Source: Medicago truncatula (Eukaryota; Streptophyta; Magnoliopsida; Fabales; Fabaceae). Taken from it: DNA of 64,000 bases. The stretch's first letter is position 1; each line of letters opens with the position of its first letter. Shown one piece after another: positions 1 through 64,000 of this stretch. The stretch spans positions 43,113,832 through 43,177,831 of the forward strand of contig NC_053046.1 of NCBI RefSeq assembly GCF_003473485.1. The letters run 5' to 3'. The notes beneath the pieces were generated by a model that was given only the letters and a program-made list of their open reading frames with translations, was not told the origin of the DNA and did no database searches. A program made the translations under genes and the position numbers.

Positions 1-175
1 TATTTATTTATGCAATAACGATACTAGAACAAATTCACTACTTCAAGTGTTTGGAAATGAAGTTTTGTTTAATTTTTGAGAAAACATTTTAACAACAAAT
101 AGATATTTCAAATTTAAAGAAATTACTTGCTACTTTATATGCCAAGACTTATGCATTTTTCCTTAATCTGTTCAG

Positions 176-2356
176 TTATGTCCTCACGGATAATCACCCT
201 CTTCTAGCTGAGGTAGGTGTCAAAATAATCACAAAGTAAGCTTTTTTATACACATGAAAGTTATATTAGTTCATATTTCTAACTTTTGTTTATAGTATCC
301 TTCACGAGAACATGATGATCCATCCCCTTATCTTCTGGTTGTATGGCGACCAGGTACTCCTTCTGTGTTTATAATCATTAATTAGTAGAGTTGGTTATGT
401 TTATGTTGAGAAAAAAAGATTAAATACATCTGGTTATTTGAAAGAGAGCTTGTCTTTAGGGACACATTTTTTCTTCTAAAAGGTAATGATAAAGTTCTGT
501 TTTAAGAAAGTATTAAACTCAAATACCTATTTTTTTTTTTTGTATTCTTAAAAAGCCGAATTAGAAAGCTCGGGCGAATCAAGCAAGACTGACTTGCATG
601 AGGAAGAGAGTAGTCAGACTGAAACAGTTCCTGGAACACTTCTGGTGAGTGAAAATATGAAACTATTATTTGTGAATCCCAACTTTTTACAAATAAAAGG
701 GCTACAAGATTTAACATTTTATGAAACAGATACCATGCCGAACTGCAATGAGAGCCCGTTTTCCTCTGAATGGAACATACTTTCAAGTTAATGAGGTGAC
801 TAAATAAAACTTCTATTGCATATTTGGATCATAAAGTACATAATGTCTTGAAAGATACTTGCTGTAATATCTTTTTTCTCTTGTAGGTTTTTGCTGATTA
901 TGCTTCAATGAAAAAACCAATTCATGTTCCTAGAAAATGGATATGGAGTCTAAAGAAACAGATAGCATATTTTGGTACTGGGGCATCATCAATGACGAGA
1001 GGTAAATGAACATCATACACTATGATACACTTTGGAGTACATAAAGAAAATTAATTAAGAAAAAAAACTTATGTGCATTTTTTTAGGTGCTTTTCATATG
1101 ATTATTATCAAAAATACAATTTTTTTTGCTATAATAAATTTTAAAATAAATAATAATTGATTCATGGGTAATTTAGTTTAGAACCATACAAAAAACACCT
1201 AAAAAAATACACCAAAGTTTTATCCATTAAAATAAAATTATTTGTCTTTTTCATGTGAAACCATTTACTGTTTAATTTTATTTATTTTTCTCTATGCAAT
1301 GAATAGTTAAAATTATTTTTGACAGAACAAGAATCATTGTCACTTTGAACTTTCATAATCAAAAGTAATAATAGATGAGTAGTAATAAAAAAAACTCTTG
1401 TAACAAGTAGAGCGGTCAAATGGATCAAGGTCGAAAAAATCCAATTGTATTTGGGCTAGCTTTTTAAGACATGATCCAACCAAAAGTACGGGATAATGAA
1501 CCGGCCACCAGACCAATCTATTTTTGGTAATTCTACTATTGAAGTTATAAAGACACTTGTTAAGGACCTAAAGGAGGAAGATTTGTATTGAAAGTAACAT
1601 TATTTTAACTTTTAAAATTGATGATCCTTAAGCCTTGTGTGTGAGTTTGGAGGGGAAAGAAGGAGAGGGTTTTGAAAAAAAAGGAAGGAGCAAGTGGAAG
1701 AAATAGAAAACATTAGGAGAAGAAGATTTTTTTTTTTTTGGGGGGGGGGTTCTCCCCATTTTGAGGAACTAAACAATTGTACTAGAAGAGAATTTTGAAG
1801 GGTTTATATGAATTCTTCAAATTTAATCTATGTTGTTATAATATTTTTAAGATTAAAAATATTTGAATCATATGCATTAGTTTATCATTTTCTAGAAAAA
1901 TACTATTTCAAAAAAATGTGAAAGATTTTTTCTATTTCTCTCTATATTTCCCACCCCCAAAGCCATCTCTTCCCTTCCCCTCCAAACTTCCAAACAAAAC
2001 ATTAGGACACTTATTAACATTTTCCTAAAAAACTAATATTAAAAAGAAACGGCTAGAATTGTTTTACTTTATCATAGTGCAAATAATAACTATTCTATCA
2101 AATACCAATGTAGGTTTGTCAATGGAAGAAATTAAAGACTTCTTTTGCAAAGGTAAGAAAACAATATGTCACTTGATTAATGTATAATTTCACTTGATGG
2201 TAAGAGCACAATATATAATGTTCATTTATGTTTTTATGTTTTATAGGGTTCATTTGTGTGAGAGCAATTGATACAAACACAGGAGCTCCAAGACCTATAT
2301 CATCTATATTGCATCGCAACACAACACTCAGAGTTCGGAAGACAAACAAAATGTGA
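176..2356 (+). CDS. DEMETER/ROS1-like 5-methylcytosine DNA glycosylase, C-terminal part
   Basis: DEMETER-family enzymes excise 5-methylcytosine in the nucleus and so activate genes. Only the C-terminal RRM_DME region is in the window. Exons read as 176-212, 296-353, 556-644, 730-795, 887-1001, 2114-2152 and 2247-2356 (TGA). All junctions are GT-AG and phases agree, giving 170 residues. Family landmarks in order: DDPSPYLLVVWRP, IPCRTAMRARFPLNGTYF, QVNEVFADYA, VPRKWIWSL, YFGTG, then GFICVRAIDTNTGAPRP. The glycosylase and Fe-S parts must lie upstream of the window, or the gene is truncated. Two oddities: the stretch between WRP and IPCRTAMR (exon 556-644) has no cysteine, although this is where relatives carry a permuted CXXC unit; and the tail after GAPRP departs from the usual LHFPAS-like ending. 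It may be a divergent DML or a decaying copy. The intron at 1002-2113 is long and repeat-filled. Confidence 0.82.
1643..1995. repeat. Inverted-repeat element inside the long DML intron
   Basis: The sequence opens with GTTTGGAGGGGAAAGAAGGA-like DNA and closes with its imperfect reverse complement, near 1965-1995 (CCTTCCCCTCCAAAC). A poly-T/poly-G run lies at about 1730-1750. This looks like a MITE-type insertion and helps explain why the 1002-2113 intron is over 1 kb while the others are 80-200 bp. No target-site duplication was defined. Confidence 0.45.
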
Positions 2357-3639
2357 TGCAAAATGAGTTACAAGTGATTCATGCCAGCACTTAATATCAT
2401 GATTCTTTTACTATGTAATTTTTTTTTTTCTTGATGCATTTCATTCACTAGCCTTGTTCGTATTTTGACTTGATGTATCTATGGGATACACTCACTACAG
2501 TGATACAGTTTTGTGGCATCCAAAATTATGCGTGGCAATAACGTTTTTGGTATAACTATAATTGGTATCTAATTATGTTTGGCCACAAGTAAGTGTGTTT
2601 GTTTGCTTTGTGATGTATGACTTGGTCTATGAATGACTACTACTTTGAAACAAATGACTAATAGTTAATGTTGAAAGTTGAAAATTTCCTTCTTGTGATA
2701 TAATTTTTAAATTTCTACGTTGCAAACCTTTATATTGCAGCAAAATGTGGAAAAATAATGAGGTTGATGTGGTCGAACCAGTAGTGCATGTTTCCTTCTT
2801 GGAAAATGAAGAATATTAAAATAAAGAATCTATTTTTAAATTTTTTAATGGATCTCACATGTATATATAACTCATTTATAATTTAATAAATGATAATATA
2901 TTTATGCCTATGTGTTTAGATATCACCACCGTAGACGGTCTAAGCAGAAACTCTGGGTGAGCAGCCATCTTATTATAATTTCTTGAATTGCTATGGCAAC
3001 ATTATTTGATGTATGGTTGTGTCTTTGGCCCATGCTATACTTTATTGTTAGTGCTGGTTAACTTGACATACTAATTAAATACCATGCCTGCAACTTCCTT
3101 CCATATTGATAGACGACTAATATCTGAGGCAAATGGTGTATTCGTTTTTTTTAACAAACTAAAATGAATTATAATACCAGTAAGAAAGCATTCTCCCTAA
3201 CACAAGACATGTTAGAGTAGAACACCGAAGTTTTACAATAAACAATCCGAACAAAACAAAAAGGTAGAAAATTATCCAATGCTCAAACACACAAAAAGGC
3301 TAAGCCACCAACTATGCTAACCAAAATATATATTAACATATTTTTCCTTCAGCCACAAAAAAAAAAAAAAAAAAACTTAATTTTATCCAACAACTAATGA
3401 GTTGAGCTTTTGTTATTGTTAAATATCAAGTTGTTCATTTCCTTCCATATTACTCAAGTGCAAGAAAACGAAATTAAATGCATGCATTATGGAACGCCGA
3501 GATTTTGTAACACCTGCTAAGTTGCCAAACTAAACCAAATGATCCAAAATATCAACCTGATCAATCGAAGAAATATCAAGCCATTTATGCATAAGATACC
3601 AAAACGAACTGAAAAATTAGAAGCCAAAAACAAACGATT
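2357..3639. other. Intergenic, no gene seen
   Basis: This is AT-rich sequence downstream of the DML stop codon. A poly-A run lies at about 3357-3376. I saw no supported coding region, RNA gene or paired terminal repeat. Confidence 0.5.
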
Positions 3640-4440
3640 TGTTGATTCAGGATTACCACAACCCCTAACACAAAGTTGTGAGTTAGTGGGGATGATGCCT
3701 CACCTAGATAAATTATCTTTGGTGGGCAACCTATTACGGAGTAGCCGCCAAACAAACAAATAAACCTTTAATGGGATGTCTTTATGTCAAATGAATTCCG
3801 ACACATTTGTAAATTGTTGCGGCTCCTGACTAGTGAGAAGACGGTATGCACCACGAACTGAGTACCCTGCAACCGGGTCCAATTTCCAGAGCCACTGATC
3901 CTCATTACCGACCTGCAATGACACAGTGTGAAGTAAAACCTATACTATCCTACCATATCCTCCTTCCACACCAACAACCTATGTCGCCACTTCCGCGTCT
4001 CACCACCCTCACCCCAACTTAAAGATAGCATATCCCTAACTGTCAATCACTGATTTTCAGACAAATCAAACAACTTGTGTATTTTCCCCATTACCAACCT
4101 CTCGTAAATTCTCCTCAAACCAATTCGCCCCCACCTTTAAACCAACATCATTACGAATACGTATTAACTCCTTCCATCAAACAGACTCATTCCTACCACC
4201 CTCCTTCACATGATCCCCCTCTACACTATAACACACCGAAACACACTTAACCACAATCCCCCTCTATCCACCACCATCCTTCAACACCATCCTCAAATAC
4301 CACTTACCCAAACGAGCAATATTAAACTCCCTCATTGGCCTAATCCCAAAACCTCCATACTCCTTTCTCAAACAAATAGACTCTCTGTCAACCTAAAAAA
4401 ATTTCTTATGATCCTCACTCCCTAAAGAAAACAATTTAAA
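3640..4440 (-). pseudogene. Decayed LINE (non-LTR retrotransposon) reverse transcriptase, 3' part
   Basis: Read on the minus strand from about 4440 downwards, the translation gives a broken but recognisable LINE polyprotein segment. It contains REFNIARLGKWYLRM, then SVEGDHVKEGGRNES and WKELIRIRND, followed by the zf-RVT region: WLWKLDPVAGYSVRGAYRLL, IPLKVYLFVWRLLRNRLPTK, and a CVRGCG cysteine motif. Several in-frame stops (for example after the GGG of the LKDGGG stretch, and within the zf-RVT part) and frame changes show that it is dead. The family normally encodes endonuclease and reverse transcriptase upstream of this part, and those are absent here. The insertion boundaries were not identified. 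Confidence 0.75.
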
Positions 4441-5577
4441 TTAATGTCCCAGTTGAATTTGAGGATGACATGATTGTGAAAAGGTTAACCCATTTTAATT
4501 TTATGATGACATCATTTTCCATCTCAGGAGAAAGAAATGTGTTCATGTTTCTAATGCGCACTAATTCTCGTTAAAAAGATCTGAGTTACTCTTTAAGACT
4601 AATATATATTATACAACGTTGATTTTCCGACTGTCTATTTGTGTATGTCACTACACTTGCTTCTAAAAATAGATTTTTAAAGTTCATTATAATCTGGTAT
4701 CATACATCTTGTTATATGTATGGTATTATATCATCCAAAAACTTCAACATATAAAGATCTTGTGACTTGAAATTAAGCTTAGACTCATATCCATGATTAA
4801 GATTGTTTTGGTAGGGTGTGAATAAAAAAAAGTAGTTTTTTTAGGGAAAAAAGTAGTATTATACTCTCTTTAGAATGAAATATAAACAAAAATCAAATAT
4901 ATGTATTTGTTTCAATTTTCAATTAAATACATGCATGCATTTGTTTTGTTTATACTGTATCTAAGAGGATGTATCTTTAAAGAAGTTTGTACCAAATATG
5001 ATGTTAACGTCTGTTTAGTCCTTAAATAAAAATAAACAAATTCTTAGATGTCCTTAAATAATTCGTTAAATGCACAGTGACGATTATTTTTCTTAATTCA
5101 TCCATTTTGAAATTAATGTAGTTTAAAATTTTAATAGACATATTTTTTTTTTTTTTAAAACTCGGTATCCAATTCAATAACCAACTATTATTAGAAGGGA
5201 CTAATCCTACCATCCACTTACGGGGTCCGTTTAATACAGAGCAAAGCTTTATATAAAATTGCCCACCAAAATTGGCACCAGGGGGATCGAACCTAAAAAC
5301 ATATTAGAAATATAATAATTAGAAGAAAGAGATTCATCTTTATAGTAAAATATTTTTATTAACAATTTGTATGTTTTCTACTATCATAAATTTAAAGTTT
5401 TTTTTTTTCTCTTGACAATTTTTTTTTTAGAGGTAATAAATGGAAAGTTGAATATAGTGCTTTGAAATATTTAATATTGAATATAAATTTTGAGGTCATA
5501 TTTTAGAATATTGATAAATGGGGGACTATATTGATATAACTATATTTTCAAGAACCAACTTAGATATCTACTCATTC
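4441..5577. other. Intergenic, AT-rich
   Basis: No gene was found. The stretch at about 5150-5290 (GGTATCC...AAAATTGGCACCAGG followed by GGGATCGAACC) resembles the end of a dispersed legume repeat with a tRNA-like B-box sequence, but I could not define its ends. Confidence 0.4.
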
Positions 5578-5591
5578 TATATATATATAAG
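5578..5591 (+). promoter_or_regulatory. TATA box of the NF-YB gene
   Basis: The run CTATATATATATAAG lies about 85 bp upstream of the proposed ATG at 5673. A CA-rich leader follows. The spacing fits a plant TATA promoter with a short 5' UTR and supports the upstream exon of the NF-YB model. Confidence 0.5.
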
Positions 5592-5672
5592 TCGAGTTCA
5601 CTAAAACCATTGTCCATTCAAGAAGCAAATATACATCTCAATCTTTGTGTCTTCTGTTCAAGAACGAATATC

Positions 5673-7733
5673 ATGGCTTCTGATGGTCCAGATCATCCTA
5701 GAGAGTCAAGTTCAAGTAAGCACTTCACTTCCAAAGATTTAAATTTGTAAAACATAATGTGTTTTTGTTTTATGAAAAATATAATATGTGTTTTCATTTT
5801 TACAATTCAGTACTTAAAAGTCATTGAAAAAAGATCAGATAATTTACAACGTTTCTTCACCCCCGTTATGTGTGTGTAACTTTCTTTGAGTTTTGAATTT
5901 CAATTCCGTTCTCTTAACATCCTTTCCTTCCTCAAATTTCATTAATAATCACAAAGTAAATCTAGTCAGGATATAAAAGTCATTGGATAAAGACTAGTGA
6001 TTCACATTTTGAATTTAAAAATTGAATTGAAAAATAAACTTCAAATGTAAGTCATTTGCTCTATCTTCATCTGATGACTATGGTCTTAATTCTCTCTCAC
6101 TCCCTCCCAAGCATGTATGTGTTTTAATTTTATTCTAGGAACAATAGTCATTGTGGGTGTTTAACTACTTATGTTTTATGAGAAAATTGATTGATGAAAA
6201 ATTAAAGTGATATCATGTATCCCTCCCCTACATATGTATATTATGGATCTTTTGCTTCATGAAAGAGATAGAGAGAGATAACAAAAATTGTTGTAAAAGA
6301 TATAGATACGGAGAGGCAAATCAAGACAAAGTATGGAGCGCATCGAAATACGAGGAGAGAATCTTGAAATTTTAGTTTGAAACTATTGTTGTTTCTATCT
6401 CTTTCACTTTTGTTTTTCCGTCTCAGAGAGACCGAGAGAAGAATTTTTTTTTTATCTTTTATTTATGTTTCATTAAATATTTTGCTCTTGATATGATCTA
6501 TTTTTAATTTTTTGTAAATAAAAAGTTAAATTCACCTAGAAATTATACTATCTTTTTAGCAAGATGAGATTGTACCTTTCTTGTTATCATGCAATATAAT
6601 ACACTCATGATGCATAATAATGTTTTAGTTTTGATATTTATTTTCTGGCAAGTCATTTCTCCTTTCTAATGTAAACCATTATACAATAATATAAATGTGT
6701 TGCACCGACCACGATTCAATTTCAATGAGTTTTCTTAGAAGAGTTTTACGTTACACATGAAAAAAGCATAATATACTTTATTTTTTTCCATGCCATAATT
6801 GGGATTGTTGTACGTATCTGCCATGCACATTTTCTTTTCCCAATGTATGCGAGGTCCATTTTTGTCCTCAAGTTCTTTTTGTCCACAAGCTCTTTGCATA
6901 GTTGGAGTCTTTTTGCATTACCATGCATATAAACCTTTTTTTGGTATATATACCTTTTAAAAACACCTATTTCTGACTAAGTGTTTAATTTTCTCTCACT
7001 CTCATTGATTATACACATACTATACTCAAACTGTTTAATGAAGTTCATGAAAAGAAACATATTAGTAAAACAAATAGTGCTATTATTTATAGCTAGCAAG
7101 CATTTATGTTTGGATTTTGAAAAAAATTATATAACTGCTGCTTCACGCCAATTATATATAATAATAACTACTATTGTGGTGATGTTAGAGGATGGAGTGC
7201 AACCAGCTAGTTCGAGGGTGCAAGAAGAATTTTCAAGAGCCTTTCCCATTGCGAATGTGCATAGATTGATGAAAAAAGCTCTACCAAGACATGCAAAGAT
7301 AACCGATGAAAGCAAGGAAATTATGGTGAAATATGCAGCTGAATTTATTAGCTTTGTTACCGCTGAGGCTAACCATTATTGCAAGTTAGATTGTAGAACA
7401 ACAATTACTGCTGAAGATTTGTTAGCTACTATGCAAAAATTGGGCTTTGATGACTATGCTCAATATTCCTTCCGCTACATCCAACTTTTTCGTCATGGTG
7501 CTCGTGTAGGTCAATATGCTCCCCCACCTCCACCTCCACCACCGCCGCCACAGGATTTTCAAGCTCATAATTTTCCATTGGATCCAAATTCCGTGCTTAC
7601 CGACCCAACAGAAATGGGTGCAATTTTAGGAGATGATGATGATGAGGATAGAGAACTTGGTGGTGGTGGTGGTGATGGCAACTCAAGTGATGGAAGCTTT
7701 GATGTTATGGCTTTTCTTAATAATGATGACTAA
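5673..7733 (+). CDS. NF-YB (CCAAT-binding, HAP3) subunit, divergent LEC1-type
   Basis: NF-YB is the histone-fold partner of NF-YC; with NF-YA it binds CCAAT boxes in the nucleus. Model: exon 1 5673-5715, exon 2 7189-7733, 195 residues. It begins MASDGPDHPRESSSK and joins in phase to DGVQPASSR. The histone fold spans about residues 29-118: FPIANVHRLMKKALP, then KITDESKE, AEFISFVTAEAN, and TITAEDLLATMQKLGFDDY. Asp54 in ITDESKE matches the Asp that marks LEC1-type rather than ordinary (Lys) NF-YB. Ten prolines follow at 126-135, then an acidic and glycine-rich tail ending FLNNDD. The fold is unusually divergent after GFDDY. Alternative: a single-exon gene starting at ATG 7182 (MLEDGVQ). I prefer the spliced form because of the TATA box and leader before 5673. 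A truncated copy lies at 16616-16959. Confidence 0.8.
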
Positions 7734-7914
7734 TATCATTTCCTTAAGTGATGTACATGGCAGTATTGGAAAGACAATGCTAGAGTTGTGAAATTTGCAT
7801 GAAGTTTAAATAATACTGATAAGGTACAAAATGTAGTGATGAGAGTATTATTGCTAGTTTGCTAGGTTTTCTTGTCTTTGAAATTGTTGAATTGATGTCT
7901 CACAAACAAAATGT

Positions 7915-8140
7915 AAGAGCCTGTTTGAAATAGTTTTTGTTTTCAGTTTTTGAAATATGCAAGTTCTCTTTTCGCAATAGTTATCCTTTTACATGTTTTA
8001 GTTTTAGTCCTCAAAACTAAAAAATTCAAAACAGTTTCCATAACAGTAAATTTTTAAAATAGTTTAGCAAATTTTTTTTTAATTTTCAAGTTTTTGAAAA
8101 CTAAAAAAGAGTTTTTGAGAAGTGTTTCAAACAGGCTCTT
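7915..8140. mobile_element. MITE with AAGAGCCTGTTTGAAA terminal inverted repeats
   Basis: The left end AAGAGCCTGTTTGAAA and the right end TTTCAAACAGGCTCTT are perfect inverted repeats bounding 226 bp of AT-rich, non-coding DNA. The related flank of the second NF-YB copy (around 17110) runs straight from AAAATGTA into TAAAAATCTATTGAG without this segment, so it works as an empty site. No clean target-site duplication is visible. Confidence 0.75.
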
Positions 8141-8224
8141 GTTTCTCTATAAACATTTATTGAGTTTTTCTTGGATTAGTTCATGCACCAAGGTTATTTT
8201 CATTTGCTTACATATATTTTTTTT

Positions 8225-8445
8225 ACTAGCATAAGCACTTGTGAAATTATTTGAAGGAGTTTATAGAAACAGTTAATAACATGTCTATGAGTTGTTTTTA
8301 TCTATTCTTTTTCATAAGCTCCTCATGATAGTTTATGAAAACAACTTATAAATTTAACTCCATGTTATCTTTTGTTATAGATTAGAAATAGCCTAAATAT
8401 AAGCACTTATATGTTAATTGTTTATGCAATAAGCCCTGTATTATG
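8225..8445. repeat. Dispersed repeat with palindromic CTTATGAAAACAGCTTAT-like motifs
   Basis: The segment carries ATAAGCACTTGTG near its start and ATAAGCACTTATATG near its end, with GTTTATGAAAACAACTTATA inside. Relatives occur in this window at about 36000-36185 and 60230-60590. It looks like a non-coding, MITE-like family. Confidence 0.55.
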
Positions 8446-8681
8446 ATATGGATCATGTGTTCATACAATGATCCGCCACTGCCTGGAATTACATGAGGGA
8501 ACAAGTAGAAAATTTAGATTAGATTTTAATGTCATTAAATACACATGTCTATTGAAAGATCTCCAAAGAGCACAAATTTATAGCTATACTGAAGTGGGGG
8601 AAGATATTTAAAACCGTCTGTTGAATCCCAGCAAAGAAGAAAAAACTTGCATTAATTGGTGTATAAGAATACATACTATAG

Positions 8682-8833
8682 ATTCCCGTGAACTTAACTC
8701 AGTTGATAGGGATATTGCATTTTATATGCAGGGGCTGGGGTTCGAACCCCAGACACCCCACTTCTCTACAATTAAATTGTGTGAGCTCTAGCCACTAGCC
8801 ACTAGACTGCTTGACAAAAAAAAAATAAAAAAA
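8682..8833 (+). mobile_element. tRNA-derived SINE with 13-bp target-site duplication
   Basis: The insert shows a pol III box A-like sequence (TTAACTCAGTTGATAGGGAT) and box B (GGGTTCGAACCCCA), and ends in an A-rich tail. It is flanked by perfect 13-bp direct repeats ATACATACTATAG at 8669-8681 and 8834-8846. This is the structure of a SINE integrated by LINE machinery. It is not a functional tRNA gene, since no cloverleaf can be drawn. Confidence 0.85.
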
Positions 8834-9095
8834 ATACATACTATAGTGATAGTGATGAAGTCCACAATTAGGAATGATGAGGATTTGTACTTTGGTACTC
8901 TGTGCGATCACATTTATACTTAAAAAACAATCTTTTAGGTTCATTGAACAATTAATGTATCTGATCTATATAATGTGTTGGAAAATACATAAAAAAAGTA
9001 TGAATTAACCAAATACATTAGTTATTTAATAACTCTAAAAATTTACTTTTTGTTTATTGCGTACTAATGTGAATATTGATTCTTAATTCATCAAA

Positions 9096-9493
9096 GGCTT
9101 AATGATGTGATTAGTCCTTGCAATTAGAGGTCGTTTAAAAATTTGTCCCTGTAATTGCTAATCCTGGCAATTTAGCCTTGCAATTGTTAATCATTTAAAA
9201 TTTCGTCCCTCTCCCCACTTAATCACTGCCACGCCACATGAAATTCCAAATTTACCCCTGAGTTTCCAATTCTTTCTTCAATATTTTGTCATCTTCTTAA
9301 GGGCAAAATTGGAATTTCATGTGTGACAGTGATTGCCACCTCATCAAATTAGTGACGTGGTAGTGATTAAGTTGGTCCAAGGACCAAATTTTAAATGATT
9401 AACAATTGCAAGGCTAAATTGCAAGGATTAGCAATTACAGGGACGAATTTTTAAATGACGCCTAATTACAAGGACTAATCACATCATTAAACC
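9096..9493. mobile_element. Mutator-type MITE with 9-bp target-site duplication
   Basis: Long terminal inverted repeats start GGCTTAATGATGTGATTAGT at the left and end ACTAATCACATCATTAAACC at the right. They extend inward over about 100 bp with phrases such as CAATTGCAAGG. The element is 398 bp and non-coding, flanked by perfect TTCATCAAA at 9087-9095 and 9494-9502. A 9-bp duplication fits the Mutator-like superfamily. Confidence 0.85.
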
Positions 9494-9502
9494 TTCATCA
9501 AA

Positions 9503-10959
9503 CTATCTAATAATATATGAGCATAATGATTAACATAGCATTAGAAACCACTAATTAATGTGTACTCAAGATTATAAGTTTTGGGGATAAAATAAAAAGT
9601 AGACTAATATAGCAGTATGTAACTAAAGCTTCACATGTAACATTCTCAAATAAATTCAGCGCATTGCTTCAACAACAAAATCCAGTAGCTTCAGCAAGAA
9701 AATCCAACAACAAGACAACTTCATATTAATATCAAATTATCCTAAGAAATGTAACATCTGAAAGTATACCATAAAATATCTGTTGATACAAACCTGAAAA
9801 TAGAAGTGGGTTGCTTAAACGAAAATCCATGAGTTATGTTTGGTTTCTGGTCGTGGTCCTAAAATTGGTTTTAGTCTCAAAATCAATTCTACTCAAAGGT
9901 TAGAGTTGGATTCGAATAGAAAACCTCTTATTAAATTGAAAGAAATCTTTTTCTATTTTATCCAAATGTTCGTAGAGTTGGAGTAACCACAAAATAATGT
10001 CATAGTACCAAAGTACTCATCTACGTCAACCAAGTCTTATACCAAAGTAAACATCAACTATAAATCTATAAATGAGAAATGATATTTATACAATTATTTT
10101 TTAAAAAGGTTGTACAAACATCATTTCTAAACTCTAAATATATTGGACTAGTCATTTATATCAATGACATATAAGCATCACCCATTGAATATTAGATGAT
10201 TAGTCAACGAGTGGTCTAAAACTGCTTAATTTTACAAACTCGAGGTTTAAAAATGTACTACATATGTTTATCAAAATATTTTGTAATCAAATATAAGAGT
10301 ATTTTTAAACTAAATATGATAAATTATCGTAACAAAATATAAATTAAATTTGGGTGGGCTTTTTAGCTTCTTAAACAAAAAAAACAAAAAAAACTAGATG
10401 ATAAGATAAGCTCAAATAACTTATCAAAAAATGATATAAGCTTCTGAGAAAGTTGTTATCCAATATGCATATTTTGATCATATGAGCTCATACATTATAT
10501 GTTAGATATTTGAGGATCAAGATAACAAATAATATATTTGAGGACTAAATAAACCAATGAGTTGGACTCAAGTGATTAATAAACTTCAACAGCTAATTTT
10601 TTTTTTTTTTAGAAAAACTTGAGTTTGATTTATGAGTGAAACAATTTTTTATCAGATTAATACCAAAAATATTTAAGGACCAAAATTTATTACTTTTAAA
10701 GAGACATTTGAAGTTGTATTACGAATTTTGATATGTTCAAGAATTATAAAGTGAACATCCAGAGCCTTTCACACATTTAAATACACTCCTATTGTTTAAT
10801 AATTTTAATATATGAATTTATGAATATTTGCTCCAAAATATCTAGAACCACAGAACAAGCGGATTGTATTATCTTAGTCTTACTGTAATGAGAAATATCA
10901 ATGAACCGAACTAGTTAAGCTTTTAGTGCACCTAGCTAGAACCTTTCTTGATCCTGATC
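9503..10959. other. Intergenic upstream of the NBS-LRR gene
   Basis: No gene was found. The part at about 10225-10350 (ACAAACTCGAGGTTTAAAAA, AAAATATTTTGTAATCAA) is shared in diverged form with about 24070-24200, so it is a dispersed repeat. AAATAAATTCAGCGCATTG at 9648-9666 is a duplication breakpoint shared with 17406-17424. Confidence 0.45.
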
Positions 10960-13900
10960 ATGGCTGCAGTAGCTGTTGGTGAAGCATTTCTGTCAGCTTT
11001 CATTGAAGTTGTCCTTGACAGGCTTGCTTCTCCTGAGGTTATTGACTTGATACGTGGGAAGAAAGTTGACGTCAATTTGATCCAAAGGTTGAAGAACACT
11101 CTTTATGCTGTTGAAGCTGTCTTGAATGATGCTGAACAGAAACAGTTCAAAGACTCTGCTGTTAACAAATGGCTCGATGATCTCAAAGATGCTGTCTATG
11201 TTGCTGATGACATTTTGGATCACATCTCTACTAAAGCTGCTGCTACTTCTTGGAAGAACAAGGAGAAGCAGGTGAGTACTCTTAACTACTTCTCTCGCTT
11301 TTTCAACTTTGAAGAAAGAGATATGTTTTGTAAGTTGGAAAATATCGCCGCTAGACTTGAATCCATTCTCAAATTCAAAGATATTCTTGGTCTTCAACAT
11401 ATTGCTAGTGACCACCACTCTTCTTGGAGAACCCCATCAACCTCTCTTGATGCTGGCGAATCTAGCATATTTGGAAGAGATAAAGACAAAGAAGCCATAC
11501 TCAAGTTACTCTTAGATGATGATCATGTTGATGATAAGACTTGTGTGAGTGTGATCCCCATAGTTGGCATGGGTGGGGTGGGAAAAACCACTTTAGCCCA
11601 ATCTGTGTACAACCATGACAATATAAAGCAAAAGTTTGATGTTCAAGCATGGGCTTGTGTTTCTGACCATTTCGATGAATTCAAGGTTACAAAGGCAATC
11701 ATGGAGGCAGTTACTAGAAGTGCTTGTAATATAAATAATATAGAGTTGCTTCATCTAGATTTGAAGGAAAAACTGTCCGGAAAGAAGTTCTTAATTGTTT
11801 TAGATGATTTCTGGACCGAGGATTATGATGCTTGGAATTCTCTTTTAAGGCCTCTTCAATATGGTACCAAGGGAAGTAAAATTCTTGTAACAACCCATAT
11901 TAAAAAAGTTGCTTCTATGGTACAAACTTTTCAAGGTTACTCTCTTGAGCAATTGTCTGAAGAAGATTGTTGGTCCGTGTTTGCAAACCATGCCTGTCTT
12001 CCTCCAGAAGAATCCTTTGAGAAAATGGATCTCCAAAAAATTGGCAAAGAGATTGTTAGAAAATGTCAGGGATTGCCTTTAGCAGCACAATCACTTGGGG
12101 GCTTGTTGCGAAGTAAACGTAACCTCAAGGACTGGGATGATATACTAAATAGTAACATTTGGGAAAATGAGAGTAAGATCATTCCAGCACTCCGAATCAG
12201 TTATCATTATCTCCTTCCTTATTTGAAACGTTGCTTTGTTTATTGTTCCTTATATCCTAAGGATTATGAATTTCATAAAGACAATTTGATCTTGTTATGG
12301 ATGGCCGAAGGTCTTTTACAGCCTAAAAGAAGTGGGATGACTTTAGAAGAAGTTGGTAATGAATATTTTAATGACTTAGCTTCAAGGTCATTTTTTCAAT
12401 GTTCTGGAAATGAGAACAAAAGTTTTGTGATGCATGATCTAGTGCACGATTTAGCCACGTTGCTCGGTGGGGAATTCTATTACAGAACAGAAGAACTTGG
12501 AAATGAAACAAAGATTAGTACCAAGACTCGTCATTTATCATTTAGCACATTCACTGATCCAATCTCGGAAAACTTTGATATTTTTGGCCGAGCAAAACAT
12601 CTTCGGACGTTTTTGACAATCAATTTTGACCATCCTCCATTCAAAAATGAAAAGGCACCATGCACCATTTTGTCAAATTTGAAGTGCTTGAGAGTTTTGT
12701 CATTTTCACACTTTCCATATCTTGATGCATTGCCTGATTCAATAGGTGAACTGATCCATTTATGTTATTTTTTGGATATCTCTAAAACAACTATAAAGAC
12801 GTTACCAAAGTCATTGTGTAATCTGTACAATCTACAAACGTTGAAGTTGTGTTATTGTAATTATCTAAAAAGGCTTCCCAATGGCATGCAAAATCTTGTA
12901 AATTTGCGCCATCTTAGTTTCATTGGTACTAGGTTAGAAGAGATGACTGGAGAAATGAGCAAATTAAAAAATTTGCAATATTTGAGTTGCTTTGTTGTGG
13001 GCAAGCCTGAAGAGAAAGGGATCAAGGAATTGGGAGCACTTTCAAATCTTCATGGATCACTTTCAATTGAGAAGTTAGAGAATGTGACCAACAACTTTGA
13101 AGCATCAGAGGCAAAGATAATGGACAAGCACCTTGAGAAATTACTATTGTCATGGTCTCTAGATGCAATGAATAATTTTACAGATTCGCAAAGTGAGATG
13201 GATATACTGTGCAAGTTACAGCCTGCCAAGTACCTGGAAAAGCTAGGTATAGATGGATACAGGGGCACGCGATTTCCAGAATGGGTTGGAGATCCTTCTT
13301 ACCACAATTTGACCAAGTTATCTCTGTCTCATTGTCAGAATTGTTGTATCCTTCCACCACTTGGACAATTACGTTCTCTGAAGAAGTTGGTAATTTATCG
13401 AATGAGTATGCTGAAGATTATTGGATCTGAATTTTTCAAGATTGGTGATTCGTTTTCAGAGACACCTTTTCCCTCCCTTGAATGTCTGGTGTTTAGTAAC
13501 ATGCCATGTTGGGAAATGTGGCAGCATCCCGAAGATTCATATGATTCTTTCCCTGTACTTAAATCTCTTTAGATTCGTGATTGTCCAAGATTACAGGGAG
13601 ATTTTCCATCTCATCTTCCCGTTTTGGAAAAAATTAGGATTGATGGATGCAACTTGCTTGGTTCTTCTCTCCCAAGGGCTCATGCCATCCGTGATTTATA
13701 CATAATTGAAAGCAATAAAGTAGTCTTGCATGAGCTACCCCTTTCATTGAAAGTGTTATCCATCGAAGGAAGAGATGTGACAAAGTCCTTCTTTGAAGTC
13801 ATTGTCATCACCCCATCAATATCTATTAAAAATTTGGAGATTGAGGATTGTTCCTCTGCAGTTTTGTTTCCCAGAGATTTTTTACCCTTATCCTTAGAGA

Positions 13901-14730
13901 GGTTGTCCATCATAAATTTTAGAAATCTAGATTTCTCAATGCAAAGCCATCTGCATGAGTCATTTAAGTATCTTCGTATAGATAGGTGTGATTCTCTCGC
14001 AACCCTCCCACTGGAGGCCCTTCCAAACCTCTACTCTCTCGAAATCAATAACTGTAAAAGCATTGAATATGTTTCCGCTTCAAAGATCCTTCAAAATCTC
14101 TTTCATATTATAATTAGAGATTGCCCCAAATTTGTATCATTCTCAAGAGAAGGATTGTCTGCGCCCAACTTGAAACAATTGCACATCTTCAATTGCTTTA
14201 ACTTAAAGTCATTACCTTGTCATGTAAATACTCTTCTCCCAAAGTTAAACGATGTGCAAATGTATGATTGCCCAAATACTGAGATGTTTCCAGAAGGGGG
14301 TATGCCGCGTAGTTTGAGATCACTTTGTGTTGGAAATTGTGAGAAATTATTGAGGAATCCATCTCTAACTTCGATGGACATGCTTACCCGACTTAAAATT
14401 TATGGACCATGTGATGGTGTCGAGTCCTTCCCGAGCAAGGGTTTTGTGTTGCTGCCTCCCTCCCTTACCTCCCTGGATCTATGGACTTTTTCAAGCCTGC
14501 ACACATTGGAGTGCATGGGGCTTCTCCACCTCAAGTCCCTCCAACAATTAACAGTTGAAGACTGTCCCATGCTGGAGACTATGGAAGGAGAAAGGCTGCC
14601 TCCTTCTCTAATAAAACTTGAAATTGTTGAATGTCCTTTGTTGGAAGAAAGGTGCCGCATGAAACACCCGCAAATTTGGCCCAAAATTTCCCTCATCAGA
14701 GGCATCATGGTTGATGGCAAATGGATTTAG
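10960..14730 (+). pseudogene. CC-NBS-LRR disease-resistance protein homologue with one in-frame TAG
   Basis: CNL proteins are intracellular immune receptors. I chose ATG 10960 (MAAVAVGEAFLSAF, the usual start of this clade) over ATG 10948. An Rx-type coiled coil (to about residue 140) carries WLDDLKDAVYVADDILD. The NB-ARC has P-loop GMGGVGKTT (about 204-212), kinase-2 FLIVLDDFW (277-285), RNBS-B ILVTTH (308-313), GLPL (371-374), CFVYCSLYPKD and MHD (about 491-493). LRRs fill the rest. Codon 871 (13570-13572) is TAG inside LKSL*IRDCP. The same frame then runs open to TAG at 14728-14730, for 1256 codons in all, with no frameshift seen. The product as it stands would be 870 residues, lacking about a third of the protein. 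RNBS-B His313 replaces the usual Arg of TTR. It is a recent pseudogene, a truncated receptor, or a sequencing error. Confidence 0.88.
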
Positions 14731-16615
14731 CAAGCTTGAACTTTGATTTCAACAGGTAATTTTTCTTCCATTATTTTACGATAAAATATGATTTCAATTT
14801 CTATAATTTTTACTGCTTAACTCAGTCATTACATGTTCTTTAGCTTTGTTGTAGGCTCTTAGACTTGTAATATGAAGAAATCAGGTGCTTCGCACAAGAC
14901 TAATTTGGATATTCCACTTCCCTTTTTGGTAACATATCATACTCATTAGTCATTAGTTGCTGTGGGCCATTGTGGATTAGTATTATCCATATATTCAATT
15001 TGGGTTAATTAGGATTTCAATTTTAAACAGCTGCTGAGATATGTAGCTGTAACACTCCATGAAAGAAAGTCCATAATGCATGGCTCTAGAGGTATGCTCT
15101 TATGTCTTTCTGTCCCTTAATGTCTCGTACCCTCCTAACAATGCTTTCTCATGCTGTACATTTTATCTCTTTATATGTATAAAAATGCTTTCTCTGCTGT
15201 TGCACCATTTTGAATTTGTCTACACGTTGCTCGGAATTTTTTTTCCATGGAACAAATAGACAATGCCAGTTGTATTATGCTAATTAGTAGACAAGTGGAT
15301 TAATGATGTAAGGGAAGGAAATTGAAAATCTGGGGTGAAGGAGAGAGCCACAATCCAGACAACCAGTCTAACTGCAGAATCCTTCCCCACAAGGCCACAA
15401 CAATTATTAGAAAATCTTAAGTTATCGAATCACCATATTAACTGTAGTACACAAACTGTTAACAACTTTTGGTATTTAATGTAATGCATACTTTTGCAGG
15501 TAGACAATATCCTAGGCCCATGATTCTCTTGAAAGCTTGAGATGTCTACTACTGTGATGCAAGGTTTGTTGGCATTGTTAACTCGAAAATTAAAATCTAA
15601 TTGTATTTTATTTGAACTTGTACTGGTTCTTAAAAAGTTTATTATCATAGTTGGATGGGATGCTGCAAGGGGAATTGGCGCATGAAATAAAGCAGTAGAC
15701 ACTTGGAGTGGATTCCGAAGGTAGTTTGAGGATTCCAAAGGATCTGCTAAATTCTATGGATGTAGATTTTGAGATGCTGAGGGATTTTTGAGTACTTTGC
15801 ATTGATTGCAGAAGTTTCGACGTCCTTAATTTTGCATGTTGGTATGGAATTTGACCATGGTGGTAATGCTAGACTGCTGAAGTAAACACGAGTGATTGCT
15901 GCTGTCCTGGTCTATTTAAGCAGGGCCACGTTTCAATTAGAATATGGTTTCTAATTTAATATGTCAAGAAGCTGGCATTCAGTTCCCATGTATGTTTACC
16001 TTGGGTAATAAATCATGAGAGGATTATAAGATTCTGTCAAACATCTCGTTGTGTAACTAGAAGGATAACTCATTAAACTAGAAGGGTAACAATACCGATG
16101 GAGATAAAAGTCAAATGACTTTGGTGAACTTATGAGTTTTAATCTGCATATGATTGTTTGGAACTTCTAGCCAACCTGTTATGTGGGGGTCATAGACCAC
16201 TTTATATTGCAAAATTCTTGTGTTATTGATCACTCATTGCCTGACTTATACTTTAATCAACGCGTATGTTTTGGTTCTATTGCAGCAACTGATAGGTAAA
16301 GTTTAGTGTTGGTTGTGCTTTTGATTCTATTTTTAAGTTTGGTAGACTGCTTGTGAGTATTTGAATGACTTAGCATTTTAGTCCTTGAAGCTGTTAGGGT
16401 TGGTCAATTTAGTCCGTCAATATATATTTTTCCTATAATTATGCGGGGCTTGTACTGGTTTCTTATTCCTGTATACCTTTGAACACTTCTTGCATTCCTT
16501 CATTATTTAATATTCTTCTTTTGCTGATAATTATATATCCTAAAACCTGATCCACAAAAGCATATGTTCAAAATTTGTTCTAATCTTAAATCAATTTCAT
16601 TGGTATGCTAACACC
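14731..16615. other. Intergenic between NBS-LRR and NF-YB fragment
   Basis: No supported gene was found. The start may contain the NBS-LRR 3' UTR, possibly with introns (AACAGGTAATTT at about 14751 resembles a donor site), but this cannot be proved without transcripts. Confidence 0.4.
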
Positions 16616-16959
16616 TAGATTGTAGAACAACAATTACTGCTGAAGATTTGTTAGCTACTATGCAAAAATTGGGCTTTGATGACTATGCTCGGTATTCCTT
16701 CCGCTACATCCAACTTTTTCGTCATGGTGCTCGTGTAGGTCAATATGCTCCCCCACCTCCACCTCCACCACCGCCGCCACAGGATTTTCAAGCTCATAAT
16801 TTTCCATTGGATCCGAATTTCATGTTTGCCGACCCAACAGAAATGGGTGCAATTTTAGGAGATGGTGATGATGAAAGAGAACTTGGTGGTGGTGGTGGTG
16901 ATGGCAACTCAAGTGATGGAAGCTTTGATGTTTTTGCTTTTCTTAATAGTGATGACTGA
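16616..16959 (+). pseudogene. 5'-truncated NF-YB copy
   Basis: From TAGATTGTAGAACAAC at 16616 onward this closely copies exon 2 of the NF-YB gene (from about 7396). It keeps TITAEDLLATMQKLGFDDY, the RYSFRYIQLFRHG segment, the ten prolines, and the tail ending FLNSDD at 16959. The first two-thirds of the histone fold (FPIANV through the FISFV helix) is absent, so it cannot form an NF-YB/NF-YC dimer. There are small differences: one D codon fewer in the acidic run, and FMFAD in place of SVLTD. The preceding bases CACCTAG could mimic a splice acceptor, but no matching upstream exon was found. Confidence 0.85.
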
Positions 16960-17730
16960 TATCACTTCTTTGATAATATATAAGTGAGGTACATGACAGT
17001 ATTGGTAAGAGAATGCTAGAGTTGTGATATTTGCATGAAGTTTAAATAATACTGATAAAGCTCTATTGCGAGTTTGCTAGGTTTTCATATCTTCGAATGT
17101 CTTTCAGACAAAATGTATAAAAATCTATTGAGTTTTTCTGGATTAGTTCATGCACCAAGGTTGTTTTTATTTTCTTACATAATTTTATTTACTAGCATAA
17201 TAAGCACTTGTGAAATTATTTGATTCTACTTTCGTAGTACATTGCATACTAATGTGAATATTGATGATTAATTATTCATCAAGTTATCTTTTTTTTTTTT
17301 TTTTTTTTTGTGGTGGTCGGGGTTTGAATCCCAAACCATGCATATATTATCCACTGTTTCTAACAACTTAGTTAAACTCACGAAGACATTCATCAAACTA
17401 TCTAATAATAAATTCAGCGCATTGAGAAAATTGATTAATGAAAAATTAAAGTGATATCACATATCCCCTACCTATGTATATATGGATCTTCTACTTCATG
17501 AGAGAGATAACGAAAGTTGTTGCAAGAGAGAGACGTGGACAGGCAGATCGAAACAAAGTAAGAAGCGCATCTAAATTTGGGGAGAGAATCTTGACATTTT
17601 AGTTTGAAAAAGTTGATCTCTACATCTCTCTTTCACTCTTTATTTGTTTGTCTCGGGGCGACTGAGAGAAGAAATTTTTTTATCTTTCATTTATGTTGCA
17701 TTTAATATTTTGTTCTTGATATAATATATT
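16960..17730. repeat. Duplicated NF-YB downstream and intron sequence, rearranged
   Basis: 16960-17424 matches the downstream region of the first NF-YB copy (7734-9666) with large gaps, for example GAATGCTAGAGTTGTGA and TGGATTAGTTCATGCACCAA. At 17425 it switches to sequence matching the first copy's intron from 6181 (AGAAAATTGATTAATG, then GGAGAGAATCTTGA), and homology ends at about 17730. The order is therefore permuted relative to the first locus. Confidence 0.7.
17290..17387 (-). mobile_element. tRNA-derived SINE, minus orientation
   Basis: Read on the minus strand it shows TTAACTAAGTTGTTAG (box A-like) and GGGATTCAAACCCCGACC (box B-like), then a long A tail (the T run at 17290-17309). 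It is flanked by 16-bp repeats ATTCATCAAGTTATCT (17274-17289) and ATTCATCAAACTATCT (17388-17403), with two mismatches. It inserted in the duplicated NF-YB downstream region. Confidence 0.7.
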
Positions 17731-19149
17731 TTTAACCTAACAATTTGGATATTCGAACTCCGACATAATGTCTAATCTAACAATTTCGACATATTTTATG
17801 AATTGAGCTAGTATTTTTGGACAATATCCACTGCTAGTTGTTTTTTAATTGATATCTTTTGTATATATTATGCATTATTCATACCAATTGAGCTAAGCTC
17901 ACGAGGACATGTAAAGGAAGGTTTAAGTGTCAACTTTAAAAATATTAGGTAATTTCGTGAATATAATTTTGATTAATTCATTGGCCTTTTAAAAAAACAT
18001 GAATTTAAAGACGCCCTTTAAAAACGAATTTAATTTTTTATCAAAAAAAATTACTTTAGATAGATTTTTTTGAAAAGAACTTTATTTGGAATTACTTTTT
18101 TTTAAGAAGAATAACTTTTTTTTATTTAAAATGTAATTTTTTAAAAAAAATATTTTATTTAAAAAAATTACTTTTTTATTTAGAAATTACTTTATATTAT
18201 AGTGCTTTGTCACGTATATAATAGTAAAGAATTTTTTTAATTCATTGAATAACCAATATATCTGATAAATATATACTATTTGAATTTTACTTTTAATCCC
18301 TTAATTCATTTTCTACTCTCACTAAAACAATACTTCCAATTTGAAATTAAACTTTTTGTTTCTCAAGTACTATTATATATTTATATTCAGTGTTAAATAT
18401 GATTTAAGTCTATCTAAAGATATCATCTTTCACTTTTAGAGTCCTGAATTTTTTGTGTTCAATTTTCGGCTCGGTTTCTTCTTCTTGTTTTTTTTTTTTT
18501 TTTTTTTTAGAAAATTTCACATTTATTAATATTGTTTTGACCAATTTAATTATTAACCATAAATATAAATATTCTTGAAATATTGTTTTGACCAAATTAA
18601 TTATTTAATAGTATATAAACATTTTATGCTTAATAAGCGTAAATATAAATCTTGTAAAAAATCTATAGATTCTTATTTCAAACGAATATTTTTATGATAT
18701 ATATTGAGTGCAAAATATCATTAACTTTATAATTTAAGTGGAAAAAATTAAGCTTCAATCTTTTTCTCTGGGCTCAATACTCAACATTGTTTTTCGGTTG
18801 TTTCCTATAAGTTTGTTCTCTCTTTCTCTTTGTTTGTTCTTATTTATTTTCGTTGTAATGTGACTTTGTAAATTCTTTTAAAGTCGTCTCTTCTTTGACA
18901 TTTAAAAAAAAAAAAACTTAATAACTTAACTATATAATCTTAAATTTCAGAATTTAATTTATAATTTGAAGTTATAGATAAATTAATAAAGGTTAAATAA
19001 TTAAATTATTAAATTAATGATATTTTAAAGTCTTATCAATTATGTACCATAAAAAACTCGTTTGGAACATGAAATGTGAACTTTTGTATAAAAAAATAAA
19101 TAAATAAAAAGGAGTCGAATCTTTTAATTTTTTTTACCAAAGCAAAGTT
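17731..19149. other. AT-rich intergenic
   Basis: No gene was found. A reversed SINE head (minus strand CGTGAGCTTAGCTCAATTGG) lies at about 17885-17908. Homopolymer T and A runs are frequent (18490-18508, 18903-18916). Confidence 0.4.
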
Positions 19150-19960
19150 AACAACTATCATTAATCAACCAATGTTCAATAAAAGAAGGATAAGAATAAA
19201 AAAATACGGTGACTAGCCCAATAACAAGCAGTCCTAGCTAAAGTATTAGCAATCATGTTCTCTTGTCTCCTAACAAACTTCACCTCGAAGTTGGAATGTA
19301 AAGATAACCGGTAAATAATACTAGAAACAATAGCATAGAATTCTGAATCACAATGGTCCAGAGACGATAGAGTTTGCACTAGAGTAGTTGAGTCGGACTC
19401 GAAGACAACCCGGTCCAGTTGTTCACATGAGCAAAGTGAATGACATTGAGTAAGGCTATTGTCTCCCCCTCCAAAACTGTCATATTTTTCTATATGTCAT
19501 TTCGTTTGAGCTCGAATAAATTTCCCACGGGAGTCTTTAACACTACACACAAAAGATGTAAGATAGTTACGGTCATGGAACGCGGCATCCACATTGCACT
19601 TCAACCACATCTCGCTCGGTTTCTCCCAAATTGGGTTGATACCTTGCACTCTATTCTGCCCGTGTTGCACAACCGGTGGCGAGGGTTGTTTATGAACCTC
19701 TTGCCATTATTGTCATGTATCTAGTGTTGTCCTTCCAATGCGTTGAAATATGATGAGCGACATTCCAAATGACATCATTACGTGTAGCCCAAATATGTCA
19801 AAGAAGTAAATTCACCCGATCAGCAATGTCTCGACTTTTTGAATAGCATATGTCAAAAACAAAATCTGTCGACTGCTCTCAGTTCCAACTCATGTTTGCA
19901 GCATAGTTGAAAGTCTTGTCCAATTGAAAAGAGAAAATTTAGAAAGACAAAAAATTGAAT
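19150..19960 (-). pseudogene. Decayed LINE 3' end with RNase H-like domain
   Basis: On the minus strand the translation gives, in broken frame, KCNVDAAFHD, SVKDSRGKFIRAQ, VFESDSTTLVQTL, then SEFYAIVSSIIYRLS and FEVKFVRRQENMIANTLART. This is the plant LINE C-terminal RNase H (RVT_3) pattern, with the D of NVDAA and the E and D of FESDS. Stops interrupt it (K*HIEK and W*KCN), so it is not functional. An A-rich stretch near 19110-19135 would be the remnant of the element's tail. Confidence 0.75.
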
Positions 19961-20440
19961 AGAAAATAGAGACTAAAAAATTTGATATATTTAGAAGAAC
20001 TAAAACACATTTAACCTTTATATTTATTTCAATTCTGATCTCAACTTAAAAGAACAATCATCTTCTAATAATTTTGTCAAAGACTAATATTTTTTTAGCC
20101 AACAACTAATTCTTATTCTCTTCCTTTTAAACAAAAAAGAATATTCATTAGTCAATTTTCTTTTTACGATTTAGTAATAGTTTTATGGGTAAAAATATTT
20201 TCCCTATTTTGTTCTTATAACTTCACTTTAATGAGATCATTCATTTAACACAAAATCAGTAAAAAAAAAATTAAAAAAAAATGTTATTGACTCAATTTTT
20301 GTTATTTTCTTACCATTGTTTTTTTTTTCTTATACAATAAAATAATCCCCCCTCTCTCTCTCCCCCCCATTCCAAAATTACCAGAAGAAAAAAAAAACAC
20401 TCTTAACTATATTCAATCTGAAATTGGCCAAAAAGAGAAG

Positions 20441-21931
20441 ATGGGCATGCCAATGTTGATGAAGTATTTGGTTCAATTCCGGTATGTGTTTCTCATCACA
20501 GCCTCTATTTTTTTTGTCTCTCTACTTTTTCTAGATTATTATCAAGAGATATTCGCTGCACCCTCAACTTTTTCTACTATTTGTTGTGGTACTAATAACC
20601 AAAATAATGTAACCAATGAGGCCACATCAAATGATGAAGGGAATAGGAGAACAAATCCTTTGATTAAACACAATGTTGATGAAGTATTTAAAAAGTTGCC
20701 GCCAAAAATTATGGATCCTTGTTTAGGTCAGTATATCTATGTTTATGATCTTCCTGCTAGATTCAATGAGGATTTGTTGAAAGGATGCCACTCTCTACAG
20801 AAGTGGGAAAATATGTGTGTTTACCTATCAAACTTAGGTGTAGGACCTAAGATTATTGAGAAAACAAAGAAAAAAGTGCTATCAAAGAAGAGTTGGTATG
20901 CAACAAATCAATTTTCCCTTGAAGTAATTTTCCACAACACAATGAAACATTACAAGTGTTTAACCAATGATTCATCCTTGGCTTCAGCTATATATATACC
21001 ATACTATGCTGGTCTTGATGCAGGTCAATATCTATGGGAATTTAATATTTCCATGATAGATAAATCACCAAATGAATTTGTGAAATGGTTAGCACAACAA
21101 TCTCAGTGGAAAAGATTGCATGGTAAAGATCATTTCATGGTTGGTGGAAGAATTGGTTGTGATTTTAGGAGAGAAGGAGATTTGGATGATGATTTTGGAA
21201 CAAAGCTAATGTCCTTGCCAGAATTAAGTAACGTGTCATTTTTGTTAATAGAATCGTGTAAAGGTTTATATGACAATGAATTTCCAATTCCATATCCAAC
21301 TTATTTTCATCCAACAAATGATGATGAGATTTTTAATTGGCAAAGGAAAATGAGAGATAGGAAAAGGAATTATTTGTTTTCATTTGTCGGTGCTCCAAGA
21401 CCTAATTCAACATCTTCTATTAGAAATGAGTTAATCAAACATTGTGAATCTTCTAAGAGTTGCAAATTTGTTCGATGTTATCATGGTTCTAGTAAGAAAA
21501 AAAGTTGCCGCGATCCTGTTCAAGTTATGGATAATTTTCAGAATTCGGTTTTTTGTTTACAACCGGTTGGGGATTCTTTTACTAGAAGATCAATATTTGA
21601 TTCGATTTTGGCAGGTTGTATTCCTGTTTTCTTGCATCCACTGTCAGCATACAAGCAATATTTGTGGCATTTTCCTAAAAACGGTTCTAGTTACTCTGTG
21701 TTCATACCTGAAATCGATGTCAAAGAGGGGAGAGTGATGATTAATGAGACATTGTTCAATGTTTCAAAAAGTGAAGTGTTGGCAATGAGAGAAGAAGTTA
21801 TAAGACTCATTCCGAGGATTGTGTATCGTTATCCAGGTTCTAGATTAGAGACAATTGAAGATGCTTTTGATATAGCTGTTAAGGGAGTTCTTGGAAGAAT
21901 TGAAGCAATGAGAAGACAAATACAAATGTAA
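20441..21931 (+). CDS. MUR3/KATAMARI1-like xyloglucan galactosyltransferase (GT47, exostosin family)
   Basis: This is a 496-residue single-exon protein. Family members are Golgi type II membrane glycosyltransferases that add sugar to xyloglucan side chains for the cell wall. A short basic head and one membrane anchor (about 16-33, YVFLITASIFFVSLLFLDYY) are followed by a stem. The GT47 domain opens at CLGQYIYVYDLPARFN (94-109). Then come LIESCKGLYDNEFPIPYPT, YLFSFVGAPRP, the nucleotide-sugar region [20 protein letters not shown] (from 377), and a C-terminal helix ([17 protein letters not shown]). No frame break is seen and the length is normal. The exact donor and acceptor sugars cannot be read from sequence; this divergent subgroup need not be a true MUR3. 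It heads segmental unit 1 and has a broken sister at 26029. Confidence 0.9.
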   Translation: MGMPMLMKYLVQFRYVFLITASIFFVSLLFLDYYQEIFAAPSTFSTICCGTNNQNNVTNEATSNDEGNRRTNPLIKHNVDEVFKKLPPKIMDPCLGQYIYVYDLPARFNEDLLKGCHSLQKWENMCVYLSNLGVGPKIIEKTKKKVLSKKSWYATNQFSLEVIFHNTMKHYKCLTNDSSLASAIYIPYYAGLDAGQYLWEFNISMIDKSPNEFVKWLAQQSQWKRLHGKDHFMVGGRIGCDFRREGDLDDDFGTKLMSLPELSNVSFLLIESCKGLYDNEFPIPYPTYFHPTNDDEIFNWQRKMRDRKRNYLFSFVGAPRPNSTSSIRNELIKHCESSKSCKFVRCYHGSSKKKSCRDPVQVMDNFQNSVFCLQPVGDSFTRRSIFDSILAGCIPVFLHPLSAYKQYLWHFPKNGSSYSVFIPEIDVKEGRVMINETLFNVSKSEVLAMREEVIRLIPRIVYRYPGSRLETIEDAFDIAVKGVLGRIEAMRRQIQM

Positions 21932-23252
21932 ACGATTCTTACCTTGCAAAAGTTGTCGCCCTTTAACAATTTGCATTTTTTTGTGTAATTTGATTTGAGA
22001 TTAGGCATATTCTGTTTGTATTTCCCCAAACAATTTTGTTTGTTTAATTAAGATTCATATCGTCAATTTTATTTTAGTTTTGATCTTATGTGGTTAGTCT
22101 TACATCAACTATAAGTGAAAACTATATAAGAGGGGTGACTCATAAGTTCAATATTTGAAAATTTTGCAGATGTAGTATATATCCAGATCTCTTGATAGCT
22201 TAATATCTCTTGGTAGCCTTAGTTATTGGCCTACCATTATTTTTCGGTTGATTCTCCTCCAAATCCCATGATAGTTTATTAATTCTAGAGAAATATCATT
22301 AATTATACTTTTTACATCTAAAAATTGTCTAACTTGTAAGCCAAGGTAAGGGTGATGAGATGCTCATATAATCAAATGAGGGATCAGGTGAAATCGGAAC
22401 AATTGAATAAAAAAATTTTGGATTTTTCTCGAGTGTAAAGCATCTCACAAAGGTGTCTCACTCCGGTCTAAAGCATCTCGCAAACGTCTTTCAGACATGG
22501 TCAAAGGAACATGAAACTAATATAATAATTGATGTCAAAGACTCTTGTTCTACATTTTTAGCTGAAGATAACCAAAACTCCTGCGATCCAGTGAGCATGA
22601 TTTGAGAGAATGTTGTGTCAACTAACTACCGAAAAATACCACAAAATAAGAACTATACCCATCAAGCAACAACAGTAAAAAAAAATGCAATACTCAAGAG
22701 GTCAATGAGGGCATAGATTTGACGGGCGTCTTCATGCCCAATAAAATTATGTGCTTTGTCACTTTGTCTATCAAAACTACTTGTAAATTTTGTCTTAGAC
22801 TATTATTTTGCTCTCAATATACCTTTGTCTATCTGCTCTTCACTTTACTTATGTTTTTCTTAGGTTAGTAGTTCTCAAAAACCCCAAAACTCCGTATTTA
22901 ACATTATTTGAAAGAGCCGAGGAATCCACAACCGAGGGGGATGGTTTCTTCCTTGGCGTTATCGCTTGAAGAAAAGTGAATCACTGTTGAATCCTCCACT
23001 AACTTTCAAATCGACAATACTGGATTCAGATGATAAACAGAATTAAGCAGCCGCAAAACCTTATTATTATTACTAGAGTAAACAACTGAAAACAAATCAA
23101 GGTTCACATTTAAACACTGATCAAATACCTTATTATGGAATATTTATTTACCTGCTAGTTTACAACACCAAACCAACTGTTTAATAAACACTGATCTAAT
23201 ACTGATGACTTTTGCATAGCAAATAAAGCATATGATATCCAATTTGTAGGAA
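21932..23252. repeat. Segmental-duplication unit 1, intergenic part
   Basis: This matches 27450-27900 and 30487-31460 in diverged form, for example AGTATATATCCAGATCTC, CTAACTTGTAAGCCAA, GAAAGAGCCGAGGAATCCAC and GATATCCAATTTGTAGG. No gene was identified. A roughly 35-codon open stretch on the minus strand at about 22870-22965 is shared with the other unit (see findings). Confidence 0.75.
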
Positions 23253-23782
23253 TTATTTATCATATGATTTCAAGTATAATTTATGTTCTCTGGTATAATC
23301 AATCACTTCATCTGTGGTAAGGTATTTTATTGACAATCATCTCGCAATGCATTCCCTGAAATTAGACAATAAAATTGAAAAATGTCGCCCTTCTGTTAAA
23401 TCACCGTGATTTTTCTCTATAAAGTTAAGCTGATTTGATTTGGTACAAGTTCATCTACAACTTCAATATTAGCCTAAAAAAATGTAGTGCGAAGAAATTT
23501 AAATTCGCATAAAAGCATGGAAAAATGCTATGAATTAAAGACAAAGTGAACCAGGTTTCATGGCCAATCACGACCGAGATAAATTGATCAATTTCAAAGT
23601 TTTTTTAACATTAACAGTACACAAACACAGAAGTTATCACTTTTAATCCTTCGATTTGAAATTTCCATGCCCGTGCACATGTTTCATCAGCCCTTAATGT
23701 GGTCAAATACAAGTAACAAAAACAAGAAATTGAGATCAGAAACACAAACAAGCATGACCTTCAGAGATTCTGCACTAAGGAA
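23253..23782 (-). pseudogene. Broken 3' fragment of an NMNAT gene
   Basis: This is a copy of the 3' end of the intact NMNAT gene at 31464-35902. The last-exon equivalent is 23253-23355, with the same 103-nt length, but GGA has become TGA (23339-23337) in the CIAR*LSIKYL context. The preceding exon (ANIEVVDELVPNQIS) ends near 23427 without its donor site. The exon for VKSICRDYG is deleted. The ESLKVMLVC exon survives only in its first part, near 23740-23780, where AGAAATTGA is joined to GATCAG. The upstream exons 1-5 are absent. It cannot give a functional enzyme. Confidence 0.85.
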
Positions 23783-25878
23783 TACAAAAGCAAGTTATTT
23801 TATTGCTTTTACATCATCATCAGAAACATGTGTACAGAGATCAAAGCTTACCACAAAATTTAAATCAAACGACAGAAACTATGTATGCATCTTTCAAACC
23901 ACTGTCGAATCTTCGGACACTGAACATGCGGACCACTTCTGAAGGCTTTAGTACGATACAGAACCAAATAGCTCAGCCAATTATGTGCCCATAACACTAA
24001 GAAATTATACAAATACTGGGGCCAATAGACCATCTAAAATTAGAGGGAAGAAAATTACACCCTGAAGATTGCGTAAATTTACAAACTAGAGGTCTAAAAA
24101 TGTTACATATATTTATTAAAATATTTTGTAATCAAGAGCTTTTTAGACAAAATATGAGAACTATTTTAATCAAAATATAAGATTTTAAATTTGACTTCAT
24201 AATTGTAATAAAACATTGTTTCTGGTGACCCAACACGAGATATTTTTTTCTGTCAACTGTTATTATACGATAATGTTCTTACATATGAGTCCAAGAGGTG
24301 TCTCTTTAGTTGAGAAGAAGAAGAGGAAGAAATTATATAGAAAAAAATCATGAATTTTGTGGTTGAACTTTCCTAGGAACTTTGTCCTTGGAAGCACATA
24401 TTTTCAAAAAATTAAATTTCTTAAAAGTTTTCCTCTTGTTGGTTTGATTCCAACTCCAAGACCACGATATACCCTAATCTTTTTCTACAATTGATTGAAA
24501 AGCTTCATTAAGAGCCATTTGCCATAACTATAGAAAATTGTGCTCTTTCCCCAACATCAGGATCTCTCTAAGAATATTTTTTTAGATCCACAAAACATTA
24601 CATTAACACTTTTTAAAACTAAATATTTCAATATATTATCACGTCTTAACTAACGACATGAAATGATTTATGTTCACAAATCAAATAAAGAAAAACAAGT
24701 TTTCAATCATATTTATGGACAGACGTAGATAACACCAAATAAAATATATAGATAGCACCAAATAAATAGAACAGATAAACCTTAAACTATACTCCAGGTA
24801 CACAAAATATTTCAACTTATTTAAAGATAAAATAAGTTCTTGAATAAATAACAAATCAAAAAAAAATTCTAAAAATGACATATATAAGGTATATAATATC
24901 AGGGAGTTATAATATTGTATCACATTTTCTATTTGTTGATGATAAATGTTCTTTTCTTTTCTTCCAGGGAAACAAATATAATTAATTATTTTGGTCTATC
25001 CAGGTACACGAGACTGGTGCAATTCATCTGGTAATTTTCTTGAGGTTTTGTGATCGAGAGATTTGATCCTTAATAAATTTTAGACATTAAAAGTTTATAC
25101 AATTAATGATATGTAATATAGAATTCAATTAAACACTCAAAATGGTGAGTTCTATTGTGCATGCATGTTCTTAAGCACTTCTATGTAATAAAGCACATGT
25201 TATTATTATTAGGCATTTTTAATCTGCAAGCCAATATGCTAGTTAAACTGTTGCTACATTTTTCACTAGTAGTAAGGAGTGCAATTGAAAGACCTCTAAG
25301 ACAATTACAACAGTGACAATACGTATATGATAATATTGGTTCTCTTGAGAATAAACATGATAGTGGGTGACAATATATACAATTACAGTGAGTCAAGTAG
25401 AAAGAAATTAATTAAGATCAAACCCATACATATTCAATCTTTAGAATAGAGTGCAGAGGTCATAATATGTTGTTAGGTTCTTTTTTTTTTTTTTAATAAA
25501 AGGTCATAATATGTTGTTAGGTATTAGGCCTAAATTTGTTTTTCTTTTATTTCTATCATATACTAATTTTTTTAAGGTAGCCTTTTTTAAAATCTAAGAA
25601 GGCTAGAAAAAACTATTTAAAAAAGGTTACTTCACATTTTGAGGGGATGAATTTAATTTATTAGAAAACAAAAAGAATTTATTTAAATTTATATTGTAGG
25701 TAATTTGAAATATTTATTAATATGTAAGGAAGGTTTACGTGTCCGTATTAATTTATTAGTTTTTTAATTTATTTGTTTTATTAGTTTTTTTGAATTTATT
25801 AGTTTTTTTGTTTTTTATTTTTTTTATTGAAGGTAATTTGACCGTATTAATTTGAAATAGTCTGAAAATAATAAAAAA
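23783..25878. other. Intergenic between the two duplication units
   Basis: Homology to unit 2 continues to about 24060 (GGGCCAATAGACCATCTAAA, shared with 32883). Beyond that I see AT-rich unique sequence with no gene. A T-tract with 22-bp direct repeats lies at 25457-25522 and is listed separately. Confidence 0.45.
25457..25522. repeat. T-tract flanked by perfect 22-bp direct repeats
   Basis: AGGTCATAATATGTTGTTAG plus GT occurs at 25457-25478 and again at 25501-25522. Between them are only 22 bases, TC followed by a run of T and AATAAA. This looks like a retro-insertion reduced to its poly(A) tail, with target-site duplication; simple slippage is another possibility. Confidence 0.6.
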
Positions 25879-25971
25879 GTGATTGGCTCAATTTTTTTAT
25901 TTATTTTCTTACCATAGATTTTTTTTTCTTCTATAATCCCTCATTCTCTTCTTATTCCAAATCACCAAGGG

Positions 25972-26002
<31 letters not shown>

Positions 26003-26028
26003 AATTTGATATCGGCCAAAAAGAGAAG

Positions 26029-27565
26029 ATGGACATGCCAATGTTGAGGAAGTATTTGGTTCAATTCTGGTCTGTTTCTCATTACAGCCTCTATTTTTTG
26101 TGTCTCACTACTTTCTCTAGATTATTATTTGGCTAGCAATAATAGTGGAATGACATTCTTACTTTCTAACATGAACAATGCAAAGCAAGAAGATGAAGTA
26201 TTTAAAAAGTTGCTACAAAAAATTGTAGATCCTTGTTTAGGCCAATATATCTATGTTTATGATCTTCCTGCTAGATTCAATGAGGATTTGTTGAAAGGAT
26301 GCCACTCTCTACAGAAGTGGGAAAATATGTGTGTTTTCTTATCAAACTTAGGTGTAGGACCTAAGATTATTGAGAAATCAAAAAAAGAAGTGCTATCAAA
26401 GAAAAATTGGTATGCAACAAATCAATATTCACTTGAAGTAATTTTCCACAATATAATGAAACATTACAAGTGTTTAACCAATGATTCATCCTTGGCTTCA
26501 GCTATATATGTACCATTCTATGCTGGTCTTGATGCAGGTCAATATCTATGGGAATTTAATATTTCCATTAGAGATAAATCACCAAATGAATTTGTGAAAT
26601 GGTTAGGACAACAATCTCAGTGGAAAAGATTGCATGGTAAAGATCATTTCATGGTTGGTGGAAGAATTGGTTGTGATTTTAGGAGAGAAGGTGATTCAGA
26701 TCATAATTGGGGAACAAAGCTAATGTTCTTGCCAGAAGTAAGTAACATGTCATTTTTGTTAATAGAATCATGTAAAGGTTTATATGACAATGAATTTCCA
26801 ATTCCATATCCAACTTATTTTCATCCTACAAATGATGATGAAATTTTTAAGTGGCAAAGGAAAATGAGAAATAAGAAAAGGGATTATTTGTTTACATTTG
26901 TCGGTGCTCCAAGGCCTGATTCACCATCTTCTGTTAGAAATCAGTTAATCAAACATTGCGAATCTTCTAAGAGTTGTAAACGTGTTGGATGTTATCATGG
27001 TTCTAGTAAGAAAATAAGTTGTCGCGATCCTGTTCAAGTTATGGATAATTTTCAGAATTCGGTATTTTGTTTACAACCGATGGGGGATTCTTTTACTAGA
27101 TGATCAATTTTTGATTCAATTTTGGCGGGTTGTATTCCTGTTTTCTTTCATCCACTATCAGCATACAAGCAATATTTGTGGCATTTTCCTAAAAACGGTT
27201 CTAATTACTCTGTTCTCATACCTGAAATTGATGTCAAAGAGGGAAAAGTGATGATTAATGAGACATTGTTCAATGTTTCAAAAAGTGAAGTGTTGGCAAT
27301 GAGAGAAGAGGTTATAAGACTCATTCCGAGGATTGTGTATCGTTATCCAGGTTCTAGATTAGAGACAATTGAAGATGCTTTTGATATAGCTGTTAAGGGA
27401 GTTCTTGGAAGAATTGAAGCAATGAGAAGACAAATTACAAATGTAAACGATTCTTACCATGCAAAAGTTGTCGCCCTTAACAATTTGCATTTTCTTCTGT
27501 GCAGGGGCAAATGCTTGTTTATACAAGGGGTACAATGGCTACCCAAAAATAAAATAAAATTATAG
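26029..27565 (+). pseudogene. Broken MUR3-like GT47 copy (segmental unit 2)
   Basis: This closely resembles the intact gene at 20441-21931 over its whole length. The start ATG (26029, MDMPMLRKYLVQF) is kept, but a 2-bp loss (GGTCTGTTTCTC against GGTATGTGTTTCTC) shifts the frame within the membrane anchor. The main frame then runs from about 26129 to a TGA at 27101-27103, which replaces the second Arg of GDSFTRR in the sugar-nucleotide region. The frame continues to 27565. An extra T near 27436 removes the natural stop and adds a foreign tail. The N-terminal anchor stem is also shortened. With three lesions it is very unlikely to be active. A poly-A tract of about 28 bases sits just upstream at 25972-25999. 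Confidence 0.9.
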
Positions 27566-27910
27566 AATAAGTAGGTATATTTTTATATTAGCTACCTTTA
27601 ATAGTTTGCTATCCCAAGTTCGACTATAGTTGGAATAATTTTTTGTCTGAGTTTGATTACTTTCCGGTTGAACTTTGGATTACTTGCTCCCGCCTTTTTA
27701 AGATTTTGCATATAGGTTCTTGTTCAAACAATATTTTGTATATAGGTGGAGTATATATCCAGATCTCCTGGTAGCCTTAGTTATTGGCCTACCGTTGTTT
27801 TTTTTCCAGTCGATGCTCCCCCGACCACATGATACTTTTACAACGAATCTGTTAATTACCATTTGTATTTGTTTTCTTGTTTTGGTAGCTACTATCTGCT
27901 GAGTGCTCCT

Positions 27911-28085
27911 TGTTAGGAAACATGGCATCCATGGAAGGAATGAGAGAATAGCTATGAAATTGTTGTATTGATAGTAAAATGTAATATTACAAATGAGGAA
28001 GTTATCCCACTAATGGGGTTGTTACAACTATATATACTACTACTTCACTAATGCCAACTAGCTAGTATCTAACATATATCTAATA
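27911..28085 (-). repeat. 3' LTR (element read on minus strand)
   Basis: On the plus strand it starts TGTTAGGAAACATGGCATCC and ends ATATATCTAATA. It is paired with 30309-30481. Confidence 0.9.
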
Positions 28086-28329
28086 GTCCCCCTCAAGTTG
28101 GAAGGTGCTCAAAACACTTCCACATTGAAATGAGAAAATACAAGGAAATACATCAAGCAAATGAAAATACAAGGAAAGATGCCGGAAATATATCGGCCAA
28201 GAGAAGAGCAGCAACCAAATGCTTATCCAACAAGAGGAAACCACAACTCAATGTGTAACCACTTGGAGGAAGAAGCAACAAACCAACACTTAACCACCAT
28301 CCGGTAGAAGCCAACATCGACAAAGCCAT

Positions 28330-28562
28330 AAAAGGCACAACGCTTAACCATCAAGAGTTCTCAATAACTCAAGACAGAAGCACAAGAAGAAGAAGAAGAA
28401 AACGACGCCTAACCATCCTTGGACAAAAGCACAACAACGCTTAACCATCATGGACAGAAGCACAACAACAACGCTTAACCATCCGTGGATAGAAGCACAA
28501 CAACGCTTAACCATCCATGACAGAAGCACAACAAGGCTTAACCATCATGGACAGAAGCCCAA
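28330..28562. repeat. Minisatellite inside the LTR element
   Basis: Five to six tandem imperfect copies of a roughly 35-bp unit are present, each containing CTTAACCATC, then a GGACAGAAGCACAACAA-like sequence. They lie close to the element's 3' end. Confidence 0.75.
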
Positions 28563-30308
28563 AAACAAGCCAATAAAGGCTAACCAACATCAAGAAATCA
28601 AATCAATCAAGAGATTTTGGTGCAGAAACCAAATAAGCCACCACTCATAAATCACATGCTTATTGTCATGTCATCTATGATTGCACCTGCTGAAGCTAAC
28701 AGAGACAGAAGTACACTTCACAACAGCTATTATTCACTATACCATCATACTGATTCATACTATAAGTCTCACCAAATACCAACCATAAGCAAAGGCAGAG
28801 ACCAAAAGCTTCTATAACGATCCAGGAATATGAGGCAACGCAGCAGAATATGGTGTTCAAAAAAGAAGGGAGCTCCACCATGACTAGAACTTGCATCAAT
28901 ACAGCAGCTCAATATTCCTTTGATGCTTCATATCACCAGAGACCAAAAACAATTATGGGCTGCAAAGGAACAGAAATTCCCAACATAGTTCTTCCTTAAT
29001 GGACATAGCAGTAACATATGATGCTTCACAAACACTACAAATGCACACCATCAAAGTAGAAAATCCAATATAACCAAAGCTTATCAACACACTATACACA
29101 TATTTGAAGTAACAAGACGAATGTTTTAGCAATGACAACCCAAACAGCTTATGGTAAACATCCAAAGCAATCAACGAACATCCAAATCAAACACAATCCT
29201 GATTTAAGAGTATTTCACCATAAGCAACAGACCAGCCAGCTTTCCCAATCACACTCTCCAACTCCTTGCAAAAAATGAACAAGTGCCAACTAAACTACTT
29301 GTGAAAATCCAAAACAATCTAACTGAACAAAGCTTGGCTGCTGAAAACAGAACCAATACTCCCAACATACCAAAGTGACCTCGTCAACATACGACAGGTG
29401 AATGACACAGGAAAATGTGTGCAGCAATCAGCAGTATCATGCATCAGTTCAACATCAACATCTCAAAATAAATCCAATGTAAAGATGGAGCAGAACAGAC
29501 TGCAGTGTTATCAACAACCAGCACATCAATCTGAACACAAAATCAATTTGTTTTCCATTGAGGACTTTCAACAAACACCTTGGAAGCAATAGTCATATAT
29601 GGCAACAAACACTAGTATTATGATCAAGAAACAGCTATTCAAACGATAAATCCAAGCCAAAACAGAGAATGGCGCAAACATAATTGTGATAGAACCAGAA
29701 TAACAAAAGAATCAAAAGATCAATGAATTGAAAGATTTGATATATCAACAATGCGAACAAGAAGCTAGAATCAAAATCAACATCAGAACCAGAAAATGAT
29801 AACTTCGATCCAAATCAAGGAATTGGAATCGAATCGTGAAACCTAAAACTTGTAATTGACTGAATCAAAAAATCGAAACAGACAAATTTTGGAAATTAGG
29901 ATCGAGTTGGAATCGCAAAACACTAGACTATGGAGAAAATCGCGATAATGAAAGAATTTGAGCAAGAAACTCGAATCCAATATGGATCAGAAATGGAACG
30001 TAAAAATAGAAAATTAGTGCACGAACAAGAGATAAACAAACACGAAATCGCGAAAGGAATCACAAATGAAAAATCTTGACTGAACAAAGAAAAGGATTAA
30101 GAAGATTCAAATAACAGATCAGAAACGAAATCGATGAACAAGCGAAGAAGAAGAACTGAATCCGAACAAAAAAAATGGAATTTGTGATTTTATCTAGAAA
30201 ACGAAAACAAACGAGAAAGAAAATTAAATGATGAGAAAATTAGATTTTCTCGAGAAAATGCAGCGGAAAATATCCTTCAAGGCGGATACCAGATTAGCTC
30301 TAATACCA

Positions 30309-30481
30309 TGTTAGGAAACATGGCATCCATGGAAGGAATGAGAGAATAGCTATGAAATTGTTGTATTGATAATAAAATGTAATATTACAAATGAGGAAGT
30401 TATCCCACTAATGGGGTTGTTACAACTATATATACTACTACTTCACTAATGCTAACTAGTATCTAACATATATCTCTAATA
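30309..30481 (-). repeat. 5' LTR (element read on minus strand)
   Basis: This LTR is nearly identical to 27911-28085. The adjoining plus-strand GCTCTAATACCA is the reverse complement of the primer binding site. Confidence 0.9.
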
Positions 30482-31463
30482 CTCCTTGCACCAAATTAGT
30501 TCTAGAGAAATGTTATTAAAATATACTTCTTTTCTTTACATCGAAAAATTTCTAACTTGTAAGCCAATGTAAGGGTAATGAGATGCTCATATAGAGGAAT
30601 GAGGGATCAGGCAAAATAGGGACAATTGAATACAAATTTGTTAAACTTTCTCAGGTTTAAAGCATCTCGCGAAGGTCTGATGGGTTGTCAAACATGGTCA
30701 AAGGAACATGAAACTAATAATTTGGTGTGAAAGACCCTTGTCTACGTTTTCAGCTCAAGATAACGAAAACACATATGATCCAATGAGCGTAGTTTGGGAG
30801 AATGTTGTGTTGGCTAACTACCAAAAAACACCACAAAATAAGAACAATACCTTGCTTAGGGCACCATATACAACCATCGAGCAACAACAATAAAAAAAAA
30901 AAAAAAAAATACATGCAATACTCAGGCGGTCAATGAGGGCTAAGACTTGAAGGGTGTGTTCTAGACACTATCAATCAAATTGTTATTTTGCTAGCAATAT
31001 ACCTTAGTTTAACTGTTGTTCACTTTACTTGTGTTTTTCGAAGAGTAGTGGTTCTCATAAAACCCAAAAATCCATATTTAACATTATTTGAAAGAGCCGA
31101 GGAATCCACAACCGAGGGCCATGGTTTCTTCCTTGGCATTATCACTTGAAAAAAAGTGAAACATTGTTGAAAGCTATTAGCCAAATCCTCAACCAACTTT
31201 CACATTCGACAATATTGAATTCAAATAATAAACAGAATTTAGCAGCCGCAAATTACCAGGTTAAATTAAACAACTGAAAACGTACAACTTCAACAATTCT
31301 CTTAAATTTTGCATTTAACTTGTGAATTGTGGAATATTTATAATTTACCTGCTAGTTTTACAACACCAAATCAACTGTTTATTGAACACTAATCTAATAC
31401 GCAGCTATGTAACTAATGACTCTTGCATAGCGAATACAGCATATGATATCCAATTTGTAGGAA

Positions 31464-34400
31464 TTATTTATCATCTGATTTCAAGTATAATTTATGTTCT
31501 CTGGTATAATCAATCACTTCATCCGCGGTAAGGTATTTTATTGATAATCCTCTTGCAATGCATTCCCTAAAATAAGTAATAAAAACAGACAATAAAATTT
31601 AAAAATGTCTCCCTTCTGTTAAATCACCATGATTTATGTCTTCTAAAGTAAACAAAACAAGGTGATAGTATTTTTACCTTATTCTTGTTGAGCTGATTTG
31701 ATTTGGTACAAGTTCATCTACAACTTCAATATTAGCCTAAAAAATATATGTCAAATTTAAATTCGCATAAAAGCATGGAAAAATGCTATGAAATGTAGAT
31801 TGTAGACAAAGCAAAACATATTTCATAACCAATCACGGCTGAGAAGAATTGATCAATTTCAAAGTTTTTTAACCATCAATTTTAATCCTTCAATTTGAAA
31901 TTCCCATGCCTTTGCACATGTTGCCATGTCAAAAAGATCTCATCAGCCTATAGTTTGACCTTAATGTGGTCAAAAACAAGAAATTGAAATTTGAAAACTT
32001 CCACATTTCACTCGTCAAAAAAAAAAAAGTACATGTTTCGTTTTAACGCATGTCAGAAGATATGGTAATTCTTGAAAGGTGATGTACCTGATTCTCATTC
32101 AGAATATTATCATCAGATATAGTCTTCTCAATATTTTGTCCTTCTCTGCGTATGCAGACTACTCCATAATCTCTGCATATACTCTTAACCTAGAGTAAAA
32201 ACATAAAATGACAAAATTATGGTCCATTTTTTCCACAACCAATGACAAAATTATAGTCCATTTTTTTCACAACCAGGGGCAAATCACTTAACGTACAGAA
32301 AATAGATATATACTCAATCCATGCTCATATATGTAGGAAGAAGAAAAACATCCTAACAAATTAACCATGCCGATTCTAACACATCATGACAAAATCAGTT
32401 CAATTCGTCTGGTAGAGTTTTTGTGTAGAGAAACAGTAACCTCGGATCTAAATATAAACGATATTTTTATTTTTTTTAAATATAAAAGTTTTATTGCCTT
32501 TTTATTAATAAAAAAAATATTAGATTTCTGCATAATGCATAAGTACCTGGTCAGGAATCCAAAATCCAGGAATTCCAAAGGAATGGAGGAGATCAGAGCC
32601 ACAAACAAGCATGACCTTCAGAGATTCTACACTAATGAATACAAAAGCAAGTTATTTTATTGCTTTTACATCATCATCAGAAACATGTGTAGAAAGAAAT
32701 CAAAGCTTAGCACAAAATTTAAATCTAATGAAAGAAACTATGTCTGCATCTTTCAAACTATTGTCGCATCTTCCGACACTGAACATACGGACCACTTCTG
32801 AAGGTTTTAGTACCATACAGAACCAAATACACCAGTCAATTATGTGCCCCCATAAAACTAAGAAATTATACAGATAATACTAGGGCCAATAGACCATCTA
32901 AAATCAGAGGGAGGAAAATTACACCCTGAAATTAAAACATACATACTACCCCCTCCCTAAATATATATTGAAAAGTAATAACCAAGTTCAATATCCAACC
33001 AATTATATGCCCTGAAATTACATGTTGTAGAAAAAGATGCAACATAATTAAGAGTATGTTAGTAAAGAAATACTCCCTCCGTTCCAAATTATATGTCACT
33101 TTAGCGATTTCACATAGATTAAGAAATGCAACTAATGTTGTATAGAAAGGAGTAATTGTGAGTTATTTTACAAAAAATATCCTTTATTATTGGTATTGGA
33201 AAACATAAATTAAAGAATTCGAAAAAGATAAAGTAATAAATAGTAAGGGGCATAATAGGAAAATAAACGTCAATGATTCCTTGTTATTGTAAAGTGACAT
33301 ATAATTTGGACAAATGAATTTTGGTAGAATGACATATAATTTGGAACGGATGGAGTAAATAATGCAGTTAAAAATTTGAAGATGTCTTATAAAAAGGGAC
33401 AAGGAAATATATCAGGGGGGTCCTATATTTAAGGATGGATTCAGCGCTAGTCATTTCAGAAACAACATTTATTTAAGGATAGATTCAGTGCTAGTCATTT
33501 CAGAAACAAAACATTTATAAAGGAATAACTAATCACAAGAAAGTGCTACACCCCATCTCCTTCAAATGTCATCAATGTGACGAGTATGTCAATATTAAAA
33601 AGAGATTAAGAAAGCCGGTGTTTCTTCTTTCCCTGGTTTTTAAATTAGGATGGGGAGGAGGAGCATTCTGAAAAGGAAATTAGACAAATGTGATTTCGTT
33701 GAAGACTCGTCTGTTAGGCATACCTCTAGATATCAACCCTGTCTCACAAATAGAAGCGTGGACTCTGGATAGGACAGTCAAAGTGCGTTGATATGTGTTT
33801 TGATTTGCCTGTAGTAGTTTATAACCATATAAAAATGAAAGGTAAGAAATCAGGCCAGACAGATATAGTTATCGTGATACATGTGATATCAAATGTTCTA
33901 AAAAAAATCAATTGTTTCAATATTGAAGTTTTTTACATGTGAAAAGAATGGAAAAAAAAAATGTGCAATCTAGCAGATAGAAAGAGTAATGTACCTCCCA
34001 TGGATCAACCATTACAAATTCTGAACTTTTGCAGGCCAAATGACATAATTGTATTCGATGGTCAGCAGATATTAGATTCTGAATCAACATATAAGTGAAA
34101 GTCGATTAGAAAAAAACGGAAGCTGTGCAATTTATAGTATTGCTTGATATAGGCACTAGGCAGATAGACTAAAAATTATCGTTACATGAATAGTGTTATT
34201 AGATATAAAACCAATTGTGTGCTACCACTTAATAACTTATTTTTTGGAATAGTTGGTTCATGGCGATGGTATCAGAGTCTCTATTACCAAGTGGTCTAGA
34301 GTTCAATGGATAATGCCTCCATTCTAAATAAAAGTTTGATTACAAGACAAAATTGGGTGAGTCAATGCTTGTCCATGCTTCAAGTTCAAATGGCTTTTGA

Positions 34401-35902
34401 GTGAGAACATGTTTTAGATATAAACCATTCATGCACTTTCACCTAATAACCTAACTCTTCTGACAGTTGGTTCATAACAAATGACATCTTAGAATTTGGT
34501 CTCCTTGTCTAAATGCCTAGCAGAAAAATATAATTTAAGGAATGTTTTAATCCTCACAATAGATTGCTCATTGACTCCTATATAACTTCAGTGTTCCACA
34601 CATGCCAAACATGTATTTTCCCATAATTATTTGATGTTCTTACAAGTTTTCCGGATACAAGTATGGATATGATAGAATAAGGATTACCCTCTTTGTTAGA
34701 AAGCTGCATACCTTTTTCTTGTATGCATCATTCACAGGTGACATGTACCCTCCAATTACACAGTAGCCTTTGGAATTCAATGCATCTCTTGCAAGCTCTA
34801 TTGGAAAGAAAGAAAAAAACTGAAAATGAATGAAATTGAATATTGAAGTACTTGGAAGGCAAAAATCATGGCAATGACATTCCGTCAAGTGGTACTTAGG
34901 GTAATTAGAAGGAATGTTCTACACGTATATATCTCTCTCCTCTTTACCTTCGTATACACAGTACAAACTCAAAGATCATAACTTAATGAAGTTAGTAATA
35001 AATAAAGGAAGTCACCACAGATCCTATGCAAAAATAACTGTCCAATACACCAACTCTTTAGAACATCATTGGCAAGCTTATTTTAATAATAATTACTGCA
35101 TGTTTTTTTATCTATATGGTATAATATTGTATTTGGTATATGAAGCCTGCATAGAGTATATTTTATTAAAGGTCAACATGTGTTTAAGTAACCACTTTCC
35201 AGCCCTACTTAGTGGGAAAAGACTTGGTTGTTGTAAAATGTGTTTAAGCAAGAATTTGAGTATTGAAATTTTCACATACATCTACCTCGAAAACCATTGT
35301 AAATGGTAAATGATTATCATGTCATGCATCTATACTTATCCAAAAACAATTTCACTCTTAATATTTTTTCACATGATGAATCTGAACTTCTAATTTTCCC
35401 CCTTAACTCCACAACACTTAAAGGAAGAAAAGTATAAATCTCAAATCATTCAACAATCAATATGAGGGGTAACATTGGCGCAACTGGTAAAGTTGTTGTC
35501 ATATTGAAGATGAACTTAAAAAATCAAAATGCAGTTTCTTTTTTTGTTAGAAATGATTAAAATCATTTAGATTTGACTAGCAAAACAGTCATGGATGTAC
35601 ACAAAGCAAGCTTGAAGAAACGAAAACAAATGAATAAATCAAAGCTTGAAATGAAACTCACCGAACATACGTAAATGCATAAAAGTAGGTGGATTAAAGC
35701 TTCCAGTTGCCACCAGAATGATATATATCTTGCCACTGCAGAAAAACAGTGTTACATAATTCAAAATAAGTTCAATAAAAAGAAACTTACACAATTACCC
35801 AAACTAAATAATAAAGGAAACATACTCGCTTGTGTTTCCAGGGGAGGGTTCGTTATTAATAAGTTGTAAAGCTAATTTATCCAACGGCAACGGAACATCC
35901 AT
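31464..35902 (-). CDS. NMNAT: Nicotinamide/nicotinate mononucleotide adenylyltransferase (NMNAT)
   Basis: NMNAT joins ATP to NMN or NaMN to form NAD or its deamido form, an essential step of NAD synthesis. Coding exons, minus strand: 35902-35826, 35735-35662, 34797-34712, 34078-33995, 33808-33738, 32631-32547, 32189-32088, 31736-31678, 31566-31464. All have GT-AG borders, giving 246 residues, close to my recollection of about 240 for the plant enzyme. It starts MDVPLPLDKL. The nucleotidyltransferase signature GSFNPPTFMHLRMF follows VATG. Later motifs are GGYMSPVNDAYKKK, VMVDPWE, ESLKVMLVCGSDLLHSF, WIPDQ, and the ATP-binding C-terminal motif ISSTRIRECI. It ends KSDDK. A 5' UTR intron is indicated (acceptor next to 35905, donor at 36319). 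Introns carry a Stowaway MITE and a TRIM. The 3' half is duplicated as a pseudogene at 23253-23782. Confidence 0.93.
33071..33356. mobile_element. Stowaway-like MITE in an NMNAT intron
   Basis: The ends TACTCCCTCCGTTCCAAATT and AATTTGGAACGGATGGAGTA are inverted repeats with TA at both borders, typical of Tc1/mariner-derived Stowaway MITEs. Inner TATATGTCAC and GACATATAAT pairs extend the stem. The element is 286 bp, non-coding, in the intron between NMNAT exons 5 and 6. Confidence 0.85.
33428..33520. repeat. Two-copy tandem duplication in an NMNAT intron
   Basis: ATTTAAGGATGGATTCAGCG and ATTTAAGGATAGATTCAGTG each lead into the same CTAGTCATTTCAGAAACA. The unit is about 47 bp. Confidence 0.65.
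34194..34485 (+). mobile_element. TRIM-like element in an NMNAT intron
   Basis: Two diverged short terminal repeats begin TTAGATATAAAACC (about 34198) and TTAGATATAAACC (about 34413), and both run to AGTTGGTTCAT. The first is followed by TGGTATCAGAGTC, a tRNA-Met primer binding site. Only about 140 bp of non-coding DNA lies between them. This matches a terminal-repeat retrotransposon in miniature, now old. Confidence 0.6.
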
Positions 35903-35999
35903 AACCTGAAATCATTAGAAACACAAGCAAACAATAAGATCTCAATCTCAACACAAAAAAAAAAAAAAAAAAAAAAAACAATGTATTATAAGTCAAACT

Positions 36000-36185
36000 A
36001 TTTGGAAGAGCTTACGGAAACAGCTTATGACATGTCCATAAGTTGTTTTCATCTTATTTTCATAAGTTCTCAAGGATAGCTTATGAAAACAGCTTATAAC
36101 TTACATGAAAACAATTTAACTTCATTTTCTTTTGTTATAAAATAAGCACTTATGTGATAAGTGTTTACGCTATAAGCACCTAAGT
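36000..36185. repeat. Dispersed CTTATGAAAACAGCTTAT repeat
   Basis: This belongs to the same family as 8225-8445 and 60230-60590. It shows AGAGCTTACGGAAACAGCTT at the left and ATAAGCACTTATGTGATAAG at the right. It lies in the 5' UTR intron of NMNAT. Confidence 0.55.
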
Positions 36186-36319
36186 ACAGGACATAATATA
36201 TTTTGTGACAATCACTGTGAAAGTGAATGAAAGTAGGAAAGATGATTATAATTGAATAATGATAGAGTAATATTTAGATGACTGTGAAAGTGTTAAACAA
36301 GAAATTGATAGATACTCAC

Positions 36320-36480
36320 CGCCGCTGCAAATCTAAGAGAGAAGGAAGGGTTCTGAGAAAAGAAGAAGAAAACGCGGTTAAGAAAATGCGAGGTGGAATC
36401 ACCCGAATCGCGTTTCTGCTCAATGAATTCTGCTTTTGCCCAAAACCGCGTGTGTCGCTGAAGCTAGATTTCGTGTATAT
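36320..36480 (-). other. Proposed non-coding first exon of NMNAT
   Basis: On the minus strand GCAGCGGCG is followed by the donor GTGAGTATC at 36319, matching the acceptor just before the ATG at 35902. The sequence upstream is the most G+C-rich in the neighbourhood. The transcription start is not defined. Confidence 0.5.
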
Positions 36481-36683
36481 TACTTTTAATTTTTAAATGA
36501 ATTTGTGAACCAATAATAATATTTTACTAATTTTATACCATTATACTAAATTTAATTATTCAACATAAGTTTAACAGGATTCAAAAAAATGTTTTTTTTT
36601 TTTTTGTAGATAGACGAAATGGCAAAGCCATTATAAACTAACACACACAAGTAGAGGTACCGAGGTTCGAACCCTGGTCATGG

Positions 36684-37909
36684 CAGTGGCGGAGCCAGAC
36701 AAAAATGTTTGGGGTGGCCGCCATAAAAATTGAAAAGCAGCCATTATTTGACCGCAATGTGAGTTGCGACATCATGGCTTTTGATATCGCCGTGTTTTGT
36801 AAGTAACTGCGATTCATGCTGCATCAACAACATTTGATAAACAGCAGGCTTTGATTCAATGCAAAGGAAAAAGAGGCTTTTCATCAAACTGCTTTGAATA
36901 AACAACATTTGTTATTGTATTTGTTCCTAAACCAAAAACATCGAAAAACACAGCATAGTACTAAAACAAAAACATAACATAGTTAAATCAAATGCAAAAC
37001 TCATGAAACAAACTATACACTAAATCACTTTCCAACCACCATTTTAGCATAAAGACACAAACTTACATAAATTTTTTGATGACCCATTTCACAGAACATT
37101 TCATACAGCAATCAAGACATGTATTCACTAATCAACTAGGTTTAACAACAACATATGGAAAGCTCATTGAAATCAACTAAAAACATGTAATCATTAAAGA
37201 AAAATCAGAATTGAACGAAATTACATTCAATTTCACATTACCTTGTAATTAACAACAATTAGGGTTTATGGAGAGAGATGAGATAACTCTCTAATCAACA
37301 GAGAAAACGGAGGAGGATGCGACGGTGATGGATGGAGAAGGAGGTGAGAGTGGTTGCGGCGGCGGTGGTGAGGTGAATGGAGAGCGGTGGTGTGGTCTGG
37401 TCAGTGGTCTCTGGGAGAAGAAAAAGAAGGGTTAATAGTGTTTTACTAATATAGGTTATTTTTGGTTTTCCATCCTATAAAATTTTTTATTTGGTTTTCG
37501 TCCAGATTTCTGGTTTTGGACCTTTATGAATTTTGACAGTACAAAATCGACGATATGGCAAGGGGCTAAACCAAAATTTTCTCAAATTAACATGGGGTAA
37601 ACCGAAATTTGCTCAAATCAGAGGAGGTAAACCAAAATTTTCTCAAATGACAAGGGGCGAAATTTGCCATGAAGGTCCAAAACCAAAAATTCTTCAAATT
37701 ACAAGGACGAAAACCAAGCAAAAAAATTTACAAAATGGAAAACCGAAAATGACCTATATTACAAGGGGGTAAAGCACTATTAACCCGAAAAAGAAGATCG
37801 CGTTTCTGATGAAAGAGAAAGGGAAAGAGGAAATGAAGTAGAATTGGGAATACTCATATTACTTAAGGGTATAATAGTAATTCCCCTTGCCACCCTAGTT
37901 CCGCCACTG
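36684..37909. mobile_element. hAT-like non-autonomous transposon, 1.2 kb
   Basis: The termini CAGTGGCGGAGCCAG and TAGTTCCGCCACTG are inverted repeats. They are flanked by an 8-bp target duplication, GGTCATGG (36676-36683) and GGTCATAG (37910-37917), with one mismatch. An 8-bp duplication points to the hAT superfamily. There is no transposase; the G+C-rich segment at about 37290-37420 (GGTTGCGGCGGCGGTGG) may be captured host sequence. It contains a further MITE at 37429-37786. Confidence 0.75.
37429..37786. mobile_element. Mutator-type MITE nested in the hAT-like element
   Basis: The ends GGGTTAATAGTGTTTTAC and GTAAAGCACTATTAACCC form terminal inverted repeats. The element is bracketed by a perfect 9-bp duplication GAAAAAGAA (37420-37428 and 37787-37795). 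It contains three tandem units of about 32 bp with AAACCAAAATTTTCTCAAAT at 37567-37650. Confidence 0.85.
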
Positions 37910-38558
37910 GGTCATAGCATAACAATTTCGGCATTTTGACAGTTGAGCTAGAATTATCTTAAATGAGAATGAGATGTCTAATTTTAACTATAATTAAAAG
38001 ATAATTTGTTCTTTACATATCCAAAATCAATTCTATTTCAAACTATGAAAACAACATTAACTCATAAGAATCACTTTTATGTGGTGTTTCCAAACATAAA
38101 TTAATTCACTTTTAACTCACTTTTAACTAAAATTAATTTTATCAAGATTAATTCACCGTATAACCAAACACACCACACCCCGTGTTTGGTAATTTTAGTC
38201 GTTAACTCGATTCTACCCCAAATTTATAAATTTTATTTTGTTTGTTGAAAACCCATTTTAGTTCCCAACAAAAATAGATTCAGTTTTGTAATCCAAAGGA
38301 AAAAAATATCCAATTTAGTTCTCGCAATAAAATATACATTTTATTGTCATATTTATATAATTTTTAGGTGTTTGTACGAGTTGGAGAATGAGGTAAAAAA
38401 ATCTACAATAAAAACATTGTTTTTTGAAACATAGAATAAAAAAACACTTACATGCATGTCTTGACCAAAAACAAATGAAAAGTAAAATTGATATTTTTTT
38501 TAAGTTTAGGATGAAAGGTTAGATTTCTAATTAGCTTATTTAGTTGTAATAAAATAAA

Positions 38559-39063
38559 GGGTTAAATATGTTTTTGATCCCAATAAATATGTCAAATTTT
38601 CGTTTTAGTCTCTCTAAAATTTTCCTTTAATTTTTAGTTCTTATAAAATTTTCAATCACTACTTTTGGTCCCTATTTTTAATTTTATTTTTTTATTTTTT
38701 TTAATTAAATTGCGTAGAAATGTGTATAATATTCTAAAAAAAAAATTGCTAAAAAAAATTAGAATTTTTTAACAAAACACAAATTAAATATGAATTTTTA
38801 ACCGTAAAACATATAAAAATTCATATTAAATTCATGTTTTGTTAAAAAATTCTAAAATTTTTTTGGGGTGATTCTTGTAATATTTTGAATTTTCCTGGAA
38901 AATTTGATTAAAAAATATGAATTCTACATATGAGTTTACTTTAAAAGAGGGACCAAAAGTGAAGATTGAAAATTTTATAGGGACTAAAAGTTGAAGGAAA
39001 ATTTTAGAGGGACTAAAACAAAAAGTTGACATATTTATAGGGACCAAAAACATATTTAACCCT
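38559..39063. mobile_element. MITE with long inverted repeats (GGGTTAAATATGTTTTTG ends)
   Basis: The left arm GGGTTAAATATGTTTTTGAT and the right arm CAAAAACATATTTAACCC are mirrored over about 110 bp each, with phrases of the type GGGACTAAAA. It is flanked by the 8-bp direct repeat AAAATAAA (38551-38558 and 39064-39071). It is 505 bp and non-coding, probably Mutator-like. Confidence 0.8.
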
Positions 39064-39125
39064 AAAATAAACTCTTCGATTCATTCCATAAATATGGTCT
39101 AATGAGTAATTTCATGAATATTGAT

Positions 39126-39215
39126 ATATAGAGGTTGAAGTTGGAACTTCGAATCTTCATTTCTTCATACTTACGGTGTGTGGTCTAGCCACTAACCAAC
39201 TTGACGAAAAAAAAT
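39126..39215 (+). repeat. SINE 3'-part remnant
   Basis: GTTGGAACTTCGAATCTTC (box B-like) leads to GTGTGGTCTAGCCACTAACC and CTTGACGAAAAAAAA. This parallels the 3' half and A tail of the SINE at 8682-8833. Confidence 0.45.
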
Positions 39216-40952
39216 AAAATTAGTTCAAAAATAATTTGAGTTGGATTCTTTTTCTCTTTCTAATTACTAGAATTAGAGATGCGCCGTAAAAAAATTATCA
39301 TCTTTAATTGATTTTTGACAGTTGGTTTAAAAAAATATTTTATCGTATATGTACGATGTTTTTATCATCGTTCAACAATGAATAATCTTCCTCAAAAAAC
39401 TTGTAGGATATACAAGATAAGTCAGACAAAAATATCGAAGATTTAATTATATGCTTAGGAGTTTTAGTCTTTTACCATTCGAATCAATTCATCATTGATA
39501 AAAAAAAAATTGTTTTTTTTTTTTTTAATATCGGGTAGGACTAACAAGAACTCAATGTAGTGAAAATTGTGTTCATAGGCCACCATTTAGAATACACAGG
39601 TAATACTTTTTGTGTACCATACAAAAAGCAATTGTTACTTTTGGTAGGCAGTTTCAACGGTGATATACAAAATTAACATTTCACCCATAATCTTTTTAGT
39701 GTTATATTACTGGCTACCCAAAACTTTTGATTATTATGTAGGATGCCGTAAATATTTTATACCCTTTGAACCATTGATCAATAAAACCTTAGGCACACAA
39801 CGATAAAGGAGACTGAATTGGAAACACAGAAAATTTTGGAGTCTTAAATCAAGTTCATCCTTCTTTTTTTTTTTAGCAGATTGAGTTCATCCTTGTTCAT
39901 TATACTATCTTATCTCCAACTTATTTTTTATTAAATATTTAATATTAAAATATGCTCATCCCTTTCATCTTTCTTCTTTGCCTTAATTCTCAGATCCAAC
40001 CACAAGCCCATAAAGAATGGCTCCCAAACACACGGCATCATTCATCATTAATCCTTCAACCACCACAAAATCGCACCTTTACATGTCGTCGTTGATTCGG
40101 CTCTCGACAAAGAGTCGGTCTTAGCAGATCTCATTCTCGCTGTGGTGATTGTTCATGCTCCGATCGCGGTGACTGTTCTTACAATTACAAAGACGTTAGA
40201 CGCCAATACAGGAAACCATAACTAGAAAAAAATCTGAAAGAGCGGCGAAGATCGTTAACCTCGAAATCTCAATCTTTTCACGTTAATGGAAAAGGTATAA
40301 AAAGAAAGAACAAAATAATTTTTTTTTATGAGTCTGGAAAAAGGTTGAAGACGAAGTGTATAAGGATGACAAAACTACAGTTCTGATTCTAACAAAAAAT
40401 GGTGATATATACTAATTATTTTTTCTTCATAATTACTCGGTTCACAAACAATACTTTTATTTTGCGTCAATTATTTTAAATTAAAACACTTTTTAAAAAA
40501 AATTACTACACTTAAAAGTATTAAATATAATTAGAACTTTCTCCAGTATTAATTTTGTTATGAAATAATTATTTTCATAAATGTATCAATTCAATTCTAT
40601 TGTTGTTGGACACCATACTTGCAAATACCAACAAACAAACACCAAACCTACTAAACAAGTACTCATTCTTTAATCTTAGCCATTGAATTTTTTAATAATA
40701 TATCAATGGTGAAAAACTCACTTTTGTATAATACCCAAAAACATGAACTTGTGTATACTAAATGCCACCCACTTTTATTGTTAAAAACATCCATAAAAAA
40801 CTAATAAAAAGTTCTATCGAAAAAATAATTTAGTTTAGAACCGTTTAAACCGAAACAAACTTTAACTAACTATTCCCGCTTCAACACACTTCTTCTTCAT
40901 TCTTCCATTCCCATTTCTTGTTTCTTCTTCTTCTTGAAGCAACCACCACATA
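39216..40952. other. Intergenic upstream of the lectin receptor kinase
   Basis: Mostly AT-rich. An island at about 39985-40265 is richer in G+C, with an ATG at 40018 opening MAPKHTASFIINPSTTTK and a stop soon after. I cannot assign it and suspect a captured gene fragment. The last 150 bp before 40953 is CT-rich leader-like sequence. Confidence 0.4.
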
Positions 40953-42998
40953 ATGCATCCCGTAACCCTCTTCACTCTCTTCTCCACCTTCATCCTCACC
41001 GCCTCCGGTGCCGGTAACATCCACCTCGACTTCCCTTACTTCACCACCGCAGACACCGCCACCAACCTCACCTTCCTCGGCGATTCATCTCTAACCACCA
41101 ACGGCGTCGTTTCCTTAACTCAGCCCACCACTTTCTCCACCGGTGCTATCATCTACAAACACCCCATTTCTCTCTTTGACATTTCAACAAACACCACGTC
41201 TTCATTCTCAACAACGTTCTCTTTCTCTATTACAAATTCAAATCCCACTTCCTTTGGTGATGGCATTGCTTTCTTCCTTTCCCCCAACAATCTCTCATCA
41301 ACATCGTCACCAAGCCCATTTGGTCTTCCTACAAATTTTATTGCTGTTGAATTCGATACGCGATTCAACCCACATTTCAATGACCCAAATGAAAATCATA
41401 TAGGTTTTGATATTGATACATTGAACTCTCTTAAAATTGTTGATCCAATTTTCAATGGGATTGATCTCAAGAGTGGTAACACTATCACTTCTTGGATTGA
41501 TTACAAGACTGATCAGAATTTGCTTTCTGTTTTCTTGAGTTATTCTACTAAGAAGCCACATGATCCTATTCTTTCAGCTACCGTTGATCTTTCGGAGTAT
41601 TTTTGTGATAATGAAGCTGTTTATGTTGGTTTTTCAGCTTCTGCTGAAAAAAGTACTGAGCTTCATCAAATTGAAAGATGGAGTTTTTACACTGTTGGGT
41701 TTGAGCCTGCAAGACCTAGGTTGCGTAGTCACAATGTTTCCGATAATTCTGTTGGTGTAAGTACCGGGAATGAGGTAAAAGTTCGTGGGTCGCGTTCTAC
41801 TTTTTCTTCGAAGAATTCTTTTTCTTCGTCTTCGAAGAAAAAGTTTGGTTTTGGTTTTGCTGTTGCAGGTCCTGTTTTTTTCTGTGTTGTTTTTACTTTG
41901 TTGGGGTATTATTCTTTTATGAAATGGAAAGGTGTGAGAAAAGGGGTGTCGAAGAATTTTCAAACTGGGTTTGTTGCTTGTCCTAGGGAGTTTAGTTACA
42001 GAGAATTGAAATCGGCTACAAGAGAGTTTCATCCGAGCAGGATTGTTGGTCACGGTTCATTTGGAACTGTGTATAAAGCGTTCTTTATATCGTCTGGAAC
42101 CATTGCTGCAGTGAAAAGATCGAGGCATTCACATGAAGGAAAGACCGAGTTTCTCTCTGAATTGAACATCATTGCTGGTTTAAGGCACAAGAATTTGGCT
42201 CAGTTGTTGGGTTGGTCTGTTGAGAAAGGTGAGTTGCTTCTTTTTTATGATTTCATGCCTAATGGAAGCTTAGACAAGATGCTTTACAAAGAACCTGAGA
42301 GAGGGAAATTGTTGACTTGGTCTATTAGGTATAATATTGTTGTTGGTTTGGCTTCTGTATTGGTTTATCTTCATCAGGAATGTGAGCAAAGAGTGGTTCA
42401 TAGAGATATTAAAACTGGGAATGTTTTGCTGGATGGGAATTTCAATGCTAGGTTAGGTGATTTTGGATTGGCTAAACTCATGGATCATGATAAGAGTCCT
42501 GTTTCAACTTTAACTGCTGGAACAATGGGATACCTTGCACCTGAATATCTTCAATATGGTAAAGCTACTGATAAGACTGATGTTTTCAGCTTTGGTGTGG
42601 TTGTGCTTGAAGTGGCTTGTGGGAAAAGGCCTATTGAAAGAGAGGGTCCAAAGATGATTAATTTGGTGGATTGGGTTTGGGGGTTGTATTCTGAAGGGAA
42701 GATAATTGAGGCTGTTGATAAGAGGTTGAATGGTGAATTCGAGGAAGAGGAAATGACGAAGCTTTTGTTGTTAGGGTTGAGCTGTGCTAATCCTGATAGT
42801 GCTGCAAGGCCTACAATGAGAAGGGTTTTGCAGATTCTCAACAATGAAGCTATGCAATTTGCTGTGCCAAAAGTAAAGCCAACCTTAACTTTCTCATCTG
42901 ATTTACCATTGAGTATTCATGAGATTGTTTCTGATGATGATCTTGATTATGAAGAGTTCAATACTAGCCAGTCTATGTGTGAGATTAAAATTCACTGA
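40953..42998 (+). CDS. L-type lectin-domain receptor kinase (LecRK, S.7/VIII-like)
   Basis: This is a 681-residue single-exon plasma-membrane receptor kinase. A signal peptide (about 1-19) is followed by a legume-lectin domain (about 20-255) with AVEFDTRFNPHFNDPNENHI, which contains the metal-binding D/N residues. A Ser-rich linker follows, then one membrane segment (about 299-322). The cytoplasmic kinase has glycine loop GHGSFGTVYK (366-375), Lys388 in AAVKRS, VVHRDIKTGNVLL with catalytic Asp485, Asp503 in DFGLAK, and AGTMGYLAPEY. All catalytic residues are present, so it should be active. The tail ends SMCEIKIH. The subgroup is recalled from kinase-region features and is less sure than the class. 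Ligand and pathway are unknown. Confidence 0.93.
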   Translation: MHPVTLFTLFSTFILTASGAGNIHLDFPYFTTADTATNLTFLGDSSLTTNGVVSLTQPTTFSTGAIIYKHPISLFDISTNTTSSFSTTFSFSITNSNPTSFGDGIAFFLSPNNLSSTSSPSPFGLPTNFIAVEFDTRFNPHFNDPNENHIGFDIDTLNSLKIVDPIFNGIDLKSGNTITSWIDYKTDQNLLSVFLSYSTKKPHDPILSATVDLSEYFCDNEAVYVGFSASAEKSTELHQIERWSFYTVGFEPARPRLRSHNVSDNSVGVSTGNEVKVRGSRSTFSSKNSFSSSSKKKFGFGFAVAGPVFFCVVFTLLGYYSFMKWKGVRKGVSKNFQTGFVACPREFSYRELKSATREFHPSRIVGHGSFGTVYKAFFISSGTIAAVKRSRHSHEGKTEFLSELNIIAGLRHKNLAQLLGWSVEKGELLLFYDFMPNGSLDKMLYKEPERGKLLTWSIRYNIVVGLASVLVYLHQECEQRVVHRDIKTGNVLLDGNFNARLGDFGLAKLMDHDKSPVSTLTAGTMGYLAPEYLQYGKATDKTDVFSFGVVVLEVACGKRPIEREGPKMINLVDWVWGLYSEGKIIEAVDKRLNGEFEEEEMTKLLLLGLSCANPDSAARPTMRRVLQILNNEAMQFAVPKVKPTLTFSSDLPLSIHEIVSDDDLDYEEFNTSQSMCEIKIH

Positions 42999-43813
42999 AA
43001 AGTTTTTGAACTTGTTCATTTCATTCTTTTATTCCTTTTTGTTTCCCCTTGGGGGGTTGATTTTGTTACTTGTAAAGTTTCTGTTCTCTAGTCTGAGTAA
43101 TCACTCAGAAAAGTAGTCATAGTTCATTGACAGTAGTAGTTTAGTGCAAATCTATTGCATTTCATGGTATATGGTCAGGCTAGGTTGTATTTCAGGTACA
43201 GATATTGTAGTTTTGGTATATACAGAAATTGACTATTTTTTGGTCATATGATCTCTTTCTCAAGTTTCATTCCAGTAACAATCAGCTTACTGTTTTCCTC
43301 TTTTGGATGCTCTCTCAAACTCTCATGGTGTTCAAACCTTCTAGGTGGTCAAAAAATGAGAAAATGGAAAATTGAAACAAGTAGTTGTAATTTTTAATTT
43401 CAAATTAGGCTGTTAATAATATAGGCCTTGACCCTTTTCATTAAAAATATTTGCAATTGGGTTTTTATTTTTAATTTGTTGGGTCTGCAAAGAATGTCGT
43501 CCAAACAATGTGTAACACACTTGCTTAGTGTGGTTAGACTTAAGATTGACTCCATTTGAAAAGGAAAATAAGATGGATTATTTGACCTTGTATACAATTT
43601 TATTAGAATGTGACAGTCCTAAAAGTGTTTCACGCATGATTTTATTACTCTTCAAAACCAAAAGGAATGTATAGAGTATCTGAGTAAGTCATTTTTGCAA
43701 AGAACAAGAGGATGAACTCTATTGAATTGTTCAGATCAAAATAATAAGGTTACCTAACTATATATTATACGCATGTCACATGCGGCATGTGCATGTATGA
43801 TGTATGGAGTTCA

Positions 43814-43851
<38 letters not shown>

Positions 43852-44688
43852 AGGCATGATGTATGCATCATCATTTCTGGCATTTAAAAAGAGATCATGA
43901 AAGTAGATACTAGACTTCAAAGATATCATCATAGCATGTCACATATTAAGAATTTAACAGATTTTCACTACATTTATCCTAAAATGGTAGTAGAACTCAA
44001 CATAGGTTCTTTGTTTTGAATGGGATGCACAATTAAATGCATCAATTTTCTTTTTGTTAGAAAGAAACTGGTTTCTTAATTCATAATATTTTTATTAGAG
44101 AAAGGTGGTTCTTACACATAAAATGATGGAAACCATGTGATCTCCTTCAATGAAGTACGTAAAACATAAGAAATGCATATAAGAACCGCAACTGAAGATG
44201 TACACGGCTCCAAGGAATGGGTAGTACCTAGGTAATGGCATTAAAATAAAAATATAGAACACAATGTATGAAGTTATTTTCATATTAAGAGTACTCAACA
44301 TATAATTTAAAATTGAGGTGTTTTGATTTTGATTATATTAAAAGGATGGACTCTGGAAGAATGAAATAGAATAAAATTTATTTTACTTTGTCGGTGTCAT
44401 TTTGTTTTGTCCACATGCAGATGGTGGGCATAAATTTAAGAATAATCTCCAATTTACAAAAGATTACTTCACTTGGTACTATAATCAAATAAATGAGAAC
44501 TCTATTTGAATTGGTTAAATTGATGGTGCACGTGCCAACTTTGACATCAAGTATTTTTTATTTTGAGGGGAACTTTAATTTGACATCATGTATTAATGCA
44601 CCATATAGACACACCATCTCTCTTTTGTCCTTCATAAAAAATTATAATCAAGATACTAAGGATTCCATACCACATCTTAGCAAAAGAA
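42999..44688. other. Intergenic, with a 36-bp poly-A tract
   Basis: The start is the kinase 3' UTR. A pure A run occupies 43815-43850. No gene, RNA or clear transposon was seen. Confidence 0.5.
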
Positions 44689-45352
44689 ATGAAGTCCATT
44701 CAAGCCTTATTCCTTGTCTTCTCTCTTCTCCTGGTAAGTTTTTCTTGCCGAAGTTCAATTCATTTTATCAAGTATGTGTTTGATTATGCGGTGAAAAAAA
44801 ATTGAATTTGAATTAGTTGATTTTGTAAAATTGTTTTTTACTAAAAATGAGTTATGACTTGAATCAATGTGAATTGAAGAAACAATAAATTTGATGTTAA
44901 AATTCAATTGAAGAAGCAAAAACTTTAAATTTTGTGTTTGAGCTATAATCAGTTCTTGAGGTAAATTCAATTATACGCAAACATATTTAAATATATCAAA
45001 ATTAATTCTACATCAATTTTGTCGTCTCTAAAAGTGAAACTAAATATACACCAACTCTATTAACTTTATCTCTGTTGAAATTATTATATAGGTTGCTAAC
45101 CTGAGCTATGCAAGAAAAGATTTAGGAGACTATTGGAAGAATAAGATGAATGAACAACCTATGCCTGAAGCAATTAAAAACCTTATTCAAGTTCCAAAAG
45201 CATTAGATGAAGGAAAAGAAGATCATTCTTTTACTACCGACTTTGATGTAAATCCTAATATCATATTATATCACACCCATGTGCATCAAGATGAGAAGCC
45301 TTTTCAACATGCAGCAAGGAAAATGGAGCCATTGTTACCTAAAAGAGGTTGA
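44689..45352 (+). CDS. Organ-specific protein S2/P4-like (DUF2775) small secreted protein
   Basis: Exon 1 is 44689-44733 and exon 2 is 45092-45352, with a GT-AG intron in phase 0, giving 101 residues. The signal peptide MKSIQALFLVFSLLLVANLSYA ends at the exon junction region. The mature part has DYWKNKMNEQPMPEAIKNLI, DFDVNPNIILYHTH and a basic end KMEPLLPKRG. This fits the organ-specific protein family first described in pea (S2, P4), which usually carries several repeats of the D-F-x-P-N motif; here there is one. Molecular function is unknown for the family. A TATA-like region is not obvious. Position and phase support a real gene. Confidence 0.82.
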
Positions 45353-46566
45353 ATTTAAACCTTCCAGAAATAACGATAACTATAGAAAACAGATTCATAC
45401 ATTGTCTCCGAGGCATTATTATGAATGAATTTAGTGTTTGAGTTATATGTATAATATTCATTAAAAATTATATATCTTTAAAGTAATTAAAAGAAAAATA
45501 ATTACTTATATGAATAACTCACAGTTTGTTAAATGAACCAATAATATCTATCTAAAATATAAAATAAATAAATCATAATTGTGTAAGCCGAAATAATAAC
45601 CAAGAATACTGTGCTTATATTGAATAAAATGGGTACATGAAAGATTTGTTCTTCTTATAATTAATTAAATAATTAATTAAAATTTTCTCTATCAATTATA
45701 TTATTTAAAAAATAAATTATCTATTAAAAAAAGGTTACTAAAACTTTGGTATACCATCTTTTTTTTAGTTTTACTATTTCACCGTCTCATTTTCTTAAAG
45801 TTTCAAAGGAAATGATGCTTTTAATTTTTAGTTCAAAGATGTTGAACAGGATTCAATTTTCAAGAGTACATATTTAGTTTCCCTCTTGGATAGTAATTAA
45901 TCACTTTAAAAATCAATGTTTTCCTTCCATAATTAAAGGTTACTAATCCAAATAGTCTTGGGTCCAAGAATGTAAATGATCATATACATTGTTTGACTCG
46001 ATGGTTCAAAAAAGGCTCAAAGTTTTGACCAAAACAAAGACCCAAGCATAAGTCTTAACCATTAAGCAAACTCCTTGAGTTAGCAAGACCCTTTTTACAA
46101 TTAGTCCTTAACTCATTTAGTCATTTTTATATTCTTGTTCTTACCTCATTTACGAGGAAAAAAAATCCTCTGAAATAAATATAAAATGTTCACTATGTTA
46201 TTACAATAGTATTATTTTTTGTCACTTTCTGTTTCTAATTTCGGTTTGCTTGCTTGTATGCATGCATGCATGGTTCATATATGATTACAATAGTATTAGT
46301 TTTTATTGTCACCCATATTGCTGCTATAGTTTAATTTAATACCCAAATGATGATTTTTTGTTTTTTTATTGAGTTCTCAACTTTTTTGAACACGAGAGTA
46401 GTGTTCTTTTCTTGCGTGTATGAGAAATATAAATTTGACAATGGATACAGTATTAAACTATAAAAAAATGTCTCAAGCATGTATAAAATAATTTTCTTTT
46501 ATTTCTTGAGGAAAAACTAAACGAATGTTGTGGTATAGTACATGATGAGAAATGAAAAAACATAAT
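45353..46566. other. Intergenic
   Basis: AT-rich DNA with no supported feature. A run ATGCATGCATGCATG lies at about 46258-46272. Confidence 0.5.
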
Positions 46567-47896
46567 TCAAGGACATTTTGGTCCTCCTTCTTTGGTCTTC
46601 CAATCGTTATAGCACGGACAAACTTCCTTGTTTCCATAAGTTCCTGGAGGTACACACAAGCATTTGGCACAACAATACTTGCAATAGAACAAACATGGTT
46701 TTTTGTGATGTGTTTTTGAGCATCTATCTTCACATCGAGGAGCACATTCTACAATTTCAACCATGCAATATTAGTTAGTACATCATTTTAGTGAATGAAT
46801 GTTGTAACATCAAATTTTAACAATAAATAAAAAGTAAAGAAAGATTTTTTTTATTATAGATTTTATATCAACAATATCTTTTGTAAAATTTATTTATGAG
46901 TGAAGCTATATCCTTCATTAAATCAATACCTTCTGGTTTAAGACTTCCTTCAGTGGTGCCATCCTGAAACTCAATTAAACAAAAATGAAATTAACATGAG
47001 AAAAAACGACGTAAATAATTATCTTCAAGAAAAATTGTCCAATTAAAACAAAAAATACAAAATGTTATAAGCCTTACCGTTGGGTCAGGAGTCACTGGAG
47101 CTGGTGAAGTTGCAGGAGGCGTTGGAGTCACTGGAGCTGGTGGAGTTGTCGGAGTTGCAGGAGTTTCTGGAGTTGAATCTGAAGCTGTAGTTGAAGTTGG
47201 AGCTGGAGATGGAGATGGAGATGGTGCCGGAGCTGGAGTTGGAGCCTCAATGGTAGCTCCAATTATATGAGCCTGAAATAAAATCATTCATGTAATAACA
47301 TTAAAAAGGATATAAAGAATTAATGGAACCCTTTTGTACATTGATAGAAAATCATGTAAATAATTTTGGTCATCACCTCTTCTTTATTTACAGTTCATTA
47401 CTAGTTCAATTCTTAGATCTCTCCTCCTCCACAGACTCTCTTAATTTTGGTGTTGTTATGTAAGTATGTAACATAGGTAATTTAGAGAGAAAAAAATTGT
47501 CTTTATAGATGAGATTTTTTAAGTTTATGAATTCGTGGTTCCATGCTTGAGTATTGTTACATTGGAAAAGAAGAACCTATAACGAATAAAGTGAGGTGAG
47601 TGGGAGTAAATGGTGAGGGTAATTGTGCAATGTTTTGGCAGCACCGGTAACAATCGAAATCGCGGAAAACCCTTGATCAAGTTTATAAATATTATACTTG
47701 TGATTCACATATTTAAAGGAAAAACTTATATCCAAAAATAAAATTATGGACGAAGGTAAAAAAAAAATTGCATCTCTTCAAAAAAAAAAAAAAAAAGGAT
47801 AAATATTCATAGCATAATAATATGTCGATTTACCTTGCTCTGTACAAGAAGAAACACAACTAAGAAGAGCATATTGATGTTATAATTTTTTGCCAT
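46567..47896 (-). CDS. GASA/snakin family protein with proline-rich N-terminal region (GASA14-like)
   Basis: GASA proteins are secreted, gibberellin-responsive cysteine-rich peptides. Exons, minus strand: 47896-47834, 47272-47078, 46963-46930, 46748-46567. All are GT-AG and in phase, giving 157 residues. The signal peptide is MAKNYNINMLFLVVFLLVQS. A Pro/Ala/Thr/Ser-rich region (about 28-86) is encoded almost wholly by exon 2, with repeated AP, SP and TP pairs suited to hydroxyproline glycosylation. The C-terminal GASA domain (about 99-157) has exactly twelve cysteines: CAPRCEDRC, then CLFYCKYCCAKCLCVPPGTY, CPC, and ending GPKCP. All twelve are in the conserved spacing, so the fold should be intact. 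Confidence 0.92.
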
Positions 47897-49854
47897 TACT
47901 CAAAGCTTTACGAAAAGCAAAAAAGTTATGTGAATTGTGATTATGAAGAAACGTTGAGTTACGTATTTATAGCATTTCTACTTGAACTGAATCTATGAAA
48001 GGGTGGCTCTATTTTAGTGATGAAAGATCCACCTAGCTCCACCTTTAGCTCAATATATGGTTGGACTTACTCTAAGGTTGGACTTGGAGAATTTGATGTG
48101 TTTGATTTATTCAACAATAGAATTCGAAAATTAAGGGAGGCGTTCCATCAAAAATTAAAAATTAAAGGAGATCTATAATAGTGCTTACTGTATTTTCGAT
48201 TTCTTGATACAAGCTAGTTAAATGATTTTGGTCTATATTAGTGTAGGTTCTCATATATGTTTCTAGAAATTTGTATGATATATATCATTGTACGAAAGAA
48301 CAAAAAAAAAATTGTATCAATAAAGCCAAGAAGCATTCAAAAACTATGAGAAATGACATTGTATTCTTATTCTCTCAAATGTTTTTGTCACAAATTGTTA
48401 GAATGGTCTTTCAAAAATTTATTAATTTATCGAACTTGTTCAAACCTAGTGGTTTTAATGTGATGACATTTTACATGGAATCTTGTGTTTGACTTTTGCT
48501 CACCACACTTTTTCCTCCCGTGTCCGTTTATGTGAGTATGTGGTGGTCACCAGACCAAGAGCAAAGTAAAGCAAAAATATCATAAAAATTGTTAATTTTG
48601 TACCTAGGGCCAAGTTGGAGAGTCATGACCTTAGTTTATAGGAGGAGCGTGTAAACCAAAGAGCTGCCTTAGGTCAAAGAAGTTATGGCACAGCTAACGG
48701 AAATGCTAACCAGCTTAGGGTGGACAAAATAGTATGTGATCTATCTTAATAGAGAACTCATATTTCTGTTAACATTCACAGAATATGAATGAAAACCTAT
48801 AATAGATTTACAAAAATCCCTTTTTATATATATATATATATATGCTCTTTAGTACAAAATATTGTGAAATAGTGGCGCTATAGCATTGTTGCTTAGCAGA
48901 ATTTGAACAAGGCGCTATTTTCTGCGATCTGAAATTGACAGCACTAGGATAAAGTAGGTTGAATTAAATTGATCTGAGAAATATAAAACAAGATTCTTGT
49001 ATTCGTAGGTACCATAATCTTAACTTATCTGCTAGGTTCGTTATATAAATGCATCGGAGTAGTATAACGTATCATCTTAACTTATCTGCTGGATCTACAA
49101 GTATTTCTGCCCAAATTTTTTAAGTAATATTCATTACTTAAGCCGTTAGGTAGTTAGACCAGCAGATTAAATATGAGAAGTAGACACTGATTCAGTCACA
49201 CTGAACTTGGAACGCAGCAGCAGAAACTTCAATGTAGAAACTGGTTTGGTGAGCGTACCAAAAGTCAATTTAAAAGTAGCAGCCATAGAAGGTTGCATTG
49301 TCGAAAGGTTAGCGTGAATGATATCAAATCTTTGAATAACATTGTGAAGCGATCGATTATGAGATTTGGCTTTGAATACAATTTTCCATTGTGAATTTGA
49401 AGCATAATAACATCATTGCCTTAATGGTATGTATTATCTCTTTAAATGTCATTGAAATTCAATAGGTTTGTATCAAACATAGAAAAGTAAGCAAGCCTGA
49501 TAAATTCAAAAATGAGTACTTTTAAATCAGAATAGCATGCTCACCAATAAAATATTGAGACACTGCCTCATTCGACAAATTAAAGAGTTATCTTAATTCA
49601 AACAGTCTTATAAAATAAATTATAATTCAGAGGTTGCATTATACAAATTAAAAATTAGATAATACAAGAAGAGAAAACAGAAACGACATAACAATCCGAT
49701 TATTAATTTTAATAAATATTTTTACTTTCAATAAGTCTATATGAGAAACTACGAAAAATATCAAAAGGTGCTCTAATTAAATAGAGCTGCTAAAGTAAGT
49801 GTAATTTGGATTTCTATTAAAAATGACTTAAAAAAACTAATAGTGAAGCTAAAA
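47897..49854. other. Intergenic with (TA)n
   Basis: A TA dinucleotide run lies at about 48824-48842. TTAATTTTGTACCTAGGGCCAAGTTGGAG at about 48592-48620 has a diverged partner at 53708-53736, indicating a dispersed repeat. No gene was seen. Confidence 0.45.
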
Positions 49855-51527
49855 CTAGGCCTGCCCACCGCCATGCTCTTCCGCTGGTTTCACAAACTTC
49901 CTCCAATAAGAATGATTTTGCCACACCATAAACATTTCTTCAATAGGAACACCTTTGGTCTCCGGCAAAAACTTGTAAATAAACAAGCTCATCACCACCA
50001 CAAAAAATGCAAAGAAGATGAAGAGTCCAAACTTCATGTGGCACGACATGGTGGTGAAAACTCGAGCAATGGCAAATGTGAAAATCATGTTAACCGAAAC
50101 ATTGACACTTTGAGCCGCTGATCGCACCTCAAGTGGAAAAGTTTCACTTGGCACCAACCATCCAAGAGGACCCCAAGACCATGTGAATCCCATCACATAC
50201 ACGCATATGCCTATCACAACAAGCAATGCATACCACTTTGGAAGCTCACCTGGATTTCCATCAACTCCAAATTTAAATGCAATGGGCCACTGCTACAATA
50301 ATCTGTGTCAAAACAAATTTGTATTAGCAAAGAAATATGAGCAACATATTATTGTGGTATGTATTATTTTGCCTAACCACTAGCTCCAGTGGAAATGATT
50401 AGTTACTATTATGTGTTATGAATTTCAAAGTTGAGCAACATATTATTGTGGTATGTATTATGTTGGCCACAAAAATGCCTATAGTTATTGACAATTGGAA
50501 CATCATGTTAAGAGCTCCTCTATACTTGTAGGGAGCAACCTCAGACAGATAGATTGGCACAGACTGTTATAAAAAAAAAATGCAACATTAGTAAACTACT
50601 TAAATAATAAATAAGTTGAACTATTAATAACAGTATAAGTAATTAACATTTGTCACACACAAAAAGTACTTAACAATTTATGCACACAACTTAATATCAT
50701 GAGATATTTTATTTCAATCAGTAAAGTAGTACCCATTAAAACTATTAAAATCCTTCCATCTTGTCACTTCAATTTACTCCTAATTAAAAGCATAAACAAA
50801 AGCATAACTTGAGGACTAATTAATCATCCAACCAGGAAGCATTATGATATGCTTCCATTTTTCTTCATGTTTTTTTTAATCTAAATGGAATAAAAACACA
50901 CTCATGGTTGATGTACATTAATCTAAGAGTTTATTCATTAAGAATTAACCACATGTTTTTTTACCTGGTTAGCACATCCTATTCCAAAACCAAGCAACAT
51001 GCGGCCAACATAAAGCATCCACACTTTTTCAGCGAATCCATTCATAGCAGCTCCAGCGAGAAAAAGAACACCACCAGAGAGCATGGTAAGACGTCTTCCA
51101 AAGATTCTAGTTACGGTGGATGCTCCAAGAGAATCCACAAGAGCGGCCAAATACAAAGAGGATGTAAACAACGTAGTGTCTGACTGTCGAATTTGCAGTA
51201 TTGATTATCCGTAGGCTTAATGTTTAGCTCCTTAGCCTAAACATCTGGAAAGAACTTCAGCAAGAATGGATCCATTGCCGTAACTCCACCTATACATTAA
51301 TTGTTTATCATGTAATTAATCAGAAAATTATTGTCATATGAACAATTCTTGAGACATATTTTGTCAAACACTTCAATGGAAAATGAGAATATTGTACCTG
51401 AAATGCCAAGATCATAGCCGAAGATTAAGCCTCCAAATGCTGCAATCATGCAAGCGATGAACACCCTAAAGGTGAGTTTTCCCGGATATTCTTTTTCAGA
51501 GCCATGTGCTATGTAACCTCCAGCCAT
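49855..51527 (-). pseudogene. Decayed sugar transport protein (STP, H+/hexose symporter)
   Basis: STPs are twelve-helix plasma-membrane sugar/proton symporters. Minus-strand pieces: exon 1 51527-51398 (MAGGYIAHGSEKEYPGKLT, FGGLIFGYDLGISG); exon 2 51289-50965 (GVTAMDPFLLKFFPDV, then TAG at 51239-51237, [10 protein letters not shown], a frameshift before [41 protein letters not shown]); part of exon 3 from 50573 ([19 protein letters not shown] to GIFVAN); and a C-terminal block about 50303-49855 ([50 protein letters not shown]). Roughly 200 residues covering the central loop and middle helices are missing between the last two. It is non-functional. Confidence 0.88.
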
Positions 51528-52101
51528 TGTGTTGTTTCAAATGACAAAGAAAGTTAAGAGTTTAGAAAACCTAAAATACATGAAGAAAAAAAAGAAGAAA
51601 AAAAAAAACTTATAAGAGTTTAGAAGTTTGACAAATAAACAACCTGAGCTAATTTAGTATGTATTCCTAAAACTTCACTCCATAATTAATATAGATGATC
51701 TTTCAAAAAAATAAAAAAAAACTTAATATAGATGCTCATCCATATTAGAGTAGACATAAAAAAAAAATCTTGCGTGTTTGCATTAATTAAGAAAATTTTA
51801 AGAATGCAAACATACTATTCTATTTTTATGGTTTTATCAAATCCTAATCCTATTTTTGAGAATATTGAAATCAACCAAAACCTTTTCTTAATTTGTATTT
51901 ACGTATGTTCCTTGGATCGTAAAAAACCAATTTTGATTTCCAATCCCCCACTAGAATTCTACAACACTTGGTTATCCTCAAAAGGATAAACGGCCTTGTC
52001 AAAATAATAACATTTACTAGGATCTCAGCATGTAAGAAACGATAAACAGTTTAGTCCATGACACTTTATTTTCATATTCCTTCATAACCCAAACATCATG
52101 A

Positions 52102-52973
52102 TCAGAAAATCATGCACAACCAACCCCGTAACACACCCAAGGTCAAGAAGTTACTAGAATCTACCTCTCTATAATTAGGCTGCAAAACCTCTTGATAAGA
52201 CTCATTCCCTAAATTAAGAGAAACAATAAAACATGGACTATTTTGCCTGGTCCGATCTTTGCAAACCAACCAATTTATCGTGCCACTCACACGTATCACT
52301 TACTGCTCAACATGGACACCACCAAAAGGGAATTCTTGAATGCTTTTCCAAAAATTGGTACCCAAAGTATGAATCTGTACTTCTGTTTTTTCAACCATTT
52401 CAAACCGACTTACGAAGTATTGTAAGACAACAACCACCTTGTAATTATTAGTAACATAATCATAGCCAAAACCATACGTCATATAAGCCATAGTAACAGT
52501 TTGTGGCCTTTGATAAGGGGGCAATTCCTTGAATTTTCTAGTGGAAGGGTTCCACAATAGAATGCAATTTTTATATTAGCCAGCAAGACAAAGGATGTCG
52601 TCACAAGAGCCAACTATATAATGTAATTGTTTCGAGGGTTTTGTTCATCATAGTTATTTGGAGGATACTCAAGTCGTGTGGCATTAGCGGTTACATTGGT
52701 GAAAACCGAGTGGAGTCGATAAGATGTGAGAACGAATTTGTGTGAGAGATTGGAGAAGCTTAAGGTGTGAATGTGACGCGTGGTCGACAGACGAATGTGT
52801 TTTTTGGCGAAATTGGGATTAGAAATTAGGGATTTCTATGACTTGCTAATGTATCGAAGTTGAAGGAAGAGCTTCACAGGTAACCTACAAAGTATCTCTT
52901 CTATGAGCTCAAATGAAAGAGTCGGCAACGATGGTGCGTGAAGGTTATAGATGAAAGGGGTGGTTGTTGTCAT
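52102..52973 (-). pseudogene. Decayed F-box protein with F-box-associated domain
   Basis: F-box proteins are substrate adaptors of SCF ubiquitin ligases. On the minus strand ATG 52973 opens MTTTTPFIYNL. The F-box has LSFELIEEILCRLPVKLFLQ, then YISKS*KSLISNPNFAKKH, where TAG replaces the conserved Trp. Later segments are DDILCLAG* and WNPSTRKFKELPPYQRP, then FGYDYVTNNYKVVVVL, VHVEQ* and SGTINWLVCKD. A frame change occurs between about 52640 and 52600. With at least three stops and one frameshift it is a pseudogene. The pattern is the CPR30-like legume F-box/FBA family, which is very large and full of dead copies. Confidence 0.83.
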
Positions 52974-54492
52974 CTCCTTTCCTCACTGTCGTCATTCTCA
53001 GTTCTAGACGGAACCCTTTTTTGTTTTTTATTTGAAGAAAAACTGAATGCATTTTTTTGGGTGTAAAAGCATGAAACTTAGATCACCATGGTTGAAGAAC
53101 AAAATTTCAACCGAGTAATTCTATAATAACCGGCAATTGGATATTAAATAGGCCTAGCACTAAATTGTATATATTCAGTATTACCAGCTAAGCTAAAACA
53201 TCCAAAATAACAGCCAAACAACACACGGAAGCCAAAGCCAGACAGACACACCACAAAGATAGCAGCCACGAAAGAAAAAACCTTGTCACGAATCACAATG
53301 TTATATTAAGACAGACAAAACATCCATAGAAGCCAGGAACAAAGCTGCCAATCCAAATCAGAAAAGCAGAACGAAGAAAACACTAATAATACGAATTTTT
53401 TACGAGATTATATTAAGCATATTAAAGCAAAATTCGATAATTTTTTATAGACGAAAAACCTAATTTAAAAATGGAGGCACTCGTTAACATTTCCCTTTAA
53501 AAATACATTGTGTACTGACTAATTTAAAAATAATTAAAATTCAACACCAGTCATTTACATATAAGGTTCGTTTTGTACTACTAAATACACATTCAACATA
53601 TGATGATGAGAAAACAATATCGACGGTGTTATATAAATTTATAGAAGCGTCTTTCTAGTGGTTTGACCGTGTGGACATTTTATGTAGAATCTATAAAAGA
53701 ATATCGAAATTGTTAATTTTGTAAATAGGGCCAAGTTGGAGCCAAAAAAAAAAAAAAAACTAGGAAAACAACCACAGCTATGGACCTGCCTTGCAGTTTT
53801 GATGTTCCAAATTGAATCGTTTTGGACATGTGGTCATGAACAGCACAAAAATCGGTGCCTTGCTCATTTAGTTACAACCTATAACTAGTGTCATTTTTAA
53901 CTTACATTAAGAATCAACTTTTGCTAAGCAGTTTCTTGTATTGACAATGATAACAAACTGACCTTGAAATTCCACGATTAGCTTTTAACTCTCAAATACA
54001 AGATCCAAGTGTCTCATATTAATTGTCATTAACAAACTCTACTACTCCAGTAATATGTCCCTTATACATATCTATCATTGACATCCAATAATATAAATGG
54101 TCATGTGCTGTAAATTTGTAATTAGCAGCATAACAATAAGCACATGACCTTGTTAAAGCTGCTGAAAATTACACTTCAAGGAATTTGTTGAAGCTGCAGA
54201 ATGGTAATTTTGCCCATAAACACAAGTGTATATGAATTTACTTTGAGGATCACTAACTCATCCTCCTCTGGAAGCCCCTGATGAAAGAGGACTTGTTTGC
54301 AATCTCATCATATCTATAAACCTTCTCTTGGAAGTGAGGTATCACACTGAAGGCAAATGCTTGATTTCAAAGCATTAAGATTTGTAGAGACAGAAATCAT
54401 GGCAGAAGCAACTCGCTCACAGCCTCTTTCGAATCTCATCGAATGTTATCCAATTTGAGATAGAGTGACAAAGGGTTTCACTGAAATTCATT
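52974..54492. other. Intergenic
   Basis: No gene was recognised. A diverged partner of the repeat at about 48592-48620 lies at 53708-53736. The last 250 bp is probably 3' UTR of the methyltransferase gene. Confidence 0.45.
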
Positions 54493-60929
<6,437 letters not shown>

Positions 60930-61009
60930 GTTTGAACCTTTGTAAGCTGTTTGGATATGGTACCTTTGGGGGTTTAACTGTTAAATACGGTTCATCAGAG
61001 GAAAAACAT

Positions 61010-61222
61010 TCTCACCGTGGAGAAACTCTTTTATAGATACAAATACAAATGATAAATATTTAGACACACTCACATTAAATGTATAAATTAAAAAAGAAAA
61101 AAACTAAATGATGTTGATTGATGGGATCTAATTATTTTTGTTTTAAATTTTTTCATTTGATGTGAGTGTGCCCAAATATTTATCATTTGTATTTGTGTCT
61201 ATAGAAGAGTTTTTCTCGCACT
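61010..61222. mobile_element. MITE with about 55-bp terminal inverted repeats
   Basis: The left arm AGAAACTCTTTTATAGATAC through ACACACTCAC is mirrored by the right arm GTGAGTGTGC through GTCTATAGAAGAGTTTTTCT. The centre is AT-rich. It lies just upstream of the methyltransferase start codon, so it could affect that promoter. Confidence 0.7.
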
Positions 61223-61713
61223 ATATTATTTAATCTCTAAATTTATTTAATTTTACTCGAAAATCTAATTTAAAAGTGACACAAATGATGAAATTACTAT
61301 CGGATAAGGTGTAATTGAGACTATAGTTATTCAAGTTACTAAGTCAAGCTTTAAAGTTTAAATCGAGTTGTTATTTAAAAGGGTTTGATACCAATGATAA
61401 TTGAAAGTTGAGTCTGGTAAAATGAAGCGATCTTTGACATCGTAGTCAACTAATGTTCGAATATTGAAAATGAGAAACACTCTTAGTGTTTAATCCTTAA
61501 ACAAACATATATTTAGTGTCTACCAGCATCTCAAGCTAATCTTTAGGGAAATGCTAACGAGTGCCCTTAGGGCATTAGTTTAGAAGTTTAAAGTGAAAAT
61601 TTTATATTGAAAATTTGCATTTAATATTTTGAAACAACAAAAAGTAATTTTTTTTTCTACATAAAATTTATCAATTATTTATATTTTTAAATCTTTAACA
61701 AGTGCCAACAGAA

Positions 61714-62290
61714 CTAGGGATGGCAACGGGTACCCCAATGGGTAGGGTACTACAATGCCCATCCTCATACCCTCATTTGTAAAAATTACCCGTATATGTG
61801 CTCGTACCCTCGTGGGCAACAACTTTAGTGTCATTTCCTATGCTCTATGGGTACCTAAGTGCTCATACCTGCACCCATTACCCGCACTTTAACTATGAAA
61901 AGACAATAAAAACATCACAATTGAAATAAAACTATGGTCTAAATCTTTTAAAATTAAACCATAAAATAATATGAATCGTAGTATTTAGTCAAATTAAAAA
62001 CATCCAAAATATCTCTAAAAAATTGTACACAGGCAGGATGGGGTTGTTATTGTATTAAGCAGTTTTAGTTTAGGCTTAAATATCTAAATAAATTATTTAA
62101 TTATACACTAAAAAAAATAAAATTACTTATAATATTAAATAAATATGTATATGAGGGGTTGCGGGACTGGACAGTAAAGTACCCTTACCTGTGTCCATAC
62201 CCATTTAAATTCGTGGATATTACCCGTCCCCGTCCCCAGACCTATGATAGCGGGGTTTTACCCTACCCATTGTAGGTATACTACCGAATT
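61714..62290. repeat. Repeat of the GGGATGGCAACGGGTACC type
   Basis: It begins AGGGATGGCAACGGGTACCC with AATGGGTAGGGTAC. Near its right end is the inverse GTTTTACCCTACCCATT, plus TACCCGTCCCCGTCCCCAG. This is a common plant non-autonomous DNA element; the right terminus is degraded. Confidence 0.55.
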
Positions 62291-63320
62291 AACAGATAAT
62301 TTGATATCTAAACTATAATTTTCTCATAAATTTAGTTCTTAAATTATGAAAAATATATCAATTTAGTAGTCAAACAATCATGAAAAATAATCAATTTTAT
62401 TAACGATTAAATAGTTAAATGAGAGAACATTTTATAGACTGTTTAGTTGATTTAAACAGTATAGAGACTAAATTGATGAGAATATAGTTTAACAACTAAA
62501 TTGATATATGGATAGTTTATTAATTTATTGTCGCATAGTGTCCAGAATGTACGAGAATTATTTTTTTTGAGAATTTTGTACTTAAATTGTTAATGAATAT
62601 AAATTGTTTTTTTTAGGGGATGAATATAAATTGTTGAGGAGAAAATAAATTCAATTGATAAATAAAATAATTATTAGTCGGATTTTCCTTATTTCTCGAT
62701 CAAACTACTGGAATATCGGTTGCAATGTTGCATACTTGAAAAAGAGTAGTGATATTTGTACATTTAATTGATGACAACTTTGGTGACAATTTTATTTTTT
62801 TCTCTTCTTATTGATCAAAAGCAATGGAGAGAGAAAAATGAAGAGAGAGATTAAGAATCTAATGTAAGTATTAGAAAAAAAGTTGTCCAAAAATTATCAG
62901 ATTATGATTGTACAAATATCATTTCTGTTTGAAAAAAGAAAAGGAAAAGTAAGAGTTGGATGTTGTGATGTGATAGATAGACAGATGCGCATATTGCAAA
63001 GAAGGTGGGCACACACACTGACACAGCAATAAACACGGTGTAGCGTTAAACCCTTCTTCTAGTCTTTTGATTATTCCTTCTCATTCAATTCAACACCGTT
63101 ACTGTTTCTTTCAACGCATTCTCCTGGTTGGTTCCCCTTTGACACGTAACGTATATATTAACGCCGTTATAACTTTTCAATAAAAATAATTCCTCAACCT
63201 TTTTTTTTTATTTTTATAACACCACATTTTTCCATCTAAATAAATATTTTTTCTCTTCCTTTCCCACCTTATTTTCTTTTCCAGGAAAATCATCATTCCA
63301 TCCAATATTCATCTCGATGG
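62291..63320. other. Intergenic; possible gene 5' region at the end
   Basis: No coding region was found. From about 63040 the sequence becomes CT-rich and leader-like. ATCTCGATGGTATGCCC at 63312-63328 could be a start codon or 5' UTR exon followed at once by an intron donor, with the remaining exons outside the window. Confidence 0.25.
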
Positions 63321-64000
63321 TATGCCCTTAATTCATCGTTATTTCATTTTACCTTTTTTAAATTGCGTTTTTCATTCTTTTTTTCAATTTTCTTATATGC
63401 ATATTCTGTTGCTTGAAGTTTAGGTTCAAAACGCCTTTGATCGAGTTTTTTTTTCCTTCCAATTTTGATGGTGTTGTTGGGTTTTATATTATTTATTTCA
63501 ATTGCAATTTGTTTTGTTGATTATAATGGTTTTAAATTGTTATCTGCAACCACAATTATCATCTCAATATCTATGCTTATTATTGCAATAATTGCGGCCG
63601 CATTGATTATACTTATCGATGATTTTTCGAGTGAATCGCCAATTCACCTCCTAAAATTGTAGGGTTTGGGCATTTATACATCTTTGTGAATAGGCAAAAA
63701 GGACTCCTCCCATTTTGAATTATGTCGATCGACTTGATCCTTGATCATTCGGCTAACTTGAATCTATTTTGCTGTCAAATAAGTCCTTGAATTATATTAC
63801 TTACTAGCATATTAGTCCCTGAATTATAATATCACTTGATAGCAAATTCTTCCTTGAATTATACATCGTACCGTCAAACTAGTCCTTACAAGTTAGTAGA
63901 AGGACCAAGTTGTCTTACTTCATTCAATATAGGTTTTTTTTTTTTGCTTTTTCACAAATTTCAAGGGTGTAATTGTCAGACCCGTACAAATTTAGGGGGT
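63321..64000. other. Unassigned; repeat-like tail
   Basis: An open stretch at 63465-63662 encodes 65 mostly hydrophobic residues (MMVLLGFILFISIAICFVDY at the start) that match no family I know; it may be intron sequence. From about 63780 there are phrases such as AGTCCTTGAATTATA and TAGTCCCTGAATTATA, resembling a MITE arm cut by the window edge. Confidence 0.3.

Follow-up and report, generated by a model that had tools for sequence, protein, structure and literature searches.

When a breakpoint of a partial tandem duplication falls within a gene, one of the two resulting copies is complete and the other truncated. NMNAT is needed for viable pollen in Arabidopsis. The Arabidopsis gene is Na/NMNAT, At5g55810 (PMC5526872, PMC12178909, PMC6900047), and HPA and TIM22 of the same plant are instances of duplicate-gene incompatibility, or divergent resolution (PMC8042742). 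The locus described here lies in a window of 64,000 nucleotides of Medicago truncatula C5, where two neighbouring units, u1 and u2, hold a truncated and a complete NMNAT, as in partial tandem duplication; unlike the plain form of that process, a second, interchromosomal duplication begins here at almost the same place. The u2 NMNAT resembles At5g55810 in that it matches over residues 1-244 a plant-like chain annotated as NMNAT (PDB chain 9rpk_A, E 3.6e-106), which we take to be the Arabidopsis enzyme. Arabidopsis has a single NMNAT gene (PMC12178909), whereas here an intact gene is accompanied by a near-complete copy and a fragment. The likeness to HPA and TIM22 is that a gene single and needed in a relative occupies two unlinked loci, one of its copies being probably inactivated by a lesion; the difference is that there the copy lost varies between accessions and hybrid progeny are impaired, while one genome is seen here. 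A search by title or beginning of abstract found no paper on this locus, though one may exist.

The local duplication proposed in the sequence-only reading is borne out by self-comparison of the window, in which 20143-21986 aligns with 25751-27500 (85%), 22278-23742 with 30495-31996 (71.5%, with many gaps) and 23732-24088 with 32589-32948 (88.7%), at E values from 0 to 8e-109 that stand well above chance. The unit u2 is longer than u1 mainly because of an LTR-type element with terminal repeats of ~180 bp and a 5-bp target duplication, CTCCT (Table 1). All introns of the u2 NMNAT are GT..AG and its 750 bp, stop included, encode 249 aa, which agrees with the earlier view that this gene is intact. 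Its residues 35-217 match PF01467 (CTP_transf_like) with 66 bits against a cut-off of 21, over profile positions 2-132 of 133, and the translation carries the NMNAT motifs GSFNPPTFMH and ISSTRIR; a eukaryotic-type NMNAT is predicted. The Pfam family search with PF01467 (5 matches) missed this gene with its short exons, and it was found by protein search alone. The genome-wide NMNAT protein search gave 20 matches, of which 19 belong to u2, C3 or u1 while the remaining match, on C6, has E 4.5; the u2 gene on C5 looks to be the only NMNAT appearing intact in the assembly. As had also been claimed, GT47 is open in u1 and scores 260 bits with PF03016 (cut-off 33.4), so that the window does hold one intact-looking GT47 and one intact-looking NMNAT. 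A search of PDB chains with the u1 GT47 gave no match at E 0.001. Its identity is 52-53% to paralogues L014 and L015 (of MUR3-like length), and it is closer to L018 (69%) and to L022 (77% over 410 aa).

Table 1. Features of the duplicated locus (positions within the window; those prefixed C3 are on C3)
Feature	Position	Strand	Remarks
u1 GT47 (exostosin-family) gene	20441..21931	+	single ORF, 496 aa
u1 NMNAT exon 9 remnant	23253..23355	-	103 bp, 6 mismatches, GGA to TGA
u1 NMNAT exon 8 remnant	23428..23473	-	46 of 59 bp align, 0 mismatches
u1 NMNAT exon 6 remnant	23732..23769	-	first 38 bp, 2 mismatches
u1 homology end (NMNAT intron 5) to left edge of C3/C5 block	24062..25817		~1.75 kb, origin unexplained
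Interchromosomal duplication, C5 part	25817..51814	+	collinear with gaps to C3:1260646-1292281
u2 GT47 pseudogene	26029..27565	+	2-bp deletion after ~26070; TGA at 27101-27103
LTR-type element, 2.57 kb	27911..30481		between u2 GT47 and NMNAT
u2 NMNAT gene	31464..35902	-	nine coding exons
u2 NMNAT coding exons 1-5	35902-35826, 35735-35662, 34797-34712, 34078-33995, 33808-33724	-	
u2 NMNAT coding exons 6-9	32626-32547, 32189-32088, 31736-31678, 31566-31464	-	

Alignment of u1 to exons 6, 8 and 9 of the u2 NMNAT confirms that the u1 copy is broken in the three ways reported before, by a TGA in the last exon, a lost donor and a deleted exon. About 590-600 bp are gone after the exon 6 remnant, namely the rest of exon 6, exon 7 and part of intron 7, and a gap of ~40 bp takes away the end of exon 8 together with its donor. 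Homology to u2 breaks off abruptly inside intron 5; exons 1-5, sought in 22000-25750, gave nothing beyond matches of 11-15 bp, and tblastn of the window outside u2 found no trace of them. As the homology goes no further than intron 5 and nothing of exons 1-5 can be traced, the u1 NMNAT was, judging from its sequence, probably a fragment from its birth, which favours the earlier remark that it may never have been complete; exons 1-5 may instead have been deleted at a later date. The same observations speak against the proposal that both units were once complete GT47-NMNAT pairs in tandem and that each lost a different gene. Both genes are indeed represented in each unit and each is broken once, and past constraint on the u1 NMNAT could be read from its aligned exon pieces, in which 8 of 187 bp differ from u2 as against 220 of 1345 over the 3' part of NMNAT and the downstream sequence. 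Set beside the neighbouring stretch of intron 5 (26 of 330), 8 of 187 is close to the expectation for one free and one constrained copy, and we consider such a reciprocal loss unlikely; the local duplication, the broken u1 NMNAT and the broken u2 GT47 stand, while the evidence goes against the loss of two full pairs.

The u2 GT47 carries the reported 2-bp frameshift and AGA-to-TGA change. A third reported lesion, an insertion removing its stop, was probably given the wrong polarity: u2, the C3 copy and the paralogue L018 (TTACAAATG) all have an extra T by the stop, while L022 reads TCACAAATG. As the extra T is common to u2, the C3 copy and L018, a 1-bp deletion in u1 is the simplest reading and seems more likely than an insertion in u2. 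Neither the 2-bp deletion nor the TGA of u2 occurs in the C3 GT47, which has a 1-bp deletion of its own at ~1261398, absent from u2. Loss of the first ATG on C3 was considered as a lesion and set aside; an in-frame ATG two codons later remains with the frame open, and only the 1-bp deletion is therefore counted. Between u1 and u2, GT47 shows a Ks of 0.117 (bootstrap 0.078-0.162) and a Ka/Ks of 0.36 (0.23-0.60), and between u2 and C3 a Ks of 0.042; in a tree of 16 rows u2 groups with the C3 copy (93/95) and u1 joins them (95/100). With L018 as outgroup the synonymous to nonsynonymous ratio is 18:14 on the u1 branch versus 13:38 on the stem, u2 and C3 branches together (Fisher p = 0.006); with L022 as outgroup it is 11:14 on the u1 branch, and u1 does not differ significantly in constraint from the remaining GT47 branches (p = 0.21). 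Gene conversion at the 3' end of GT47 was dropped as too weak, the longest identical run of 123 bp being equalled in 424 of 10000 shuffles.

From 25817 onward u2, together with the lectin-kinase and WEB-like genes, recurs at C3:1260646 onward. In the comparison, which took in C5 up to the end of the window and from 43199693 on, the alignment resumes at C5:43199693 (97.9%) and extends to C5:43209000 (98.3%). Window 51814-64000 matches C3 in inverted pieces only, and the block may thus be interrupted. The nine NMNAT exons are all present on C3, with 4 differences from u2 in 750 bp as against 71 in 3669 bp of introns (1.9%; Fisher p 0.005), and therefore at least one copy has been constrained. 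A long-lasting function of the C3 copy was not accepted on this ground, as the counts also fit one frozen and one neutral copy (P 0.15). The acceptor of the C3 exon 8 reads GG, against AG in u1 as well as u2. Upstream of that exon, over ~98 bp, the single AG (at -52) would lead into a stop codon, and use of any of five AGs within the exon, or skipping of its 59 bp, shifts the frame; the C3 NMNAT would thus appear to be non-functional. Among the u1, u2 and C3 loci there is one open GT47 (u1) and one intact-looking NMNAT (u2). The claim that each gene survives exactly once holds within the window and called for a genome-wide search, as C3 adds a third GT47-NMNAT pair with lesions of its own. A single assembly was analysed, and the third copy or the lesions might be the product of misassembly or residual haplotypes; this we regard as highly improbable, given that the C3 and C5 copies are ~2-3% substitutions apart, plus indels, that the LTR-type element is present on C5 whereas its site on C3 is clean and empty, and that the left-hand surroundings of the two copies are unlike.

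The copies, their lesions and their relative ages are plain from the alignments. The Ks of GT47 between u1 and u2, compared with that between u2 and C3 and with the divergence of the NMNAT introns, points to two events of unequal age, and it is in our opinion probable that two nested duplications, an old partial local one and a younger interchromosomal one, were followed by independent decay. In the older event a stretch reaching from just upstream of GT47 into intron 5 of NMNAT, its convergent neighbour, would have been copied locally, giving rise to u1 and u2, with a u1 NMNAT devoid of exons 1-5 from the beginning, and the GT47 of the u2 lineage may have been freed from selection. In the younger event a stretch from near the u1/u2 junction to at least C5:43209000 would have been copied between C5 and C3, in either direction; afterwards the second GT47 would have been broken separately on C3 and on C5, and NMNAT on C3 would have lost its exon-8 splice acceptor, an order of losses that we infer.

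A variant of this account, which we hold as possible and tentative, makes C3 the older locus, once furnished with u1; everything would have been copied to C5, and C3 would then have lost u1 and all that lay to its left. None of the sequence features found fixes the direction, and a high-copy dispersed repeat that ends ~270 bp left of the C3 boundary is compatible with a later rearrangement, but window 1-25 kb, sought in C3:1222000-1260646, met with short repeats only. To the right of the C3 block stand WEB-like and Suc_Fer-like genes, in an order that matches Arabidopsis, and this was weighed as an indication of C3 being the ancestral site. The WEB-like gene adjoins the C5 block too and the C3 stretch with the Suc_Fer-like piece also aligns to C5; as these neighbours stand beside both copies, the synteny was rejected as evidence of direction and does not favour C3. 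The best 40 of 2533 and 3563 DNA candidates for window 14800-20400 and 60600-63900, and of 2256 for C5:43300000-43302500, were mostly dispersed repeats, and the best 40 of 1240 for C5:43500000-43502500 partly so, all without a C3 match, which is weak evidence since dispersed repeats dominate.

By itself, the history of C3, C5 and u1 under the two nested duplications is ordinary gene birth and death. As u1 and u2 share one haplotype, no divergent-resolution consequence arises between them, and any such consequence would lie between C3 and C5, whose NMNAT sites are unlinked and near chromosome ends. To judge by the assembly, NMNAT is duplicated with one copy apparently inactivated: u2 on C5 is intact, the C3 acceptor is lost and there is no other copy. 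This would matter only if other accessions had resolved the pair differently. A natural duplicate-gene incompatibility in the NAD pathway, in which NMNAT of other accessions survives on C3 and is absent from, or was lost on, C5, is decidedly unlikely; were it true, crosses with the present genotype would lose a quarter of their gametes, those without either NMNAT, and a single altered splice site in this gene of core metabolism would entail segregation distortion and lower hybrid fertility.

On the u2 side the limit of u1/u2 homology falls at 25751 by BLAST and nearer 25870 by eye. On its left side the C3/C5 block begins at 25817, at most ~70 bp from this limit, a coincidence that our preferred account leaves unexplained. 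Apart from itself, 24000-25860, which spans the stretch from the u1 homology end in NMNAT intron 5 to the start of that block, found just short partial matches in the genome. Reciprocal loss of a sugar transporter between C3 and C5 was also considered, much of one exon being kept on C3 and missing on C5, and rejected: the stop in PDV*AKEL is common to both and the C3 frame is broken once more, so that this gene was probably dead already.

Self-alignment of the window, which spans C5:43113832-43177831, showed the duplication as three blocks common to the adjacent left (u1) and right (u2) units, and the coordinates and differences between units given by the sequence-only reading were correct apart from the polarity of one GT47 change. 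The GT47 gene of u2 carries a 2-bp deletion after ~26070 and an AGA-to-TGA change at 27101-27103. Since the extra T near its stop codon, previously taken for a stop-removing insertion in u2, is also found in the GT47 copy of a third GT47-NMNAT locus on chromosome C3 and in the paralogue L018, it would most simply represent a loss in u1. The start codon of u1 GT47 is preceded, at ~500 bp, by a high-copy dispersed repeat.

Position (window coordinates unless C3 is named) and state of features
Feature	Position	Strand	State
u1 GT47	20441-21931	plus	open frame, 496 aa
u2 NMNAT		minus	nine coding exons, all introns GT..AG; complete, 249 aa
High-copy dispersed repeat	19118-19925
Second local duplication	7387-7882 and 16616-17097		88% identity
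Resistance-gene ORFs (CC-NB-ARC-LRR type)	10936-14727		878 aa + 385 aa
Sugar-transporter gene (PF00083)	49858-51527 and C3:1289408-1291954		in-frame TAG in both copies

The u2 NMNAT protein contains a CTP_transf_like domain and is matched over residues 1-244 by PDB chain 9rpk_A, annotated as NMNAT. Only remnants of the gene persist in u1: 38 bp at the start of exon 6, 46 bp of the 59-bp exon 8, and exon 9. The u1 copy also has deletions of ~590-600 bp and, across the exon-8 donor, of ~40 bp, plus a TGA. Homology between the units stops inside intron 5, at ~24062 (u1) and 32925 (u2); exons 1-5 gave no match >15 bp in 22000-25750, and tblastn of the NMNAT protein against the window returned, outside u2, only the u1 remnants. 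The simplest reading is that the duplication breakpoint would fall within intron 5, and the earlier suggestion that u1 NMNAT may never have been complete is thereby favoured, a later deletion of u1 exons 1-5 being possible. The aligned u1 exon pieces differ from u2 at 8 of 187 bp, versus 26 of 330 in the neighbouring intron-5 stretch, about what is expected for one free and one constrained copy; set against the 220 of 1345 found further 3', the exon value is small, which might point to a degree of past constraint. A part of intron 5 (window 23824-24053), ending almost at the u1 breakpoint, partially matches C1 near 48230621 (L045:1357-1552, numbered within that C1 stretch), slightly closer to u1 (77.6%) than to u2 (74.3%).

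Searching the assembly (430 Mb, 42 contigs) for the GT47 family yielded 93 exon-level matches, and in a tree of the 16 best-scoring places (u1, u2 and 14 others; two of the 16 rows less than half filled) the C3 copy groups with u2 (support 93/95). Window 25817-51814 is collinear, with gaps, with C3:1260646-1292281, which also holds inverted pieces of window 53236-58126. The alignment picks up again at C5:43199693-43203752 (97.9%) and reaches C5:43209000/C3:1300450 (98.3%), spanning end to end ~69 kb on C5 (C5:43177832-43199692 lying outside the comparison) and ~40 kb on C3. For two test stretches, taken at C5:43.30 and 43.50 Mb, the searches were dominated by repeats, and no whole-length second copy was among the matches listed. 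An AT-rich tract holds both the left edge of the block and, almost at the same point, the u1/u2 homology limit. Both chromosomes carry the WEB-like neighbour and the stretch with a Suc_Fer-like piece, which therefore favour neither direction of duplication. Between GT47 and NMNAT in u2 lies an element of 2571 bp, flanked by a 5-bp target duplication and bearing terminal repeats of ~180 bp; the C3 site is uninterrupted, and the element would most simply have inserted on C5 after the C3/C5 duplication. The inverted pieces, whose source is the stretch to the right of the transporter, are joined at C3:1272232-1273816, between NMNAT and a lectin kinase, some joins showing short overlaps.

The C3 GT47 lacks both the 2-bp deletion and the TGA of u2, and has a 1-bp deletion at ~1261398 that is absent from u2; since neither copy has the lesions of the other, the two were broken separately. 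The first ATG of the C3 copy is missing as well, but with an in-frame ATG left two codons on, this change does not count as a lesion. No exon of the nine is missing from the C3 NMNAT, and 4 of its 750 bp differ from u2, one change being silent and three replacing. Its exon-8 acceptor reads GG, versus AG in u1 and u2; on inspection of the sequence, the sole AG in the ~98 bp upstream reads into a stop, and each of the five AGs within exon 8, or exon-8 skipping, shifts the frame. The C3 NMNAT has likely lost its function. As 19 of 20 genome-wide matches to the u2 protein fall in u2, C3 or u1, and the other, on C6, has an E value of only 4.5, no further NMNAT copy is detectable by protein search in this assembly.

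For GT47, the u1/u2 comparison gave Ks 0.117 and Ka/Ks 0.36 (bootstrap 0.23-0.60); u2 and C3 differ by Ks 0.042 in GT47 and by 1.9% in NMNAT introns. At a substitution rate of 1.08e-8 per site and year, the duplications would date to roughly 5 (u1/u2) and 1-2 (u2/C3) million years. Changes were polarised with the paralogues L018 or L022, leaving out gapped codons and dropping 5 and 6 ambiguous columns, respectively. Synonymous to nonsynonymous counts were 18:14 (u1), 3:13 (shared stem), 5:11 (u2) and 5:14 (C3) with L018, and 11:14, 6:15, 5:10 and 5:15 with L022. The u1 branch differs from the rest with p = 0.006 (L018) but p = 0.21 (L022), which suggests but does not establish that constraint on the second GT47 was relaxed. 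Between u2 and C3, NMNAT exons differ at 4 of 750 positions versus 71 of 3669 in introns (p = 0.005), which shows that at least one copy was constrained and does not say which.

The events within the window are partial duplication and decay. The proposed reciprocal loss concerns units of a single haplotype, for which no divergent-resolution consequence follows; the pair of possible consequence is C3 versus C5. According to a review, Na/NMNAT is encoded by only one gene in Arabidopsis (PMC12178909), NMNAT-deficient plants are described as having non-viable pollen (PMC6900047, citing earlier work), and hybrid failure is known to result when duplicated essential genes are silenced reciprocally in different genotypes (PMC8042742).

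Elsewhere in the C3/C5 block, the TAG of the sugar-transporter copies lies in PDV*AKEL; the C5 copy lacks much of the third exon, which C3 keeps. The second local duplication surrounds a CBF/NF-Y (PF00808) gene, whose right-hand copy is a 115-aa frame without Pfam match. The two resistance-gene stretches share one reading frame, separated by a single stop codon.
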